This document shows positions 1 to 64,000 of a stretch of DNA of 64,000 bases, one piece after another. Under the pieces are notes generated by a model. That model was not told the DNA's origin and made no database searches. It saw nothing but the letters and a program-made list of their open reading frames with translations. The stretch's first letter is position 1. Each line of letters opens with the position of its first letter. This DNA is from Arthrobacter crusticola (GTDB taxonomy: Bacteria; Actinomycetota; Actinomycetes; Actinomycetales; Micrococcaceae). The DNA is taken from assembly GCF_004357995.1 (NCBI RefSeq), contig NZ_SMTK01000002.1:186001-250000 (forward strand). The letters run 5' to 3'. The position numbers were made by a program, and so were the translations under genes.

Positions 1-1110
1 GCCGTCGCCACGGCCGGCGGACCGCTGCTCGGCGGCTTCATCGTCGACTCGCCGCTGGGTTGGCGCTGGACCTTCTTCGTCTGCGTCCCGCTTGCCGTCG
101 TCGCCCTGATCCTGCTGCAGTTCACCCTCAAGCTTCCCCACATCCGCCGCAAGGTCAGCATCGACTGGATCGGCTCGATCCTCCTCACCGCGGGAGTGAG
201 CCTCGCGCTGATCTGGGTGTCCTTCGCCGGCAAGGACGGATACTACGGTTGGTTCTCCTGGGAGAGCGCCGCGATGGTCGGCGGCAGCGTCGTCCTGCTC
301 GGGCTCCTGCTGCTCGTCGAGACCCGGGTGGTCGAGCCCATCATCCCGCTGAAAATCATCTCCGAGCGCACGACGGCGCTTGCCATTCTCGCCTCCATCG
401 CGGTCGGAATCGCGCTCTTCGCGTCCTCCACCTACCTCGGCCAGTACTACCAGGTGGCACGCGGCGCAACGCCCACCGAAGCCGGCCTGCTCACCCTGCC
501 CATGATCGCCGGCAACCTCATCGGCTCTGTCGGTGCGGGACAGCTCGTGTCCCGGTTCGGCAAGTGGAAGCGGTTCCTGATCCTTGGCGCCGTCTTCCTC
601 ATCGCCGGGCTGGGCCTCTCCGGAACCATCGACCACCTCACCGACCTCCGGCTCGTTGGCGTCTACACCTTCCTTTTCGGCATGGGCCTTGGCCTGATGC
701 TCCAGAACCTCGTCCTGGCCGTGCAGAACACCGTGGCACTGAAGAATGTCGGCTCGGCCAGCGCCTCCGTCGCTTTCTTCCGCTCCATCGGCGGCGCGGC
801 CGGGGTCGCTGTGCTCGGCGCCATCCTGGGCACGCAGGTCACCAACCGGACCACCGAGGGCCTTGCGGCGGCGGGAGTGCCCGCCGACCCCTCCGGTGCG
901 GCCGGCGGAAGCCTCGACCTCGTCAATCTGCCGGAGCCGGTCGCCGACATCATCCGCGCCGCCTACGGTGACAGCACCGCGCTGATCTTCCTGATCACGG
1001 CCGGCTTCGCAGTCCTCGCCCTCGTATGCGTGCTCTTCATTAAGGAACGGCCGCTGCGGCGCACCGTCGACATGGAGCCGGCCCGGGAATCGGTGGACCT
1101 GGAGGCATAG
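1..1110 (+). CDS. MFS multidrug exporter, DHA2 (EmrB/QacA) type, 5' end missing
   Basis: The reading frame is open from the first base, so the N-terminal part lies outside the window; 369 residues remain. It is an integral membrane protein rich in hydrophobic helices. The piece opens with a Gly/Pro-rich GPLLGG stretch, like the motif C region of 14-helix drug/proton antiporters, followed by WRWTFF, which is typical of the DHA2 family. The C-terminal half keeps regular hydrophobic segments and ends in a short acidic tail. Known of the family: proton-driven export of drugs or small metabolites from the cytoplasm. The substrate cannot be read from this sequence. The gene is followed 39 bp later by a convergent small gene, so it probably belongs to a unit to the left of the window. 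Family call is firm, substrate unknown. Confidence 0.9.
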   Translation, partial: AVATAGGPLLGGFIVDSPLGWRWTFFVCVPLAVVALILLQFTLKLPHIRRKVSIDWIGSILLTAGVSLALIWVSFAGKDGYYGWFSWESAAMVGGSVVLLGLLLLVETRVVEPIIPLKIISERTTALAILASIAVGIALFASSTYLGQYYQVARGATPTEAGLLTLPMIAGNLIGSVGAGQLVSRFGKWKRFLILGAVFLIAGLGLSGTIDHLTDLRLVGVYTFLFGMGLGLMLQNLVLAVQNTVALKNVGSASASVAFFRSIGGAAGVAVLGAILGTQVTNRTTEGLAAAGVPADPSGAAGGSLDLVNLPEPVADIIRAAYGDSTALIFLITAGFAVLALVCVLFIKERPLRRTVDMEPARESVDLEA

Positions 1111-1149
1111 GACAAACCCGGGCGTCCGGGCCCGGTGTCTGGGTGCGGG

Positions 1150-1491
1150 TCAGGGGGAGAACCACAGGAGCCCCGCGTCGATTACCCGGCGCGTCAATCC
1201 GTCCGCCTCCGCCCGCTCCGCGGCCAGGCGCCCAGCCAGTTGGGCAAAGGCCGAAGCGGGACACGCGGCGGCGACGGCGGACCACAGCTCCGCGACGGTG
1301 TCGCATCGGGTGACGGCCCCGGTGGCGCCCCGGAGCTGCCAGGAGTCGCCGGCGACCTGCACTCGAGGAACCCCCGGCAGCCCGGCGCAGAGGGCGTTGA
1401 CGGCCGAGGCGACCAGGAGGTGCTGACGCAGGGTCCGCCCCGGTCCTATCGTCTCGTCGGCGGCGACGGTCCGGCCGCACGCTCCACACAT
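1150..1491 (-). CDS. small hypothetical protein with N-terminal CxxC
   Basis: A 113-residue protein starting MCGACGR, a Cys-x-x-Cys pair right at the N-terminus that could bind zinc with two further cysteines (residues about 35 and 63 to 77) or be redox active. The rest is Ala-rich with predicted helices and no membrane segment. I do not recognise a characterised family, although small proteins with this MCGxCGR opening seem familiar from Arthrobacter-type genomes (recollection, not checked). It reads towards the MFS gene and ends 39 bp from it; its start is 24 bp from the end of the SDR gene on the same strand, so it could be the last gene of that operon. No function is proposed. Confidence 0.6.
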   Translation of the reverse strand: MCGACGRTVAADETIGPGRTLRQHLLVASAVNALCAGLPGVPRVQVAGDSWQLRGATGAVTRCDTVAELWSAVAAACPASAFAQLAGRLAAERAEADGLTRRVIDAGLLWFSP

Positions 1492-1514
1492 GAATCAGCC
1501 CTCTCCAGGAAGCG

Positions 1515-2222
1515 TCACGGCATGACGTCGCCCGAGTTAGGCCCGAGGGTCTGCCCCACGAAGAGGTTCCCGCCCGGGTCGCTCGCCAGCAGCAGCGCCG
1601 TGGGCGCCACCTCCTCCGGCGTCCCGAACCGGCCCAGCGGCAGCTCTTTCCGCTTGGCGGCCTTCCACTCCTCCGAAATGCCGTCGACCAGCGGCGTCTC
1701 GATGGGACCGGGCGCGATGCAGTTCACCAGCACGTTGTCCCCGGAGACCTCAAGGGCAAGGGACTTGGTCATGCCGATTACGCCGGCCTTCGCGGCACTG
1801 TAGTGGCTAAGCCCGGTCCCTCCTTTGATGCCCAGCTGCGAGGCGATATTGATGATGCGCCCCCACTTCCGCTCCCGCATCTCCGCCACCACTTCCCGGC
1901 AGCACAGAAAGACGCCCGTCAGGTCGACGGCGAGGGTCTCGTTCCACTGGTCGAGGCCCATGTCCTGCAGCGGCGATTCGGTGAGCAGCCCGGCGCTGTT
2001 CACCAGAACGTCCACCTGCCCCAGGTCCTCCCGGGCCGTGGCGAACGCCCGGGCGACGCTGTGCTCGTCGGCGACGTCGACGGCGATCGTGCCTTCCGCC
2101 GCCGCGTTCCGGTCGAGCACCGCCACCCGGGCGCCCCCGACCCGGAACGCCTCGGCGATGGCGGCCCCGATCCCGCTGCCACCGCCGGTGACGACGACCC
2201 CGCGCCCTTCGAAGAGGGCCAT
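1515..2222 (-). CDS. SDR-family NAD(P)-dependent oxidoreductase
   Basis: A 235-residue classical short-chain dehydrogenase/reductase. The cofactor-binding TGGGSGIG motif lies at about residues 11 to 18, NSAG follows, and the catalytic YSAAK (Tyr-x-x-x-Lys) is present after a Ser-containing strand (IINIASQ). The start ATG at 2222 was chosen because the protein then begins [14 protein letters not shown], as SDRs do, and because it overlaps the stop of the preceding SDR gene as TGATG, a sign of translational coupling. Known of the family: oxidation or reduction of alcohols and ketones in the cytoplasm. It is the last or next-to-last gene of the asparaginase/NodB/MFS/SDR operon. The substrate is not evident; two SDRs in a row suggest successive oxidation steps or a hetero-oligomer (inference). 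Confidence 0.9.
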   Translation of the reverse strand: MALFEGRGVVVTGGGSGIGAAIAEAFRVGGARVAVLDRNAAAEGTIAVDVADEHSVARAFATAREDLGQVDVLVNSAGLLTESPLQDMGLDQWNETLAVDLTGVFLCCREVVAEMRERKWGRIINIASQLGIKGGTGLSHYSAAKAGVIGMTKSLALEVSGDNVLVNCIAPGPIETPLVDGISEEWKAAKRKELPLGRFGTPEEVAPTALLLASDPGGNLFVGQTLGPNSGDVMP

Positions 2223-2989
2223 CAGGCCCTCATCTTGACGGTCAGCCCACCGTCGACGACGAGCGCCTGACCCGTGATGTACACGGCCGCCTCCGAGGTG
2301 AGGAAGCTGATGACGCTTGCCACCTCCTCCGGCCGGCCCACCCTGCCCCACGGGATGTCCTTGCCCGCCCGCTCCAGCCCCTCCGGGCCCAGCGAGTTGA
2401 CCGGATCGAGCGACTGCGGGGTCTCGATCAGCCCCGGGATCACCGCGTTGGCGCGGATCCTCCGGGGTCCGAGTTCGACGGCGACGCTGCGCACCAGCCC
2501 CAGCACACCGGCCTTCGCGGCGGCATAGTGGGCGTGTTCCTCCCACCCGTAGACGCCGCCGGCGATCGAGGACACCGCCACCAGGGCGCCGCCGTCATTC
2601 ATCCGCTGCGAACCGGCGCGCAGGGTGCGCAGCACCCCGGTGAGGTCGACGTTGAGCATGTCGTCCCACTTCTCGTCGGAGAGCTCATTCAGGGGTGCGT
2701 TGCGCAGGATTCCCGCGTTGGCGATGGCGTAGTCGAGCCTTCCGTACTCAGCGAGCGCGCGCTCGGCAAACGCATCGACCGACTCTGTCGAGCGGACGTC
2801 GACCTCATGGATGATTCCCATGCCGCCCGCGTGCTTCACCGCGTCGAGGGTTTGCTCGGGGTCGTGTGGATCACCGGGGAACGTACCGATGATCGACACC
2901 ACCCCGCGCTGCGCGTAGCTCACCGCCAGGGCGCGGCCGATGCCGCTCGCCGCACCCGTGATGATCGCTACCTCAGGCTGGGATGTCAT
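2222..2989 (-). CDS. SDR-family NAD(P)-dependent oxidoreductase
   Basis: A 255-residue short-chain dehydrogenase with TGAASGIG near residues 10 to 17, NAG in the middle, VSSIAGG carrying the catalytic Ser, and YAAAK as the Tyr-x-x-x-Lys site. The C-terminus ([11 protein letters not shown]) is the normal SDR ending. The ATG at 2989 gives [14 protein letters not shown]; an in-frame start 42 bp upstream would add a Pro/Arg-rich tail that no SDR has. The gene overlaps the end of the MFS gene by 17 bp and the start of the next SDR by one base, so the three are co-translated. It is a paralogue of its neighbour but clearly diverged. Substrate unknown; role in the operon is inferred to be metabolism of the compound imported by the MFS protein. 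Confidence 0.9.
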
Positions 2990-4367
2990 GGGGTGACTCC
3001 TCCCGCATGACCGCGTCGACGTGCTTGGCACCCATCATCATGAAGCCCGAGAGCAGGGTGCCCAGGGCGCCGACCCACAGTGCGGCGGCGCCGGTGCCGG
3101 CGGCCGTAGCCACGATGGTGAAGAGCGCGCCGCCGATGATGGTGCCGGGCTGGCTCATCGCTCCGATGAAGGAAAGCCCGGTGGCGCGGCAGCTGACGGG
3201 GTAGCACTCCGCCATGTAGTACTGGATGGCGGCGTAGGGGCCGACCAGGAAGAACAGGCCGGTGCCGTAGGTGAGGATGATCAGGAATGAGCTCTCCACC
3301 AGCGGGCTCAGCATGACGGCGAACGACAGCCCGGAGATGATCCAGCCGCCGATGATGGTGCGCTTCCGTCCGATCTTGTCACCGATCCAGCCGTGGAAGA
3401 CGTAGCCGAAGTAGGCGAGCAGGTTGATGACAATCAGCAGCCAGAAGGCCGTGGAGAGCTCGACGCCCTTGGCGTTGGCCAGGACCGAGGTGCCCAGGAC
3501 GCTGAAGATCGCGATGCCGAAGAAGTTCAGGATCCAGGCGAGCGAGAACACGATCGTGTTCCGGCGCAGCTCCGGCTCCCAGATGCGCTTCAGGGGAGCG
3601 GTCGAGGAGTGCTCGACGCCGAAGGATCGGGCCAGGGCATGCGCCTCCTCGCTCTTGCCCGACTTCTCAAGCTCGGTCAGGCGGTGGTGGAGCTCGAACT
3701 GCGGGGTTTCCTTGAGCTTCTTCGAAATGAGGAAAACGATGATGAAGGCCGGAAGGGTGGCCATCAGGTAGAGGGCGCGCCAGCCGAAAATTGGGAGAAA
3801 AACGAGGGCCAGGGCGCTCGCGAGGAGGAAGCCCAGCGGCCAGCCGCCCTGGATGAACGAGTAGTGGAAGCCGGGACGCTTGTGCTTCTTTTCATCCTCG
3901 GTGACCTGGTACACCTCGTTCATGTACGTGGCGTTGACAGCCTGTTCGGAGAAACCGAGGCCGCCGAAGGAGCGGACGAAAATGAGCAGGCCGTTGCTCA
4001 GGAAGCCGAGCCCCGTGGGGATCAGGGCGGTGAGGCCGGAGACGACGGCGGTGCCGCCGACCGTGACCATCATGCCCTTGCGCCGGCCGAGCCGGTCGAT
4101 GACCGGACCGATGCCGAAGCAGACGATGGCCGTACCGACGGCGATCCAGGTGTTGATGGCGTAGGCCTCGGGTGCGGTCCAGCCGAACTCCTCCTGCATG
4201 GCGGGCAGGAGGGTGCCGAACAGGCCGTAGTCGAAGACCGCAACCGTCCAGGCGAGGAGGGCGAGGACGGTCGCCGTCGTCGTCTGCTTCTTGGTGAATG
4301 CCGGGAAACGGCGCTTTTCGTCTCCCCTTGGCGTCGAGAGGTCGACGCCTGCCTCTTGCATTGACAT
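2973..4367 (-). CDS. MFS transporter, probable uptake carrier
   Basis: A 464-residue membrane protein with about twelve hydrophobic segments. The loop between helices 2 and 3 has DRLGRRKG and the loop between helices 8 and 9 has DKIGRKR, the paired MFS motif A that marks both halves. An N-terminal cytoplasmic tail of about 35 residues precedes helix 1. The start ATG at 4367 is preceded by an AAGGAAAG ribosome-binding site lying in the end of the upstream gene, which ends 3 bp away. A long central loop (about residues 215 to 265) is charged, as in metabolite:proton symporters. Its position between a hydrolase and two dehydrogenases argues for uptake of the operon's substrate (inference); the substrate itself cannot be named. 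Confidence 0.9.
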
Positions 4368-4369
4368 GT

Positions 4370-5254
4370 CTAGCTTTCCTTTCGGGGGCTCCGGGCGAGG
4401 AATGAATCGGCGATCTCGTCGAAGGTGTGCCAGCTGACACCCTCGTGGGAGTTGAAGTGCTGGATGAGGCGCTCGAGCATGAGCAGGACCTGCGGGCGGC
4501 CCGAGACGTCGGGGTGGATGGTCATGGTGAAGACCGCTTCGTCCATTTCGGCGTAGACCCAGTCGAACTGGTCGCGCCACATCTCCTCGAGGTGGCGGGG
4601 GTTCACAAACCCGTGGGAGTTGGGTGCGGCCTTGATGAACATCATCGGCGGGAGATCGTCGAGGTACCAGTTGGCCGGAATCTCGACGAGGTCCGTCTCC
4701 TTCCCCCGGACAAGGGGTTCCATCCAGGTGTCGGCGGGCTGGCCGTAGTCGATCTTCTTCCAGCTGTCGCCGACGCGGATGTAGTAGGGCTCAAAGTCGT
4801 TGTGCATCAGGGAGTGGTCGTACTTGATGCCCCGGTCCAGCAGGATCTCATTGGTGACCGGGGAAAACTCCCACCAGGGGGCGACGTAGCCGGTGGGCCG
4901 GCGCCCCGAGACCTTCTCGATCAATTCGATGGAGCGGTCGAGGATCGCCGTCTCCTGCTCACGGGTCATGGCGATCGGGTTTTCGTGGGAGTAGCCATGG
5001 ACGCCGATCTCGGAGCCTGCGTCGACGACCATCTGGGTCAGTTCGGGAAAGGTCTCGATTGAATGGCCGGGCATGAACCAGGTGGAGGGAAGGCTGTGTT
5101 TCTCGAAGAGCCGCACAAGCCTCGGCCCGCCGACCTCGCCGCTGAAGAGCCCGCGGGAGATGTCACAGGGCGAGTCCTCGCCCCCGTAGGATCCGAGCAT
5201 GCCAGCGACGGCGTCGACGTCCACGCCGAATGCGAGTTGGATGTTCTTGGTCAT
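4370..5254 (-). CDS. NodB-fold polysaccharide deacetylase/imidase-like hydrolase
   Basis: A 294-residue NodB-homology protein without signal peptide, so cytoplasmic. Asp12 and Asp14 (GVDVDAVAG) and His86 and His90 (VHGYSHENP) form the expected metal site; APWWEFS and [10 protein letters not shown] are further motifs. From memory it is strikingly like Helicobacter pylori HP0310 along its whole length, including [10 protein letters not shown] and SLMHNDF. That group is annotated as peptidoglycan deacetylase but lacks a secretion signal, and I recall that bacterial cyclic-imide hydrolases (Pseudomonas putida imidase) fall in the same group. With an asparaginase 3 bp upstream and an MFS carrier downstream, a small-molecule ring-opening amidohydrolase is more plausible here than a cell-wall enzyme (inference). 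An allantoinase role (PuuE-type) is less likely because a normal allantoinase occurs at 28229. Confidence 0.85.
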
Positions 5255-5257
5255 GGG

Positions 5258-6316
5258 TCAACCTTTCGACGGAGCGGATAACGGGGGACGGCCAGCTGCT
5301 GCATGCGGCACGAGGGTTCCGCGACGGGAGAACTGCTCGGCGATCCGGGATGGCGGCATTCCGAGCGTGAGGAGCAGTTGGAGCAGGATCCGGGCCTGCG
5401 ACGGGCGCAGCAGCCCCGAGGGAATCGCCCCCGCGGAGTGGAGGTCCCTGCCGCCTCCGCCGCCATAGACCTGCATGATCGGCCCGGCATGGACGCGGGT
5501 GCTGACGACGACGACGACGCCGTCCGCCGTGGCGTCCGCCACGGCCGCACAGATGGCGGGATTCGCATTGCCGTTCCCGGTTCCCTGCAGCACGATCCCC
5601 CGCGCGCCGGCCGCGAGGGCCGCCCGCAGAAGGGCGGCGTCCGCGTCAGGGTGGGAGGTGACGACGTCGACCCGGGCGGGTTCCGTCCCCGACGGCGGCA
5701 GGGGGAGCGGCTCGTAGACCGGCGGGACGGGCCGCAGCTCGACCTGCCCGGCCTCGCTCACGGTGCCCGCAGGTTCGAGGTCCGGCGTGCTGAAGGCATG
5801 CGCATTAACAGTGTGCGTCTTCCGTACGCCGGCGGCCCGGAAGACGTTCCCCGCGAAGGCTACGAGCACGCCCTGCCCTGTTGCGGCGGGTGAGGCGGCG
5901 ACGGCGAGGGCGCCGCGCAGGTTGCCCGGGCCGTCCGGGTGGTCGTGGTCCGCCGTGTGCTGTGCTCCGGTGAAGACCACGGGACGCGGATCGTCCTGGG
6001 TGAGGTGCGCGAGGTAGGCGGTCTCCTCGGTCGTGTCGGTCCCGTGGGTCACGACGATCCCGAGCACGGAGGGGTCGGCGAGGGTGTCTTCAATGGCGGT
6101 GCAGATGGTGAGCAGATCGGGGAAGGTCAGCCGGTAGGAGCCCTTCGTCATGACATCGACCACCCGCACGGGGACGGCCCCGTCTCCGGCGCTGGAGAGC
6201 AACGCGTCCCCGGTGTCCGCTGCCAGGGCGGCACCGCCGGCGGCATCCGAGCTGCGCGAGGCGATGGTGCCGCCGGTGGCCAGCAGCGCCACATGCGGGG
6301 CATTGGGGGTGTTCAT
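5258..6316 (-). CDS. L-asparaginase-family amidohydrolase
   Basis: A 352-residue type II-like asparaginase. ATGGTIAS near residue 11 carries the first nucleophilic Thr and THGTDTTEETA near residue 105 carries the second Thr-Asp pair of the active site. No signal peptide is visible, so it is probably cytoplasmic. The ATG at 6316 is used because GGAGG lies just upstream; longer in-frame starts give a low-complexity Arg/Pro tail. Known of the family: hydrolysis of asparagine or related amides to acid plus ammonia. It is the first gene of a five-gene minus-strand operon, facing a divergent LacI-type regulator. In this setting it may hydrolyse the half-amide produced by the NodB-fold enzyme rather than asparagine (inference). 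Confidence 0.9.
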   Translation of the reverse strand: MNTPNAPHVALLATGGTIASRSSDAAGGAALAADTGDALLSSAGDGAVPVRVVDVMTKGSYRLTFPDLLTICTAIEDTLADPSVLGIVVTHGTDTTEETAYLAHLTQDDPRPVVFTGAQHTADHDHPDGPGNLRGALAVAASPAATGQGVLVAFAGNVFRAAGVRKTHTVNAHAFSTPDLEPAGTVSEAGQVELRPVPPVYEPLPLPPSGTEPARVDVVTSHPDADAALLRAALAAGARGIVLQGTGNGNANPAICAAVADATADGVVVVVSTRVHAGPIMQVYGGGGGRDLHSAGAIPSGLLRPSQARILLQLLLTLGMPPSRIAEQFSRRGTLVPHAAAGRPPLSAPSKG

Positions 6317-6638
6317 TTCACCTCCGGGGTTCCGGTGATGGCGGGGGAGGAGGGTGCAGGAATTCGGGTGCCGGGGTTCAGGTGCTGGCATCCGTTGCGA
6401 GCTGTCCGCGGTGCACTGTGTGCAGTTCGCCGCTGACAGGGACGGGGAAACGGGGGCTCGGGAGCGTGGTGCTCGGGAGCGGCGATCGGCGGGTGCCGAA
6501 TCGGTCGACCGGCGGCGGTCCTGGGACCGGGGCCGGTGGCCGTCACGAATGCTACGAAGCGGAAAGCGGAGGCGGAACGGCAATCGGGGCTGCGGAACGA
6601 TCCGGCATCAGGATATGTGCCGGTCCCTCTCCGCAATT

Positions 6639-6654
6639 ACCCAATCGTTTGGGT
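6639..6654. promoter_or_regulatory. LacI-type operator palindrome
   Basis: ACCCAATCGTTTGGGT is a 16-bp inverted repeat with 7 of 8 pairs matching and a central CG step, the hallmark of LacI/GalR-family operators. It lies between the divergent asparaginase operon and the LacI-type regulator, and overlaps the -35 element proposed for the regulator gene. I infer that the regulator at 6755 binds here and controls both directions, including itself. Confidence 0.65.
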
Positions 6655-6676
6655 GGCGTGGAAATTACCCTAAAAT
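6649..6676 (+). promoter_or_regulatory. promoter of the LacI-type regulator gene
   Basis: TTGGGT at 6649-6654 and TAAAAT at 6671-6676 are separated by 16 bp, a good housekeeping-sigma promoter for this GC-rich DNA. The -35 half lies inside the operator palindrome. The predicted start at about 6683 leaves a leader of some 70 bases before the ATG at 6755. On the other strand weaker elements (TTGCGG, then TATCCT) could drive the asparaginase operon. Confidence 0.5.
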
Positions 6677-6754
6677 GTGATCTGGGTCTCGTCAACCGAA
6701 ATGTCTCCAACAGGTTCATGCTTGAAAGATCGAACTCAACGGGGGAGGAACAGG

Positions 6755-7819
6755 ATGCGCGCAGAGGGAACAGGCCGACAACCGATCACCTTGAAGGACC
6801 TGGCCGCTGAACTTGGGATCCACCCCTCGACAGTGTCGCGGGTGCTTCACTCGACCTCTGAAATTGCCCGCGGAGCGGCGTCGTCGGCCACCGCCGAACG
6901 GGTCCGGAAACTCGCCCGGGAACGCGGCTACTCGCCCGACCCCGGTGCCGCAAGCCTGCGCACCCGCCGGACGAAGGCCTTCGGGGTGATCGTGCCCCGG
7001 CTCTCCGACCTGGTCCTGGCCACCATGTACGAGGGGGTGGAGGAGGCTGCTGCCGAAGCCCGCTACTCCACGTTCGTGATGAACTCCCACGACAACCCCG
7101 AGGAGCAGCGCCGCAAGGCCGAGACCATGCTGGCACGCAGGGTGGACGGACTGATCCTCGGTGACATCCACGCCGACAGCGAGCTGGTCCACGAACTCTC
7201 GGCACGGCATATCCCCTTTGTGCTGATGAACCGCAGATACCCGGGATTTCCGTCCTCGACCTGCGATGACAACCTCGGAGGGAAACTCGTTGCCGACCAC
7301 CTTTGGGACACCGGCCACCGGTCGGTGGCCGTGATCGCCGGCGAGCCCTACGCCAGCACCGCGGTCGACCGCACGGCCGGCTTCCGGCAGCGCTGGCGCG
7401 AACTGGGCGGGGAGTTCTCCGACGCGGACGTCGTCTGGTCCCGCTTCGACACCGAGGGCGGCCGCGAAGCCGCCGAAACCCTCCTGGCCCGCCGCGGCAG
7501 GATTCCCACCGCCGTCTTTGCGGTGAACGACTTCGCAGCCATCGGCGCCATGGGCGCCATCCGCTCCCATGGGCTGACCGTGGGGCAGGACATAGCCGTC
7601 GTCGGATTCAATGACACCTCCTTGGCTGCCCAGCTTCCCATCCCGCTGTCCTCGGTGCGCTCGCCGATGCTCGAAATCGGACGGAGGGCCGTCGAACTGC
7701 TGCGCCGGGTGATTGCCGGTGAGCAGGTTGAGCCCCTCCGCCTGACGCCCGAACTTTTCGTGCGGGAGAGCAGCGCAGCCACGGCTGCGGTGGCCTCCCG
7801 CAACGCGCTCGCCGGGTAG
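6755..7819 (+). CDS. LacI/GalR-family transcriptional regulator
   Basis: A 354-residue repressor-type regulator. The N-terminal helix-turn-helix reads TLKDLAAELGIHPSTVSRVL, followed by a hinge with ARERGYSPDPGAASLRT, and then a periplasmic-binding-protein-like effector domain (FGVIVPRLSD to the C-terminus). The ATG at 6755 follows GGGGGAGGAACAGG; longer in-frame starts would place extra residues before the DNA-binding domain. It is divergent from the asparaginase/NodB/MFS/SDR operon, with a matching palindromic operator at 6639 between them. The LacI family usually senses sugars but some members sense nucleosides or other small molecules. The last codons and stop lie in a 74-bp tandem duplication shared with the convergent pxpC gene. 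Confidence 0.93.
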   Translation: MRAEGTGRQPITLKDLAAELGIHPSTVSRVLHSTSEIARGAASSATAERVRKLARERGYSPDPGAASLRTRRTKAFGVIVPRLSDLVLATMYEGVEEAAAEARYSTFVMNSHDNPEEQRRKAETMLARRVDGLILGDIHADSELVHELSARHIPFVLMNRRYPGFPSSTCDDNLGGKLVADHLWDTGHRSVAVIAGEPYASTAVDRTAGFRQRWRELGGEFSDADVVWSRFDTEGGREAAETLLARRGRIPTAVFAVNDFAAIGAMGAIRSHGLTVGQDIAVVGFNDTSLAAQLPIPLSSVRSPMLEIGRRAVELLRRVIAGEQVEPLRLTPELFVRESSAATAAVASRNALAG

Positions 7820-7942
7820 GGCGGGGTGGACCGGCCCCCGGGGCTCACCCCCAGATGCGCGAACGCGCCTCCCGCAACGCGCTCGCCGGGTAGGGCGGGG
7901 CGGACGCGACCCGGGGGGGCTCACCCCCAGATGCGTGAACGC
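7793..7942. repeat. imperfect tandem duplication of a convergent gene junction
   Basis: Copy 1 (7793-7866, 74 bp) and copy 2 (7867-7942, 76 bp) are adjacent. Each contains the end of the LacI-type gene (residues ASRNALAG and its TAG) and, on the other strand, the end of pxpC (EARSRIWG and its TGA). Only the outer versions are used: the regulator stops in copy 1 and pxpC stops in copy 2. The flanks of the copies are nearly identical; the middle (about 7828-7840 against 7902-7914) has diverged. The unit looks like a duplication of the whole junction, not a mobile-element end. Confidence 0.85.
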
Positions 7943-8892
7943 GCCTCCCTGCCCTCGGCCCGTGCCGTCAGCGCCTCCTCAAGGGTCACGGCCCGGAACG
8001 AGGTCTTCGTGCCGGGCGCGCTGCGCGCCAGCAGGTCCATATCGGCGCTGATCACCGTGGCAACCATGGCATAGCCGCCGCCGGAGACGGCGTCGCGGTG
8101 CAGCACGATCGGCTCCTTGCCGCCCGGGATCTGGATCGAGCCCACCGCGTACCCGGCGTCGACGATGTTCGACGGATCGGATCCCGCACCGAATGGCTGG
8201 GTGCGCGGCTTCCAGGCGATGTCGGGTCCGGAGTACCTCAGCCCGGTGCGGTCCGCGACCGGCGTCAGGGTCCAGGTGGCGCTCAGCAGGGTATCGAGTC
8301 CTTCCTCCGTGAGGCGGTGGTCGTAGAGTCCGGGCAGCACCCGGACGGTGACCTCCTTATCGAAGGAGGGCCGCAGCGCCTCCTCAAACTCGGTTCGTTC
8401 CGACCCGCCGGTCCCCACATCGATTGCCGTCCCGACGGGCAGCGTGTCTCCGGCCTTCAGTGCCCTGCCTTCGAAGCCCCCCACCGCCCCGAGGGTGTAG
8501 GTTGAGCGGCTGCCCAGGACCACCGGAACGTCGATCCCGCCGCTCACGGCCACGTAGTACCGGGTCCCGCCGCGCAGCATGCCGAAGGAGACCTCGTCGC
8601 CTGCGGCAAGTTCGAGCCGGGACCACTGCGGGCGCGGTTCTCCGTTGACCTTGACGTCGACGGGGGCGCCGGCGACGGCGATCACCGCGTCGGCGTCGGT
8701 GGTGAATTTCGGGCCCAGGTAGGTGCATTCGAGGACCGCCTCGGCGGCGGTGTTGCCTGCCAGCGCGTTGGCCATCTCGGCCGACAGCGAGTCCATCGCG
8801 CCGCCCTGCGGGATACCGACGTTGTAGTAACCGGGCCTTCCCTGGTCCTGCACCGTCGTCGCGAGTCCGGGTTCGAGGATGTTAATTGCCAT
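7921..8892 (-). CDS. pxpC: 5-oxoprolinase subunit C-type biotin-dependent carboxyltransferase domain protein
   Basis: A 323-residue KipA/PxpC (urea amidolyase carboxyltransferase-like) protein. It begins MAINILEPGLATTVQDQGRPG, the standard opening of the family, and contains GIPQGGAMD and GSRSTYTLGAVGGFEGR, both conserved. With PxpB it forms the catalytic complex that opens 5-oxoproline (pyroglutamate) in an ATP-dependent way; the fold is that of biotin-dependent carboxyltransferases. The start ATG at 8892 overlaps the end of pxpB by 11 bp. It is the last gene of the pxp/biotin operon and converges on the LacI-type gene; its last eight codons are duplicated in the intergenic repeat. The operon's biotin carrier and carboxylase suggest this version may actually use carboxybiotin (inference). 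Confidence 0.9.
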   Translation of the reverse strand: MAINILEPGLATTVQDQGRPGYYNVGIPQGGAMDSLSAEMANALAGNTAAEAVLECTYLGPKFTTDADAVIAVAGAPVDVKVNGEPRPQWSRLELAAGDEVSFGMLRGGTRYYVAVSGGIDVPVVLGSRSTYTLGAVGGFEGRALKAGDTLPVGTAIDVGTGGSERTEFEEALRPSFDKEVTVRVLPGLYDHRLTEEGLDTLLSATWTLTPVADRTGLRYSGPDIAWKPRTQPFGAGSDPSNIVDAGYAVGSIQIPGGKEPIVLHRDAVSGGGYAMVATVISADMDLLARSAPGTKTSFRAVTLEEALTARAEGREARSRIWG

Positions 8893-9784
8893 GAAGGCGC
8901 TCCAGAAGGTCCTTGTTATAGGCGGCGGGGTCATCGAGTGCCCGCTGGAGGTCAAAGACCACCGGCGCCTGGCGGTAGGTGTAGGTGCCGGCGTCGACCT
9001 GCGCCTGGATCTCGCGGTACTCCGCCTCCTCCACGGGCCTGAACTTCACGATGTCGCCGGGGCGGAAGAAGATCATAAAGTCCCGGAAGTCCGCGAGGCG
9101 CTGGGCGGGGTCGAAGATCGGCGCCGCCGCGATGCCGAACATCTGGTACCCACCGGCGCCCCGCACTGAGTAGATGCAGGCGAAGCAGCCCCCGTGGCCC
9201 ACCGTCAGCGCCGGGGTGTCGGTGCGCGGGCTCAGGTACTTGGGCACCTCCAGCTGATCCTTCTGCGGCACGATCTGGAACATGAAGGGCAGCCCCGCGA
9301 CGAACCCGACCATCGAGACGAGCCAGGGCGATTCGTGGTGGCGGCGGATGAACTCGGCGGGGGAGGCCAACCCGTTCTCCTCGGCGGCGAAGTCGAGATC
9401 GGTTCCCTCGGGGCGCTGGTGCCCCTTGCGGAAACGCGCGCCGGTCTCCCGGGTGTACGGGTCGTCGTACCAGACCGGCACCTCGATAATGCGGGTGTCG
9501 AGGGTCTGGTGGCTCGAGTGCGCCACCTCGTCTTCGACGCCGCGGACCTCGGCCTCAAGCCGGTCCGGAGGGAGGATATCCGGGTTGAAGCGGAGAAGCA
9601 GCGACGCGTTCGCCGGACAGATGTCGGTCACCCCGGGCAGGGAGCGCGCCGTCAGGAGTGCCGCCATCGCGTTCGCCTTATAGTTCGCCGCAAGGCTCAT
9701 GGCCTCGGCGATCTCAACGAACAGGAACTCGTCCCCGCCCCAGGTGTAGCGGGCGTCGGTCCGTTGGACCGCGGTGTCGGTCAT
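8882..9784 (-). CDS. pxpB: 5-oxoprolinase subunit B (KipI/allophanate hydrolase subunit 1 family)
   Basis: A 300-residue protein of the KipI/PxpB family. Characteristic pieces are GGDEFLFVEIAEAM at the N-terminus, VPVWYDD in the middle, FVAGLPFM, and RGAGGYQMFGI near residue 225. It is longer than Bacillus KipI (about 240 residues); the N-terminal YTWGGDEF section and the extended central region (about residues 110 to 150, with RPEGTDLDF) account for the difference. It acts with PxpC in the cytoplasm. ATG at 9784 overlaps the stop of the biotin carboxylase gene (ATGA), which supports both the start and co-translation. Alternative family reading: allophanate hydrolase subunit 1, but there is no urea carboxylase or allophanate amidase next to it, while pxpA is in the operon. 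Confidence 0.88.
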   Translation of the reverse strand: MTDTAVQRTDARYTWGGDEFLFVEIAEAMSLAANYKANAMAALLTARSLPGVTDICPANASLLLRFNPDILPPDRLEAEVRGVEDEVAHSSHQTLDTRIIEVPVWYDDPYTRETGARFRKGHQRPEGTDLDFAAEENGLASPAEFIRRHHESPWLVSMVGFVAGLPFMFQIVPQKDQLEVPKYLSPRTDTPALTVGHGGCFACIYSVRGAGGYQMFGIAAAPIFDPAQRLADFRDFMIFFRPGDIVKFRPVEEAEYREIQAQVDAGTYTYRQAPVVFDLQRALDDPAAYNKDLLERLHGN

Positions 9785-11142
9785 GAGGTCACTCCCAGCA
9801 GGTCGGGCGTCGATTCGATGAACTTGGTCGAGTGGACGATGTCGCGCACTTCGCTGCGGGCAAGCACCGCCTGCAGCAGGGGCAGCGTGGTCTTCACTCC
9901 TTCGATGCGCACCTCGCCGAGGGCCCGGAGCGAACGAACGATGGTGTCCTCCCTGCGCGAGTCCCACACAATGAGCTTGGCCAGCAGCGAGTCGTAGAAC
10001 GGGGCGACGACGGAGCCGGTGACGACCCCGGAGTCCACCCGGATGCCCGGGCCGCCGGGCCAGTCGAGGCGGGACAGCGTACCCGGGCTCGGCAGGAAGT
10101 TGCTCGCCGGGTCCTCGGCGTTCACCCGGAACTCGAAGGCGTGGCCGGTGAAGGTGACGTCCTGCTGGGACAGGCGGAGCACACCGTCGCGCGCCACGAG
10201 GATCTGCTCGCGGACAAGATCGAGGCCGGTGATCATCTCGGTGACGGGGTGCTCGACCTGCAGCCGGGTGTTCATCTCGATGAAGGCCGCCTCGTGCGAC
10301 ACCGGGTCGTAGAGGAATTCGACGGTGCCAAGACCCCGGTAGGAGCACAGTTTCCCGAGTTCGATGGAGGACGAAAGGATCTTGGTCCGCACCGGTTCGG
10401 GCAGACCCGGGGCGGGTGCCTCCTCGACGACCTTCTGCTGGCGCCGCTGCAGGGAGCAGTCGCGGTCGCCAAGGTGGATCACGTGTTCGCCGTCTCCAAG
10501 GATCTGCACCTCAACGTGCCGGGCGGCGGAAACGAACTGCTCGAGGTACACCGACGGATCACCAAAGGCGCCCTGGGCCTCCGCCCGGGCCATGGCCAGG
10601 GTTGACTCGAGTTCCTCCGGAGCTGTGACGAGGCGGATTCCGCGTCCGCCGCCGCCGGCCGAGGCTTTCACCACCAGCGGGTAGCCGACTTCGGCGGCGA
10701 TGGCGGCGGCGTCATCGTCCGGGGAGAGGCTGCCGTGGCTGCCGCGGAAGGTGGGAACGCCGGCGTCCTCCGCTGCCTGGCGGGCGCGGGACTTGTCGCC
10801 CATGAGTTCGATGGCGCCGGCGTCGGGGCCGATCCAGGTCATTCCGGCGTCGGCGACGGCGCGGGCAAACGCAGCGTTTTCGGAGAGGAAGCCGTAGCCG
10901 GGGTGGACGGCGTCGCACCCGGTGGCCGTGGCGGCACCGAGCACCGCCTCGGTGTTGAGGTAGCTCTTGCCGGCCGCGGCGGGGCCGATCACCTCGACCT
11001 CGTCGGCGAGTTCTGCGGCGTAGGAGGTGGCGTCGGGCTCACTCGCGGCGAGCACAGTGCGCAGGCCCAGCTCGCGGGCGGTGCGGATGATGCGCACGGC
11101 GATCTCGCCTCTATTGGCGATGAGGAGCTTGGAGAAGGTCAT
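9781..11142 (-). CDS. biotin carboxylase (AccC-like)
   Basis: A 453-residue biotin carboxylase: N-terminal domain from KLLIANRGEIAVRI, ATP-grasp domain with the glycine-rich KASAGGGGRGIR near residue 160, active-site EMNTRLQVEHPVTE near residue 288, and the C-terminal lid. The usual length for AccC is about 450, so it is complete. Known reaction: ATP-dependent carboxylation of biotin on a carrier protein. Here it sits between a stand-alone carrier (11139) and pxpB, with 4-bp overlaps at both ends, so it is a dedicated enzyme of this operon, not the housekeeping acetyl-CoA carboxylase. No acyl-CoA carboxyltransferase is nearby, which leaves PxpB/PxpC as the only candidate partner (inference). 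Confidence 0.92.
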   Translation of the reverse strand: MTFSKLLIANRGEIAVRIIRTARELGLRTVLAASEPDATSYAAELADEVEVIGPAAAGKSYLNTEAVLGAATATGCDAVHPGYGFLSENAAFARAVADAGMTWIGPDAGAIELMGDKSRARQAAEDAGVPTFRGSHGSLSPDDDAAAIAAEVGYPLVVKASAGGGGRGIRLVTAPEELESTLAMARAEAQGAFGDPSVYLEQFVSAARHVEVQILGDGEHVIHLGDRDCSLQRRQQKVVEEAPAPGLPEPVRTKILSSSIELGKLCSYRGLGTVEFLYDPVSHEAAFIEMNTRLQVEHPVTEMITGLDLVREQILVARDGVLRLSQQDVTFTGHAFEFRVNAEDPASNFLPSPGTLSRLDWPGGPGIRVDSGVVTGSVVAPFYDSLLAKLIVWDSRREDTIVRSLRALGEVRIEGVKTTLPLLQAVLARSEVRDIVHSTKFIESTPDLLGVTS

Positions 11143-11378
11143 GACTCGGCCACCACGGCAATCACGTCCCCCGGGTTCACGGCGCCGGCGTCTTCGACGG
11201 CGAACCGTTCGAGGGTACCGCTGACCTCGCTGCGGACCTCGGAGAACTGCTTCATGATCTCGACCATGCCGATGGCCTGGCCGGCCTCGATGCGGTCCCC
11301 CTCGGAGGCGAAGGGCTCCTTGTCCGGGGCGGGTTTCCGGTAGAAGATGCCCGGGAGTGGGGAAAGAATGTCAGCCAT
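11139..11378 (-). CDS. biotin carboxyl carrier protein (stand-alone biotinyl domain)
   Basis: Only 79 residues: a biotinyl/lipoyl domain with no long linker. The biotinylation lysine is in EIMKQF (the usual EAMKM motif in a variant form) near residue 43, flanked by the two predicted beta-sheet halves; SPLPGIFYRKP at the N-terminus is the typical entry strand. It is shorter than AccB of fatty-acid synthesis (about 150 residues). It overlaps the biotin carboxylase gene by 4 bp and follows pxpA after 32 bp. It presumably carries carboxybiotin from the adjacent carboxylase to the PxpB/PxpC complex (inference from the operon). Confidence 0.9.
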   Translation of the reverse strand: MADILSPLPGIFYRKPAPDKEPFASEGDRIEAGQAIGMVEIMKQFSEVRSEVSGTLERFAVEDAGAVNPGDVIAVVAES

Positions 11379-11410
11379 GGTGCGCGTCCTTCCAAGGGGG
11401 GATGGGATAT

Positions 11411-12190
11411 TCAGGCGGTGGCGGGCTCCTGCGGGCGGCCGGCGTCGGAGAGCACCTCGCGCACTGCGGCCGCGACCTCCGGTGAGTTGGGGGCGTCGGA
11501 GTGAACGCAGATGCTCGTAAAGTCGATGCGCAGCAGCGTCCCGTCCGAGGCCTCGACGAGGCCGTCGTCGAGCACCCTGCGGACGCGCTCGGCGGCCTTC
11601 ACCGGGTCGGTGAGCTCGGGTCTGCGTTGGATGAGCAGCTGGCCCTCGGGGCCGTAGTTGAGGTCAACGTAGAGCTCGCCGACGAATTCGATGCCGAGGC
11701 TCTCGCACACCACCTGGTGCTGGGTGCCCGCCAGGCCATAGAAGGGCACCCCGTAGAGGGCGGCGACCTTGCCGGCGGCCTGCATGAGGTGGTGGTCGCG
11801 GGCGAGCATGCCGTAGAGGGAACCGTGGGGCTTGATGTGGTGAAGGTCGACGCCCTCCCGCCGGAGGAAGGCCGAGAGCGCGCCCACCTGGTAGAGCATC
11901 AGGTGTTCGACCTCGTTGGGGGTCAGCTTCATTTCGCGCCGGCCGAAGCCGGCGAGGTCGGGCAGGCCGGGGTGCGCCCCGATGCCGAGGTCCCGGCAGG
12001 CGGCGGCGGAGACGGTGTCGGCCATGGCGTCCGGATCGCCCGAGTGGAAGCCGCACGCGACGTTGATTGAGTCGACGAGTTCCATCAGGGCCAGGTCGTT
12101 GCCGAAGGAGTGAAGGCCGAGCGACTCACCCATGTCGGAGTTAATGGTGGGCGTCATTGCCTGAGTGACGCCGGATTGTGCATCAGTCAT
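11411..12190 (-). CDS. pxpA: 5-oxoprolinase subunit A (LamB/YcsF family)
   Basis: A 259-residue LamB/YcsF protein, the third component of bacterial 5-oxoprolinase. INSDMGESLG near the N-terminus, NVACGFHSGDP, GAHPGLPDLAGFGRR and HIKPHGSLY are the family landmarks. PxpA is needed with PxpB and PxpC to convert 5-oxoproline to glutamate; the parts act in the cytoplasm. It is the first gene of the five-gene operon. The chosen ATG at 12190 gives a 12-residue N-terminal extension; an inner ATG (MTPTINSDMG) is an alternative. A promoter-like pair ends about 8 bp before the ATG, so the message may be leaderless. Confidence 0.9.
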   Translation of the reverse strand: MTDAQSGVTQAMTPTINSDMGESLGLHSFGNDLALMELVDSINVACGFHSGDPDAMADTVSAAACRDLGIGAHPGLPDLAGFGRREMKLTPNEVEHLMLYQVGALSAFLRREGVDLHHIKPHGSLYGMLARDHHLMQAAGKVAALYGVPFYGLAGTQHQVVCESLGIEFVGELYVDLNYGPEGQLLIQRRPELTDPVKAAERVRRVLDDGLVEASDGTLLRIDFTSICVHSDAPNSPEVAAAVREVLSDAGRPQEPATA

Positions 12191-12197
12191 GCGCCCA

Positions 12198-12227
12198 ACG
12201 CTAGACCCGTAGTCGACCCGGTGTCAG
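12198..12227 (-). promoter_or_regulatory. promoter of the pxp operon, possibly leaderless
   Basis: On the minus strand CTGACA (12227-12222) and TAGCGT (12203-12198) are 18 bp apart, matching the housekeeping -35 and the TAnnnT -10 type of actinobacteria. Transcription would begin at about the ATG of pxpA at 12190, and no ribosome-binding site is seen before that ATG. Confidence 0.4.
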
Positions 12228-12268
12228 GGGGTGGAGGGGCTTTGAAAAATCGGTGAGGATGTGCTGTT

Positions 12269-12871
12269 TCAGCGCCGGGTCACCCTACGGTCTGGAAGCA
12301 GTCCCTTGACCGCCCCGGCGGTGAAGTGGACGCCGAACCGGCCCAGGGCTCCGAGTCGCAGGGGGACCGACGCCGCGGTGGCCCGAATCGAGGCAAGGCA
12401 CCGAAGCGCCTGCGGCGTCGGGGTGCGGAGGAGCCCCCGTAGCGCGGTGCCATCGGGAGCGGTCAGCTCGAAGCGTGTCGTGGTGAAGTCGTACCAGAGA
12501 GCGCGCGGGGTGCCCGGCCGCTGGGCCTTGGCGCCCCGCAGCTGCAGGTCGACGTGATCGTCGCTGGAGAAGGAGAGTGAGTATTCGACGGCGGCGCCGG
12601 CGTCGTCGGGAAACAACGCAAGCGTCCCGGTGACCGGCCTGGCGGTGGCGAACCCGTCGACGTCGATTGTGCCCTCGACGTCCAGCCGGTGGTGCGGGTC
12701 GGTGCGGAACGCCTCCCATCCGGGCATCGAGGCGCGGAGCACCAGGCGCACCGCGGCCTGGCGGAAGGGCAGTTCGAGCCAGCCGGAGAGCTGCTCGGTG
12801 AAGCTGACACTGTCCGTTGGGCTTATCTCGCGCATGCCTGCTCTTTCAGCCATGGCTTCATCTTGGGGCAT
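12269..12871 (-). CDS. hypothetical protein, about 200 residues
   Basis: I do not recognise a characterised family. The protein has no signal peptide or clear membrane helix. The middle has alternating strands (VEGTIDVDGFATARPVTGTLALFPDD, then FSSDDHVDLQLRG), suggesting a beta-sandwich or lipocalin-like fold, and the C-terminal 50 residues are helical and basic (LRLGALGRFGVHF, ending RRVTRR). Codon use and GC content fit the neighbours, and the opposite strand gives no better frame. Start is uncertain: ATG at 12871, 12853 (MAERAG) and 12835 (MREISP) are all possible and none has a strong ribosome-binding site. It stands alone between the pxp operon and an intergenic stretch. Confidence 0.6.
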   Translation of the reverse strand: MPQDEAMAERAGMREISPTDSVSFTEQLSGWLELPFRQAAVRLVLRASMPGWEAFRTDPHHRLDVEGTIDVDGFATARPVTGTLALFPDDAGAAVEYSLSFSSDDHVDLQLRGAKAQRPGTPRALWYDFTTTRFELTAPDGTALRGLLRTPTPQALRCLASIRATAASVPLRLGALGRFGVHFTAGAVKGLLPDRRVTRR

Positions 12872-13192
12872 TTCGCCGGTTTTTACATCAGGTATTCCTA
12901 GCCGGAACCAGCGACCCGGCAGTGGCAGGTGCGGGGTCCGGCGGTGAAGTTCCAGCCCGAGCGGGTCCGCTGTCCGGATTGCCGACCCCGAACGGGACGA
13001 CCTGCCCTGACAGGCTGATCGGAGGGTTCCCCTGACCCGTGGAAAGACTGACCCGCGGAATAACACCGGCCCTGCCTGCGCTATACGCGCCGCTGCAGGC
13101 GCACCAACCGCTGCAACACCCACGGGCTTCACCGCTGTATCCGCAGCAGCGCGGCCCGTAGGCCTCCCCCCACCACAGATCGGAACCAGACC
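12872..13192. other. intergenic region without a convincing gene
   Basis: About 320 bp between the divergent hypothetical gene and the ene reductase. I see no supported ORF, no convincing promoter pair and no RNA gene. It should hold the promoters of both neighbours. Confidence 0.5.
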
Positions 13193-14263
13193 TTGACGAC
13201 CCTTTGGGGCCCCACCACCGTCGGCAACATCGAACTGAGCCACCGCCTGGCCCTGGCACCCATGACCCGCAGCCGGGCCAACGCCGACGGCACTCCAGGC
13301 GAACTCGCCGCCGAGTACTACGCCCAGCGCGCCTCGCTGGGATTGCTCATCACCGAGGCCACGCAGCCCTCGGATGACGGCCAGGGGTACATGTTCAGCC
13401 CCGGTATCTACACCGATGACCAGGTCGAGGGCTGGAAGGCGGTGACCTCGGCCGTCCACGAGGCCGGTGCCTCCCTGTTCATCCAGATCATGCACGTCGG
13501 CCGGATGTCGCATCCGGACAACACGCCGCATCACCGCACCCCGGTGGCGCCCTCGGCCATCGCCCCGGGAGAGAAGATGTACACCCCCACCGGCCCGCAG
13601 GACGTTCCCGTCCCGCGTGCCCTGACCACAGAGGAGATCAAGGCCACGGTCCAGGACTTCCGGAAGGCTGCCGCGGCCGCCATCCGGGCCGGAGCCGACG
13701 GCGTGGAACTCCACGGCGCCAACGGATACCTGCTGCAGCAGTTCTTTGCCCCGAATGCCAATGAGCGCACCGATGAGTACGGCGGCTCCATCGAAAACCG
13801 GGTTCGCTTCGCCCTGGAGGTCACCCGGGCCGTCGTCGAGGAGATCGGCGCCGAGCGCACCGGGATCCGCCTCTCGCCGGGCCTGACCCTTGGCGGCCTT
13901 GAGGAGGGCCCCGAGTCGGGGCAGCTTTACCGCCACCTCATCCGGGAACTGGCTCAGTTCGACCTCGCCTACGTGCACCTGGTTCACACCGGTGACGAGG
14001 AACTACTCCGCGACATCAGGGCGGCCTGGCCCAATACCCTGATGGTGCATCGCCCCGGACGGGCCCGGCAGGACGTGGCAGTGGACGTCGAGGCCGGCCT
14101 GGCCGATATTGCCCCCATCGGGACATGGGCCCTGGCCAACCCCGACGTCGTCGAGCGCCTGAAGACCGGCGCCGAGTTCAATGAGGGTGACCCGGCGACC
14201 TTCTACGGCGGCGGCGCCGAAGGTTACACCGACTACCCCGTGCTGGAACCGGCTGGCAAGTAA
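13193..14263 (+). CDS. alkene reductase, old yellow enzyme family (NemA-like)
   Basis: A 356-residue FMN-dependent TIM-barrel oxidoreductase. LAPMTRSRA near residue 21, HVGRMSHP near residue 102, and HGANGYLLQQFF with NERTDEYGGS in the middle are signature segments of old yellow enzymes; the full family length (about 360) is present. Known of the family: NAD(P)H-dependent reduction of activated C=C bonds, nitrate esters or nitro compounds; the natural substrate is usually unknown. The start is TTG at 13193, which gives MTTLWGPTTVGN, the expected N-terminus; no in-frame ATG lies near. It stands as a single gene and is followed by a strong hairpin at 14294. Confidence 0.92.
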   Translation: MTTLWGPTTVGNIELSHRLALAPMTRSRANADGTPGELAAEYYAQRASLGLLITEATQPSDDGQGYMFSPGIYTDDQVEGWKAVTSAVHEAGASLFIQIMHVGRMSHPDNTPHHRTPVAPSAIAPGEKMYTPTGPQDVPVPRALTTEEIKATVQDFRKAAAAAIRAGADGVELHGANGYLLQQFFAPNANERTDEYGGSIENRVRFALEVTRAVVEEIGAERTGIRLSPGLTLGGLEEGPESGQLYRHLIRELAQFDLAYVHLVHTGDEELLRDIRAAWPNTLMVHRPGRARQDVAVDVEAGLADIAPIGTWALANPDVVERLKTGAEFNEGDPATFYGGGAEGYTDYPVLEPAGK

Positions 14264-14293
14264 GGCCGGCGCTCCGGCGCAGTAGGACACTCA

Positions 14294-14328
14294 GAGGGGT
14301 GGAGGGGCTTCGGCCTTCTCCACCCCTC
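14294..14328. terminator. bidirectional hairpin terminator
   Basis: GAGGGGTGGAG (14294-14304) pairs perfectly with CTCCACCCCTC (14318-14328). The loop itself holds GGC-TTCG-GCC, a stable UUCG tetraloop hairpin. There is no T-run, but the site lies between two convergent genes and probably ends transcription of both. Confidence 0.65.
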
Positions 14329-14397
14329 GGCGCGTCAGGAGTGGACTGCCTGCGATCCCCGGTCCTGGTCGGTCGCCCGTGCGGGGCTCGCGGAAAC

Positions 14398-14976
14398 TTA
14401 GCCGTGCAGGGTGGGCCGGTAATGGAGTTCCTGGGTCCGCCCGTCGAGGGTCCGATGCTCCACCAGGTCCAAATCGAAGTCCTCCGCACCCTCGAAGATC
14501 GGCTCGAGACCGGTCCGACCGGTGATGACGGGGAAGATCGTCACCTGGAGGCGGTCCACAAGGCCGGCGGCCATCAGCGCTCGGTTCATCGAGAGGCTGC
14601 CATGTGCGCGGAGTGGCACCTCCGACTGCTCCTTGAGCCGGGCGATGACATCGACGGCGTCCCCGCCTGCCACCGTCGCATCCGGCCAGTCGAGGGGCCC
14701 CTGAAGCGTCGTCGAGACCACCGTTGCAGGCAGGTTCACCATCCGGGTGACCCAGGGATCCCGCACCTCGGATTCCTCACTGCTCGAGGCAAGCATCTCC
14801 ACGAAAAGCCTGAACGTTGTACCCCCGAAGACCATCCGTTGCGGCTGGTCATACAACGCGAGGCGGTGTTCGAGCAGCTCCGGGCCCTGCTTGCCCCAGT
14901 ATCCCGTCCAGTCGCCGCCGGCGGCGGCGTAGCCGTCGAGGCTGGAGAAGATGTCCCAGGTATAGGTCGCGGTCAT
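14398..14976 (-). CDS. dihydrofolate reductase-family (RibD C-terminal domain) protein
   Basis: A 192-residue RibD/DHFR-like protein: YTWDIFSSLDGYAA at the N-terminus, MVFGGTTF near residue 48, and LRAHGSLSMNRALMAAGLVD then the PVITGRTG segment, all usual for the small reductases of this family. They bind NADPH and are found as single genes across actinobacteria, mostly without known substrate; they do not replace housekeeping DHFR. The gene is on its own, 42 bp upstream of its ATG is nothing but a short gap to the AAA ATPase gene, which is on the same strand but separated by about 55 bp. No regulatory signal is seen. Confidence 0.85.
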   Translation of the reverse strand: MTATYTWDIFSSLDGYAAAGGDWTGYWGKQGPELLEHRLALYDQPQRMVFGGTTFRLFVEMLASSSEESEVRDPWVTRMVNLPATVVSTTLQGPLDWPDATVAGGDAVDVIARLKEQSEVPLRAHGSLSMNRALMAAGLVDRLQVTIFPVITGRTGLEPIFEGAEDFDLDLVEHRTLDGRTQELHYRPTLHG

Positions 14977-15031
14977 GATGCTTCCTTCCGGTTGGTGATG
15001 CGTACCGGCCGGGCGGTCGCCGCCGGTCGAC

Positions 15032-16075
15032 TCAGGTCATCAGCCAGCGCCACCACCGCGACGGTCCAGCTGTGGGCGCCGGGCCCGGCTCGGGTTCCGG
15101 TTCCTCGCCCAGCGCCCGCGCGGCCTCGGCGAGATCGTCCTCGGTGAGGGTCATGACGTCCTCCCGGTCCAGCGCGTCGAGGCTCCGGTCCTCATCGAGT
15201 GAGAGCCTTAGGGCCTGCCGGTTGAGCGCCTGCTCGAACAGGGTGCGGGCAAAGCGCGCATTGCCGGAGTCCTCGCCGGAGTGAAGGCCCGCGAGGATGC
15301 GGCGCAGCATCTGCTGGGCGCCCGGCTCGAGCAGGTACTCGTGCTGGGCCAGCATCTGGCCGAAGATCGCCACGAGTGCGTCGACCGAGTAATCGGGGAA
15401 GGTGATCTCGCGCGCGAACCGGGACCGCAGGCCGGGGTTCGAGAGCAGGAACATTTCCATCAGCCGCGGATAACCGGCCACGATCACCACCAGGCGGTGG
15501 CGGTGGTCCTCCATCCGCTTCAGCAGGACCTCAATCGCCTCGGGCCCGAAGTCCATCCGGTGATCCTCGGGGGCCAGGGCGTAGGCCTCATCGATGAACA
15601 GGACGCCATCCAGCGCCCGCCGAATCACCCGGTCGGTCTTGAGTGCGGTTTCGCCGACATACTGTCCGACCAGGCCGGAACGGTCGACCTCCACCAGGTG
15701 GCCCTTCTGCAGCAGGCCGACTGCCCGGTACATCTCGGCCAGGAGCCGCGCCACGGTGGTCTTGCCCGTGCCCGGGTTTCCCAGGAATACGAGGTGCTGC
15801 GAGGTGGCCACCTCCGGCAGGCCGTGCGCCTTGCGGCGGGCCTGTACCTGGAGCAGTGCGACAAGTGCCCGCACCTGTTCCTTCACTGTGTCCAGCCCGA
15901 TCAGCGCGTCGAGCTCGGCCTGCAGTTCGGAGAGCGGGCGGGCCGGCCCGAGCTTGGGGCCGAACATCTCACCCATCCGGTCATCGACCCGGTCTCCGCC
16001 CGGCAGTTTGATCTGCTCGGCCAGGTGGCCGATCGTTTCGCGCAGTTCCTCAAGCGGATTGCGGCTGGCAGCCAT
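15032..16075 (-). CDS. AAA ATPase of the CbxX/CfqX type
   Basis: A 347-residue AAA protein with a short helical N-terminal part (about 60 residues), Walker A GNPGTGKT near residue 98, Walker B VLFIDEAYAL near residue 158, then sensor regions and a C-terminal lid, ending with an acidic Glu/Pro stretch and a Trp/Arg-rich tail. The core matches the CbxX/CfqX and EccA C-terminal ATPase family. The tetratricopeptide N-terminal domain of ESX-associated EccA is missing and no ESX gene is nearby, so a type VII secretion role is not supported. Members of this type act as remodelling chaperones in the cytoplasm. The partner is unknown. Confidence 0.85.
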   Translation of the reverse strand: MAASRNPLEELRETIGHLAEQIKLPGGDRVDDRMGEMFGPKLGPARPLSELQAELDALIGLDTVKEQVRALVALLQVQARRKAHGLPEVATSQHLVFLGNPGTGKTTVARLLAEMYRAVGLLQKGHLVEVDRSGLVGQYVGETALKTDRVIRRALDGVLFIDEAYALAPEDHRMDFGPEAIEVLLKRMEDHRHRLVVIVAGYPRLMEMFLLSNPGLRSRFAREITFPDYSVDALVAIFGQMLAQHEYLLEPGAQQMLRRILAGLHSGEDSGNARFARTLFEQALNRQALRLSLDEDRSLDALDREDVMTLTEDDLAEAARALGEEPEPEPGPAPTAGPSRWWRWLMT

Positions 16076-16182
16076 GCTTCTCTCCTGGAGCGGTGGTGGC
16101 GCGATGAGCGTACGCAGGATCCCCGGCGGCGGTTACTGTCGGGTTCGTCTCACTGTAGTACCGGGATCCGGCGGGGTGCTGG

Positions 16183-16683
16183 CTATTTGTTGGCGTCGAT
16201 CCGGTAAAGGATCTCGTCGACGACGCGCTCGACGGGTGCGGTGGCATCGATGACGACGCCGTTCTTCGGGACGTCGTCCTGCATCGCATGCCACCGCACG
16301 ATGCGTTCGCGCTCGACGGGTTTCCCGCCGCCCCACTCCTGGTCCGGCCGCTCGTCGAGGCGCCGGTTCAGGGTGTCCAGGTCCACCTGAAGGACGAACA
16401 CGCCGTCGAACCGATCGATGAACTTCGGGAAGTTCCGTGACCCACCGCAGAAGAAGGTCACCGGAGAATCCTGGTTGGCGGTCAGAGCCATCACCTTGTC
16501 CACCCGCCAGATGTGGTGCTCGTGTGCTGAGCCGCCGGTGGGTTCACCGGTCTCCGGATCGCCCTGGTACGCCAGCTCGCGGTCGCCGTGGATCGCCTGG
16601 TAGCCCCGCCGCTGCAGTTCGTCGCAGACCGACGTCTTGCCGGTGCCGGAAAGACCCTCGATCAGGTAGTTTCGGACGCCCAT
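16183..16683 (-). CDS. small P-loop nucleoside/nucleotide kinase-like protein
   Basis: A 166-residue P-loop protein. IEGLSGTGKTS at residues about 8 to 18 is the Walker A motif; HGDRELAYQGDP and FFCGGSRNF follow, with a likely lid at residues 105 to 125 (RLDERPDQEWGGG). The size and layout match the cytoplasmic AAA_33/shikimate-kinase-like family often annotated as nucleoside kinase, but the substrate cannot be read. The start ATG is at 16683 directly before MGVRNYLIEGLSG. It is divergent from the purine cluster, and its promoter must lie in the 222-bp gap. Confidence 0.8.
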   Translation of the reverse strand: MGVRNYLIEGLSGTGKTSVCDELQRRGYQAIHGDRELAYQGDPETGEPTGGSAHEHHIWRVDKVMALTANQDSPVTFFCGGSRNFPKFIDRFDGVFVLQVDLDTLNRRLDERPDQEWGGGKPVERERIVRWHAMQDDVPKNGVVIDATAPVERVVDEILYRIDANK

Positions 16684-16768
16684 CGCTCGAGGATACCCGT
16701 CGTCTTCTCTCCGGTGTCTCCGCCCGCGTCGAGGGTTCCCGGAGGTCCTTCCAGGCTACGCAGGACTG

Positions 16769-16799
16769 TTGACACGCTTGGTGTGCCCGGGGTTACAGT
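16769..16799 (+). promoter_or_regulatory. probable promoter of the urate operon
   Basis: TTGACA at 16769-16774 is a perfect -35; TACAGT at 16794-16799 is a TAnnnT-type -10, 19 bp away (long but allowed). Transcription would start near 16806, about 100 bp before the first gene. In that leader GAATC (16835-16839) and GATTC (16845-16849) form a short inverted repeat that might be an operator. Confidence 0.45.
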
Positions 16800-16905
16800 G
16801 ACGGGAAAGTACAGTTCCGCTTTGCAGAAACATCGAATCAAGTCGATTCCGTCGATGGTCAAGGGTGTTCAGCGCTGCAGCGGAGAAACCAGAAAGCTGA
16901 CACCC

Positions 16906-17400
16906 ATGCGCCTCGACGACTTCAACGCCGCTTCCGCCACCGACGCCGTGAAACTGCTGCGTCCCTGCCTCGACATTCCGCGCTGGATTGACGAGATCGT
17001 GCGGGCGCGTCCCTTTGGCTCGCTTTCCGCCCTGACTTCGTTCGCCGCGGCCGCGGCACCTGACCTGTCGGAGGACGAACTCGACGGCGCCCTGGCGCAC
17101 CACCCGCGGATCGGGGAACGTCCCGCCGGCGAATCGACGGAGGCGGGGCTGTCGCGGCAGGAACAGTCAGGACTCGACGGGGCCGGGGACACCGCGGACC
17201 GGATCGCTGCCGGGAACCGCGCCTACGAGGAAAAATTCGGGCGCGTCTTCCTGATCCGGGCCGCCGGGCGGTCGGCCGAGGACATCCTCGCGAACCTTCA
17301 GGAACGCCTCGGCCACACCCGCGAGGAGGAGCTCCCCGTCGTCGCCGGCCAGCTGCGGGAGATTGCCCTCCTCCGGCTGAAGGGAACGGTCACCCCGTGA
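16906..17400 (+). CDS. OHCU decarboxylase (2-oxo-4-hydroxy-4-carboxy-5-ureidoimidazoline decarboxylase)
   Basis: A 164-residue all-helical cytoplasmic enzyme of the third step of urate breakdown, forming S-allantoin. The catalytic His is in LAHHPRIGERP near residue 66; PFGSLSAL near residue 37 and EEKFGRVFLIRAAGRS near residue 110 are other conserved blocks. ATG at 16906 gives MRLDDFNAAS, as in homologues. The stop overlaps the GTG start of the HIU hydrolase gene, so the two successive enzymes are co-translated. It opens an operon with HIU hydrolase and urate oxidase, the three enzymes that act consecutively from urate to allantoin. Confidence 0.93.
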   Translation: MRLDDFNAASATDAVKLLRPCLDIPRWIDEIVRARPFGSLSALTSFAAAAAPDLSEDELDGALAHHPRIGERPAGESTEAGLSRQEQSGLDGAGDTADRIAAGNRAYEEKFGRVFLIRAAGRSAEDILANLQERLGHTREEELPVVAGQLREIALLRLKGTVTP

Positions 17401-17747
17401 GCTCCGTCAGCACGCACGTCCTCGACACCGGAACGGGCCGGCCCGCCGCAGGCATGGCGGCCCGGCTCCTGCGACGCGCCGACGAGACCTGGGAGCAGGT
17501 GGGGCAGGGGACCACCGACGCCGACGGCCGCATCAAGGACTTCGGCCCCAAGGACCTCGGCCCCGCCGTCCTGCCCGGGGGCACCTACCGGATCGAGTTC
17601 GACACCGGAGCGTATTTCGCCGGTTTGGGAGTCGAGTCCTTCTTCCCCGAAGTAGCCCTAACCTTTACGCTGGCGAGTGCCTCCGAGCACTACCACGTCC
17701 CCCTGCTCCTGAGCCCTTTCGCTTATTCGACCTATCGAGGGAGCTGA
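17397..17747 (+). CDS. pucM: 5-hydroxyisourate hydrolase (transthyretin-like)
   Basis: A 116-residue transthyretin-like protein, the normal length. The start THVLDTGTGRPA holds the first active-site His, and the C-terminal YRGS tetrapeptide is diagnostic for HIU hydrolases as opposed to transthyretin. SEHYHVPLLLSPFAYSTY supplies the second conserved His. It hydrolyses 5-hydroxyisourate to OHCU in the cytoplasm. The GTG start at 17397 overlaps the previous stop (GTGA), and the next gene begins 2 bp after its stop. Confidence 0.95.
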   Translation: MSSVSTHVLDTGTGRPAAGMAARLLRRADETWEQVGQGTTDADGRIKDFGPKDLGPAVLPGGTYRIEFDTGAYFAGLGVESFFPEVALTFTLASASEHYHVPLLLSPFAYSTYRGS

Positions 17748-17749
17748 CC

Positions 17750-18691
17750 ATGACGAACGAGGGCGACACCGACCAGCCGGGCACGCAGCCCGGCACACCC
17801 TCCGAGGGGACGGGCCGCATCGTGCTGGGCCGCAACCGGTACGGGAAGGCGGAGGTCCGGCTCGTCCGGATCACCCGGGACACCGCCCGCCACAACATCG
17901 AGGACCTCAACGTCACCTCGCAGCTCCACGGGGACTTCGAACGTGCCCATACGGAAGGCGACAACTCGCACGTCGTCGCCACCGACACCCAGAAAAACAC
18001 CATCTACGCCTTCGCGCGGGACGGCATCGGAACCCCCGAGGCGTTCCTGATGCGCCTCGGTGAGCACTTCACCTCAAGCTTCAACTGGGTGACCGGCGGC
18101 CGCTGGACGGCCGAGCAGTATTTCTGGGAGCGGATCCACGACCACGACCACTCCTTCAGCCGGAACAAATCGGAAACACGCACCGCAGTGCTGGTGGTGG
18201 AGGGCGGACGGAAGGCTCTCGTCGCCGGAATCTCCGGCCTCACCGTGCTGAAGTCGACGGGATCGGAGTTCCACGGGTTCCCGCGCGACCGCTATACGAC
18301 CCTGCCCGAGACGACCGACCGCATCCTCGCGACCGATGTGACGGCCCGCTGGCGGTACACCACCCTCGAGGTGGACTTCAACGCCCTGTATTCGGGCGTG
18401 CGCGGGATCCTCCTCGACGCGTTCGCCTCGACCCATTCCCTGGCCTTGCAGCAGACGATGTTCACCATGGGGAAGCAGGTCCTCGAAGCCCATCCCGAGA
18501 TCGGCGAGATCCGGATGTCACTGCCCAACAACCACCATTTCCTGGTGGACCTCTCTCCCTTCGGCTTGGACAACCCCAATGAGGTGTTCTTCGCAGCGGA
18601 CCGTCCCTACGGCCTCATCGAGGCGACGGTCCAGCGTGAAGGCGGCACCGGCGAACCGGAGGTATGGGCCTCCATTCCGGGCTTCTGTTGA
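17750..18691 (+). CDS. urate oxidase (uricase)
   Basis: A 313-residue cofactor-free uricase made of two tandem T-fold halves. After a disordered N-terminal tail of about 20 residues rich in Thr, Pro and Gly, RYGKAEVRLVRI carries the catalytic Lys, LHGDFERAHTEGDNS and VATDTQKNTIY the Thr/Asp/Asn substrate and oxygen site; LPNNHHFLVDLSPFG in the second half is also conserved. It oxidises urate to 5-hydroxyisourate. The tail before RIVLGRNRYG is longer than in most uricases. It closes the three-gene unit and is followed by a 73-bp gap with its own promoter-like -10 element. Confidence 0.95.
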   Translation: MTNEGDTDQPGTQPGTPSEGTGRIVLGRNRYGKAEVRLVRITRDTARHNIEDLNVTSQLHGDFERAHTEGDNSHVVATDTQKNTIYAFARDGIGTPEAFLMRLGEHFTSSFNWVTGGRWTAEQYFWERIHDHDHSFSRNKSETRTAVLVVEGGRKALVAGISGLTVLKSTGSEFHGFPRDRYTTLPETTDRILATDVTARWRYTTLEVDFNALYSGVRGILLDAFASTHSLALQQTMFTMGKQVLEAHPEIGEIRMSLPNNHHFLVDLSPFGLDNPNEVFFAADRPYGLIEATVQREGGTGEPEVWASIPGFC

Positions 18692-18729
18692 CCGGAATTT
18701 GGGTCGTGGAAGGCCCTTTCCGCCGGTTG

Positions 18730-18735
18730 TATAGT
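18730..18735 (+). promoter_or_regulatory. probable -10 element of the xdh genes
   Basis: TATAGT lies in the 73-bp gap between urate oxidase and xdhA, 29 bp before the xdhA ATG. No good -35 is visible at 17 bp (GTGGAA). It may add a separate promoter to read-through from the urate operon. Confidence 0.35.
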
Positions 18736-18764
18736 TTTGCTCACACCGCTGAGGAGTGGAAAGC

Positions 18765-20276
18765 ATGGACGCTACGCAGATCACCGTCAACGGCAAGGTC
18801 CGCCCCTGCGAAGGGATCTCTCCGCACTTGAGGCTGCTCGACTGGCTGCGGGCCGAAGGGCTGACCGGGGCCAAGGAGGGCTGTGCCGAGGGCGAGTGCG
18901 GGGCCTGCGCGGTGCTGGTGGCACGGCCCGACGGCGACGGCCGCACGCGGTGGACTTCGGTGAACGCCTGCCTGCCTCCCGCCCTGGCCTTCGACGGCCA
19001 GGAAGTCGTGACGGCCGAAGGCCTCGGCTCAGCGGCCGGCCCCCGGACGGCCGAGGACCTGCACCCGGTGCAACGCGAAATGGCGGACCGCGGTGGCTCC
19101 CAATGCGGCTACTGCACCCCGGGCTTCGTCTGCTCCATGGCGGCCGAGTACTACCGCCCGGAGCGGGACGCCACCGGCTCCGGCGAGCGCGTCGAGACCG
19201 GCACCGCCGTCGTGGGGGAAGAACACGCGAGCGACCACGAGAGCGGGCCCAACGGCTTCGATCTCTCCTCCCTCAGCGGCAACCTCTGCCGCTGCACCGG
19301 GTACCGGCCCATCCGCGACGCCGCCTATGCCCTCGGCGCCCCGGCGGAGGACGACCCGGTGCTGCGCCGCCAGGACCGGCCCGCTCCGGCCGCCCGGCCC
19401 ACGCGGGCGGCGGCGGGCGGCTCCCGGTTCATCCGCCCCGACAGCATGGAGGAGCTCCTCGGCCTGCTCGAGCAGAACCCGGACGCCCAGGTGCTCGCCG
19501 GCGCGACGGATGCCGGCGTCGAGGTCAACCTCCGGCACAGCAGGCCGCAGATGGTGCTCGCCGTCGACCGCCTCGACCCGCTTCGGGTCCTCACCCTCGG
19601 GACCGACCGGATGGAGATCGGCACCGCGCTCACTCTGTCGGAGGTCGAACGCGGCCTGGCCGGCCGGGTGCCGCTGCTGGACCAGCTCTTCCCCCAGTTC
19701 GCCTCCCGCCTGATCCGCAACTCCGCGACGCTCGGCGGCAACCTCGCCACCGGCTCACCCATCGGCGACACCGCGCCCGCCCTGCTGGCCCTCGACGCCT
19801 CGGTGGTCCTTGCCTCAGCGGGCGGCGAGCGCGAGGTACCACTCGCCGAGTACTTCACTGGGTACCGGCAGAGCGTCCGCAGGCCCGGGGAGCTCCTGCG
19901 CGCGGTGCACCTTCCGCTGCCGCTCGCTGAAACCACTGCGTTCTACAAAATCGCCAAGCGGCGCTTCGACGACATTTCCAGCGTCGCCGTAGCCTTCGCC
20001 CTGCGGCTCGAGGACGGCGTCATCGCCTCGGCGCGGATCGGCATGAACGGCGTGGCCGCCATGCCCCTGCGGGCCCTGCGTACGGAGGACGCCCTGACGG
20101 GACGGCCGTGGACCGAGGAGACCGCCGCCGACGCCGCGGCCGTGATGGAGACCGAGGGCACCCCAATCGATGACCTGCGGGCCACCGCCCGCTACCGCTC
20201 GGCGATGCTCGGCCAGTCGGTCCTCCGGTTCTACGCACAGACCACAGCCGCACCCGCCCTGGAGGTGACCCGGTGA
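18765..20276 (+). CDS. xdhA: xanthine dehydrogenase small subunit (2Fe-2S and FAD domains)
   Basis: A 503-residue protein joining two [2Fe-2S] domains with an FAD domain. Cys40, Cys45, Cys48 and Cys69 form the plant-type cluster; Cys114, Cys117, Cys175 and Cys177 (CGYC and CRCTG) form the helical one. The spacing between Cys117 and Cys175 includes an acidic insert of roughly 25 residues not usual in this domain. The FAD domain follows from about residue 220 (GATDAGVEVN, then NSATLGGNLATGSPIGD). ATG at 18765 lies 8 bp after GAGGAG; a GTG nine bases upstream is less well placed. It passes electrons from the XdhB molybdenum site to NAD. The gene overlaps xdhB (GTGA). Confidence 0.95.
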   Translation: MDATQITVNGKVRPCEGISPHLRLLDWLRAEGLTGAKEGCAEGECGACAVLVARPDGDGRTRWTSVNACLPPALAFDGQEVVTAEGLGSAAGPRTAEDLHPVQREMADRGGSQCGYCTPGFVCSMAAEYYRPERDATGSGERVETGTAVVGEEHASDHESGPNGFDLSSLSGNLCRCTGYRPIRDAAYALGAPAEDDPVLRRQDRPAPAARPTRAAAGGSRFIRPDSMEELLGLLEQNPDAQVLAGATDAGVEVNLRHSRPQMVLAVDRLDPLRVLTLGTDRMEIGTALTLSEVERGLAGRVPLLDQLFPQFASRLIRNSATLGGNLATGSPIGDTAPALLALDASVVLASAGGEREVPLAEYFTGYRQSVRRPGELLRAVHLPLPLAETTAFYKIAKRRFDDISSVAVAFALRLEDGVIASARIGMNGVAAMPLRALRTEDALTGRPWTEETAADAAAVMETEGTPIDDLRATARYRSAMLGQSVLRFYAQTTAAPALEVTR

Positions 20277-22666
20277 AATCCCTCGCCGACCGCCCCGTGA
20301 ACCCCGTCGTCGGCGTGCCCGTGGCCCACGAAAGCGCCGCGCTCCACGTCACCGGCACCGCCCTCTACACGGATGATCTCCCGATCCGGAACTCTGACGT
20401 CCTCCACGCCTGGCCGGTGCAGGCCCCGCACGCCCACGCCCGAGTCACGCAGTTGCGCACCGCACCAGCCCTGAGCGTGCCCGGCGTGGTCCGGGTCCTC
20501 ACCGGAGCCGACGTGCCCGGGATCAACGATGCCGGGACCAAGCACGACGAACCGCTGTTCCCGAGCGAGGTGATGTACTACGGCCACGCCGTCTGCTGGG
20601 TGCTCGCCGAAAATCCCGAGGCCGCCCGCCTCGGCGCGGAGGCCGTCGAGGTGGACTACGAGCCGCTCCCGTCGATCGTCACCCTGGCCGAGGCGATCGA
20701 GAAGAAAAGCTTCCAAGGCGACCAGCCCACCGTGGCCCGGGGCGACGCCGGGTCCGCCCTGGCCTCGGCGGCCCACCGCTTCAGCGGGGAGGTGGAGATC
20801 GGCGGGCAGGAGCACTTCTACCTCGAGACCCACGCCTCCTTCGTCTACGTCGACGAGAGCGGGCAGGTGTTCGTCCACAGCAGCACCCAGCACCCCACGG
20901 AGACCCAGGAAATCGTCGCCCACGTGCTCGGGCTTACCAGTTCCCAGGTGACGGTACAGTGCCTGCGCATGGGTGGCGCCTTCGGCGGCAAGGAGATGCA
21001 ACCCCACGGCTTCGCCGCCGTCGCCGCCCTGGGTGCCACCCTCACCGGCCGTCCAGTGCGCCTGCGCCTGAACCGGACCCAGGACATCACCCTGACCGGC
21101 AAGCGCCACCCCTTCGCCGCCACCTGGGAGGCCGGATTCGACGACTCCGGCAGGCTCGTGGCGCTCCGGGCGACGCTCACCAGCGACGGCGGGTGGAGCC
21201 TCGATCTCTCCCAGCCCGTCCTGGCCCGCGCGCTGTGTCATATCGACAACGCCTACTGGATCCCCAATATCGAGGTGCTCGGCCGAATCGCGAAGACGAA
21301 CAAGACCTCGCAGACGGCCTTCCGCGGATTCGGCGGACCGCAGGGCATGTTCGTCATCGAGGAGGTGATGGGCCGCTGCGCGCCGCTGCTGGGCCTTGAG
21401 CCGTCCGAGCTGCGCCGGCGGAACTTCTACATCCCCGGCCAGAGCACCCCGTACGGGCAGCCGGTGAGGCACGCCGAGCGGCTGCACGCCGTCTGGGAAC
21501 AGCTGCTGGGCAACGCCGACGTCGAGCGCCGCCGCACCGAGATCGCCGAGTTCAACGCCACGCACCGCCACACCCGCCGCGCCCTGGGCATCACACCCGT
21601 GAAGTTCGGCATCTCCTTCAACCTCACCGCCTTCAACCAGGCCGGGGCCCTGGTGCACGTGTACAAGGACGGGTCCGTCCTGATCAACCACGGTGGGACG
21701 GAGATGGGACAGGGCCTCCACACCAAGATGCGACAGGTCGCGGCCACGGCGCTCGGCGTTCCGCTAGCCTGCATCCGGCTGGCACCGACGCGCACCGACA
21801 AGGTCCCCAACACCTCGGCCACGGCCGCGAGCTCCGGGGCGGACCTCAATGGAGCGGCGATCCGCAACGCGTGCGACCAGATACGGGACCGCCTCGCCGA
21901 GGTGGCGGCCCGGAAGCTCAACATCCACCCCGACGACGTCCGGTTCGACGACGGCACCGTCACCGGGATCGGTTTCTCCGACGACGGCATTCCCTTCGCC
22001 GAGCTCGTGAACGACGCCTACTTCCAGCGGGTGTCCCTGTGGGCTGCGGGCTACTACCGCACCTCGGGGCTGCACTGGGATGCCTCCCGCATGCAGGGCG
22101 AGCCTTTCAAGTACTTCACCTACGCCGCGGCGGTGTCGGAGGTCGAGGTCGACGGTTTCACCGGCGCGTACCGCCTGGTGCGCACCGACATCGTGCACGA
22201 CGTGGGGGACAGCCTCTCGCCGCTGATCGACGTCGGGCAGATCGAGGGCGGGTTCGTTCAGGGCGCGGGGTGGCTCACGCTCGAGGACCTGCGCTGGGAC
22301 ATCTCCGAGGGGCAGCGCCGCGGGCGCCTCGACACCCAGTCGGCGAGCACCTACAAGCTGCCGAGCTTCTCCGAGATGCCCGAGGATTTCCGGGTTCACC
22401 TCTTCGAGCGGGCCACCGAGAGCGGTGTCATTTACGGGTCGAAGGCGGTGGGGGAGCCGCCGCTCATGCTCGCGCTCAGCGTGCGGGAGGCGCTGCGCCA
22501 GGCAGCCGCGGCCTTCGGCCCCGAGGGGCGCAGCGTCGAACTGGCCAGCCCCGCCACCCCGGAGGCCGTGTACTGGGCCCTCGATCGGGCCCGCACCGCG
22601 GCGCGCGAGGCAGCGAAACCGGCCGGGATGCACGCGCCCGTTCCGTCTCCGGTGCGGGCGCAGTGA
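20273..22666 (+). CDS. xdhB: xanthine dehydrogenase molybdopterin-binding subunit
   Basis: A 797-residue molybdenum hydroxylase large subunit. GGAFGGKE near residue 237 and FRGFGGPQG near residue 350 contact the cofactor and substrate; GGTEMGQGLHTK near residue 475 and VGEPPLML near residue 725 (with the catalytic Glu) are the other landmarks. Length and order fit bacterial XdhB. With XdhA it oxidises hypoxanthine to xanthine and xanthine to urate, feeding the urate operon just upstream. GTG start at 20273 overlaps the xdhA stop. XdhC follows after one base. Confidence 0.95.
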   Translation: MKSLADRPVNPVVGVPVAHESAALHVTGTALYTDDLPIRNSDVLHAWPVQAPHAHARVTQLRTAPALSVPGVVRVLTGADVPGINDAGTKHDEPLFPSEVMYYGHAVCWVLAENPEAARLGAEAVEVDYEPLPSIVTLAEAIEKKSFQGDQPTVARGDAGSALASAAHRFSGEVEIGGQEHFYLETHASFVYVDESGQVFVHSSTQHPTETQEIVAHVLGLTSSQVTVQCLRMGGAFGGKEMQPHGFAAVAALGATLTGRPVRLRLNRTQDITLTGKRHPFAATWEAGFDDSGRLVALRATLTSDGGWSLDLSQPVLARALCHIDNAYWIPNIEVLGRIAKTNKTSQTAFRGFGGPQGMFVIEEVMGRCAPLLGLEPSELRRRNFYIPGQSTPYGQPVRHAERLHAVWEQLLGNADVERRRTEIAEFNATHRHTRRALGITPVKFGISFNLTAFNQAGALVHVYKDGSVLINHGGTEMGQGLHTKMRQVAATALGVPLACIRLAPTRTDKVPNTSATAASSGADLNGAAIRNACDQIRDRLAEVAARKLNIHPDDVRFDDGTVTGIGFSDDGIPFAELVNDAYFQRVSLWAAGYYRTSGLHWDASRMQGEPFKYFTYAAAVSEVEVDGFTGAYRLVRTDIVHDVGDSLSPLIDVGQIEGGFVQGAGWLTLEDLRWDISEGQRRGRLDTQSASTYKLPSFSEMPEDFRVHLFERATESGVIYGSKAVGEPPLMLALSVREALRQAAAAFGPEGRSVELASPATPEAVYWALDRARTAAREAAKPAGMHAPVPSPVRAQ

Positions 22667-22667
22667 C

Positions 22668-23555
22668 GTGGACTGGCTGAGCGCCCTTCAGGGCCTCCGT
22701 GCGGAGCGTTCACCCGGCGTCCTCGCCACGGTGACCGAGGTGCGCGGCCACGCGCCCCGGGACGCCGGAGCGAAGATGGTCGTGGGCACCGGGGCGACCT
22801 GGGACAGCATCGGCGGAGGCAACCTCGAGGCGAGTGTCATCGAGCGGGCGCGGGCGATGCTCGCCGCAGGCACTTCAGTCCCCGAAACCCTCGAGTTCTC
22901 CCTGAACGAGCACGCCGCCGCCCGGCACGGGCGGCAGTGCTGCGGTGGGGTGGTCCGGGTCCTCCTCGAACCCTTCCTTCCCCGGCCGACGGTTGCCGTG
23001 TTCGGGGTGGGCCATGTCGGGTACGAGCTGGGCCGGATTCTGTCGCGGCTGCCCCTCACCCTGCACCTCATCGACAGCAGGGCCGACCAGGTGGACCCCG
23101 GACGGCTCGCGGCCGTCACCGCCGGCACCGCCGACGTCCGGCTCGTGGCCAGCCCCGTGCCCGACACCGTGCTGGGCACCCTGCCGGACGGCTCGCACGT
23201 GCTGATTCTGACCCACGACCACGCCGAGGATTTTCTGCTGTGCGATGCGGCGCTGCGCCGCGGAGACCTCGGCAGCGTGGGGCTGATCGGGTCGCGGGCC
23301 AAGTGGTCCCGGTTCCGCCGGCGCCTGCGCGCCGAGGGGCACAGCGACGCCGCCATTGACTCGATCAACTGCCCGATCGGCCTGCCGGAGCTGGCGGGCA
23401 AGGCTCCCGCCGTCATCGCCATCAGTGTTGCCGCCGAGCTGCTGAAAACCCTCGAACTTGGGGAGGCAGGGGTTTTCGGAGCACCTGAACCGGCGTCCGC
23501 TCAGCGGCCCGCTCAACTGTTAGGCTCGGCGGTTCCCGGCCCGCACCCGAGGTAG
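22668..23555 (+). CDS. xdhC: XdhC-type molybdenum cofactor insertion chaperone
   Basis: A 295-residue XdhC/CoxI protein. The GTG start at 22668 lies one base after the xdhB stop and gives MDWLSALQGLRAE, the standard beginning. The N-terminal XdhC domain has GGGNLEA and the conserved CCGG near residue 85; a Rossmann-type domain follows (VAVFGVGHVGYEL near residue 106, then LTHDHAEDF and GLIGSRAKW). Known role: binds and sulfurates Moco and inserts it in xanthine dehydrogenase. The last 25 residues are Ala/Pro-rich and probably disordered. It ends 55 bp from the convergent guanine deaminase gene. Confidence 0.93.
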   Translation: MDWLSALQGLRAERSPGVLATVTEVRGHAPRDAGAKMVVGTGATWDSIGGGNLEASVIERARAMLAAGTSVPETLEFSLNEHAAARHGRQCCGGVVRVLLEPFLPRPTVAVFGVGHVGYELGRILSRLPLTLHLIDSRADQVDPGRLAAVTAGTADVRLVASPVPDTVLGTLPDGSHVLILTHDHAEDFLLCDAALRRGDLGSVGLIGSRAKWSRFRRRLRAEGHSDAAIDSINCPIGLPELAGKAPAVIAISVAAELLKTLELGEAGVFGAPEPASAQRPAQLLGSAVPGPHPR

Positions 23556-23595
23556 GCGGTGAAATCCCCGGCAGGAAGAGCGTGATGCCCTGCCC

Positions 23596-23626
23596 AGTAG
23601 GGGATGTGGCCTAGTAGGGGATGCGG
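23596..23626. repeat. short tandem duplication at the end of the guanine deaminase gene
   Basis: AGTAGGGGATGTGG (23596-23609) and AGTAGGGGATGCGG (23613-23626) differ at one base and are offset by 17 bp. The second copy encodes, on the minus strand, the last residues RIPY and part of the stop of guaD; the first copy is noncoding. It is similar in placement to the duplications at 7793 and 29641. Confidence 0.7.
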
Positions 23627-24105
23627 TCGGAATGGGCGGCCCAGGCGTCGAAGGGCGCACAGTGGTCGGGGCCTTCCGAGGCTGGAAGCCGGAGCTGGCT
23701 CGAGGGCATCGACCGCTCCTCCACGGGAGCCGAGAAGTAGTCGTAGAACACCGCGTCGTCGAAGCCGGCCCGGGCCGCATCGTTGCGGTCCGCGGCATAC
23801 ACCACGCGGTCAACGCGGGCCCACAGGGCGCTGGCGAGGCACATGGGGCAGGGCTCGCAGCTTGAGTAGAGCACGCTCCCGGAGAGATCGAAGGACGCGA
23901 TGGAGGTGCACGCGGCACGGATGGCCACCACCTCCGCGTGCGCCGTCGGGTCGTTCGTCGCGGTGACCCGGTTGACGCCCGGGAAGACGCCGCCGTCCGG
24001 GGTGACGACGACGGCGCCGAAGGGACCGCCGCCGTTGGAGACATTGGCGACGGCGAGGGAGATCGCCTTGCGCAGGTGCTGTTCATCCGGAGTTGCGGTG
24101 CTCAT
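23611..24105 (-). CDS. guaD: guanine deaminase (cytidine-deaminase-fold)
   Basis: A 164-residue zinc-dependent deaminase of the CDA fold. HAEVVAIRAA carries the zinc His and proton-shuttle Glu, and SSCEPCPMCLAS the two zinc Cys. NGGGPFGAVVV near residue 24 and the C-terminal aromatic ending fit the Bacillus GuaD type and not tRNA adenosine deaminase, which ends differently. It converts guanine to xanthine, the entry of guanine to the xdh reaction encoded next door. It is convergent with xdhC, so it has its own promoter in the gap before the malate synthase gene. Confidence 0.88.
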   Translation of the reverse strand: MSTATPDEQHLRKAISLAVANVSNGGGPFGAVVVTPDGGVFPGVNRVTATNDPTAHAEVVAIRAACTSIASFDLSGSVLYSSCEPCPMCLASALWARVDRVVYAADRNDAARAGFDDAVFYDYFSAPVEERSMPSSQLRLPASEGPDHCAPFDAWAAHSDRIPY

Positions 24106-24295
24106 GGGAGCCTCCCAAGCGATGGCAGCCTACCCTCCGTGCCACCGATACGGAACGGAACAGGCGGCTCGGACAGACGGCTGCGGGTTGGTATGCAGGT
24201 CCACCTGGTGGGTAGCGGTCCTGGAAAGGGCTGCCCGCCGTTGGCTTCGCCCTCGAACTGTAACACCGCGGCGGGGATGCAGCGCTTCCTGATGC

Positions 24296-24324
24296 TTGTG
24301 ATTCACCATCGCAGACAATAACGT
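24296..24324 (+). promoter_or_regulatory. probable promoter of the malate synthase operon
   Basis: TTGTGA (24296-24301) and TAACGT (24319-24324) are 17 bp apart. The site lies about 100 bp before the malate synthase ATG, in a 319-bp stretch (24106-24424) between divergent genes that otherwise holds nothing I can identify. Confidence 0.4.
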
Positions 24325-24424
24325 CCGTACTACGAATGTCAGGGCGTGCTCCGGTGCCGTTTCGGCGGTGGTCCGGCGTCAGCGGCCTTACCAGCGGGAC
24401 TCGATCTTCCGAGGAGAGCACAGC

Positions 24425-26023
24425 ATGGCCATTGAACTGACCGATCCCTCGCCCGTCGAAGGCGCCGACATCATCCTGACCCCCGAGGCCCTGCAGTTCA
24501 TTGAGCAGCTTCACCATCACTTCCGGGGACGGCGCGACGAACGGCTCGCTGCCCGCGCCGCCCGCCGGGCGGAGGCCGCCGCCACGGGCCGGCTCGACTT
24601 CCTCCCCGAAACCCGGGGGGTGCGCGACGGCGAGTGGAAGGTGGCACCCGCGCCGCCGAACCTGCGGGACCGCCGCGTGGAAATGACCGGGCCGGCTTCG
24701 CCCGTGAAGATGGCAATCAACGCGCTCAACTCCGGCGCACAGGTCTGGTTGGCGGACCTCGAGGACGCCAGTGCACCGACCTGGCACAACGTCATCGACT
24801 CCCAGCTGAACCTTTACCGGGCGGCCCGCGGGCGGCTCGATTACACCTCACCGGAGGGCAAGGAATACTCGCTGCGGCAGGACGCGCCTCGGGCCGTGGT
24901 GGTCACCCGGCCGCGCGGCTGGCACCTGAGCGAGAAGAACGTCCGCATCGACGGCGAGCCGGCCATCGGAGCGCTTGTCGATTTCGGCCTTCACTTCTTC
25001 GCCAATGCGAAACAGCTCCTGGATTCGGGCAGCGGCCCCTACTACTACCTGCCGAAGCTTGAGAGCCACCTTGAGGCCCGGCTCTGGAATGACATCTTCG
25101 TCTTCGCCCAGGACTACGTCGGGGTGCCGGAGGGTTCGGTGCGGGCGACCGTGCTGATCGAAACGATTCCAGCGGCCTTCGAGATGGAGGAGATCCTCTT
25201 TGAGCTCCGCGAGCACGCCTCGGGGCTCAATGCCGGGCGGTGGGACTACCTCTTCAGCATCATCAAATACTTCCGTGACGCCGGGCCGGCCTACCTGCTG
25301 CCGGACCGCGCCAGCATCTCCATGACCGCACCCTTCATGCGTGCCTACACCGAACTGCTTGTGAAGACCTGCCACCGCCGCGGCGCCTTCGCCATGGGCG
25401 GGATGGCCGCGGTCATTCCGAACCGGCGGGAGCCCGCCGTCACCGAGGAGGCCTTCGCGAAGGTGCGCGCCGACAAGACCCGCGAGGCCGACGACGGGTT
25501 CGACGGGTCCTGGGTGGCCCACCCCGACCTGGTTCCGGTCTGCCGGGAGGTGTTCGACGCGGTGCTCGGGGACCGGCCGAACCAGCTCGATCGGCAGCGC
25601 GAGGAGGTGAGCGTCACCGCCTCGGACCTGCTCGACATCCCGTCGGCCGGCGGAGCCGTGACCGAGGCGGGGCTGCGGCTCAACCTGTACGTCGCCGTCG
25701 CCTACGTCGCCGTGTGGCTCTCGGGCAACGGCGCCGTGGCAATCCACAACCTGATGGAGGATGCCGCGACTGCGGAAATCTCCCGGTCCCAGGTCTGGCA
25801 GCAGCTCCGCAACTCGGTGGTCCTCTCCGACACGGGCAAGACCGTCACTCCAGACCTCGTGAAGGCACTGCTCGACGAGGAGGTCGATCGGCTCCGGACC
25901 GAGGTCGATACCGAAACCTTCGCCCGCTACTACGAACCGGCCCGGGCGTTGATCGCCGAGATCTGCCTGTCCGAGGAGTACACGGACTTCCTCACCCTGC
26001 CGGCCTACGAGCTGGTCCGCTGA
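24425..26023 (+). CDS. aceB: malate synthase A
   Basis: A 532-residue malate synthase of the A isoform (about 530 residues, against about 720 for G). RRVEMTGPAS near residue 80, the KLESHLEARLWNDIF block, LIETIPAAFEM with the metal Glu, the GRWDYLFS segment, and AMGGMAAVIPNR are conserved; the C-terminal DAATAEISRSQVWQQL contains the catalytic Asp/Glu region. It condenses glyoxylate with acetyl-CoA. GAGGAG precedes ATG 24425. Its place in the purine cluster means it disposes of the glyoxylate released from allantoin. It overlaps the next gene by one base (TGATG). Confidence 0.95.
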   Translation: MAIELTDPSPVEGADIILTPEALQFIEQLHHHFRGRRDERLAARAARRAEAAATGRLDFLPETRGVRDGEWKVAPAPPNLRDRRVEMTGPASPVKMAINALNSGAQVWLADLEDASAPTWHNVIDSQLNLYRAARGRLDYTSPEGKEYSLRQDAPRAVVVTRPRGWHLSEKNVRIDGEPAIGALVDFGLHFFANAKQLLDSGSGPYYYLPKLESHLEARLWNDIFVFAQDYVGVPEGSVRATVLIETIPAAFEMEEILFELREHASGLNAGRWDYLFSIIKYFRDAGPAYLLPDRASISMTAPFMRAYTELLVKTCHRRGAFAMGGMAAVIPNRREPAVTEEAFAKVRADKTREADDGFDGSWVAHPDLVPVCREVFDAVLGDRPNQLDRQREEVSVTASDLLDIPSAGGAVTEAGLRLNLYVAVAYVAVWLSGNGAVAIHNLMEDAATAEISRSQVWQQLRNSVVLSDTGKTVTPDLVKALLDEEVDRLRTEVDTETFARYYEPARALIAEICLSEEYTDFLTLPAYELVR

Positions 26024-27357
26024 TGCCCGCCGAGGCTGTCCTCGGCGCCGCCGACTACGCCCTGGTCGACGCGAAGCTGGCCGACACCGATCGGCTGCTG
26101 CGGCGCAGCTACCCCGGCGACGACGGCAGCCGGCAGCCTGTCCACACCGTGTACGTGCCGGCGGACCGGATCGAACCGGCGCTGGCCGGCCGCTGGGGCG
26201 AAGAGGCGCTCGCCGCCGTAGAAGCCTCCGGCGGGGTGGAGTCGCTGTGCAGGACGGTGGGCCTCCCCGAGAACCTGGTGGCACCGATCGCCGCCAGGGT
26301 TAAGGCGAAACTGCTTCGGGAACCCATCGAGGACCTCCGCCTCGACTTCGAGGACGGCTACGGCAGCCGGGGCGACGACGAGGAGGACGCGGCCGCGCTC
26401 GATGCGGCGGAACTCCTCGCCCGTGCCGTCGGGGAGGGAACCGCTCCGCCGTTCGCCGGCATTCGGTTCAAGTCCTTCGAGGAACCCACCCGGGCCCGGG
26501 GTATCCGCACCCTCGACCTTTTCCTATCCCGGCTGCTGCGGCATGGGAACCTGCCCGACGGGCTCACCCTGACCCTCCCAAAGGTCAGCACCGTGGCCCA
26601 GGTTGAGGCGATGGCCTACGTGTGCGGGCGCCTTGAGAAGTCCCACGGCCTGGAGCCGGGCAGGCTGCGCTTCGAGGTGCAGGTGGAAACCCCCCAGCTG
26701 ATCCTGGGCGCCGACGGCACGGTCCCGGTGGCGCGGCTGCTGCATGCGGGCTCGGGGAGGGTCTCAGGCCTGCATTACGGCACCTACGACTACAGCGCCT
26801 CACTGGAGATCGCCGCCGGGCAGCAGGCGATGGACCACCCGGCCGCCGACTACGCGAAGGCCGTGATGCAGGTCGCCGCCGCCGGAACCGGCGTGCGCCT
26901 CTCCGACGGTTCGACGAACATCCTGCCCGTGGGTTCCGCCGAAAACGCCGCCGCGGCCTGGACGCTTCACGCCCGCCTGGTCCGCCGCTCGCTGGAGCGG
27001 GGCTACTACCAAGGCTGGGACCTCCACCCCGCCCAGCTTCCCACCCGGTTCATCGCCACCTACTCCTTCTACCTTTCGGGTTTCGATGCGGCGGCGTCAC
27101 GGCTGCGCAACTATGTGCACCGGAGCGAGAGCACCGTCCTTGACGAACCGGCCACCGCCCGGGCGCTGGCGCGGTTCCTCCAGCGCGGGCTCGATTGCGG
27201 AGCGCTCGACGGGCAGGACATCGAACAGCGGACCGGCGTCGACCCGGCCCAGCTGGCCCGGCTCGCCCACCCCCGGTCCGCGCACCCTCGACCCGCACCC
27301 ACCACGGCACCCGGCGCCACACCCGGCGCGAGCCGCCGACCCGAAGGACCTTCATGA
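26023..27357 (+). CDS. CitE/HpcH aldolase-like protein (DUF6986-type)
   Basis: A 444-residue protein that I place in the HpcH/HpaI/CitE TIM-barrel superfamily, with similarity to a domain I know as DUF6986. Visible landmarks: DLRLDFEDGYG near residue 107, IRFKSFEEP near residue 147, LPKVSTVAQVEAM near residue 185, FEVQVETPQLIL with a likely metal-binding Glu near residue 217, and LHYGTYDYS with a metal-binding Asp near residue 250. The last 40 residues are Pro/Ala-rich linker-like sequence. Both ends overlap neighbours (TGATG with aceB, ATGA with the ureidoglycine hydrolase), so it belongs to the purine-to-glyoxylate route. Its reaction is unknown to me; a lyase or CoA-linked condensation on glyoxylate or ureidoglycolate is possible (inference). 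Confidence 0.8.
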   Translation: MPAEAVLGAADYALVDAKLADTDRLLRRSYPGDDGSRQPVHTVYVPADRIEPALAGRWGEEALAAVEASGGVESLCRTVGLPENLVAPIAARVKAKLLREPIEDLRLDFEDGYGSRGDDEEDAAALDAAELLARAVGEGTAPPFAGIRFKSFEEPTRARGIRTLDLFLSRLLRHGNLPDGLTLTLPKVSTVAQVEAMAYVCGRLEKSHGLEPGRLRFEVQVETPQLILGADGTVPVARLLHAGSGRVSGLHYGTYDYSASLEIAAGQQAMDHPAADYAKAVMQVAAAGTGVRLSDGSTNILPVGSAENAAAAWTLHARLVRRSLERGYYQGWDLHPAQLPTRFIATYSFYLSGFDAAASRLRNYVHRSESTVLDEPATARALARFLQRGLDCGALDGQDIEQRTGVDPAQLARLAHPRSAHPRPAPTTAPGATPGASRRPEGPS

Positions 27358-28169
27358 CGAGTCCCGCCTACTACACGCCGCAGTCCGGCCTCCCACCGCA
27401 GACCGACCTCCTCTCCGGGCGTGCGGTGGTCACTGAGGCATACACGGTGATCCCCCGGGGCGTGTTGCGGGACATCGTCACCAGCGTCCTGCCCGAATGG
27501 CACGCCACCCGCGCCTGGATCCTCAACCGCCCAGTCGCCGGCGGCGCGACGACGTTCGCCCAGTACCTGATGGAGGTCGCCCCTGGCGGGGGGTCCGACG
27601 CGCCGGAACCCCAGCCGGAGGTCGAATCCTTCCTCTTCGTGCTGTCCGGAGCCCTCGAGGTCGCCATCGGCGGTGCGGCCTCTGCCCTCGGACCGGGGGG
27701 ATTCGCGTACCTTCCACCAGGCGAGCCGTGGTCGGCGGGCAACACCGGGGCCGGCAACGCCACGTTCCAGTGGATCCGCAAGCGCCATCAGCCCCTGCCC
27801 GGGCATGTCCCCGCCGTCGTCGTCGGCAATGAACAGGACATCGAGCCGCACGCGATGCCCGGCACCGACAACCGGTGGCGGACCACCCGTATGCTGCCCG
27901 TTGATGACCCCGCCTACGACCTTCACGTCAACGTCGTCACCTTTGAGCCTGGCGCTTCAATACCCTTCGCCGAGACCCACGTGATGGAACACGGGCTCTA
28001 CATCCTCGAAGGCAAGGGGGTGTACCGGCTCAATGACGACTGGGTGGAGGTCGAGGAGGGCGACTACCTGTCCCTGCGGGCCTTCTGCCCGCAGGCCTGC
28101 TACGCCGGAGGCCCCGGCAACTTCCGTTACCTGCTCTACAAGGACGTCAACCGCCAGATCGTTCTCTGA
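27354..28169 (+). CDS. allE: (S)-ureidoglycine aminohydrolase (bicupin)
   Basis: A 271-residue bicupin. The first cupin spans roughly residues 60 to 120 (PEVESFLFVLSGALEV), the second roughly 185 to 265 with FAETHVMEHGLYILEGKGVY carrying metal-binding His and Glu residues. The start MTSPAYYTPQSGLP and HAMPGTDNRWRTTRMLP are typical of YlbA/UGHY enzymes. It converts ureidoglycine to ureidoglycolate and ammonia in a Mn-dependent reaction. It needs an allantoate amidohydrolase to supply its substrate, and none is seen in this window. ATG at 27354 overlaps the upstream stop. Confidence 0.9.
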   Translation: MTSPAYYTPQSGLPPQTDLLSGRAVVTEAYTVIPRGVLRDIVTSVLPEWHATRAWILNRPVAGGATTFAQYLMEVAPGGGSDAPEPQPEVESFLFVLSGALEVAIGGAASALGPGGFAYLPPGEPWSAGNTGAGNATFQWIRKRHQPLPGHVPAVVVGNEQDIEPHAMPGTDNRWRTTRMLPVDDPAYDLHVNVVTFEPGASIPFAETHVMEHGLYILEGKGVYRLNDDWVEVEEGDYLSLRAFCPQACYAGGPGNFRYLLYKDVNRQIVL

Positions 28170-28228
28170 GCCCCGGCGGGACCGCAGACTCATACCGGAC
28201 ATGGCGGAATAGGAAGGGAGAGTAGTAC

Positions 28229-29653
28229 ATGGCCGATCCATCCGCCGCCGGTTCGCCTGCCGCCGATTCACCCGCCGCCGGGTCCACCACCGGTTCTCCC
28301 ACCGCCGATCCAATCACCCGCGGCTTCGACCTGGTGATCCGCGGCCGCAGGGTCCTGACCTCGGAGGGCCTCCGGGAGCTTGAGGTCGGCGTCGTCGACG
28401 GAACGATCACAGCCCTCGCGCCGTGGGGGACCGGACTCACCGGGGCGCGCACCGTCGAACTCCGCGGGGACGAAACGCTGCTTCCCGGCCTCGTCGATTC
28501 CCATGTCCACGTCAATGAGCCGGGCCGCACCGAATGGGAGGGCTTCGCCTCCGCAACGCGCGCCGCGGCGGCCGGCGGCGTCACCACCATCATCGACATG
28601 CCGCTGAACAGCATCCCGCCCACCGTGAACGTGGAGGCCCTCGCGCAGAAGCGGGCGGCGGCAGCCTCCCAGGCCTTCGTCGACGTCGGCTTCTGGGGTG
28701 GTGCGGTTCCGGGGAACACCGCGGATCTGCGGGCACTCCACGAGGAGGGGGTCTTCGGCTTCAAGTGCTTTCTCCTCCACTCCGGCGTCGACGAGTTCCC
28801 GCCCCTGGACGCTGAGGAACTCGAGAAGGACCTTGCGGAACTTGCCACCTTCGACGCGCTGATGATCGTCCACGCCGAGGACGCCCGCACCATCGATGAG
28901 GCACCCCGGGCCGGAGGCAGCCGGTACGAGAGCTTCCTCGCCTCCCGCCCCCGGCGAGCGGAGAACATTGCCATCGCTACGGTCATCGAGCGGGCTCGCT
29001 CCACCGGCGCCCGGGCGCACATCCTCCACCTCTCGTCCTCGGATGCGCTGCCATTGATCGCCGCCGCCCGGCGTGACGGAGTCCGGCTAACGGTCGAGAC
29101 CTGCCCTCACTACCTGACGCTGGTCGCCGAGGAGGTCCCGGACGGCGCTACGGCCTACAAGTGCTGCCCGCCGATCCGGGAGGACGCCAACCGGGAACTG
29201 CTGTGGAGGGGGCTGCAGGACGGCACGATCGACTGCATCGTCACCGACCACTCCCCGAGCACCCCGGACCTCAAGGACCCCGAGCACGGGGACTTCGACG
29301 TTGCCTGGGGCGGGGTGTCCTCCCTCCAGCTTGGCCTGCCCCTGGTCTGGACGGAGGCCCGGAAGCGGGGGATCCCGCTCGAGCGCGTGGTCGGGTGGAT
29401 GGCGCAGGCGCCCGCGGCGCTCGCCGGCCTGCCCCGAAAGGGGTGCCTCGCCGTGGGCTGCGACGCCGACCTCGTCGTCTTCGCCGCCGAGGAAAGCTTC
29501 ACCGTGGACGTGAACGCCCTGCACCACCGCAACGCCGTCAGCCCTTATGACGGGAAGCGGCTGACCGGCGTAGTGCGGCGGACCTACCTTCGGGGCACCG
29601 AGGTGGACGGCGTAACGCCCGCCGGCAGGATGCTCCGGCGCGGTAGTGCCTGA
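28229..29653 (+). CDS. allB: allantoinase
   Basis: A 474-residue cyclic amidohydrolase. [11 protein letters not shown] near residue 90 has the first metal His pair, [15 protein letters not shown] near residue 175 the carboxylated Lys and its surroundings, LHLSSSDA and ETCPHYLTL further His ligands, and VTDHSPS the catalytic Asp. EFP after the Lys is allantoinase-like and not dihydropyrimidinase-like. It opens allantoin to allantoate. The first 30 residues form an Ala/Pro/Gly/Ser/Thr tail with repeated PAA(G/D)SP units, which looks like a low-complexity expansion; an internal start would have to be at MTR-like codons that are not present, so the tail is probably translated. GGAAGGGAGAG precedes the ATG. 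Confidence 0.95.
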
Positions 29654-29723
29654 ATTCTGCTGCCCGGACGATTCCGGCTGCTTCGCCGCGGTGGTGCCTG
29701 AACCCTCCTGCCCGGGCGATTCG
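29641..29723. repeat. imperfect tandem duplication at the end of allB
   Basis: A 35-bp segment at 29641-29675 recurs at 29689-29723 (48-bp period) with about seven mismatches. Each copy contains the end of allB in the same register: GGT-x-GCC-TGA. The second copy lies directly against the stop of the convergent dehydrogenase gene at 29727. Confidence 0.6.
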
Positions 29724-29726
29724 GCG

Positions 29727-32555
29727 TCAGCGGCGAGATTCCATCGGCCGGGTGACCTCCTCAAGGAGTTCCAGCACGTGCTGGAACTGCTCGCCCGTGG
29801 CCCGGGTCATGCCGAGCTCGCACGTCCGGTTGCACGAGGCGTGGGCGCCGGCGTCGAACTCCGCGATCTCGGCCGCCTGCCGCGCCGTGGCCGACGCCGT
29901 CAGCTCGGGGTGAAGCATGCCGCGGTCGCCGGCAAAGGCACAGCACCCCCAGTTCTCGGGGATCGAGACCTCGGAGGCGACGGCCCCCGCCACTGCCTCC
30001 AGCGCCAGGTTCGCTCCGAGTCGCGTTGAGGAGCAGGTGGGGTGAAGGGCCAGGGAGTCCCGTTTCTCGTAGGGCCCGAGCACCGGCAGGATCCGCTCGG
30101 CGGTGAACTCGACCGCATCAATCACCCGCAGCGGGCGCTGACCCGGTGCGGGGACCTCGCCAGCGATCACCGCGAGCAGGCCCTCCGTGCAGGACGTCGC
30201 ATCGCAGATCACCGGAAGCTCGCCGTCGCCGGTGGCCTCCCGCAGCGCCGCAAGGGTGCGGGCCGCCATGGCCTGCTGGCCGTCGGCCAGTCCCTTGGAG
30301 GACCAGGGGGTGCCGCAGCACAGCCCGTCGATGGCCGGCGGCACCAGCAGCGTCAGCCCGGCCCGCGCGCAGAGGTCCTCGAAGCTCACCTGCACCCCGG
30401 GCGAGGCGTTCCCGCCGGGTGACGCCGGCCCGAACATCGTTCCGACGCAGGCCGGGAAATACACGGCGTCCGCTGTGCCCTCCGGCGTCGGGCGGCGCCG
30501 CCGGGAACCGCCGGCGGGCAGTTCGGGGGAGTGGAGCGGCACGGTGTCGGCGCCTAAAACGGCCCGGGCGAGGGTGTTCGGCGCTCGAACTACGGGGGAG
30601 GGAAGCTTCGCGGTGAGGCTCAGGGCTGCGCCGGCGCCGCGGGTGACGCCGGCCCAGCGGCCGGCGGCAGCGGTTCCGATCCGCCCGGCGACGGGAGAGG
30701 CGTTCTCGCGCCGGAGCCGTTTCACCAGCGACCCGGTGTTGATGTCGACGGGGCATGCCGTCTGGCACATTCCGTCGACGGCGCAGGTCTGCACCGATTC
30801 GTAGTCGTAGTCCTTCTCGAGCTCGGCCGCCAGTGCCGGATCGCCGTCGAGCCGTGCCTGTTCGATGGCGCGCAGCGTGACGATGCGCTGCCGCGGGGTC
30901 AGGGTGAGGTCCTTGCTGGGGCAGGCGGGCTCGCAGTAGCCGCACGAGACGCACCGGTCCACCTCCTCTGCCACCGCGGGAACGGCCTTGAGGTGGCGCA
31001 GGTGGGCCTGCGGGTCCTCATTGAGGATTACGCCCGGGTTCAGCACCCCGGCTGGGTCGAACAGCGCCTTGATGTCGCGCATCACCTCGTACAGTTCGTC
31101 ACCGTACTGGCGGCGCACGAAGGGCGCCATGACGCGCCCGGTGCCGTGCTCGGCCTTGAGCGAGCCGCCCTCTCCGAGCACCAGGTCGACGAGGTCTTCG
31201 GTGAACGCCGCATACCGCTCGAGCTCAGACGCCGAGGCGAACCCGTCGGTGAGCATGAAGTGGATGTTCCCGTCCTTGGCGTGCCCGAAGATCACGCTGT
31301 CGCGGTACCCGTAGGTTCCGAACAGTCGAGTGAGCTCGGTGCAGGTGCGCGCCAGTGCCTGCACGGGGACGACGACGTCCTCGAGCAGCGCCGTGGTTCC
31401 CGGCGGACGCGCTCCGGCCACCGAGGCGTAGAGGCCCTTGCGCAGCCGCCACAGCTCGGCCCGGGCGGCGGCATCGGTCCTGAAGACGGCGGGGGTGCTG
31501 AGGCCCAGCGGGGCCAGCGCCGCGGCACCGGCCGCCGAGGCCTGTGCCAGTTGCTCAGCGGTGTCCGCCGAGTATTCAACCAGCAGGGCGGCGTGGTCGC
31601 GGATGGTCAGGTCCTTCACGACGGCGGGGGTGCCGCGCAGGGTCTGGCCGACCTTCAGCGACATGGCGTCCATCAGTTCGGCGGTGGCGGCGCCGGAGTC
31701 GACGAGCGCCGGCAGGGCTGAATTGGCGGCCTGCAGGTCGTTAAAGACAAGCAGGCCGGTGGTGGTGTGGGGATGTACCGGCACCGTGCGGAAGACGGCC
31801 TCCGCGACGAAGCCCAGGGTTCCCTCGCTGCCCACGATCAGGTGCGCCAGCATCTCGGCCGGAGTCTCGAAGTCCAGCAGCGAGTTCAGGCCGTAGCCCA
31901 TGGTGTTCTTGCGGGAGAACTGCTCTTCGATGGTCCGCACGGAGGCGGGGTTGGAGCGCACCCGTGCGGCGAGCCGCAGGAGGCCGTCGAAGAGCGCGGG
32001 TTCGAGGGCGCGCAGGCGCTCGTCGGCGTCGGCGGCGCCGGTGTCGATCACCGTGCCGCTGGGCAGGACCACCGTCACCGACTCGAGCGTGCGGTAGGCG
32101 TTGTCCGCGGTGCCGCAGTGCATGCCCGAGGAGTTGTTCGCCACCACGCCGCCGATGGTGCACGCCGACTCGCTGGCGGGGTCCGGCCCGAGCTTCCGGC
32201 CGTACCGGGCCAGCCGGGTGTTGAGCATGCGCACTGTAACTCCAGGCTTCACCCGAACCCGGGCGCCGTCATCGAGCACCTCCATGCCCCGGAAGTGCTT
32301 GCGCACGTCGACGAGCACGCCGTCCGTGACGGCCTGGCCGCTGAGGCTGGTGCCGCCCGAGCGCAGGGTGAGGGGGACCCCTTGGGCCGCCGAGGCGCGC
32401 AGCAGCGCTCCCACTTCGGCGGCGTCCACCGGGGTGGCCACCGCCTGGGGGATCAGCAGGAAGTGGGAGGCGTCGTGGGCACCCGCGTGGCGGTCGATGG
32501 CGCGTTCGCTGACCCGGGCGGCGTCGGCGACGGCGGCACGCAGGGCGGCGATCAC
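29727..32555 (-). CDS. FAD-binding and Fe-S 2-hydroxyacid (D-lactate) dehydrogenase, GlcD-GlcF type fusion
   Basis: A 942-residue fusion. Residues about 1 to 200 are a PCMH-type FAD domain (LTLRSGGTSLSGQAV, GPDPASESACTIGGVVANNSSG), followed by the FAD-linked oxidase C-terminal domain to about 520. Two 4Fe-4S motifs follow: CVSCGYCEPACP near residue 545 and CAVDGMCQTACP near residue 605. The C-terminal third carries CCG-type motifs (GLCCGTPW, NWGCCAFAGDRG). This is the layout of quinone-linked D-lactate or D-2-hydroxyacid dehydrogenases at the membrane surface. It is translationally coupled (ATGA) to a GlcNAc/MurNAc-type kinase and faces murQ, whose reaction releases D-lactate. I therefore infer D-lactate as substrate; glycolate is the alternative given the purine cluster on its other side. 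Confidence 0.88.
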   Translation of the reverse strand: MIAALRAAVADAARVSERAIDRHAGAHDASHFLLIPQAVATPVDAAEVGALLRASAAQGVPLTLRSGGTSLSGQAVTDGVLVDVRKHFRGMEVLDDGARVRVKPGVTVRMLNTRLARYGRKLGPDPASESACTIGGVVANNSSGMHCGTADNAYRTLESVTVVLPSGTVIDTGAADADERLRALEPALFDGLLRLAARVRSNPASVRTIEEQFSRKNTMGYGLNSLLDFETPAEMLAHLIVGSEGTLGFVAEAVFRTVPVHPHTTTGLLVFNDLQAANSALPALVDSGAATAELMDAMSLKVGQTLRGTPAVVKDLTIRDHAALLVEYSADTAEQLAQASAAGAAALAPLGLSTPAVFRTDAAARAELWRLRKGLYASVAGARPPGTTALLEDVVVPVQALARTCTELTRLFGTYGYRDSVIFGHAKDGNIHFMLTDGFASASELERYAAFTEDLVDLVLGEGGSLKAEHGTGRVMAPFVRRQYGDELYEVMRDIKALFDPAGVLNPGVILNEDPQAHLRHLKAVPAVAEEVDRCVSCGYCEPACPSKDLTLTPRQRIVTLRAIEQARLDGDPALAAELEKDYDYESVQTCAVDGMCQTACPVDINTGSLVKRLRRENASPVAGRIGTAAAGRWAGVTRGAGAALSLTAKLPSPVVRAPNTLARAVLGADTVPLHSPELPAGGSRRRRPTPEGTADAVYFPACVGTMFGPASPGGNASPGVQVSFEDLCARAGLTLLVPPAIDGLCCGTPWSSKGLADGQQAMAARTLAALREATGDGELPVICDATSCTEGLLAVIAGEVPAPGQRPLRVIDAVEFTAERILPVLGPYEKRDSLALHPTCSSTRLGANLALEAVAGAVASEVSIPENWGCCAFAGDRGMLHPELTASATARQAAEIAEFDAGAHASCNRTCELGMTRATGEQFQHVLELLEEVTRPMESRR

Positions 32556-33571
32556 GCGGAACGTCCCGGCTGCTGCGGGCGGCCCGTCCAGTGGTGCTGG
32601 GTGGAGAGGAATCCCTCCCGCTGCTCCGGCCCGGAGCCGAGCGCCGTGGCAGCGCCGAGCTGAAGGGCGCCCTCGAGCGAGGTTCCCTCGCCCGGTGCAA
32701 GGTCAAGGCTCACGTGCCCGCGGTGGAGTTCCTGACCGAACTCCTCGAGCAGGTCGGGGGAGGCCTCGAAGAGCCCACCCACCCAGCGGATGCGCGGTGG
32801 CAGGCCGTCGACCAAGGCGGCGGTGGCGGTGCGGGCCAGTTCGCGGCCGGCGGAGCGGAAGATGCCGAGGGCGACGGCGCATCCCTGCGCGGCGGCCTCG
32901 GCGACGTCGGGCACGAAGGAGGCGAGTACGGCCGCGCGGTCCTGCCGGGTGTAGACGCTGCGCACCAGGTCCTCCGGGGTGCCGAAGCGTTCGAGCAGGC
33001 GGTCGAGCAGGCCGGCCGACCCGCCGACCCGCCCGTCGTAGCTGCGGTAGGCGGCCTCAAGGCCGCGCGCGCCAATCCAGGCGCCGCTGCCGGCATCACC
33101 GAGCAAATGGCCCCACCCGTCGACCCGCTGCCACAGGTTGGCGTGGTCCGTGCCGAGGGCGACGGCCCCGGTTCCCGCGGCGACGACGACGCCGGGCTGT
33201 GCCGACAGTGCGCCGATGTGGGAGGTGAGGACGTCGGAGGCCAGGACCGTTGTGTGCGCGCCGAACCGGGCGTGAAGCTCGGCATGGACGCTCTCGGCAT
33301 TGCGCAGCAGGGTGACGAGGCTTGCCGCGCCCAGGACAAGGGTGTCGAGGCTTCGCGCTCCGGAGGCGTCCCGCGCCGCCGCGACCAGCGGCTCGAGGGT
33401 CAGCATCAGGTCCTCGACATCGAGGCCCGCGCCGCCGATGCGCAGCCCGCTGCCGGTGAAGACGCGGGCGGTTGACGGCCCCGTGGTGGGGGTGGTCACC
33501 GCGACCCGACACCCGGTGCCGCCGATATCGATGCCGCAGATCCCCGCGGGACCCCGCTCAGCGGCCGGCAT
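32552..33571 (-). CDS. BadF/BadG-type N-acetylglucosamine (or N-acetylmuramic acid) kinase
   Basis: A 339-residue ASKHA-fold sugar kinase. GIDIGGTGCRVAV is the first phosphate loop, VVAAGTGAVALG the second, GDAGSGAWIGARGL the sugar-binding segment, and WVGGLFEASPD the adenosine motif. Known relatives phosphorylate GlcNAc, GlcN or MurNAc with ATP in the cytoplasm. The neighbours (murQ and anmK divergent; D-lactate dehydrogenase downstream) favour MurNAc or GlcNAc from peptidoglycan as substrate (inference). The ATG at 33571 follows AGGTCGCACC with a weak ribosome-binding site. The stop overlaps the dehydrogenase start. Confidence 0.88.
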   Translation of the reverse strand: MPAAERGPAGICGIDIGGTGCRVAVTTPTTGPSTARVFTGSGLRIGGAGLDVEDLMLTLEPLVAAARDASGARSLDTLVLGAASLVTLLRNAESVHAELHARFGAHTTVLASDVLTSHIGALSAQPGVVVAAGTGAVALGTDHANLWQRVDGWGHLLGDAGSGAWIGARGLEAAYRSYDGRVGGSAGLLDRLLERFGTPEDLVRSVYTRQDRAAVLASFVPDVAEAAAQGCAVALGIFRSAGRELARTATAALVDGLPPRIRWVGGLFEASPDLLEEFGQELHRGHVSLDLAPGEGTSLEGALQLGAATALGSGPEQREGFLSTQHHWTGRPQQPGRSA

Positions 33572-33679
33572 GGTGCGACCTCCGGGAGAGAGTTGGAGAG
33601 GCCGGAGTGGCGTGCGTCGTGCGTCTCCGGGTGTTTGGGCGTCTCATGGAGATCCTTCCGGAAGGTGCGGGTGGCAATA

Positions 33680-33707
33680 ACGGTAACGCGGTTGGTTGCA
33701 GCAACAA
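33680..33707 (-). promoter_or_regulatory. probable promoter of the kinase-dehydrogenase operon
   Basis: On the minus strand TTGTTG (33707-33702) and TACCGT (33685-33680) are 16 bp apart. The perfect palindrome GTTGC-A-GCAAC at 33695-33705 overlaps the -35 and spacer. The leader to the ATG at 33571 would be about 100 bases. Confidence 0.45.
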
Positions 33708-33725
33708 CATGAAACTCGCGATCGC

Positions 33726-33742
33726 ATGAAACTAATTTTCAT
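33726..33742. promoter_or_regulatory. operator-like palindrome in the murQ/kinase divergent region
   Basis: ATGAAACTAATTTTCAT is a 17-bp inverted repeat (ATGAAA and TTTCAT arms). The half-site CATGAAA also occurs at 33708 and 33756. The A/T-rich block stands out in GC-rich DNA and lies just upstream of the kinase promoter. A TGAAA-N5-TTTCA site is of the kind bound by dimeric sugar-phosphate regulators such as RpiR-type proteins (inference); no such regulator gene is in the window. Confidence 0.5.
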
Positions 33743-33802
33743 AACCCTACACAAGCATGAAAACCATTGACCATTACCGAGGGGCTGTGGTCTTCTTGGA
33801 TC

Positions 33803-34762
33803 GTGAACAACTCCTACAGCGCCCAAAAGGCGGCGGACCGTCGGGAAGCACCCGCGGACCTCGACCGTCTGGAGACCGAACAGTCCCGCCCCGACCTGGC
33901 CGACCTGGACCTGCGGTCAACCCGCGAACTCGTCGCCCAGATCGCCGCCGAGGACGCCCTCGTCCCCGCGGCCACCGCCGCCGCCGGTGAGGCCATCACC
34001 GCCGCCGTCGACGCCGTCGTCGACCGGCTCGGCCGGGGAGGCCGGCTCATCTACGTGGGCGCAGGCACCCCGGGACGGCTCGCCGGCGTCGACGCCGCCG
34101 AATGCGTTCCGACCTTCGGGGTGGCCCCCGAACTCGTCGTCGCGCTGATGGCCGGCGGTCCTGCCGCCCTGGTCTCCGCCGTCGAGGGGATCGAGGACGA
34201 TCCCGACGCCGGTGCCGCCGACCTGCAGGGCCTGTCGGTGGGGGAGCTCGACGCCGTCGTCGGGATCGCCGCCTCCGGCCGGACCCCCTACGTGCTCGGG
34301 GCGATTACCGCCGCGCGTGCCGCCGGTGCCGTGACCATCGGTCTCTCCAACAACCCCGGTACGCTCCTCAGCGCCGCCGTCGACTTCCCGATCGAGGTCC
34401 TCACCGGGCCCGAGGTGATCGCCGGCTCAACGCGCCTGAAGGCCGGCACCGCCCAGAAGCTTGTCCTCAACGCCATTTCCACCGCGGCAATGATCCGCCT
34501 GGGCAAGACCTACGGGAACCTGATGGTCGACGTTAAGGCCACCAACGGCAAGCTGCGCCAGCGGGCGCTGCGGATTGTCCTCGAGGCCACCGGAGCGTCC
34601 CCTGCCGAGGCGGCCGGTGCCTTGGAGGCCTCCGGCTGGCACGCCAAGACCGCCATCGTCATGCTCCTGAACGGGGTCGACGCCGCGGAGGCCCGCCGCC
34701 TCCTCGAAGAGCACTCGGGCAGTGTGCGGGCCATCCTCGGCACGGCACCCGCGCGTCCATGA
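33803..34762 (+). CDS. murQ: N-acetylmuramic acid 6-phosphate etherase
   Basis: A SIS-domain etherase of about 319 residues. LETEQSRPDLADLDLRS is the MurQ N-terminal signature, GAGTPGRLAGVDAAECVPTFG carries the sugar-phosphate site and catalytic Glu region, and VGIAASGRTPYVLG and SNNPG follow. It cleaves the ether bond of MurNAc-6-P to GlcNAc-6-P and D-lactate. The start is uncertain: GTG at 33803 gives MNNSYSAQKAADR, while a TTG at 33767 would add 12 residues; neither has a clear ribosome-binding site. The stop overlaps anmK (ATGA), which delivers the MurQ substrate. Confidence 0.93.
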   Translation: MNNSYSAQKAADRREAPADLDRLETEQSRPDLADLDLRSTRELVAQIAAEDALVPAATAAAGEAITAAVDAVVDRLGRGGRLIYVGAGTPGRLAGVDAAECVPTFGVAPELVVALMAGGPAALVSAVEGIEDDPDAGAADLQGLSVGELDAVVGIAASGRTPYVLGAITAARAAGAVTIGLSNNPGTLLSAAVDFPIEVLTGPEVIAGSTRLKAGTAQKLVLNAISTAAMIRLGKTYGNLMVDVKATNGKLRQRALRIVLEATGASPAEAAGALEASGWHAKTAIVMLLNGVDAAEARRLLEEHSGSVRAILGTAPARP

Positions 34763-35958
34763 GGGTCCTCGGGCTGTCCTCGGGCACCTCGGTTGACGCC
34801 ATCGACGTCGCCGCCGCGGACTTCGACCTCGACGGCGCCGAGCTGCGCATGACACCGCTGGGCCACCGCGAAATCCCCTACAGCGGGGGGCTGCGGGACG
34901 AAATCCAGCGTGCCATGCCGCCGGCGGCCACCTCGATGGAGGCGGTTACCCGGCTGGACACCCTCATCGGGCAGGAGTTCGCGGCCGCCGCGCAGGCGCT
35001 GCTCGCCGACATCGGTGGCACCGCCGACCTTGTCGTCTCCCACGGGCAGACCCTGTTCCACTGGATCGAGGACGGCGCCGCCCGCGGGACCCTCCAGCTG
35101 GGCCAGCCCGCCTGGATCGCGCAGGCCACCGGGCTGCCGGTGCTCTCCGACGTGCGCAGCAATGACATTGCCGCCGGCGGGCAGGGCGCCCCGCTCGTGA
35201 GCCTCTTCGACTCCCTGCTGCTCGCCGGGCGTGGAGACGCTGCGGCGGCCCTGAATTCTGCTGCCTTAAATCTTGGCGGGATCGCCAACGCGACGGTGAT
35301 CCGCCCCGGCCAGGACCCCGTCGCCTTCGACACCGGGCCGGCGAACGCGCTCCTCGACGCCGCGGTGCGCGCTGCCAGCCGCGGTGCCGAGTTTGTCGAC
35401 CGGGACGGAGAGGGCGCCCGCGCCGGAACGGTCGACGACGACCTCCTGGCCGCCCTGCTCGCCCACCGCTACTACGCCCAGCCCGCGCCGAAGTCCACGG
35501 GCCGCGAAATCTTCCACTCCGGTTACCTCAGTGATGCGACGGCGGGCCGCCCGATCACCACCGCGGACCTGCTGGCCACCCTCACCGAACTGACCGCCCG
35601 CACCGTGGCCGATGCCCTCGCGGCCTTCGGAGTCGGTGAGGTGTTCATCTCCGGCGGCGGCGCCCGCAACCCGTTCCTCCTGGAGCGGCTTCGGATTCAC
35701 CTTGCACCGGCGCAGCTGCGCGATGCGGCCGACCTCGGCATCGACGCCGACGCCAAAGAGGCCTACCTTTTCGCCCTCCTCGGCTTCTTCACCTGGCACG
35801 GGCTCCCCGGCACCCTGGCCAGTGCCACCGGAAGCAGGAAGCCGCCCGTCGCCGGCCGCATCACCCCGGGCGCGGGACCCATGCGCCTGCCCGAGCCGGT
35901 GGCCGTTCCACCCTCCCGCATCACCGTGTCATCCCCCGCGTCCGTCCGGCGCCCATAG
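34759..35958 (+). CDS. anmK: anhydro-N-acetylmuramic acid kinase
   Basis: A 399-residue AnmK. It opens MRVLGLSSGTSVDAIDVA, the ATP-binding motif (GxxSGTSxDxxD); VVSHGQTLFH near residue 95 and RSNDIAAGGQGAPLV near residue 131 carry the catalytic Asp and sugar contacts; NLGGIAN and FDTGPANALLD follow, and FISGGGARNP is the adenine site. It opens the 1,6-anhydro ring and phosphorylates to MurNAc-6-P. It overlaps murQ by 4 bp. About 30 C-terminal residues (after GAGPMRLPEP) are a non-conserved Pro/Ser tail. It shows that the organism recycles anhydromuropeptide sugars. Confidence 0.93.
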   Translation: MRVLGLSSGTSVDAIDVAAADFDLDGAELRMTPLGHREIPYSGGLRDEIQRAMPPAATSMEAVTRLDTLIGQEFAAAAQALLADIGGTADLVVSHGQTLFHWIEDGAARGTLQLGQPAWIAQATGLPVLSDVRSNDIAAGGQGAPLVSLFDSLLLAGRGDAAAALNSAALNLGGIANATVIRPGQDPVAFDTGPANALLDAAVRAASRGAEFVDRDGEGARAGTVDDDLLAALLAHRYYAQPAPKSTGREIFHSGYLSDATAGRPITTADLLATLTELTARTVADALAAFGVGEVFISGGGARNPFLLERLRIHLAPAQLRDAADLGIDADAKEAYLFALLGFFTWHGLPGTLASATGSRKPPVAGRITPGAGPMRLPEPVAVPPSRITVSSPASVRRP

Positions 35959-36073
35959 TTCCTGGAGATCCTGTGCAACCCCTCTATGCGATAGTCCGTT
36001 CCACCCACGACCTCGACTCAGCGGGCTGGCCGGGCGCAGGCTCTGCCCTCCAGCCGCAGATCGGCGGCACCCG

Positions 36074-36856
36074 ATGAGAATCGCCATCCACCCCGACGCC
36101 GCGGCCGTCGGCGAGCACGCCGCCCGCATCCTCGCCTCCACCGTCGAGCGGACGCCCGACGCCGTCCTCGGCTTCGCCACGGGGTCAAGCCCGATGGCCA
36201 CCTACGAGGCGCTCGCCCGCCACCGCCGGGACGGGCTGGCCTTCGACCGGGTGCGCGGCTTCGCCCTCGACGAATACGTCGGCCTGCCCGCCGAGCACCC
36301 CGAAAGCTACCGCTCCGTGATCGACCGGGAGGTCGTGCAGCGGCTCGGCCTCACTCCGGGCAACATCCGGGTGCCCGACGGCGCGGCCCAAGATCTCGAG
36401 GCGGCCTGCCGGGCGTACGAGGACGCCATCCGGGCCAGCGGCGGGGTCGACGTGCAGCTGCTGGGCATCGGCGCCAACGGACACATCGGCTTCAACGAAC
36501 CGACGTCGTCCTTCGCCAGCCGGACCCGCGTGAAGACTCTCTCACCGCGCACCCGGGAGGACAATTCCCGGTTCTTCGGTGGCGACGTCGCCCGGGTCCC
36601 GATGCACTGCCTCACCCAGGGCATCGGCACCATTCTCGATGCGCGGGCGCTGGTGCTCGTGGCCACCGGGACGGCGAAGGCCGCCGCCGTGGCCCAGATG
36701 ATCGAAGGTCCGCTGGGCGCCTTCTGCCCGGCCACCGCCCTTCAGCTTCACGCCAATGCGACGGTGATCATCGACGAGGACGCCGCCTCGGAGCTACAAC
36801 ACTCCGCGTACTACCGGCACACTGAGGCGAACCGGCCCGCCTGGCAGCTACCCTGA
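36074..36856 (+). CDS. nagB: glucosamine-6-phosphate deaminase
   Basis: A 260-residue NagB. GFATGSSPMATYEAL near residue 33, FALDEYVGLP near residue 65 with the catalytic Asp, and GIGANGHIGFNEP near residue 130 with the His are intact. It converts glucosamine-6-P to fructose-6-P and ammonia. The ATG at 36074 gives MRIAIHPDAAAVG, the normal start. It follows anmK after 115 bp with no obvious terminator and is 5 bp upstream of nagA, so the amino-sugar pathway is encoded in reaction order murQ/anmK, then nagB/nagA. Confidence 0.94.
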   Translation: MRIAIHPDAAAVGEHAARILASTVERTPDAVLGFATGSSPMATYEALARHRRDGLAFDRVRGFALDEYVGLPAEHPESYRSVIDREVVQRLGLTPGNIRVPDGAAQDLEAACRAYEDAIRASGGVDVQLLGIGANGHIGFNEPTSSFASRTRVKTLSPRTREDNSRFFGGDVARVPMHCLTQGIGTILDARALVLVATGTAKAAAVAQMIEGPLGAFCPATALQLHANATVIIDEDAASELQHSAYYRHTEANRPAWQLP

Positions 36857-36861
36857 GTCCG

Positions 36862-38019
36862 GTGACCTTCCATCCGGCAACGCAGCCCCTCGTTCTCCAC
36901 TCCGCCCGGCGCTTCACCGGGACCACCCTCGTGCCCGATGCCTGGCTCCGGGTCGAGAGCGGCGTCGTCACCGACGTCGGGACCGGGGACTCCTGGCGCG
37001 GGCTCACTGTGGGTGCCGGGACCGAGGGAGCCGGTCCGGAGGCCGGCGTGCTCGACGCGGCCGGAGCGTACGTAGCGCCCGGGTTCGTCGACCTTCACTG
37101 CCACGGCGGGGGAGGGGCGTCCTTCGAGGATGGTGACATCAGCCCGGCGCTGCGCGTGCACAGGGCGGCGGGCACCACGAGCCTCCTGGCGTCGCTGGTG
37201 ACCAACCCGCTGCCCGTCCTTGAGGCCTCCCTGCGGTCGCTCGGCGCCGTCCGGGATCCGATGCTGCGCGGCTTCCACCTCGAGGGGCCCTTCCTTGCGA
37301 CGAGCCACTGCGGGGCCCACCGGCCCGACTACCTCGTGGCACCCACCGTTGAGGCCGTGGACCGGCTCGTTGAGGCCGGGGGAGGGTCGCTCGTGCAGGT
37401 CACGATGGCTCCCGAGCTCGACCCCGACCTCGCGGCCCTGCGGCGCTTCGTCCACCACGGCGTGCGGGTGGCCGTCGGGCACACCGCGGCGGATTACGAG
37501 ACGGCGCTGCGCGCCTTCGACGCCGGGGCGAGCCTGCTGACGCACACGTTCAACGCCATGGAGCCGCTGCACCACCGGAAACCCGGGCCGATCGCGGCCG
37601 CACTTGATTCCCCGCATGTCACCCTCGAACTCATTGCCGACGGCCTCCACGTCCACGACCCGATGGTCCGGCTGGCGTTCGCCTCCGCGCCGGGACGGGT
37701 AGCCCTGATCACCGATGCGATGGCCGCGGCAGGCGCCGGCGACGGCCAGTACACGATCGGTTCCCTCGATGTCACCGTGGCGGACGGGGAGGCCCGCCTC
37801 GCGGGCAACGGGTCAATCGCCGGCAGCACCCTGACCCTCGACGCCGCCGTCCGCCGGGCTGTGGCCGCCGGGGTCGGGGCGGCCGAGGCGGTTGCGGCGG
37901 CGACCCTCGTTCCGGCACGCGCCCTCGGGCTCCCGGGCTACGGCACGACGGAGGTCGGGGCGCGCGGGGGCGTAGTCCTGCTGGACGAGGACCTTAAGGT
38001 GCTGCGGGTCCTGTCCTGA
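36862..38019 (+). CDS. nagA: N-acetylglucosamine-6-phosphate deacetylase
   Basis: A 385-residue amidohydrolase. VDLHCHGGGG near residue 76, HLEGPFL with the metal-binding Glu near residue 137, VGHTAADYETA and LTHTFNAM with metal His, and ALITDAMAAAG with the catalytic Asp near residue 285 are present. It deacetylates GlcNAc-6-P for NagB. GTG at 36862 starts MTFHPATQPLVLH. About 20 residues after position 50 (Gly/Thr-rich) are an insertion in the first small beta domain. The 3' end overlaps the convergent GNAT gene by 26 bp, which is notable because both proteins' C-termini share that DNA. Confidence 0.93.
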   Translation: MTFHPATQPLVLHSARRFTGTTLVPDAWLRVESGVVTDVGTGDSWRGLTVGAGTEGAGPEAGVLDAAGAYVAPGFVDLHCHGGGGASFEDGDISPALRVHRAAGTTSLLASLVTNPLPVLEASLRSLGAVRDPMLRGFHLEGPFLATSHCGAHRPDYLVAPTVEAVDRLVEAGGGSLVQVTMAPELDPDLAALRRFVHHGVRVAVGHTAADYETALRAFDAGASLLTHTFNAMEPLHHRKPGPIAAALDSPHVTLELIADGLHVHDPMVRLAFASAPGRVALITDAMAAAGAGDGQYTIGSLDVTVADGEARLAGNGSIAGSTLTLDAAVRRAVAAGVGAAEAVAAATLVPARALGLPGYGTTEVGARGGVVLLDEDLKVLRVLS

Positions 38020-38368
38020 CGAGGTCGGAGTACTCGGGGTTCTCCGCCAGGAAGTGTTCGACGAAGCTGCACCCGGCGACGACCCTGAGGTTCCGGGCGC
38101 GGGCATCGGCCATGGCGTGATGGATCATGTCCGTGGCGATGCCGCGGCCCTCGAATTCCTCGTCGACGATGGTGTGCGTGTACTCGATGACGCCGTCGTG
38201 AAGGCGGTAGGCGGCCAGGCCCACCGGGGTCCCGTCCAGGTAGGCGATGTAACGGCTCTTCTCCGGGGTGTCGGTGACAGTGAGCTGTCCCTTGGGATTT
38301 CCGGAACCGGTCGTCTGCTCGCCCGCTGAATTGCCTGCCGGGCTGCCTGGCTCTGTGCCGCTGGTCAT
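37994..38368 (-). CDS. GNAT-like N-acetyltransferase (YjdJ/COG2388 type)
   Basis: A 124-residue small acetyltransferase-like protein. Core: RYIAYLDGTPVGLAAYRL, YTHTIVDEEFEGRGIATDMIHHAM (the acetyl-CoA loop is EGRGIA), and VVAGCSFVEHFLAENPEYSDLV at the C-terminus, all typical of the small COG2388 group with a Cys in VAGCSFV. A Ser/Gly/Thr-rich tail of about 30 residues precedes the domain. ATG at 38368 is taken because upstream in-frame sequence is not conserved-looking. Substrate unknown. It overlaps nagA tail to tail. Confidence 0.85.
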   Translation of the reverse strand: MTSGTEPGSPAGNSAGEQTTGSGNPKGQLTVTDTPEKSRYIAYLDGTPVGLAAYRLHDGVIEYTHTIVDEEFEGRGIATDMIHHAMADARARNLRVVAGCSFVEHFLAENPEYSDLVRTGPAAP

Positions 38369-38451
38369 GGTGTCCCCTTCGTGAGATACCGCAAGTTTTT
38401 CACTGTGCCGGGGGCTGGTCAACGCGGGCACCCCTCCGTCGAGGGCAGTGG

Positions 38452-39483
38452 TCAGAGCCGCCGGACGCACTCCCCGGTGCCCAACCGGGCCAGGCCGGCG
38501 CGGTCACCGTCGGCAAAGTCGGTCACGTTGCTGTTCCGCGCGTTCATCAGCTGGTTGGGGTCCTCGACGTGATCGAGGCCGACGACGTGCCCGAGCTCGT
38601 GCATGATCACTGCGCGGACGAGGTCCGGGCCGCCCGGATAGGTGAGGATGTTCGAAAGGGCCGGGGCGTCGAGCTGCACCTGGCCGGTGACGTAGACATA
38701 GGGATTGCCCGGCGTCGTGACCGCGCTGCTGCCGCCGAGCCCGGCGGTGTCTCCCGCAAGCTCGGGGCTTTCCTGCGGCGTCGACCAGGTGATGAGGACC
38801 GGCGCCCACCGCTTGCCGTAGGCCTCGGGCTGGAAGGACTCTCGGTCTTCCGAGGGACCCTCCGACGTGGTGCCGTCATCGATGAACTGCAGCCCGGTCG
38901 CGGCGGAGACCTGCGCGACCGCCTCATCGATGAGCGCCTCAGAGCCGGCAGGGGCGTTGTCGGGGCGGACGACGTAGTGGACCGGGCGGCAGGGGTCGTA
39001 GGCGACGAAGTCCTGCTCATCGGTGGGGGCGGCGTGAAAGCGATAGGCGTCCGAGGCGGCGACTTCGGGAGGCTGCCCGAGCGGTGCGTCCGCCGCCCCG
39101 ACACCCCAGGGCGGCACGCTGGCGCCGGGGAAGTAGGGCAGTGCCGCCGGGAGGATGTGCCGCTCGAAGACGCCGGGCCCGAAGTAGAGCCCTGCCACCA
39201 GGGCGATGGCGAGACCGGTACGCAGTCCGCCGCCTAAACGCCGGCGGGGCCGCGGCCTGAGCGCCGTCGGAGGGAGGGTGTGGGAGAGCGGTGGAGCGGG
39301 CGGCCGGACGTTGGACCGGCGCTGCGAGGCATGGAACTCCCGCAGCTGCTGATTCAGGGATTCTTCAAGAGCCCAGGCGGGCGTGCGGCCACTCGGCGAC
39401 TGCCGTTGGGGTGGTGCGCCGTCACGCGGCGCACTCCCCGGCCGTCCACTGCCCTCGGGCTCGCTGTCGTGGGGGTACGGCAT
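38452..39483 (-). CDS. membrane-anchored matrixin-type zinc metallopeptidase
   Basis: A 343-residue protein: a basic, Pro-rich cytoplasmic N-terminus of about 85 residues, one hydrophobic segment (TGLAIALVAGLYFGPGVF) and an extracellular metallopeptidase domain. The zinc site HELGHVVGLDHVEDPNQLMNAR near residue 292 has the HExxHxxGxxH ligands and a Met turn. DPCRPVHYVV and TGLQFIDDG earlier in the domain are usual in actinobacterial matrixin-like proteins. Peptidase targets are unknown. The sortase gene ends 15 bp upstream of the ATG and the excalibur protein gene precedes that, so the three surface genes look like one unit (minus strand). Confidence 0.85.
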   Translation of the reverse strand: MPYPHDSEPEGSGRPGSAPRDGAPPQRQSPSGRTPAWALEESLNQQLREFHASQRRSNVRPPAPPLSHTLPPTALRPRPRRRLGGGLRTGLAIALVAGLYFGPGVFERHILPAALPYFPGASVPPWGVGAADAPLGQPPEVAASDAYRFHAAPTDEQDFVAYDPCRPVHYVVRPDNAPAGSEALIDEAVAQVSAATGLQFIDDGTTSEGPSEDRESFQPEAYGKRWAPVLITWSTPQESPELAGDTAGLGGSSAVTTPGNPYVYVTGQVQLDAPALSNILTYPGGPDLVRAVIMHELGHVVGLDHVEDPNQLMNARNSNVTDFADGDRAGLARLGTGECVRRL

Positions 39484-39497
39484 ACCGACACCGGTCC

Positions 39498-40160
39498 TCA
39501 GCCGACGAGCTTTGCGTAGACGACGTAGTTGTCGTCGAACTCACCGGTCTCCGGGTCGAACCCGTCGCAGGTGATCAGGCGCAGCTCGGCTCCCGCGGTG
39601 TTCCCGTAGACCTTCGAGGTGGGGAAGGCGTCCTTGGCGTACTGCTCGCCACGGTCGAAGGTGAAGACCGCCTTCGTGCCGTCCTCCCGCGTCACCTCGA
39701 TGGTGTCCCCGGCCTTGAGCTTACGCAGCTCGGCGAAGATGCCCGGTCCGCCGTCGGTGGCGTTGACGTGGCCCAGGAGGACCGCCGGTCCGCGCTCGCC
39801 GGGCGTCGGGGAGCCGTTGTACCACCCGGCGGGTGCGCCGGGGCCGTCCGGGGGAACCTCGAGGGTGCCGTTATCGCGCAGGCCGAGGCTGAGCAGCTCC
39901 GAGGTCGCGCCTGTCGAGGGGATGAGGAAGGAGGCCGGCCGGGACTCGGGCAGCACCGGAAGCTCGGGAACCGTCGTCGGCGTCTGGACCTGCGGTGCCG
40001 TCGTCGCCGGTGCGGGACTGGGCATGGCCGAGGGCGACGTCGTCGGCGGGTTCTCGAGCATCTGGGCCGGAGCCTCAGAGGCGCAGCCGGAGAGCAGGAA
40101 GAAGGCAACCGCCGCAGCAGCCAGGCGGCTTCTGCGGCGGCTGCCGGGAGAACTGATCAT
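39498..40160 (-). CDS. sortase, class F-like, lipoprotein-type N-terminus
   Basis: A 220-residue sortase. The N-terminus has Arg residues, a hydrophobic stretch and LLSGC, a lipobox, so it may be a lipid-anchored enzyme outside the membrane. A Pro/Thr-rich linker of about 50 residues follows. The catalytic domain has LLGHVNA with the His near residue 130 and LRLITCDGF with the Cys near residue 195. I do not see the usual catalytic Arg: the strand after the Cys reads GEFDDNYVVYA, with Asp where I expect Arg. Next to it (38 bp) lies an excalibur protein with a C-terminal anchor-like tail that may be the substrate. Confidence 0.85.
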   Translation of the reverse strand: MISSPGSRRRSRLAAAAVAFFLLSGCASEAPAQMLENPPTTSPSAMPSPAPATTAPQVQTPTTVPELPVLPESRPASFLIPSTGATSELLSLGLRDNGTLEVPPDGPGAPAGWYNGSPTPGERGPAVLLGHVNATDGGPGIFAELRKLKAGDTIEVTREDGTKAVFTFDRGEQYAKDAFPTSKVYGNTAGAELRLITCDGFDPETGEFDDNYVVYAKLVG

Positions 40161-40198
40161 GCGTAGGACGATATCCGATTCGGTTCGACGGTGGGCGG

Positions 40199-40654
40199 TC
40201 AGACGCTGCCGGTGCTGCGGCGGCGGACCAGGTAGGTACCGCCGGCTGCCACCGCAAGGACGAGGCCGCCCCCGAGGACGAGCGTGCCCGTGTTGTCGTT
40301 CGCGGGCTCCTGGACGACGCCGGTGCCGACGCCGCCGACGGGCATTGTCGGAACCTGGGGCGGTGTCACCGGTGCCGGCTGGTTGTTCTCCATGATGATG
40401 CGGTCCACGATGCTGGCGTCGTAGGCGGGAGTGCCGGCGGCGTCGCAGCCGAAGCCGTCGCTGTCGGCGTCGAGTTTTGGCTGGTAGCCGGGCGTGCCGG
40501 CCGGGATGTTGTAGACGCCGACGGCGGCCGCAGCATCACAGTTGGCGAAGGGTATTGTCACGGCGGCCGTGGCCGGTGACGCCGAAAGTGCAGTGAAGCC
40601 GGCCGCAGCGGCAACGGCAAGAATTGCTGAGCTCTTTTTCACTTTTATCCCCAT
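40199..40654 (-). CDS. secreted excalibur (calcium-binding) domain protein with C-terminal membrane anchor
   Basis: A 151-residue exported protein. Basic residues and a hydrophobic core (SSAILAVAAAAGFTALS) then ASPATAA give a signal peptide cleaved near residue 31. The excalibur domain follows: FANCDAAAAVGVYNIPAG, PGYQPKLDADSDGFGCD, with the paired Cys and DxDxDG calcium loop. A Pro-rich linker (PVTPPQVPTMPVGG) leads to a hydrophobic helix and RRR tail, like a sorting signal, though no LPxTG is present. Start: ATG 40654 or the GTG nine bases downstream, which has GGGGA before it. A -10-like TAGAAT lies about 50 bp upstream on the minus strand. Confidence 0.8.
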   Translation of the reverse strand: MGIKVKKSSAILAVAAAAGFTALSASPATAAVTIPFANCDAAAAVGVYNIPAGTPGYQPKLDADSDGFGCDAAGTPAYDASIVDRIIMENNQPAPVTPPQVPTMPVGGVGTGVVQEPANDNTGTLVLGGGLVLAVAAGGTYLVRRRSTGSV

Positions 40655-40937
40655 AACTTTTGCAGTGACAGAAGTTATCCCTGTGACGGGACACAAGGGA
40701 TTCTAAGCACCCTGCACATTCTTGGGGAAGAGTTTCCGACGTCCGATATGTCTCGTTGAACTAGTGATTCGACATGCGACGAGCCGCTGGTTTTCCCGAC
40801 TGCGTGGGAGGGAAAGACGCCGGCTGCGGTGGGTTCTGTTCTTTCCGTATCGAGTCCGCACCAAGGGGGTGAGCCTTCGTGACTTACTGTGACGAACCGT
40901 TCTCGACTCCACGGCCTGATCGCCCGTAGGGTCGAAC

Positions 40938-41024
40938 CCAGAATCAAGAGTTCCAACGCAAAACCCTGGTTTGTTGGACGGCAACCCTCTCGCTGTAGCG
41001 GGGTGCCCCAGGTGAGGATTCGGC
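40938..41024 (+). promoter_or_regulatory. SAM riboswitch (SAM-I/SAM-IV superfamily)
   Basis: The 5' leader of the monooxygenase-metNIQ unit has the SAM aptamer core: ATCAAGAG at 40943-40950, GGCAACC at 40980-40986, GGTGCC at 41002-41007 and GGTGA at 41011-41015. P1 is closed by GAATC (40941-40945) with GATTC (41017-41021); GTTCCAAC/GTTGGAC and CGCT/AGCG give inner stems. GGGGTGCCCCAGGTGA strongly recalls the actinobacterial SAM-IV type. Expected role: shut-off of the downstream genes when SAM is high. Confidence 0.8.
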
Positions 41025-41039
41025 CCGGCCGGCGCAGAT

Positions 41040-41073
41040 GACCGGAGGGCAAGTACGGCACTTCCTCCCGGTC
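41040..41073 (+). promoter_or_regulatory. hairpin between riboswitch and first gene (expression platform candidate)
   Basis: GACCGGAGG (41040-41048) pairs with CCTCCCGGTC (41064-41073) with one bulged base. There is no T-run, and the ribosome-binding site GAGGG (41085-41089) is 12 bp downstream, so the mode of control (termination or translation) is not clear. Confidence 0.45.
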
Positions 41074-41099
41074 GTGCCCTGAACGAGGGTTTCTTTGCC

Positions 41100-42506
41100 A
41101 TGTCCTTATCCCCGCACGCCTCCGGCTCACCCCGCCGAATCCGCTTCAACGCCTTCGACATGAACTGCGTCGGCCACCAGTCCCCGGGCCTGTGGCGCCA
41201 CCCCGAGGACCAGTCCTGGCGGTACAAGGACCTCCGGTACTGGGCAGGCCTCGCCGAAACGCTGGAAAAGGGCCTGTTCGACGGCATCTTCATCGCCGAC
41301 GTCCTCGGCACCTATGACGTCTACGGCGGCTCCAACGAAGCGACGCTGCGCCAGGGCACCCAGACCCCGGTCAACGACCCGTTCCTCCTGGTCTCCGCCA
41401 TGGCCCTGGTGACCGAGCACCTCGGCTTCGGCGTCACCGCCGGCACCGCCTATGAGCACCCGTACCCCTTCGCCCGCCGCCTCTCCACACTCGACCACCT
41501 CACCAACGGGCGGTTCGGCTGGAACGTCGTCACCGGGTACCTTCCCTCGGCGGCCCGGAACCTCGGGCAGACCGACCAGCTTGAGCACGACGAGCGCTAC
41601 AACCACGCCGACGAGTACCTCGAGGTGCTCTACAAGCTGCTCGAAGGCTCCTGGGAGGACGACGCCGTCGTCCGCGACGCCGAAAGCGGTGTCTTCACCG
41701 ACCCCGCGAAGGTCCACGGCATCGGCCACGAGGGTAGGTACTTCACGACGCCGGGAATCCACCTCAGCGAACCGTCCCCGCAGCGCACCCCGGTGATCTA
41801 CCAGGCCGGCGCCTCCCCGCGGGGGATCGCCTTCGCCGCGGGCAACGCGGAGGCCGTCTTCGTCGGCTCGCCAACCAAAGCGATCCTCAAGGAGACCGTC
41901 GCGAAGATCCGCGACGCCGTCGAGGCCGCCGGGCGCGACCGCTACTCCGTGCGCATCTACACGATGCTCACCGTCATCACCGACGAGACCGAGGAAAAGG
42001 CGCACGCCAAGCACGAGGAATACAAGAAGTACGTCAGCTACGAAGGGGCGCTCGTGCTGCTCTCGGGCTGGCTCGGCATCGACCTGTCGGTGTACGACCC
42101 GGATGAGCCGCTCGGCAATGTGAAGTCGAACGCCATCCAGTCGGCCGTGGCGAACTTCTCCAAGGTCGAGGACGACGGCAAGCCGTGGACGGTGCGCGAC
42201 ATCGCCGAGTGGGCCGGCATCGGCGGGCTCGGCCCGCGCGTCGTCGGTTCCGGCGCGCAGGTCGCCGGAGAACTCCAGGCGTGGGTCGAGGAGACCGACG
42301 TCGACGGGTTCAACCTCGCCTACGCCATCACGCCGGGCTCGTTCGAGGACGTGGTGAAGTACGTGGTGCCCGAACTGCAGAAGCGCGGCGCGTACCCCAC
42401 CGAGTACGTCGAGGGGACGCTGCGCCACAAGCTCTTCGGCCGCGGCGACCGGCTGCCCGCCGAGCACCACGGCAGCAGCTACCGCCTCCAGCCTGCCGCC
42501 CGCTGA
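41100..42506 (+). CDS. DmoA-like FMN-dependent monooxygenase (NtaA/SnaA/DszA family)
   Basis: A 468-residue luciferase-like group C flavin monooxygenase. RIRFNAFDMNCVGHQSPG at the N-terminus, DGIFIADVLGTYDVYGG, RLSTLDHLTNGRFGWNVVTGYL, and PVIYQAGASPRG are hallmark segments; the sequence matches dimethyl sulfide monooxygenase (DmoA) along its length as I recall it. Known relatives need a separate flavin reductase and cleave C-S or C-N bonds. None is in the window. The SAM riboswitch before it and metNIQ after it (18 bp) argue for sulfur acquisition, for example releasing methanethiol from a thioether (inference). Confidence 0.9.
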   Translation: MSLSPHASGSPRRIRFNAFDMNCVGHQSPGLWRHPEDQSWRYKDLRYWAGLAETLEKGLFDGIFIADVLGTYDVYGGSNEATLRQGTQTPVNDPFLLVSAMALVTEHLGFGVTAGTAYEHPYPFARRLSTLDHLTNGRFGWNVVTGYLPSAARNLGQTDQLEHDERYNHADEYLEVLYKLLEGSWEDDAVVRDAESGVFTDPAKVHGIGHEGRYFTTPGIHLSEPSPQRTPVIYQAGASPRGIAFAAGNAEAVFVGSPTKAILKETVAKIRDAVEAAGRDRYSVRIYTMLTVITDETEEKAHAKHEEYKKYVSYEGALVLLSGWLGIDLSVYDPDEPLGNVKSNAIQSAVANFSKVEDDGKPWTVRDIAEWAGIGGLGPRVVGSGAQVAGELQAWVEETDVDGFNLAYAITPGSFEDVVKYVVPELQKRGAYPTEYVEGTLRHKLFGRGDRLPAEHHGSSYRLQPAAR

Positions 42507-42524
42507 CTTTCCAAGGACGAACCC

Positions 42525-43583
42525 ATGATCTCCCTGAATGAACTGACGAAAACCTACGGACGCGGTGCGGATTCGGTCACCGTGCTCGACCGGCTCAACT
42601 TCGAGGTCGGCGCCGGCGAGATCTTCGCCGTCACCGGGCCGAGTGGCGCCGGCAAGAGCACGCTGGCCCAATGCATCAACCTGCTGGAGCGGCCCACCTC
42701 AGGATCGGTGGTCGTGAACGGCGAGGACCTTTCGAGCCTTCCGGAGAAGCGGCTGCGGGCGGCGAGGCGGCGGATCGGCACGGTGTTCCAGTCGGCGAGC
42801 CTGTTGAGCCGGCGCACGGCGTCGGAAAACATCGCCCTGCCGCTTGAATATCTCGGCGTGACGCCGGGGGAGATCCGGGCGAGGGTCGGGGAGCTGATCG
42901 ACCGGGTCGGCCTTGGGCCCAAGGCCCACTCGTATCCGTTCCAGCTCTCCGGCGGGCAGGCGCAGCGCGTCGGCATTGCCCGGGCGCTGGCCCTGCGTCC
43001 CGCCATCCTGTTAGCGGATGAGGCGACGTCGGGCCTGGACCCGGACACCACGAGCTCCGTGGTTGAACTGCTCAAACAGCTGCGGACCGACCTCGATCTC
43101 ACGGTCGTCTTCATTACCCACGAGATGGACACGGTGCGGCAGATCGCCGATTCGGTGGCCCGGCTGGAGCGCGGGCGGATTGTTGAGACCGGTGCGCTGG
43201 TCGACCTGCTGACCGACCACGGCTCCCCGCTGGGCCGGGCGCTGCAGCCGCGACTTAGGTTTGCAGCGGCCGACGACGACGCCGCCACCTGGTACGTCAC
43301 CTACGATTCGGCGGACGTGCCGGGGGACTGGATCCAGCGGGTCTCCGTGGACCTTGCCGTTCCGGTACATCTTCTCGGTGCGTCGGTCGAAACGGTTCAC
43401 GGGATCAATACCGGCAGTGCAACCCTCGGGATAGCCGCTGCGTCCGACGACGCAGTCCGGGCGGTCCTGGCCAAGTATGGGTTGAGCGGAACCCCCGATG
43501 CCAGTCGGGAGACCGGCGTCGGGGGAGCACCGGTTTCACCGGTTCGATCCGGGGCGGTTCCGGCGCTGGAGGGCGCAGCGTGA
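42525..43583 (+). CDS. metN: methionine ABC transporter ATP-binding protein
   Basis: A 352-residue MetN. Walker A GPSGAGKS near residue 38, signature LSGGQAQRVG near residue 140, Walker B ILLADEATSGLD near residue 162, and the switch ITHEMD near residue 200. The C-terminal NIL regulatory domain is present (VDLAVPVHLLGASVETVHG onward), which in this family binds methionine and inhibits transport. It ends in a Gly/Pro/Ala-rich tail. GTGA overlap with metI confirms co-translation. It energises methionine import with MetI and MetQ. Confidence 0.93.
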   Translation: MISLNELTKTYGRGADSVTVLDRLNFEVGAGEIFAVTGPSGAGKSTLAQCINLLERPTSGSVVVNGEDLSSLPEKRLRAARRRIGTVFQSASLLSRRTASENIALPLEYLGVTPGEIRARVGELIDRVGLGPKAHSYPFQLSGGQAQRVGIARALALRPAILLADEATSGLDPDTTSSVVELLKQLRTDLDLTVVFITHEMDTVRQIADSVARLERGRIVETGALVDLLTDHGSPLGRALQPRLRFAAADDDAATWYVTYDSADVPGDWIQRVSVDLAVPVHLLGASVETVHGINTGSATLGIAAASDDAVRAVLAKYGLSGTPDASRETGVGGAPVSPVRSGAVPALEGAA

Positions 43584-44299
43584 GCGCCGTCGTCGGTGGG
43601 TCGATCTATGTCCCGCGGGCCGATGTGCCGGTCGCCGAGCTTCCCGCACTGCTGCTGCCCGCCTACGGCGAGACCGTGGTGATGGTCGGCATCGTGATGG
43701 CGATTGTTCTGGTGGTTGGGACCCCGCTGGGCGTCCTGCTCCACAATGCCGCACCAGGCGGGCTCTTCGAGCGGCCGGCGCTGCATGCGGTGCTGGGATG
43801 GATCATCAGCGTGGGGCGGTCGCTGCCGTTCCTGATCCTGATGGCGTCGATCGTGCCGTTCACCCGCTTTCTCACCGGAACAAATATCGGCATTGCCGCC
43901 GCCGTGGTGCCGATGTCCCTGGCCGGGATCGCCTTCTTCACCCGGATCGTCGAGAACGCTCTGCGGTCCGTGCCGCCGTCGATCGTGAGGGTGGCCCGCG
44001 CGTCGGGCGGATCGAACCTGCAGATCATGAGGTCGGCACAGTTCGGGGAGGCGGTGCCGGCCGTGCTCGGCGGGCTGACCATCCAGGTCATCGCCATGAT
44101 CGAGTACTCGGCGATCGCCGGGACGATCGGGGCCGGCGGCATCGGCTACGTCGCGGTGACCTACGGCTACCAGCGGTTCGACAACACCGTCATGCTCGCG
44201 ACCATCCTCATCCTCGTGGCGACCGTCGCCTTCGTGCAGGTCGCCGGCGACCGGCTGGTCCGCTGGGTGACGCCGCAGAAGCGGCTGCAGCGGGCCTGA
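43580..44299 (+). CDS. metI: methionine ABC transporter permease
   Basis: A 239-residue permease with about five hydrophobic helices and the cytoplasmic EAA-type loop (RVARASGGSNLQIMRSAQFGEAVP) that contacts MetN. Its first GTG is at 43580. MetI proteins are usually about 217 residues; the additional N-terminal part (SIYVPRADVPVAELPALLLPAYGETV) is moderately longer than the norm. It acts as a homodimer in the membrane. A 70-bp gap separates it from metQ. Confidence 0.93.
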   Translation: MSAVVGGSIYVPRADVPVAELPALLLPAYGETVVMVGIVMAIVLVVGTPLGVLLHNAAPGGLFERPALHAVLGWIISVGRSLPFLILMASIVPFTRFLTGTNIGIAAAVVPMSLAGIAFFTRIVENALRSVPPSIVRVARASGGSNLQIMRSAQFGEAVPAVLGGLTIQVIAMIEYSAIAGTIGAGGIGYVAVTYGYQRFDNTVMLATILILVATVAFVQVAGDRLVRWVTPQKRLQRA

Positions 44300-44369
44300 C
44301 CTACTCCTCTCCTTCCTTTTCTTTCCATTCCCGCGCTGTATTTCAGCGCGCCCCTCGAAAGGCTTTGCC

Positions 44370-45296
44370 ATGTCTGAAAATCCATCTCCTTCCGCGTCCA
44401 CCACCCCTGCCGCCTCCCCGGAGCATGGCTTCACCCTGCGGAAGCGGCGCAAGGCGCCGTGGATCGCCGGGGGTGCCGCCGCCGTCGTCGCCGCGGGCGC
44501 CTTCATCGCGGTGCCGCTGCTGAACCCCGAGCGGTCGGCCGCCGAGACCGAGGGCGCCACCCTGCTGGTGGCCACCGCCGAGGGCAACTCTGCCGAGCAG
44601 GCCCTGGTGGAGTTCATCGATGAGGAGGTGGCCCCGAAGTACGGGATCGATATCGAGTTCAAGGGGCTCAGTGACAGCAACACCATCAACCGGGCGGTGA
44701 GCGAGGGTGAGGTCGCGGCCACGATCTACCAGCACAAGCTGTGGCTGGGGCAGGTGCTCGAGGCCAACCCTGACTTCCGGGAGACGGCGGTGGGCCCGGT
44801 GTTCCGGTGGGGCTTTGGCATCTGGTCGGATAAGTACAAGACCGTGGAGGAGATCCCCGAGGGCGGGACGGTGTCGCTGTATTCGGATCCGGCGAACGAG
44901 GCCCAGGGGCTGTGGCTGCTGGAGCGGGCCGGGCTGATCACCCTGAAGGAGGGGGTGAACAAGTGGGAGGCGACGCAGAAGGACATTGCCGAGAATCCCA
45001 AGAACCTTCGGTTCCGGCTGCTGGATTTCGCGGCGCAGTCGCGGGCCCTGCCGGACCTCGATGCCGCCGTGGGGTATACGGAGTACTACACGGCGGCGAA
45101 GATCCCGCTGGAGCAGCAGATCTTCGCTCCGCCGGCCCCGGATGAGTTCGCGTCCCAGCTGACTGTGGGGACGGACTACCTGGAGACGGAGAACATCAAG
45201 AAGCTCACCCAGGCCTTCCAGGATCCTGCCGTGCAGGAGTTCCTGGCCACCGATCCGGAGGTGAAGGAGCTGCTGCTGCCAATCGAGGGGAACTGA
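44370..45296 (+). CDS. metQ: methionine ABC transporter substrate-binding protein
   Basis: A 308-residue NlpA/MetQ solute-binding protein. The N-terminal 30 residues are hydrophilic with a KRRK patch, then a hydrophobic segment (WIAGGAAAVVAAGAFIAVPLL); there is no lipobox, so it is probably held by an uncleaved helix and not lipid. The binding domain begins LLVATAEGNSAEQALVEFI; YQHKLWLGQVLEANP and ENPKNLRFRLLDFAAQSRALPDLDAAVGY are typical. It delivers methionine to MetNI. Coupled with the SAM riboswitch upstream, this is a methionine uptake unit. No terminator is seen before the convergent gene 20 bp on. Confidence 0.9.
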   Translation: MSENPSPSASTTPAASPEHGFTLRKRRKAPWIAGGAAAVVAAGAFIAVPLLNPERSAAETEGATLLVATAEGNSAEQALVEFIDEEVAPKYGIDIEFKGLSDSNTINRAVSEGEVAATIYQHKLWLGQVLEANPDFRETAVGPVFRWGFGIWSDKYKTVEEIPEGGTVSLYSDPANEAQGLWLLERAGLITLKEGVNKWEATQKDIAENPKNLRFRLLDFAAQSRALPDLDAAVGYTEYYTAAKIPLEQQIFAPPAPDEFASQLTVGTDYLETENIKKLTQAFQDPAVQEFLATDPEVKELLLPIEGN

Positions 45297-45316
45297 CCGG
45301 CACCGGGAGCAGGCGC

Positions 45317-46048
45317 TTACCGACGGGCGCGGACCAGCCTGCCGGCCTCCTGCATGGCGTGCAGGATCTGCTCGCGATGATGCGGCCGGGTATTCAGGTT
45401 TGTGGCACTGGGGTGGGGCACCGCGGTCCAGTTGAGGGCTGCGGTGCCCGGAGACCGACGGCGCAGCACCTCCCAGCCCTCCCGGGCGAAGGTACCCATG
45501 GTGACCACCCGGTCGAGGTCGGTAAAGAGCTCGACGAAGGATTCCAGATGCGGGCCCGCCTCGAGGGTGTCGGCGCGCTTGGTTGCCTTGGTGCGGGTGC
45601 CCTCGGGCAGGTACCACGGCACAATGTTCCAGAGGGCGAACGTTGCCCGGTCCAGTCCAGCCTTTTGCGTGAGGGCGTACAGGTTCGCCGCCGTTGCGTC
45701 GTTGTTGTCGATAGAGATGAATCCGGATCCCCGTGACGCCGAGGACCGGCTGCCGGGCGCTTCGAGGAGGAAGAGCACCCTGGCGTTGACGCCGCCCCCG
45801 CTGGGGTCGAACCACGGAGCCGTGGACTCCGGATCCGCCGTCGAGCCCGTGCGGGCGTGGTTCAGCGACCGCACCCAATCGTTCAGCGGCCGAACGTGCG
45901 GCTCATCGACCAGCTTGAGCTTCCGCTTCACTTCAGCAGGATCGCGATGTGCGCGCGGCCTTTTCGGCCAAGCCACGGCGGCCTCAACCGACAACGGCAC
46001 AGCGCCCCGGCGTCCAGCGATGCCAAACGTGCCGTCTCCTGAATTCAT
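45317..46048 (-). CDS. uracil-DNA glycosylase-superfamily protein
   Basis: A 243-residue protein of the UDG superfamily. FLLEAPGSRSSASRGSGFISIDN near residue 100 forms the first motif region, LWNIVPWYLP follows, and PHPSATNLNTRP near residue 215 is the last motif. A basic N-terminal stretch of about 50 residues may bind DNA. The first motif is divergent from the GQDPYH or GEAPG types, so its substrate range cannot be stated and a DNA-repair role is an inference from fold. The gene stands alone. It is convergent with metQ and divergent from the choline dehydrogenase. Confidence 0.75.
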   Translation of the reverse strand: MNSGDGTFGIAGRRGAVPLSVEAAVAWPKRPRAHRDPAEVKRKLKLVDEPHVRPLNDWVRSLNHARTGSTADPESTAPWFDPSGGGVNARVLFLLEAPGSRSSASRGSGFISIDNNDATAANLYALTQKAGLDRATFALWNIVPWYLPEGTRTKATKRADTLEAGPHLESFVELFTDLDRVVTMGTFAREGWEVLRRRSPGTAALNWTAVPHPSATNLNTRPHHREQILHAMQEAGRLVRARR

Positions 46049-46168
46049 GAAGTCAACCTACATTCCTCAGCGGGGGAAGGTGCACCAGGCCAGTGACATC
46101 AGGCGGAGGCAGATAGCCGCACCCCGCCCTTTCATTCTCATAAGCGAGACGTCACCTATCCAGACCTG

Positions 46169-46197
46169 TTGACACAAAATGTGATCCCTGTCATATT
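46169..46197 (+). promoter_or_regulatory. promoter of the choline dehydrogenase operon
   Basis: TTGACA (46169-46174) and CATATT (46192-46197) with a 17-bp spacer, in an A/T-rich intergenic stretch. Transcription would start at about 46204, directly upstream of two operator-like palindromes. This is the best promoter by sequence in the window. Confidence 0.7.
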
Positions 46198-46205
46198 TTC
46201 CGAAC

Positions 46206-46238
46206 AGCGCATTATGCATTGAGTTGTGCAATGCGCAA
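46206..46238. promoter_or_regulatory. two operator-like palindromes downstream of the choline dehydrogenase promoter
   Basis: AGCGCATTATGCA (46206-46218) and TTGTGCAATGCGCAA (46224-46238). The second is a 15-bp inverted repeat with two mismatched pairs; the first matches the site at 57299 at 11 of 13 positions. Position at the transcription start fits a repressor. The IclR protein at 59697 is the only regulator in the island and so the best candidate (inference). Confidence 0.55.
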
Positions 46239-46285
46239 TTCGGCGGTTCCCAAGGTCACACGACGTATGAGGAGACTTTCGTATC

Positions 46286-47962
46286 ATGGCAGAATCCGGT
46301 TACGACTACGTCATTGTCGGCGGTGGAAGCGCAGGTTCAGCGCTTGCTAATCGATTGAGTGCCGACGGTAACCGGACAGTGCTTGTGCTTGAGGCAGGAC
46401 GCAGCGATTATCCGTGGGATTTATTCATCCAAATGCCGGCCGCCCTCACATTTCCCAGCGGCAACCCCTTTTATGACTGGCGTTACCAGTCGGACCCGGA
46501 ACCCCACATGGGGGGCCGCCGCATTGCGCACGCCCGCGGCAAGGTGCTGGGGGGATCGAGTTCGATTAACGGAATGATTTTCCAGCGGGGCAATCCGTTG
46601 GACTACGAACGCTGGGGCGCGGACCCCGGAATGGATTCCTGGGATTTCGCCCACTGCCTTCCCTATTTCAACCGCATGGAGACCGCGCTGGCCGCAGACG
46701 CCGATGATGAACTGCGCGGCCATTCCGGGCCGCTCAAGCTCGAACGGGGACCGGCGACCAACCCCTTGTTCAAGGCGTTCTTCGAGGCGGCCCAGGAGGC
46801 GGGCTACCCGCTCACCGACGACGTCAACGGCTATCGGCAGGAGGGGTTTGCCGCTTTCGACCGGAACGTCCACAAGGGGCAGCGACTCTCCGCCTCACGG
46901 GCGTATCTCCGCCCCGAACTCCGCCGCCGCAACCTCACCGTGCGCACGCGGGCACTGGTCACCAAGGTGAACTTCAGCGGCAATGTCGCAACCGGCGTCA
47001 CCTACCGCAGGAACGGCCGGCTCCACACCGTGGCTGCCGGTGAGGTCATCCTTTCCGGTGGAGCCATCAACACCCCGCAGCTGCTGCAGCTCTCGGGGGT
47101 GGGCGACAGCGCACACCTTTCGTCGCTCGGCATTGAAACTGTTGCCGATCTGCCCGGCGTTGGGGAGAACCTCCAGGACCATCTCGAGGTGTACATCCAG
47201 CACGCGTGCACCGAACCGGTGTCGATGCAGCCCAATCTCAGCCCCTGGCGGTATCCGTTCATCGGGCTCCAGTGGCTGCTCGGCCGCACCGGCCCGGCGG
47301 CCACCAACCACTTCGAAGGAGGCGGCTTCGTCCGCTCGAACGATGAGGTCGCCTACCCGAACCTCATGTTCCATTTCCTCCCGGTCGCGGTGCGCTACGA
47401 CGGCCAGAAGGCCGAAGCCAAACACGGCTACCAGGTGCATATCGGCCCCATGTATTCCGACGCCCGCGGCACCCTGAAAATCAAATCCACGGACCCGACG
47501 GTCCACCCCTCGCTGCTGTTCAACTACCTCTCCACCGACCAGGACCGCCGGGAATGGGTGGAGGCTGTGCAGGTAGCCCGTGACATCCTCGGCCGGCCGG
47601 CGATGTCCCGGTTCAACGGAGGCGAGATGTCGCCGGGGCCGGGCATCCGCACCGATGCGGAAATCCTTGAGTGGGTGGCCCGCGACGCCGAGACTGCCCT
47701 CCACCCGTCCTGCACGGCGAAGATGGGCCCCGAATCGGACCCTCGGGCGGTGGTGGACCCCTTGAGCATCAAGGTCCACGGCACGGAAGGACTCCGGGTC
47801 GTCGATGCATCGGCGATGCCCTATGTCACCAACGGCAATATCTACGCGCCCGTGATGATGCTCGCGGAAAAGGCGGCGGACCTGATTCTTGGCAACGCAC
47901 CCCTGGCCCCGCAGCACACGGACTTCTACCGGCACGGCAGCAGCCCGCTGGCCCGCAGCTGA
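46286..47962 (+). CDS. betA: choline dehydrogenase (GMC oxidoreductase)
   Basis: A 558-residue FAD enzyme. Dinucleotide site [18 protein letters not shown] at residues 7 to 24, [16 protein letters not shown] near residue 85 and [15 protein letters not shown] near residue 260 are the two GMC signatures, and [10 protein letters not shown] near residue 472 has the catalytic His region. Length agrees with BetA (about 550). It oxidises choline to betaine aldehyde, and may take the aldehyde further. Its partner aldehyde dehydrogenase begins 25 bp downstream. The ATG at 46286 follows GAGGAG. Regulation is probably through the palindromes at 46206-46238. Confidence 0.92.
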
Positions 47963-47987
47963 CCCGCCCGTTGCCCCAAGGAGAACC

Positions 47988-49493
47988 ATGACCGATATCT
48001 CGACCCAACTCCTTCGCGGACTCTATGTCGGCGGAGAATGGCAGCTGCCCCGGGACGGCCGAACGCGCCACATCAGCAACCCCGCCGACGGCAGCCCCGT
48101 GGCCGTCGTCGCCGAGGGCAGCGCCCCCGACGCCGAGGCGGCGGTCGCCAGCGCGCGGAAGGCGTTCGACGACGGCGGCTGGCCGGGGACTCCGGAAAGG
48201 GAGCGCGGGCGCATCCTCGGGCGCGTCGCTGACCTGCTGGAGAGGGACAAGGCCGGTTACGCGCGCGCCGAGGCCCTCGACACCGGCAAGCGCTACGTCG
48301 AGGCGGAATACGACCTCGACGACATCATTTCCTGCTTCCGCTACTACGCCGGCATCGCCGGAACGGACAGCGGGCGGGTCATCGACACGGGCAATCCCGC
48401 GGCCCTCAGCAGGATCGTCCACATGCCGGTGGGTGTCTGCGCCCTGATCACCCCGTGGAACTACCCGCTCCTCCAAGTCTCCTGGAAGGTCGCACCGGCC
48501 CTCCTCGCCGGCAACACCTTCGTGCTGAAACCCAGCGAGCTGACGCCGTCCACGGCGATCCTGCTGATGGAGACGCTGTCCGAGGCGGGGGTCCCCGCGG
48601 GTGTGGCGAACCTGGTCACCGGTACCGGCCCGGACGTGGGGGCCACCCTCACCATCGATCCCCGGGTGGACCTCGTGTCCTTCACCGGCGGGCTCGCCAC
48701 CGGCAAACGGATCATGGAGGCCGGGGCCGGCACGGTGAAACGGGTGGCGCTGGAGCTGGGCGGAAAGAACCCGAACATTGTCTTCGCCGATGCCGACCGG
48801 GAAGCCGCGCTCGACAACGCCCTGACCGCGGTGTTCCTCCACTCCGGCCAGGTCTGCTCCGCCGGAGCGCGGCTGATCGTCGAGGAGTCGATCCACGCTG
48901 ACTTCGTGGCCGAACTGGCACTGCGTGCTCGCACCATCCGTCTGGGTGGTCCGTTCGACGAGCACGCGGAGGCCGGACCGCTGATCTCCTTCGCCCACCG
49001 CGACAAGGTGCACGCCTACGTGCAGGCGGGCATTGCTGAAGGGGCGCGGCTCGTATGCGGAGGATCCGTGCCGGACGATCCAGACCTCGCCGGCGGCAGC
49101 TACTACCCGCCGACCATCCTCGACGGCTGCACCACCTCCATGAAAGTGGTCCAGGAAGAGTCATTCGGACCCGTGCTCACCGTCGAAACCTTCCGATCCG
49201 AGGAGGAGGCCGTCCGCCTCGCCAACGACACCGTCTATGGGCTCGCAGGAGCAGTGTGGACCGGCGACGGATCCCGCGCCCAGCGCGTCGCCGAGGCGCT
49301 GCGCCACGGCACGGTCTGGATCAACGACTACCACCCCTATGTTCCCCAGGCCGAGTGGGGCGGTTTCGGTCAGTCCGGAAACGGCCGCGAACTGGGGCTC
49401 CTGGGGCTGGCTGAATACCGCGAAACCAAGCACATCTGGCAGAACATCGAGCCCGGCCCCAGCGGCTGGTTCGGTTCAGCGGAAGCGGGCTGA
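47988..49493 (+). CDS. betB: betaine-aldehyde dehydrogenase
   Basis: A 501-residue NAD(P)-dependent aldehyde dehydrogenase. LITPWNYPLLQVSWKVAPAL near residue 147, FTGGLATGKRIM near residue 227, ELGGKNPNIVF with the general base Glu near residue 253, and HSGQVCSAGARL with the nucleophilic Cys near residue 286 are intact. Downstream of a choline dehydrogenase the substrate is most likely betaine aldehyde; some related enzymes prefer aminobutyraldehyde. The ATG 47988 lies after CAAGGAGAACC. The final segment ETKHIWQNIEPGPSGW is normal for BADH. Confidence 0.9.
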   Translation: MTDISTQLLRGLYVGGEWQLPRDGRTRHISNPADGSPVAVVAEGSAPDAEAAVASARKAFDDGGWPGTPERERGRILGRVADLLERDKAGYARAEALDTGKRYVEAEYDLDDIISCFRYYAGIAGTDSGRVIDTGNPAALSRIVHMPVGVCALITPWNYPLLQVSWKVAPALLAGNTFVLKPSELTPSTAILLMETLSEAGVPAGVANLVTGTGPDVGATLTIDPRVDLVSFTGGLATGKRIMEAGAGTVKRVALELGGKNPNIVFADADREAALDNALTAVFLHSGQVCSAGARLIVEESIHADFVAELALRARTIRLGGPFDEHAEAGPLISFAHRDKVHAYVQAGIAEGARLVCGGSVPDDPDLAGGSYYPPTILDGCTTSMKVVQEESFGPVLTVETFRSEEEAVRLANDTVYGLAGAVWTGDGSRAQRVAEALRHGTVWINDYHPYVPQAEWGGFGQSGNGRELGLLGLAEYRETKHIWQNIEPGPSGWFGSAEAG

Positions 49494-49622
49494 CAAGGAC
49501 GTCTGCCCGATGGAGGGCCGGCTCCGGCCGGCGGGTTCATCCGCACCCCAAAGCGGAAGAGGCGAGCGCCGATCCACGGCGCAGGCTGGCATCATCGCGC
49601 GCTATTTACCTTAGGAGCTCGG

Positions 49623-51212
49623 ATGTTAGATCGGAACAGAACGGCCGATTCCAGTGGCATGGAGGAATTCGGCTACACCCAAACGCTTGACCGGAGCATT
49701 GGAAAATTCTCGAGTTTCGCCGCCGGGGTCAGCTATATTTCAATTCTCACAGGCGTCTTCCAATTGTTCTATTTCGGCTTCGGGACGGCCGGTCCGGCCT
49801 ATGCCTGGTCCTGGCCCATTGTTTTCGCCGGTCAATTGATGGTGGCGCTGTGTTTCGCGGAATTGGCCGGCCGGTACCCCGTCGCGGGATCCGTCTACAA
49901 CTGGGCGAAACGGCTCAGCACCGGGACCTGGTCCTGGCTCTCCGGCTGGCTGCTGCTCGTCTCCTCCATCGTGACCCTCGGGGCTGTTGCCCTGGCCCTG
50001 CAGCTCACGATGCCGCAGATCTGGTCGGGGTTCCAGATGGTGGGCGACGGGACGGGACCCTACGACTACGCCGCCAACGGCGTCATCCTGGCCACCGTTC
50101 TGATCGCCATCTCCACCCTGATCAACGCCTTTGGTGTAAAGCTCATGACCCGGATCAACAGCGTGGGGGTCTTCATCGAACTCTTCGCCGCCGTGCTGCT
50201 GATCCTCGCTCTCGGCTGGCACATCCTCCGCGGCCCCGGCGTGATGTTCGAACCCAAGGGGTTCGGCGCGGATCACCCGATGGGCTTCCTCGGCGTCTTC
50301 CTGATCGCCGCCATGGCGTCGGCCTATGTCATGTACGGCTTCGACACCGCGAGCTCCCTCGGCGAGGAGACCAAGGACCCGAAGCGGACGGCGCCCCGTG
50401 CCATCCTGCGTGCCATCACCGCTTCCTTCATACTGGGCGGCCTCATCATCCTGTTCGGCATCCTCGCCGCGCCCGACCTCGACGACCCCAAGCTCGGAGC
50501 CGTTGACGGCGGCCTGCAGCACATCGTGCTCTCGGTGCTCGGCGGGCCCTTCGGCAAGGCCTTCCTGGTCTGCATCGTCATCGCCATCACCGTGTGCACC
50601 CTCGCCGTCCACGCCGCCGCCATCCGGATGATGTTCGCCATGGCCCGGGACAACAACCTGCCGTTCAGCAGGCAGCTGGGCAGGATCCACCCCGTCCGGA
50701 AGACGCCGACGGTCGCGGCGATCGTCATCGGCCTGCTGTCAATCGTGCCACTCCTGGTCAACATCGGCCGGCCGGCGATCTTCACCATCCTCTCAAGCAT
50801 CGGCATCGTCCTGATCTACCTCTCCTACCTGCTGGTCACCGTGCCGATGCTGCGCCGGCGGCTGCAGAAGAAATGGCCGGTGGCCGACGACGGCGCCGGA
50901 TCCGGCTTCAGCCTCGGCCGATGGGGGCTGCCGGTGAACATCCTCGCCGTCCTCTGGGGCGGAGCGATGATGGTGAACCTCGTCTGGCCCCGGCAGGAGA
51001 TCTACAACTCCGTGCCTCCGTTCGAGTGGTACCTCCAGTGGGGCGGTGTGCTGTTCGTCGGTGCCGCGATCCTGGGCGGCCTTGCCCTGTACCACTTCCG
51101 GATCCGCCACCGCACCGGGGTGCTGCCCGAGCACCTCGCCCCGCAGCATCCCGCGCCGGTCCCCCCACCGGAGGATGACGGCCTGGATGCCGACCTCCAG
51201 ACCGCCCGCTAG
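49623..51212 (+). CDS. APC-family amino acid/amine permease
   Basis: A 529-residue APC-superfamily permease with about twelve hydrophobic segments, the first being SYISILTGVFQLFYFGFG. AELAGRYPVAGSVYNWAKRL near residue 85 is the conserved APC signature; FDTASSLGEETKDPKRTAPRAI near residue 240 is also typical. The C-terminal 35 residues are Pro/Asp-rich. It belongs to the amino acid/choline group as in many actinobacterial betaine loci, so choline or a related amine is plausible, but the substrate cannot be read. GGAG lies 7 bp before ATG 49623. Two terminator hairpins follow. Confidence 0.88.
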   Translation: MLDRNRTADSSGMEEFGYTQTLDRSIGKFSSFAAGVSYISILTGVFQLFYFGFGTAGPAYAWSWPIVFAGQLMVALCFAELAGRYPVAGSVYNWAKRLSTGTWSWLSGWLLLVSSIVTLGAVALALQLTMPQIWSGFQMVGDGTGPYDYAANGVILATVLIAISTLINAFGVKLMTRINSVGVFIELFAAVLLILALGWHILRGPGVMFEPKGFGADHPMGFLGVFLIAAMASAYVMYGFDTASSLGEETKDPKRTAPRAILRAITASFILGGLIILFGILAAPDLDDPKLGAVDGGLQHIVLSVLGGPFGKAFLVCIVIAITVCTLAVHAAAIRMMFAMARDNNLPFSRQLGRIHPVRKTPTVAAIVIGLLSIVPLLVNIGRPAIFTILSSIGIVLIYLSYLLVTVPMLRRRLQKKWPVADDGAGSGFSLGRWGLPVNILAVLWGGAMMVNLVWPRQEIYNSVPPFEWYLQWGGVLFVGAAILGGLALYHFRIRHRTGVLPEHLAPQHPAPVPPPEDDGLDADLQTAR

Positions 51213-51230
51213 TTTCTGCACCTCCTCCGA

Positions 51231-51282
51231 CCGGCACGGTGAAGGACCCGCCCCTCGGGAGGCGGGGCCTTCACCGTGCCGG
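51231..51282. terminator. strong bidirectional terminator hairpin
   Basis: CCGGCACGGTGAAGG (51231-51245) pairs perfectly with 51268-51282; after one mismatch CCCGCC (51247-51252) pairs with GGCGGG (51261-51266). The 21-bp stem and 8-base loop lie between the convergent permease and dmgO genes. Confidence 0.8.
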
Positions 51283-51334
51283 GGTGCCCAGCCGCCGGGT
51301 TCCATGACCTGGCGGAACCACCGCGTCACGACAA

Positions 51335-51362
51335 GGCCCCGCCTCCGTACAGAGGCGGGGCC
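51335..51362. terminator. second hairpin between permease and dmgO
   Basis: GGCCCCGCCTC (51335-51345) pairs perfectly with GAGGCGGGGCC (51352-51362) around a 6-base loop. It repeats the GGCGGGGCC element of the previous hairpin, possibly as the terminator of the dmgO operon coming from the right. Confidence 0.7.
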
Positions 51363-51407
51363 GTTGCGGTGACGGCGCCGGGACGGCGCGTTGGCAGAAA
51401 TCGGGAC

Positions 51408-53894
<2,487 letters not shown>

Positions 53895-53915
53895 TCAGGT
53901 TCTCCTGGGTGGGCG

Positions 53916-54824
53916 TCAGCGGAATACGACAGTGCGGGTGTTGCTCAGCAGGACCCGGTGCTGGCAGTGCCACCGCACGGCCCGGGCGAGCGCTTGCGAT
54001 TCGGCATCGCGGCCCACCGTCACCAGGGCGTCGGCGTCCTGGGTGTGGTCAACCCGGAACACTTCCTGCTCGATGATTGGCCCCTCATCGAGGTCAGGGG
54101 TCACGTAGTGGGCGGTGGCACCGACCAGCTTCACGCCCCGGTCGTACGCCTGGTGGTAGGGCTTGGCGCCCTTGAAGCCGGGCAGGAAGGAGTGGTGGAT
54201 GTTGATGGCGCGCCCGCGCAGTGCGGTGCACATACCGTCGGAGAGCACCTGCATGTAGCGGGCGAGCACCACCAGGTCCGCGTCGTATTCCTCGACCAGG
54301 TCGAGCAACCTGCGCTCGGCCGCCGGTTTGGTGTCGGCGGTGACGGGCACGTGGATGAAGGGCAGGCCGGCCGCCTCCGCCATGCCCCTGAGGTCCTCAT
54401 GGTTGGAGACGACGACGGCGAGCTCCGCGCCGAGGCTGCCCGCCTTCCAGCGGGAGATCAGGTCGTTGAGGCAGTGGCTGAACCTCGAGACCATCACCAG
54501 CACCCGCTGCGGGCGGCCGTCGTGGATGGTGAAGTCCATCCCGAACTCGGCGGCGACCGCCGCAAACTCTTCGGTGAGGCCGGCGGCGGTCACCTCGGCC
54601 GACTCGCCGGTGAAGGCGGTGCGCAGGTACAGGTTTCCGCTGACGTGATCGTCGAACTGCTGGTGCTCGACAATGTCAAACTCCCGGTCGGCAAGGAAGC
54701 AGCTAATTGCCCGGACGATGCCAGGGCGTTCCGGGCAGACGAGGGTCAGCACGAACTGGGCGGTGCGGGTCGGGGGTGCTGTCACGGAGCCGCCGGAGGG
54801 GCGGCGTCCAAGAGCAGTTGTCAC
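53916..54824 (-). CDS. purU: formyltetrahydrofolate deformylase
   Basis: A 302-residue PurU. An N-terminal ACT domain (VLTLVCPERPGIVRAISCFL, DIVEHQQFDD) precedes a formyltransferase-fold catalytic domain with VSNHEDL, LARYMQVLS, and the NIHHSFLPGFKGAKPYHQAYDRGVK segment holding the Asn and His. It hydrolyses formyl-THF to THF and formate. The GTG start at 54824 has AGGAGAATTT before it; an upstream frame reading into the BCCT gene is not needed. Placed between the BCCT transporter and dmgO, it frees folate for the demethylation reactions (inference, consistent with known Arthrobacter loci). Confidence 0.93.
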   Translation of the reverse strand: MTTALGRRPSGGSVTAPPTRTAQFVLTLVCPERPGIVRAISCFLADREFDIVEHQQFDDHVSGNLYLRTAFTGESAEVTAAGLTEEFAAVAAEFGMDFTIHDGRPQRVLVMVSRFSHCLNDLISRWKAGSLGAELAVVVSNHEDLRGMAEAAGLPFIHVPVTADTKPAAERRLLDLVEEYDADLVVLARYMQVLSDGMCTALRGRAINIHHSFLPGFKGAKPYHQAYDRGVKLVGATAHYVTPDLDEGPIIEQEVFRVDHTQDADALVTVGRDAESQALARAVRWHCQHRVLLSNTRTVVFR

Positions 54825-54832
54825 AAATTCTC

Positions 54833-56731
54833 CTACTGGGTGGTTTCGGCGGCGAGAGGACAGCGCTGCTTGCCGGTGGCACAGCGCTCGTCGCATTGAT
54901 GCTTGGTGACCAGGTCGAACTGCGCGCCCCGGTGCTGGCTGACTCCGGAGCGGACGGCCCGTTCGACGACGGAGCTGGCAAGGCGCCGGCGCAGCGACAG
55001 CGGATCCCTGCGGAGATCCCGGGTGAGGGCGAAGCAGAGCAGCAGCATCACCAGGACGAAGGGAAGGGCGGCGATGATCGTGATCCGCTGGAGCCCGGAG
55101 AGGGCCTCCGCCGGTTCGTCACCACCGGCCATCAGCATCACCGCCGCGACCGCCCCGGTGAGGACGCCCCAGAAGATGACCAGGCCGCGGGTCGGGTGCT
55201 CGGTGCCGTTGGAGCTGAGCGAGGACATCACCAGGGAGGCCGAGTCGGCGCCGGTGATGAAGAAGATGGCCACCAGGACCATGGCCAGGATCGCTGTTGC
55301 GGCGGCGATACCGCCGGAGATGGGAAGGTTCCTCAGCAGGTCGAACAGGGCGCCGTCGAAGGAGATCGAGGGTGCGCCGTCGACAATGGTGACGAGCCCG
55401 TCGTCCGGGTCATCGGTTGCGTCGGCCGCCTGCTGGACGCCGAAGGCGGCTCCGCCGAAGATGCCGAACCAGATGACGCTGACCATGCTCGGCACGAGGA
55501 GGACGCCGGTGACGAACTGGCGGATGGTCCGGCCGCGGCTGATCCGGGCGATGAACATGCCCACGAAGGGCGTCCAAGAGACCCACCAGGCCCAGTAGAA
55601 GATGGTCCAGCCGGACATCCACTCGCGCAGCGCCTCATCACCGACGGCCTCGGTGCGCGACGCCATTTCGGCGACGTCGCGGGCGTAATCGCCGATGGCT
55701 GCGGGGATCAGGTTCAGGATGAACAGGGTGGGACCGGCGACGAACACGATCAGGGCGAGGAGGACGGCCAGCACCATATTGATGTTGGCGAGCCATTGGA
55801 TGCCGCGCCGGATGCCGGAGACGGCAGAGGCAACGAAGCAGACAGTCAGGACGGCGATGATCGCTACGAGCACCGGGGTGCCGAGTTCGCCGACCCAGCC
55901 GTTGGAGGCGAGGCCGCTTCCGATCTGGAGCGACCCGAGGCCCAGCGACGCGGCGGTGCCGAAGAGTGTCGCGAAGATCGCGAGGATATCGATGAACTTG
56001 CCTGCCGGGCCTTCAACCGTCCGGCGGCCGAACAGGGAGGTGAAGGCGGCGGAGATCAGCTGGCGGCGGCCGAGGCGGTAGGTGCCGTAGGCGATGGCGA
56101 TGCCGACGACGGCGTACATCGCCCAGGGATGGAGCGTCCAGTGGAAGATCGAGGTCGCCATGGCGGTCTGGATGGCGGCCGGCGTCTGCCCGTCCACGGT
56201 TCCGGGCGGCGGCGACACATAGTGGTAGAGCGGTTCGGCCACCCCGTAGAACATCAGGCCGATTCCCATGCCCGCCGCGAACATCATGGCGATCCAAGAG
56301 ATGGTGCGGAACTCCGGCTTCTCCCCGTCCTTGCCGAGGGGAATGTCCCCGAAGCGGCCCAAAGCCAGCCAGAGCACGTACACCACGAAGAGGGATGCCA
56401 GGGTGATGAAGAGCCAACCCGTGTTCCGCATGACCCAGTTAAGTGCCGTCTGGGAGGTGGAGGACATGCTTTCGGTGCCGAGGAAACCCCACAGCACAAA
56501 GGCAAGGGCCAGCGCACCGGTGATCCCGAAGATCACCTTGTCGAGCCCCGCCGGGCGGGCGGGCCGGGCAGCCGTGGACTCCGAACGCCCGGTGCTCTGC
56601 TGCAGTTCGTCGAGAATCCGCTCATTGTCTTCGCTGGGCGGGAGGGGTTCATAGCCGGCAGGGTGCAAGGATCCACCCCGAAGGCCATTCTCCGTGCCTG
56701 GTGCGACAGGGATTTCGTTGCTGGTTGCCAT
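54833..56731 (-). CDS. BCCT-family glycine betaine/choline transporter
   Basis: A 632-residue sodium- or proton-coupled carrier. An N-terminal cytoplasmic tail of about 65 residues with acidic and Pro residues is followed by twelve helices. Family marks: FAAGMGIGLMFYGVAEPLYHY (the glycine-rich helix), FHWTLHPWAMYAVVG and WTIFYWAWWVSWTPFVGMFI with the Trp-rich betaine site. The C-terminal tail is basic (DLRRDPLSLRRRL), as in osmosensing BCCT proteins, and ends with three Cys in HQCDERCATGKQRCP. It imports betaine or choline for the catabolic genes around it. It lies 31 bp after the Rieske ferredoxin gene and 8 bp before purU. Confidence 0.93.
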   Translation of the reverse strand: MATSNEIPVAPGTENGLRGGSLHPAGYEPLPPSEDNERILDELQQSTGRSESTAARPARPAGLDKVIFGITGALALAFVLWGFLGTESMSSTSQTALNWVMRNTGWLFITLASLFVVYVLWLALGRFGDIPLGKDGEKPEFRTISWIAMMFAAGMGIGLMFYGVAEPLYHYVSPPPGTVDGQTPAAIQTAMATSIFHWTLHPWAMYAVVGIAIAYGTYRLGRRQLISAAFTSLFGRRTVEGPAGKFIDILAIFATLFGTAASLGLGSLQIGSGLASNGWVGELGTPVLVAIIAVLTVCFVASAVSGIRRGIQWLANINMVLAVLLALIVFVAGPTLFILNLIPAAIGDYARDVAEMASRTEAVGDEALREWMSGWTIFYWAWWVSWTPFVGMFIARISRGRTIRQFVTGVLLVPSMVSVIWFGIFGGAAFGVQQAADATDDPDDGLVTIVDGAPSISFDGALFDLLRNLPISGGIAAATAILAMVLVAIFFITGADSASLVMSSLSSNGTEHPTRGLVIFWGVLTGAVAAVMLMAGGDEPAEALSGLQRITIIAALPFVLVMLLLCFALTRDLRRDPLSLRRRLASSVVERAVRSGVSQHRGAQFDLVTKHQCDERCATGKQRCPLAAETTQ

Positions 56732-56762
56732 GGCTCTTCCTTTGGATGGATGCTCGGGCGGG

Positions 56763-57113
56763 TCAGAGCTGGCCGTTGATGCTCAGTCCGGGCGGGAGGT
56801 TGGGGGCATCGCCTGACTCGCTGACCATAATGTCGCCGTCGACCACTGTTACTTCATGGACGCGCACGGGAAGCTTGGCCGGCGGGGCGTCCACCCTGCC
56901 CGTCCGCAGGTCAAACTTTGAGGCGTGGAGTGGGCATTCGACCTCGCAGCCCTCGACCCACCCATCGGCGAGTGAGGCGTCCTGGTGGGTGCAGGTGTCA
57001 TCGATCGCGAAAAGCTCGCCGTCCTCCGTGTGGAAGACGGCGATGGGTGGCGAGGTGTCGAGACGCAGGGCATCGCCCGGCGCCAGTTCGGTGAGGGGGC
57101 ATGCCTTATGCAT
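56763..57113 (-). CDS. Rieske-type [2Fe-2S] ferredoxin
   Basis: A 116-residue soluble Rieske ferredoxin. TCTHQDASLADG near residue 42 (Cys-x-His) and CPLHASKFDLRTG near residue 60 (Cys-x-x-His) bind the cluster; there is no membrane anchor, as in the BphA3/BenC-like electron carriers of dioxygenases. ATG at 57113 gives MHKACPLTELAPGD; longer in-frame starts (ATG 57164 and 57176) are possible. It should carry electrons from the reductase at 57332 to the oxygenase at 58557, although it is encoded divergently and leads the BCCT-purU-dmgO operon. Confidence 0.9.
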   Translation of the reverse strand: MHKACPLTELAPGDALRLDTSPPIAVFHTEDGELFAIDDTCTHQDASLADGWVEGCEVECPLHASKFDLRTGRVDAPPAKLPVRVHEVTVVDGDIMVSESGDAPNLPPGLSINGQL

Positions 57114-57198
57114 GAAGGTGGCCTCTCTGTGGTGAGGAGCGGTCCCGGCAAGCGGTTGTTCCATATGAATCAACAAAGTCCGCGATAAGCAACAGAGT

Positions 57199-57267
57199 GA
57201 GCTATATCACAGGGGATGTCAAGGGTTGCTTGAGGATAGACGACCTCTTGACATGATATAGGAGCTC
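57199..57267. repeat. long inverted repeat in the divergent Rieske promoter region
   Basis: Left arm parts GAGCTATATCA (57199-57209) and TGTCAAG (57217-57223); right arm CTTGACATGATATAGGAGCTC-like sequence at 57247-57267. The arms match except for a seven-base insert in the left arm and two extra bases in the right. Each arm carries a TTGACA-like box, facing outward, so the repeat may hold regulator sites or the paired promoters. Confidence 0.6.
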
Positions 57268-57297
57268 CCTGCAGAGTGTTCCGTATGACGAAGCACG

Positions 57298-57312
57298 TTG
57301 CGCATTACGCAC
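57298..57312. promoter_or_regulatory. operator-like palindrome before the Rieske reductase gene
   Basis: TTGCGCATTACGCAC contains TGCG-N5-CGCA. It resembles the sites at 46206 and 46224 before the choline dehydrogenase gene. It is 20 bp from the TTG start at 57332, and the ribosome-binding site GAGGAG lies between. Confidence 0.5.
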
Positions 57313-57331
57313 AGCCTTCCGAGGAGTTGAT

Positions 57332-58519
57332 TTGCAGACGCTGGTGATCGTGGGGGCGTCCCTCGCGGGGCTTTCGGCAGCACGGGCAGCGCGCGCCCAG
57401 GGGTTCACCGGGCAGCTGGTTATCATCGGGGACGAACTGCACCGCCCCTACGACCGGCCCCCGCTCTCAAAGGATTTCCTGCTCGGCAGGATTCAGGCCG
57501 AGGAGCTCGGCCTCGAAGCGGACCTCGACGAACTGCAGGCCGAATGGGTGCTCGGTGCGCCGGCAGTCTCCCTTGACGCCGCAACGCGCACCGTCCACCT
57601 CAAGGGTGGACGATCCATCGAGGCCGACGCGGTGGTCATCGCGACCGGAGCCCGGGCGCGGACGCTTCCATGCCTGGCGGGGCTGCACAATGTCTTCACC
57701 CTGCGGACGATGGCCGACGCGCAAAACCTCGCCCCGGAGCTTGTGGCCGGCAGCAGGTTAACCATCATCGGCGGTGGATTCGTTGGCGCCGAAGTCGCGG
57801 CGGTAGGGGTCGCCCGCGGCATGGAGGTCACCATCATCGACACCAAGCCCGTGCCCTTCGCCGCCCAGCTGGGTGAAGAGATGGGGGCGCATGTCGCGGC
57901 ACTCCACCGGGCCAACGGCGTGAACCTCCTGTCGGATGCGGCAGTCGAGGACTACTACTGCACCGAAGGCAACGTCACCGGAATGCGGCTCGCGGACGGG
58001 CGGTACGTCCCTGCCGACGTCGTCGTTGTCGGGATCGGCGCGGAACCGAACACCGAGTGGTTGAAGGGTTCGGGCGTCCTGCTGCACGAAGGCGTCGTCT
58101 GCGACGGCATGGGACGCACCAATGTGCCCGGCATCGTCGCGGTGGGAGACTGCGCCGCCTGGTTCGACAATTCCCGTGGAAGCCACCGGCGGCTGGAGCA
58201 CTGGACCGGAGCGCTCGAACGTCCGGCTCTCGCCGTCGCCGCCCTGCTGGATGCGGATGCCCCTCAGCAGCCGATGCGGCCCGGCTATTTCTGGTCCGAT
58301 CAGCACGGGGTGAAGCTGCAGTTTGCGGGCGACCGTGCCGGCTCCGACCGGCTGCGGATCGAGGCGGGTGACCCTTCGGTCCACAGCTTCCTCGCCGTGT
58401 ACTACAGCGGCGACCGCCCGGTGGCCGTTCTCGGGATGAACCAGCCACGCCTCTTCACGAAGTGGCGCCGCTCCCTGAGCACCACCCCGGTTCTGGCCGG
58501 GGCCGTCTTGTCGTCCTGA
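57332..58519 (+). CDS. FAD-dependent ferredoxin reductase of the Rieske oxygenase
   Basis: A 395-residue BphA4/RubB-type reductase. FAD site IVGASLAGLSAARAAR at residues 6 to 21, PYDRPPLSKDFLLG near residue 39, VIATGARARTLP, the NAD site LTIIGGGFVGAEVAAV near residue 147, and GIVAVGDCAAW near residue 268; the C-terminal dimerisation domain is complete. It should take electrons from NADH to the Rieske ferredoxin. TTG at 57332 is the start, 5 bp after GAGGAG. It is the first gene of a pair with the oxygenase at 58557. Confidence 0.9.
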   Translation: MQTLVIVGASLAGLSAARAARAQGFTGQLVIIGDELHRPYDRPPLSKDFLLGRIQAEELGLEADLDELQAEWVLGAPAVSLDAATRTVHLKGGRSIEADAVVIATGARARTLPCLAGLHNVFTLRTMADAQNLAPELVAGSRLTIIGGGFVGAEVAAVGVARGMEVTIIDTKPVPFAAQLGEEMGAHVAALHRANGVNLLSDAAVEDYYCTEGNVTGMRLADGRYVPADVVVVGIGAEPNTEWLKGSGVLLHEGVVCDGMGRTNVPGIVAVGDCAAWFDNSRGSHRRLEHWTGALERPALAVAALLDADAPQQPMRPGYFWSDQHGVKLQFAGDRAGSDRLRIEAGDPSVHSFLAVYYSGDRPVAVLGMNQPRLFTKWRRSLSTTPVLAGAVLSS

Positions 58520-58556
58520 TCGTTGCTTTCTAGTCCGATTCCTGGGAGGAGTTGTT

Positions 58557-59693
58557 GTGTCTGTTGAGGTAAATACGCCGAGTCTGCTCCCGACGTTGCC
58601 GGGGTACACCTATGTGGATGAAGGGGTGTTCCGGGCAGAGCAGGAACGGATCTTCGAACAGATGTGGTTCTGCGCCGTGCGGTCGGCGGACCTGGATAAG
58701 CCCGGCGCGTACAAGACGGTGCAGATCGGACGGGAGAGTGTGCTGATCTCACGGACCCGCAAGGGCGGGATCCGCGCCTTCTACAACATCTGCCGCCATC
58801 GTGGCGTGAAGCTGTGCATGGAGGAATCGGGGCAGGCCGCGCGGTCGTTCCAGTGCCCGTATCACGCGTGGACCTACGACTTCGAGGGCAAGCTGATTGC
58901 CGCGCCGAACCTGACGAAGATGCCCGACATCGACCGGGATGAGTACGGCCTGGTGAAGGTGCACCTGCGCGAGTACCTGGGGTACGTCTGGGTGTGCCTG
59001 GCCGCCGAACCGCCCTCCTTCGAGGAGGAGGTCATGGGTGCCATCGAGGAGCGCCTCGGGGATCTGCGGGCCATCGAGGGCTACGACGTGGAACACCTGA
59101 GCGTGGGCAGGCGGATCCGCTACGACGTGAAGGCCAACTGGAAGCTCATCATCGAGAACTTCATGGAGTGCTACCACTGCGCCACGATCCACCCCGAGCT
59201 GACCGAGGTCCTGCCGGAGTTCGCTGACGGGCTCGCGGCGCAGTTCTTTGTGGGCCACGGGGCGGAGTTCGGCGGAGACGTCAAGGGCTTCACCGTCGAC
59301 GGCTCCGAGGGCCTTGACCGGATTCCGGGCATCGAGGAGGACCAGGACCGCCGGTACTACGCGATCACGATCAAGCCCACGGTGTTCGTGAACCTGGTTC
59401 CGGACCATGTGATCATCCACCGGATGTTCCCGATGGCGGCCGACCGCACCATCGTGGAGTGCGACTGGCTGTACCTGCCGAGCGTCGTGGAGTCCGGGAA
59501 GGACCTCACCGCCTCGGTGGAGCTGTTCCACCGGGTGAACCAGCAGGACTTCGACGCCTGCGAGCGCTGCCAGCCGGCGATGAACTCGAAGGTCTACGCG
59601 AAGGGCGGGGTGCTGGTTCCCAGCGAACACCACATCCGTGCCTTCCACGACTGGGTCGAATCGAAGGTCGGCGATGTTGCGCCGAACCGGTAG
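58557..59693 (+). CDS. Rieske non-heme iron oxygenase alpha subunit (GbcA-like)
   Basis: A 378-residue ring-hydroxylating oxygenase-type protein, the size of GbcA-like N-demethylases. Rieske motifs CRHRGVKL (near residue 82) and CPYHAWTYDFEG (near residue 101) are intact; the mononuclear iron site is in IIENFMECYHCATIHPEL near residue 202, with the bridging Asp and two His. There is no beta subunit. In this island the most likely reaction is demethylation of glycine betaine to dimethylglycine, the step missing between betB and dmgO (inference). A GTG start at 58557 follows GGGAGGAG. It ends 3 bp before the convergent IclR gene. Confidence 0.9.
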   Translation: MSVEVNTPSLLPTLPGYTYVDEGVFRAEQERIFEQMWFCAVRSADLDKPGAYKTVQIGRESVLISRTRKGGIRAFYNICRHRGVKLCMEESGQAARSFQCPYHAWTYDFEGKLIAAPNLTKMPDIDRDEYGLVKVHLREYLGYVWVCLAAEPPSFEEEVMGAIEERLGDLRAIEGYDVEHLSVGRRIRYDVKANWKLIIENFMECYHCATIHPELTEVLPEFADGLAAQFFVGHGAEFGGDVKGFTVDGSEGLDRIPGIEEDQDRRYYAITIKPTVFVNLVPDHVIIHRMFPMAADRTIVECDWLYLPSVVESGKDLTASVELFHRVNQQDFDACERCQPAMNSKVYAKGGVLVPSEHHIRAFHDWVESKVGDVAPNR

Positions 59694-59696
59694 CCC

Positions 59697-60512
59697 TCAG
59701 CGTCCCGTGTAACCCATCTTCGAACTGATCAGCTGCCCGGCCTGTGCGAGTGATTCGACCAGGCCGGGTTTGTTGGTGGGATCGAACCGGAAGGCCGGCC
59801 CGGAGATGCTGACGGCTCCGATGACGACGCCGAGATGGTTCCGGATGCCCACGGCAATCGCACACAATCCGATCTCGAATTCCTCTATCGCCGTGGCGTA
59901 GCCGTTGTGGGCGACGTCGAGGAGTTCGGTTTCGAGCTCCTTGCGGCTCGTGATGGTGCGCAGGGTGCGCGCGGGGAGCCCCGTCTCCCGAAGGATCCGG
60001 TCCCGTTCGTCGGCCGTCAGGGAGGCCAGCAGCACCTTGCCGCTCGAGGTGGCATGCAGGGGGGTGAGGCTGCCGATCCAGTCGTAGGTCGCCAGCGTCG
60101 ACGGGCCCATCGCCTGGTCGACATTCACCGCGAAGTTTGAGCGGAGCACCGCGAGGTTGACGGTTTCCTTGAATTCGCTCGCCAGCGCTTCAAGGACCGG
60201 CCGGGCCTCCTGCACCAGGCTGAGCCGGCCCGGGATGGAGCTGGCCAGGCGCAGGATGCCGAAGCCCAGCTGGTACTTGCCGCGCTCGCTGTTCTGCTGG
60301 ACCATTTCGCGGGAGACGAGGGAGCCCAGCAGGCGCGATGCGGTCGACTTATGGATGCCCATTTCCTCGGCGATTTCGCTGACTCCGGCGTTGCCGTCGC
60401 GGGCCAGGATTTCGAGGATGGCCATGGCCCGGTCCACCGACTGGACGCCCCCCGCCTGGGCGATGTCGACGTCGGGATCCGGGTCGGAGCCGGGAAAATT
60501 ATCTGAGGCCAT
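59697..60512 (-). CDS. IclR-family transcriptional regulator
   Basis: A 271-residue regulator. A 25-residue Asp/Pro-rich N-terminus precedes the winged helix-turn-helix ([23 protein letters not shown] near residue 43), then the effector domain from about residue 95 ([32 protein letters not shown]). IclR regulators usually control catabolic genes with small acids or aromatics as effectors. It lies in the centre of the betaine island, tail to tail with the oxygenase, and is the only regulator there; it is the candidate for the palindromes at 46206-46238 and 57298-57312 (inference). It may be cotranscribed with the sdaA operon upstream. Confidence 0.92.
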
Positions 60513-60646
60513 GGCTCATGCTCTCACCTAATGTCCGGTGCCCGCTTCAGCCCCCGGCGGCGGGTCCGCGCTTGCCATCCCGGCGCGCAGCCGCCGCCAG
60601 GGGGCGGTTTCGGTTCGGACCGCGGGTCCGGGCCCGGCACCGTGCC

Positions 60647-62122
60647 TCAGCACTCGATGACGTTGACGGCGAGGCCTCCCCGGGAGGTCTCCTTGTATTT
60701 GGTCATCATGTCCGCACCGGTCTCGCGCATTGTCTTGATGGCCTTGTCGAGGGAGACCACGTGGCTGCCGTCTCCGTGCAGGGCCAGGCGCGCGGCGTTG
60801 ATGGCCTTGACGCTGGCGATCGCGTTGCGCTCGATGCAGGGAATCTGGACCAGCCCGCCGACCGGGTCGCAGGTGAGGCCGAGGTTGTGTTCGATACCGA
60901 CCTCGGCGGCGTTTTCGACCTGCGCGGGGGTGCCGCCGAGGACCTCGCACAGCCCGGCGGCGGCCATGGAGCAGGCGGAGCCAACCTCGCCCTGGCAGCC
61001 GACCTCGGCCCCGGAGATCGAGGCGTTGGTCTTGAAGAGGATGCCGACGGCGGCCGCGGTGAGCAGGAAGCGGACGACGCCGTCGTCGTTGGCTCCGGGG
61101 ACGAACTTCACGTAGTAGTGGAGCACCGCGGGCACGATGCCGGCCGCCCCGTTGGTGGGCGCGGTGACGATGCGGCCGCCGGCGGCGTTTTCCTCGTTGA
61201 CGGCCAGGGCGAACAGGTTCACCCATTCCATGGCCAGCAGCGGGTCGGCGGGTGCCTGGACCAGGTTGGCGGGCCCGGCGTCCGGGGAGGTGCCGTGTCC
61301 GGGGGTTGTTGAGGCGAAGCTGCTTGAGGCTGTGCCGGCGGACGCCGCCGCAGCGAGGGTACGGAACAGGGCCGGGGCGCGGCGCTTGACCTTCAACCCG
61401 CCGGGCAGGATTCCCTCGGCGGCGCACCCGTTCTCGACGCACTCGCGCATCACCGCCCAGAGGGCAAGCAGTTTGTCGCGCAGTTCGGCCTCGGAGTGCC
61501 AGGTGAGCTCGTTGGCGAGCATGATCTCCGGGATCGACTTGTCCTTCCGCCGGCAGATCTCCAGCAGCTCGTCGGCGCTGGTGAAGGGGTAGGGCAGCGC
61601 CGTGGCGTCGGGGACGACCTTGGCGGCTCCCTCCTTTCCGACATCGCCGGCGTCCCCGCCCACGACGAAGCCCCCGCCGACCGAGTAGTAGCTGCGCTCC
61701 CGCAGCACCGCGCCGGAGTGGTCAAGGGCCCAGAAGGTCATGCCATTGGGGTGAGCCGGCAGGGACTTGCGGCGGTGCAGCACCAGGTCTTCCTCCCAGT
61801 TGAAGTCGACCCGGTGGTGTCCGGCGAGGTGAAGTTCGGCGTTCAGGGCGGCGGCGGCCGCCTGGTCGTCGGCGGTCGACGTGTCGACGGTCTCGGGGTC
61901 CTTGCCCTGAAGGCCGAGGACGACCGCCTTGTCCGAGCCGTGCCCGCGTCCGGTGGCGCCAAGGGACCCGTACAGTTCGGCGCGCACCCGGGCCGTGGCA
62001 GGGAGGAGCCCGTCCTCGGCGAGTCCGTCGGAGAACCGCTTGGCCGCCCGCATGGGTCCGACCGTGTGGGACGAGGAGGGACCGATGCCGACCGAGAACA
62101 GGTCGAGCACGCTCAGGGCCAT
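60647..62122 (-). CDS. sdaA: L-serine ammonia-lyase, iron-sulfur-dependent
   Basis: A 491-residue single-chain serine dehydratase. The beta domain ([24 protein letters not shown]) and alpha domain ([36 protein letters not shown]) hold the Cys for the catalytic [4Fe-4S] cluster; [15 protein letters not shown]-type ending is present. It turns serine to pyruvate and ammonia, the outlet of the betaine-glycine pathway. Compared with typical enzymes (about 455) it has an insert of some 30 residues near residue 280 (Ala/Ser/Thr/Pro-rich, between KRRAPALF and [10 protein letters not shown]). TGATG overlap with soxG shows coupling. Confidence 0.94.
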
Positions 62123-62865
62123 CAGGGGACCTCGGGGGAGGCGTATTCGCGCATCGCGTCGAGGAGCCAGTGGCCGAGGAACGTGGCGAAGGAGGCCCGG
62201 GGGAGGATGCGGTAGGTGGACTCGGCGGTTTTCCAGAGGATCACGGGGATGCCGCCGACCTCGGTGGACAAGGCGGTGCCGGCGGGGTGGATGCGAGGGT
62301 GGAGGTCCAGGGAACATCCCTTTTCGAGCACGGCGCGGGCGCGGGGTCCGGTGAGTTCGAAGGTGGTGCGGTTTGCGGAGAGGTCGACCACCTGCCCCTG
62401 CCCGTCCGCCAGCGCTTCAACCAGGGAGGGGACGAGGGTTTCGTGCGCCTCCGGCGGGGCCACGACGAGGAACTCAGTGGGGCCGAGCCACAGCGCCGAA
62501 GTGTTTGCAAGGCCGCTGGAGGTCGCCGTGCTGTCGATGCTTCCGGTGCCAGTGCCAGTGCCAGTGCCGTTGCTGCCGGTGCCGGCACCGTTCCGGGGTT
62601 CGGCCTCCAGGACGCCGTCGCCGGCCACGTCCCCGCAGCGGGACGGCAGGCCGCCGGTCACCGCCGCGATCCGCTGGCCTTCCGCGGAGCCGGGATCCAC
62701 CCGGACGCCGGCCATGGTGAGGAACTCGACCTCGGACAGCTCCACGACACCGGCGGTGGAGCCGGCAACAAACGCCTCGTGCAGCAGCGACGCCGGGCTC
62801 CGCCGGAGGCCGTGGAGGTCCCGGGGGATGTCCTGCGGGGTGTCGAGTTGCTGGGTGTCAGCCAT
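62122..62865 (-). CDS. soxG: sarcosine oxidase gamma subunit
   Basis: A 247-residue SoxG, longer than the usual 200 because of a Gly/Thr/Ser linker (about residues 90 to 112) encoded by a 6-bp repeat. Recognisable pieces: [17 protein letters not shown] near the N-terminus, [14 protein letters not shown] in the middle and [21 protein letters not shown] later, a pattern shared with GcvT-like domains. SoxG is a subunit of the heterotetrameric sarcosine oxidase, which also makes methylene-THF. It overlaps soxA by 8 bp and sdaA by one base, so the three are co-translated. Confidence 0.9.
62545..62568. repeat. 6-bp microsatellite inside soxG
   Basis: GGTGCC followed by three AGTGCC units; on the minus strand it encodes alternating Gly-Thr pairs. 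It expands a linker between conserved parts of SoxG, so variation in number is tolerated in frame. Confidence 0.75.
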
Positions 62866-64000
62866 CTTTGCGGGTCCCTTCGGGGTCAAAAAGCACTGTC
62901 TCGCCGACGACGACGTCCACCAGTCGGTCCCCGGCGGCGGCCACTAGGGTTTCGCCGATTCGGTTGCGGCCGTTGGTGATCAGGGCCAGGGCGAAGGTGC
63001 GTCCGAGCGCGGCGCTGGTGTAGCTGGAGGTGACGAACCCCTGCATCGGTACTGGCTCCGGCGCGGGACCCCGGGTCAGGTCGACGGACAGGCCCTTGTC
63101 GATAAGCTGGGAGCCCTCCGGGAGGCGGAAGGTCCGGTCCACGGGCAGCACGCTGACCAGGTGCCTGCGGTCCGGTCGGGAGGCGTCCGCCCTGGCGTAG
63201 GAGCGCTTGCCGATGAAGTCCTTGACCTTGGAGACCACCCATTCCATGCCGGCGTCCTGCGGGGTGACGGTGCCGTCGGTGTCCTGCCCGACGATGGGGT
63301 AGCCCTTCTCGGCCCGCAGCACGTGCATAGTCTCGGTGCCGTACGGGGTGATGTTGTACTCGGCCCCGGCCGCCGCGACGGCCTCCCAGGTGGCGAGCCC
63401 GTACCAGGCGGCCACATTGATCTCGTAGGCGAGCTCTCCGGAGAACGAGATCCGGCAGACCCGCGCCGGAATCCCGTTGGCCAGGGTCGTTTCCCGGAAG
63501 GTCATGAACGGGAACGCCTCGGCCTCCAGCCCGCCGTCCGCCGCCAGATCCGGGGCCAGCGTGGCCAGCACCGCCCGGGACTGCGGGCCGACGACGGCGA
63601 TGGTGGTCCACTGTTCGGTCACCGAGGTGCAGTGCACGTCGAGGTCCGGCCATTCGGTCTGCAGCCATTCCTCGAGCCAGTCCAGGACCTTCGCGGCGCC
63701 GCCGGTGGTGGTGGTCATGAAATAGCGGTCGTCGTCGAGGCGCAGGGTCACGCCGTCGTCGAAGATCATGCCGTCGGCCATGCACATCACCCCGTAGCGG
63801 GCCGAGCCCGGGGCGAGTTTCTTGAACGCGTTCGTGTAGATCCGGTTCAGGAACTCCCCGGCGTCCCTGCCCCGGATTTCGATCTTGCCGAGGGTGGTGG
63901 CGTCCAGGAAGCCCACGGAGTCCCGGACCGCGGCGCATTCGCGCAGCACGGCGGCGTCCATGTCCTCCCCGGGCTGCGGGTAGTACCAGGGGCGCTTCCA
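62858..64000 (-). CDS. soxA: sarcosine oxidase alpha subunit, C-terminal part
   Basis: The gene continues beyond the right edge; 380 residues of the C-terminus are present, in frame through base 64000. The visible part is the GcvT/folate-binding domain: [66 protein letters not shown] and a C-terminal barrel ([13 protein letters not shown]). The opening [12 protein letters not shown] is also typical of SoxA. The FAD/NAD part is outside. It oxidises sarcosine to glycine and passes the methyl group to THF. It leads soxG and sdaA in the same operon. Confidence 0.95.

Follow-up and report, generated by a model that had tools for sequence, protein, structure and literature searches.

Three genes in a 64,000-nucleotide stretch of the genome of the soil actinobacterium Arthrobacter crusticola (the window) encode proteins that very likely form a three-component Rieske monooxygenase converting glycine betaine, one of the commonest soil osmolytes, to dimethylglycine and formaldehyde. 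Sequence comparisons make it fairly likely that this is a second actinobacterial betaine demethylase, no orthologue of GbcAB, with three components and an aromatic pocket of the carnitine/choline-oxygenase type. It would present an N-methyl group without the carboxylate-iron binding of Stc2 and would belong to a phylum-wide IclR regulon leading from choline to pyruvate. A 2025 paper lists GbcAB, Bhmt, and MtgBCD as the routes for betaine (PMC12478193). Arthrobacter sp. Rue61a grows on betaine, and its annotated route has been called 'incomplete' (PMC3534580). Our search of the open-access literature yielded no description of a three-component demethylase for betaine or of its regulon.

The earlier note had described a Rieske ferredoxin, a BphA4-type reductase, and a single alpha subunit around a divergent promoter next to dmgO and a BCCT carrier. 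We found all of these genes in that arrangement, together with purU. The gene for the reductase (57332..58519, plus strand, 395 aa) is followed 37 bp later on the same strand by the gene for the alpha subunit (58557..59693, 378 aa), and a gene for an IclR-family regulator (59697..60512, minus strand; PF09339 and PF01614) converges on the alpha gene across a gap of 3 bp. With these gaps of 37 bp and 3 bp on its two sides, the alpha gene has no beta subunit gene at the locus, and its product is classed as an alpha-only terminal oxygenase. The ferredoxin gene (56763..57113) begins a series on the minus strand that continues with genes for a BCCT transporter (54833..56731), PurU (53916..54896), and DmgO (51408..53894). 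The BCCT protein is BetP-like, its nearest solved relative being the betaine carrier BetP, and is predicted to take up glycine betaine. PurU is a 10-formyl-THF deformylase (TIGR00655, 330 bits) whose start is probably near 54764. DmgO, a predicted N,N-dimethylglycine oxidase 828 aa long, is close to the solved dimethylglycine oxidase from Arthrobacter (1PJ5, 1360 bits).

The left side of the window contains betA, encoding choline dehydrogenase (46286..47962, plus strand; TIGR01810, 841 bits, cut-off 732), a betB-like open reading frame for a betaine-aldehyde dehydrogenase (47889..49493, plus strand; TIGR01804, 594 bits, slightly below the cut-off of 669) in which the domain begins at residue 46, and a gene for an APC permease. 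On the right side are an open reading frame for sdaA, L-serine ammonia-lyase (60647..62317, minus strand; TIGR00720, 679 bits), with its real start further in, and the C-terminal part of soxA, encoding sarcosine oxidase alpha (62858..63961, minus strand). The genes soxB and SHMT follow past the right edge of the window. Meskys et al. reportedly described in 2001 the same organization of dmgO, purU, glyA, soxBDAG, and sdaA in Arthrobacter dmg/sox clusters and, by the accounts at hand, left the enzyme for the step from betaine to dimethylglycine unnamed.

The open reading frame of the ferredoxin spans 56763-57176 on the minus strand, with the ATG at 57113 a more likely start than the TTG at 57176. 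The resulting protein of 116 aa has a Rieske motif (C41-x-H...C-x-x-H), and its best solved relatives are ferredoxins of the BphA3/TodB type. The reductase is a predicted FAD-dependent NADH:ferredoxin reductase of the HcaD/BphA4/putidaredoxin-reductase type with a Reductase_C domain, and BphA4, TodA, and putidaredoxin reductase are close solved relatives. Because this BphA4-type reductase has no 2Fe-2S domain, a ferredoxin is expected to work with it. The genes for a separate Rieske ferredoxin and a GR-type FAD reductase accompany that of the oxygenase, as in a three-component system. This electron supply is like that of the three-component aromatic dioxygenases (BphA3/BphA4, HcaC/HcaD, TodB/TodA), but here the oxygenase lacks a beta subunit and groups with the quaternary-amine oxygenases.

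The alpha subunit contains domains PF00355 and PF00848 and has the sequence marks of the group V quaternary-amine oxygenases. These are the Rieske CxH/CxxH ligands (C79, H81, C100, and H103), the H-H-D iron site (H207, H212, and D331), the bridging Glu (E204), and a Cys pair beside the iron (C205/C208). Group V has been split by one residue, with Tyr or Phe in non-demethylases (carnitine, choline, benzalkonium) and Asn in the demethylases of betaine and stachydrine, GbcA and Stc2; the substrate of Stc2 binds the iron through its carboxylate (PMC7948474). Alignment with CntA and Stc2 placed F202 of the alpha subunit at the position of Y203 in CntA, and Phe occupied this position in all 99 copies examined that were at least 70% identical. 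The alpha subunit thus has the aromatic mark of subgroup Va. In CntA numbering it lacks the group Vb residues (Asn 203, His 270, and Trp 315) and has Phe, Asn, and Phe instead, where CntA itself has Asn 270 and Tyr 315 and the demethylases have His and Trp. The E. coli and Acinetobacter plasmid matches considered as CntA references were rejected as HcaE and an unrelated oxygenase, and the CntA sequence was taken from a PDB alignment alone.

In a phylogenetic tree, the GbcA/Stc2-like (Vb) sequences formed a clade (100/99) that excluded the alpha subunits, which formed their own clade (99/99). The alpha subunits stood beside CntA with weak support (80/85) and a long CntA branch, in a sequence set where CntA alone represented subgroup Va (CntA, choline monooxygenase, and OxyBAC). 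Every one of the ten best solved matches to an AF2 model of moderate confidence (mean pLDDT 69.5) was a quaternary-amine Rieske oxygenase or closely related to these (Z 26.5-27.8); aromatic dioxygenases followed (25.9). Stc2 was the top match (Z 27.8), tied with CntA. It is also a quaternary-amine Rieske enzyme, but differs from the alpha subunit in its group Vb residues, clade, and substrate. With CntA, the carnitine monooxygenase of CntAB, the alpha subunit shares the aromatic residues at 203 and 315, Asn 270, an ECxHC motif, and a similar fold and length. The two proteins are, however, about 25% identical, CntA has a two-component partnership, and the cleavage of carnitine to trimethylamine by CntAB is a poor fit to a context of BetP-like carrier, dmgO, and betA.

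We also compared the alpha subunit with GbcA of the glycine betaine monooxygenase GbcAB/BmoAB (Pseudomonas, Chromohalobacter), which has the reaction and the place in the pathway that are proposed here. Both are alpha-only Rieske oxygenases with a bridging Glu and a Cys pair. Against the NCBIfam equivalog model of GbcA, NF058607 (curated cut-off 670 bits), the alpha subunit scored 218 bits as a whole protein and 181 bits in the genome search. This low score, its position outside the GbcA/Stc2 clade, Phe in place of Asn, and the lack of a GbcB-type partner rule out that it is GbcA. By these sequence measures, the alpha subunit is a variant of the group V Rieske oxygenases and no member of GbcA.

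The genome of A. crusticola is 99.97% complete, and we searched it for other ways to demethylate betaine. The alpha subunit is its sole PF00848 protein, so that there is no second ring-hydroxylating alpha subunit in the genome. No protein in the genome reached the GbcA cut-off (181 versus 670 bits), and no GbcB orthologue was found in it when the GbcB-type reductase of a sister species was the query (best match 30%, partial). Neither a BHMT-type protein (PF02574) nor an MttB-type methyltransferase (PF06253) had a match in the genome, and the search for a flavin monooxygenase fit for trimethylamine gave a match over only 82 positions. GbcAB elsewhere in the genome, a BHMT or MttB/MtgB route, and a trimethylamine route through a flavin monooxygenase were rejected as lacking real matches. 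Because GbcAB, BHMT, and MttB are missing and the genome has a single alpha subunit, it offers no alternative among the known routes that lead from betaine to dimethylglycine. The remark of the earlier note that the island holds no other candidate for this step thus extends to the whole genome, and a gbcAB or betaine-homocysteine methyltransferase route, named there beforehand as evidence that would speak against the proposal, was sought in the genome and not found.

A scan of GTDB genomes returned far more than 80 relatives of the alpha subunit, and we took the best 80 (73-93% identical). These came from Arthrobacter, Pseudarthrobacter, Kocuria, Terrabacter, Streptomyces, Nonomuraea, Mycolicibacterium, Actinoplanes, and others. 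Among these best 80 loci, many of them partial, genes near the alpha gene encoded the reductase (75/80), the IclR protein (69/80), the ferredoxin (61/80), DmgO (43/80), PurU (41/80), and BetA (34/80). Many loci of Streptomyces, Nonomuraea, and Mycolicibacterium have the genes for ferredoxin, reductase, and alpha subunit consecutively on one strand, and some of the best 80 have no detected ferredoxin gene nearby. Judged from this gene content, the same genes probably provide the betaine demethylase of Streptomyces and its relatives.

We then surveyed 248 genomes sampled evenly across the order, with lists compiled by hand, and the genomes of the genus. No genome of the 248 reached the GbcA cut-off of 670, and the comparison across the order was for this reason made with GbcA-like proteins scoring 350-420 bits. 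The alpha subunit was present in 16 of the 248 genomes. All 16 also had dmgO (at least 49% identity), and in 15 the two genes were on one contig within about 15 kb. Each of the 48 genomes of the order with dmgO carried an alpha subunit or a GbcA-like protein, with both in one. In the genus, seven genomes had the alpha subunit and seven the GbcA-like protein, again with both in one. One or the other was present in 13 of the 14 dmgO genomes of the genus, the exception being an assembly that is 68% complete, and in none of the 21 genomes that lack dmgO. The p-values for the pairing of the alpha subunit with dmgO in the order (Fisher p = 4e-13) and for this last comparison in the genus (p = 9e-9) overstate independence because the genomes are related, and they show only that the pattern is not due to chance.

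In sister species of the same genus, a GbcA-like gene adjoins genes for BCCT, DmgO, PurU, SHMT, and SoxB. The gene after it encodes a reductase that contains FAD, NAD, and Fer2 domains and, among NCBIfam models, matches GbcB best. The GbcA-like form therefore has the same BCCT, dmgO, and purU neighbors as the alpha subunit. The proteins themselves differ: the GbcA-like form has Asn 203, His 270, Trp 315, and a longer insert, whereas the alpha subunit has Phe, Asn, Phe, and no insert. The GbcA-like form is also partnered by one FAD/NAD/Fer2 reductase rather than a separate Rieske ferredoxin and BphA4-type reductase. Since GbcA-like and GbcB-like proteins are encoded in the same cassette of the sister species, two non-orthologous systems fill one slot. 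As read from gene content, this is a natural swap within the genus between the three-component alpha subunit and GbcA/GbcB in the BCCT-dmgO-purU cassette.

Alignment of 29 orthologous gaps between the ferredoxin and reductase genes revealed conserved TTGACA boxes and palindromes. In the window, this divergent promoter region (57114..57331) has two pairs of the conserved palindromes as well as TTGACA-type -35 boxes facing both ways, at 57217 (minus) and 57248 (plus). The candidate operator is a 17-bp palindrome that occurs in pairs 19 bp apart. We scanned the window with a matrix (consensus GTTGCGTAATACGCAAC) from whose training set the window's own genome had been excluded, and found three outstanding predicted operator pairs in the 64 kb, always with the 19-bp spacing. 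Two are in the divergent promoter region, on the ferredoxin side (57158..57193; GTTCCATATGAATCAAC and AGTCCGCGATAAGCAAC; 26.1 bits) and on the reductase side (57278..57313; GTTCCGTATGACGAAGC and GTTGCGCATTACGCACA; 30.2 bits). The third is 46 bp before the start of betA (46204..46239; ACAGCGCATTATGCATT and GTTGTGCAATGCGCAAT; 29.0 bits). In 100 Markov sequences the maxima were 6.8 bits on average and 22.8 bits at the highest. When the two strongest sites were combined into a pattern, the genome contained no exact match to it besides these two.

In 58 loci outside the training set there were 203 pairs at the spacing of 19, and no other spacing that we tried yielded more than 23; with column-shuffled matrices, the mean was 0.27 pairs and the maximum seven in these loci. 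Among the 203 pairs, 176 lay upstream of a pathway gene or iclR at a distance of at most 300 bp, and one was inside a recognized gene. Across the phylum, pairs precede the genes for the ferredoxin, alpha subunit, BetA, BetB, DmgO, PurU, BCCT, and IclR. A shared predicted operator is thus located ahead of the choline and betaine pathway genes, as is characteristic of one regulon. We infer that the IclR protein, whose best NCBIfam match is BhcR (175 bits, below the cut-off of 350), binds the paired palindromes. BhcR is a glyoxylate-responsive regulator. The operator pairs in the window are downstream of the -35 boxes, suggesting that regulation is by repression. The proposal of the earlier note, a three-component Rieske system for betaine demethylation, thus gains support at the level of sequence from the co-occurrence with dmgO, the swap with GbcAB, and the operator in common with betA.

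Not all of the evidence points to betaine. Phe at the Y203 position, Asn 270, and the aromatic residue at 315 resemble CntA rather than Stc2 or GbcA, and the tree places the alpha subunit with CntA, although with support of only 80/85. The enzyme could therefore be an oxygenase for another quaternary amine, such as choline, carnitine, or stachydrine, that is simply located in a betaine cluster. We consider this unlikely: choline is already served by BetA and BetB under the same operator, the BCCT carrier is nearest to BetP, dmgO accompanies the alpha subunit in 16 of 16 genomes with GbcAB taking its place within the genus, and without the alpha subunit the betaine step would have no enzyme in the genome. 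Residue and context are thus at odds over the substrate, and context is the stronger evidence because the rule for this residue was drawn from few enzymes. The CntA-like pocket could also mean that the site of attack is the methylene carbon of betaine, in the way that CntA acts on carnitine, with trimethylamine and glyoxylate as products instead of dimethylglycine, and BhcR as the best match of the IclR protein is in keeping with this. Such a reaction is extremely improbable given that dmgO is a constant partner with operators in common, that the genome has no flavin monooxygenase of the trimethylamine monooxygenase type beyond the 82-position match, and that the IclR protein is under the BhcR cut-off.

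The composition of the enzyme can be questioned as well. The ferredoxin gene is on the opposite strand in the window, apart from those of the reductase and alpha subunit, and is missing nearby in some loci, as might be seen if the ferredoxin served another enzyme and the alpha subunit worked with the reductase alone as a two-component system or with a distant ferredoxin. The series of ferredoxin, reductase, and alpha genes in many Streptomyces, Nonomuraea, and Mycolicibacterium loci, the expected need of this BphA4-type reductase for a ferredoxin, and the operator region common to the ferredoxin and reductase genes make this very unlikely and favor a betaine demethylase of three components.

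In the mechanism we propose for this betaine demethylase, electrons would pass from NADH through the FAD reductase and the Rieske ferredoxin to the Rieske cluster of the alpha-only oxygenase. The oxygenase is probably a trimer in which E204 would relay the electron across to the neighboring subunit, at whose mononuclear iron one N-methyl group of betaine would be hydroxylated. The dimethylglycine formed would be the substrate of DmgO, and sarcosine that of SoxBDAG; glycine and C1 units would then be converted to pyruvate by SHMT, PurU, and SdaA. Choline would enter through BetA/BetB and betaine through the BCCT carrier. The IclR protein, bound to the paired 17-bp palindromes 19 bp apart, would control the pathway promoters jointly, probably as a repressor that is lifted by a pathway metabolite.

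These results would close a documented gap in the Arthrobacter pathway. For much of the phylum, they would put names to the enzyme that has been missing, the proteins that carry electrons to it, and its regulator, in a gene set that is directly testable. They also reveal two non-orthologous enzyme types in the same slot within one genus. The prediction of substrate class from one residue in quaternary-amine Rieske oxygenases is challenged by this system and, if our assignment is true, the published one-residue rule that parts demethylases from other group V enzymes would fail.

Between betB and dmgO, the window contains a gene encoding an APC permease (49623-51212) that resembles TIGR03428, with a score of 533 bits against a cut-off of 740. 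Because relatives of this permease recur in 7 of the 80 loci holding the best 80 relatives of the window's Rieske alpha subunit, it may be a carrier for choline or a related amine. To the left of the betaine genes are genes for an NtaA/DmoA-family FMN monooxygenase and then a MetN-like ABC ATPase (41100-43583). Elsewhere in the same genome, one near-perfect operator palindrome (19.0 bits) was observed at C2:702590-702606 (stretch L195), where it stands single with no good partner site.

The genome of one sister species (G018) contains both the three-component alpha and the GbcA-like alpha on contig C33 (loci L113 and L174), approximately 30 kb apart. This contig has two copies of dmgO, one of which is broken by a TAG codon. 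Arthrobacter sp. ISL-30 has two alpha cassettes at separate places in its single genome (L033 and L034).

Locus L120, from a genome of the same order as that of the window (G038), contains a pair of adjoining Rieske alpha genes, and the observation extends to L009 and L021. These alphas are 32-34% identical to the window's alpha and have Tyr at the CntA-203 position (motifs NYNECYHC and NYHECYHC). They are possibly additional quaternary-amine oxygenases.
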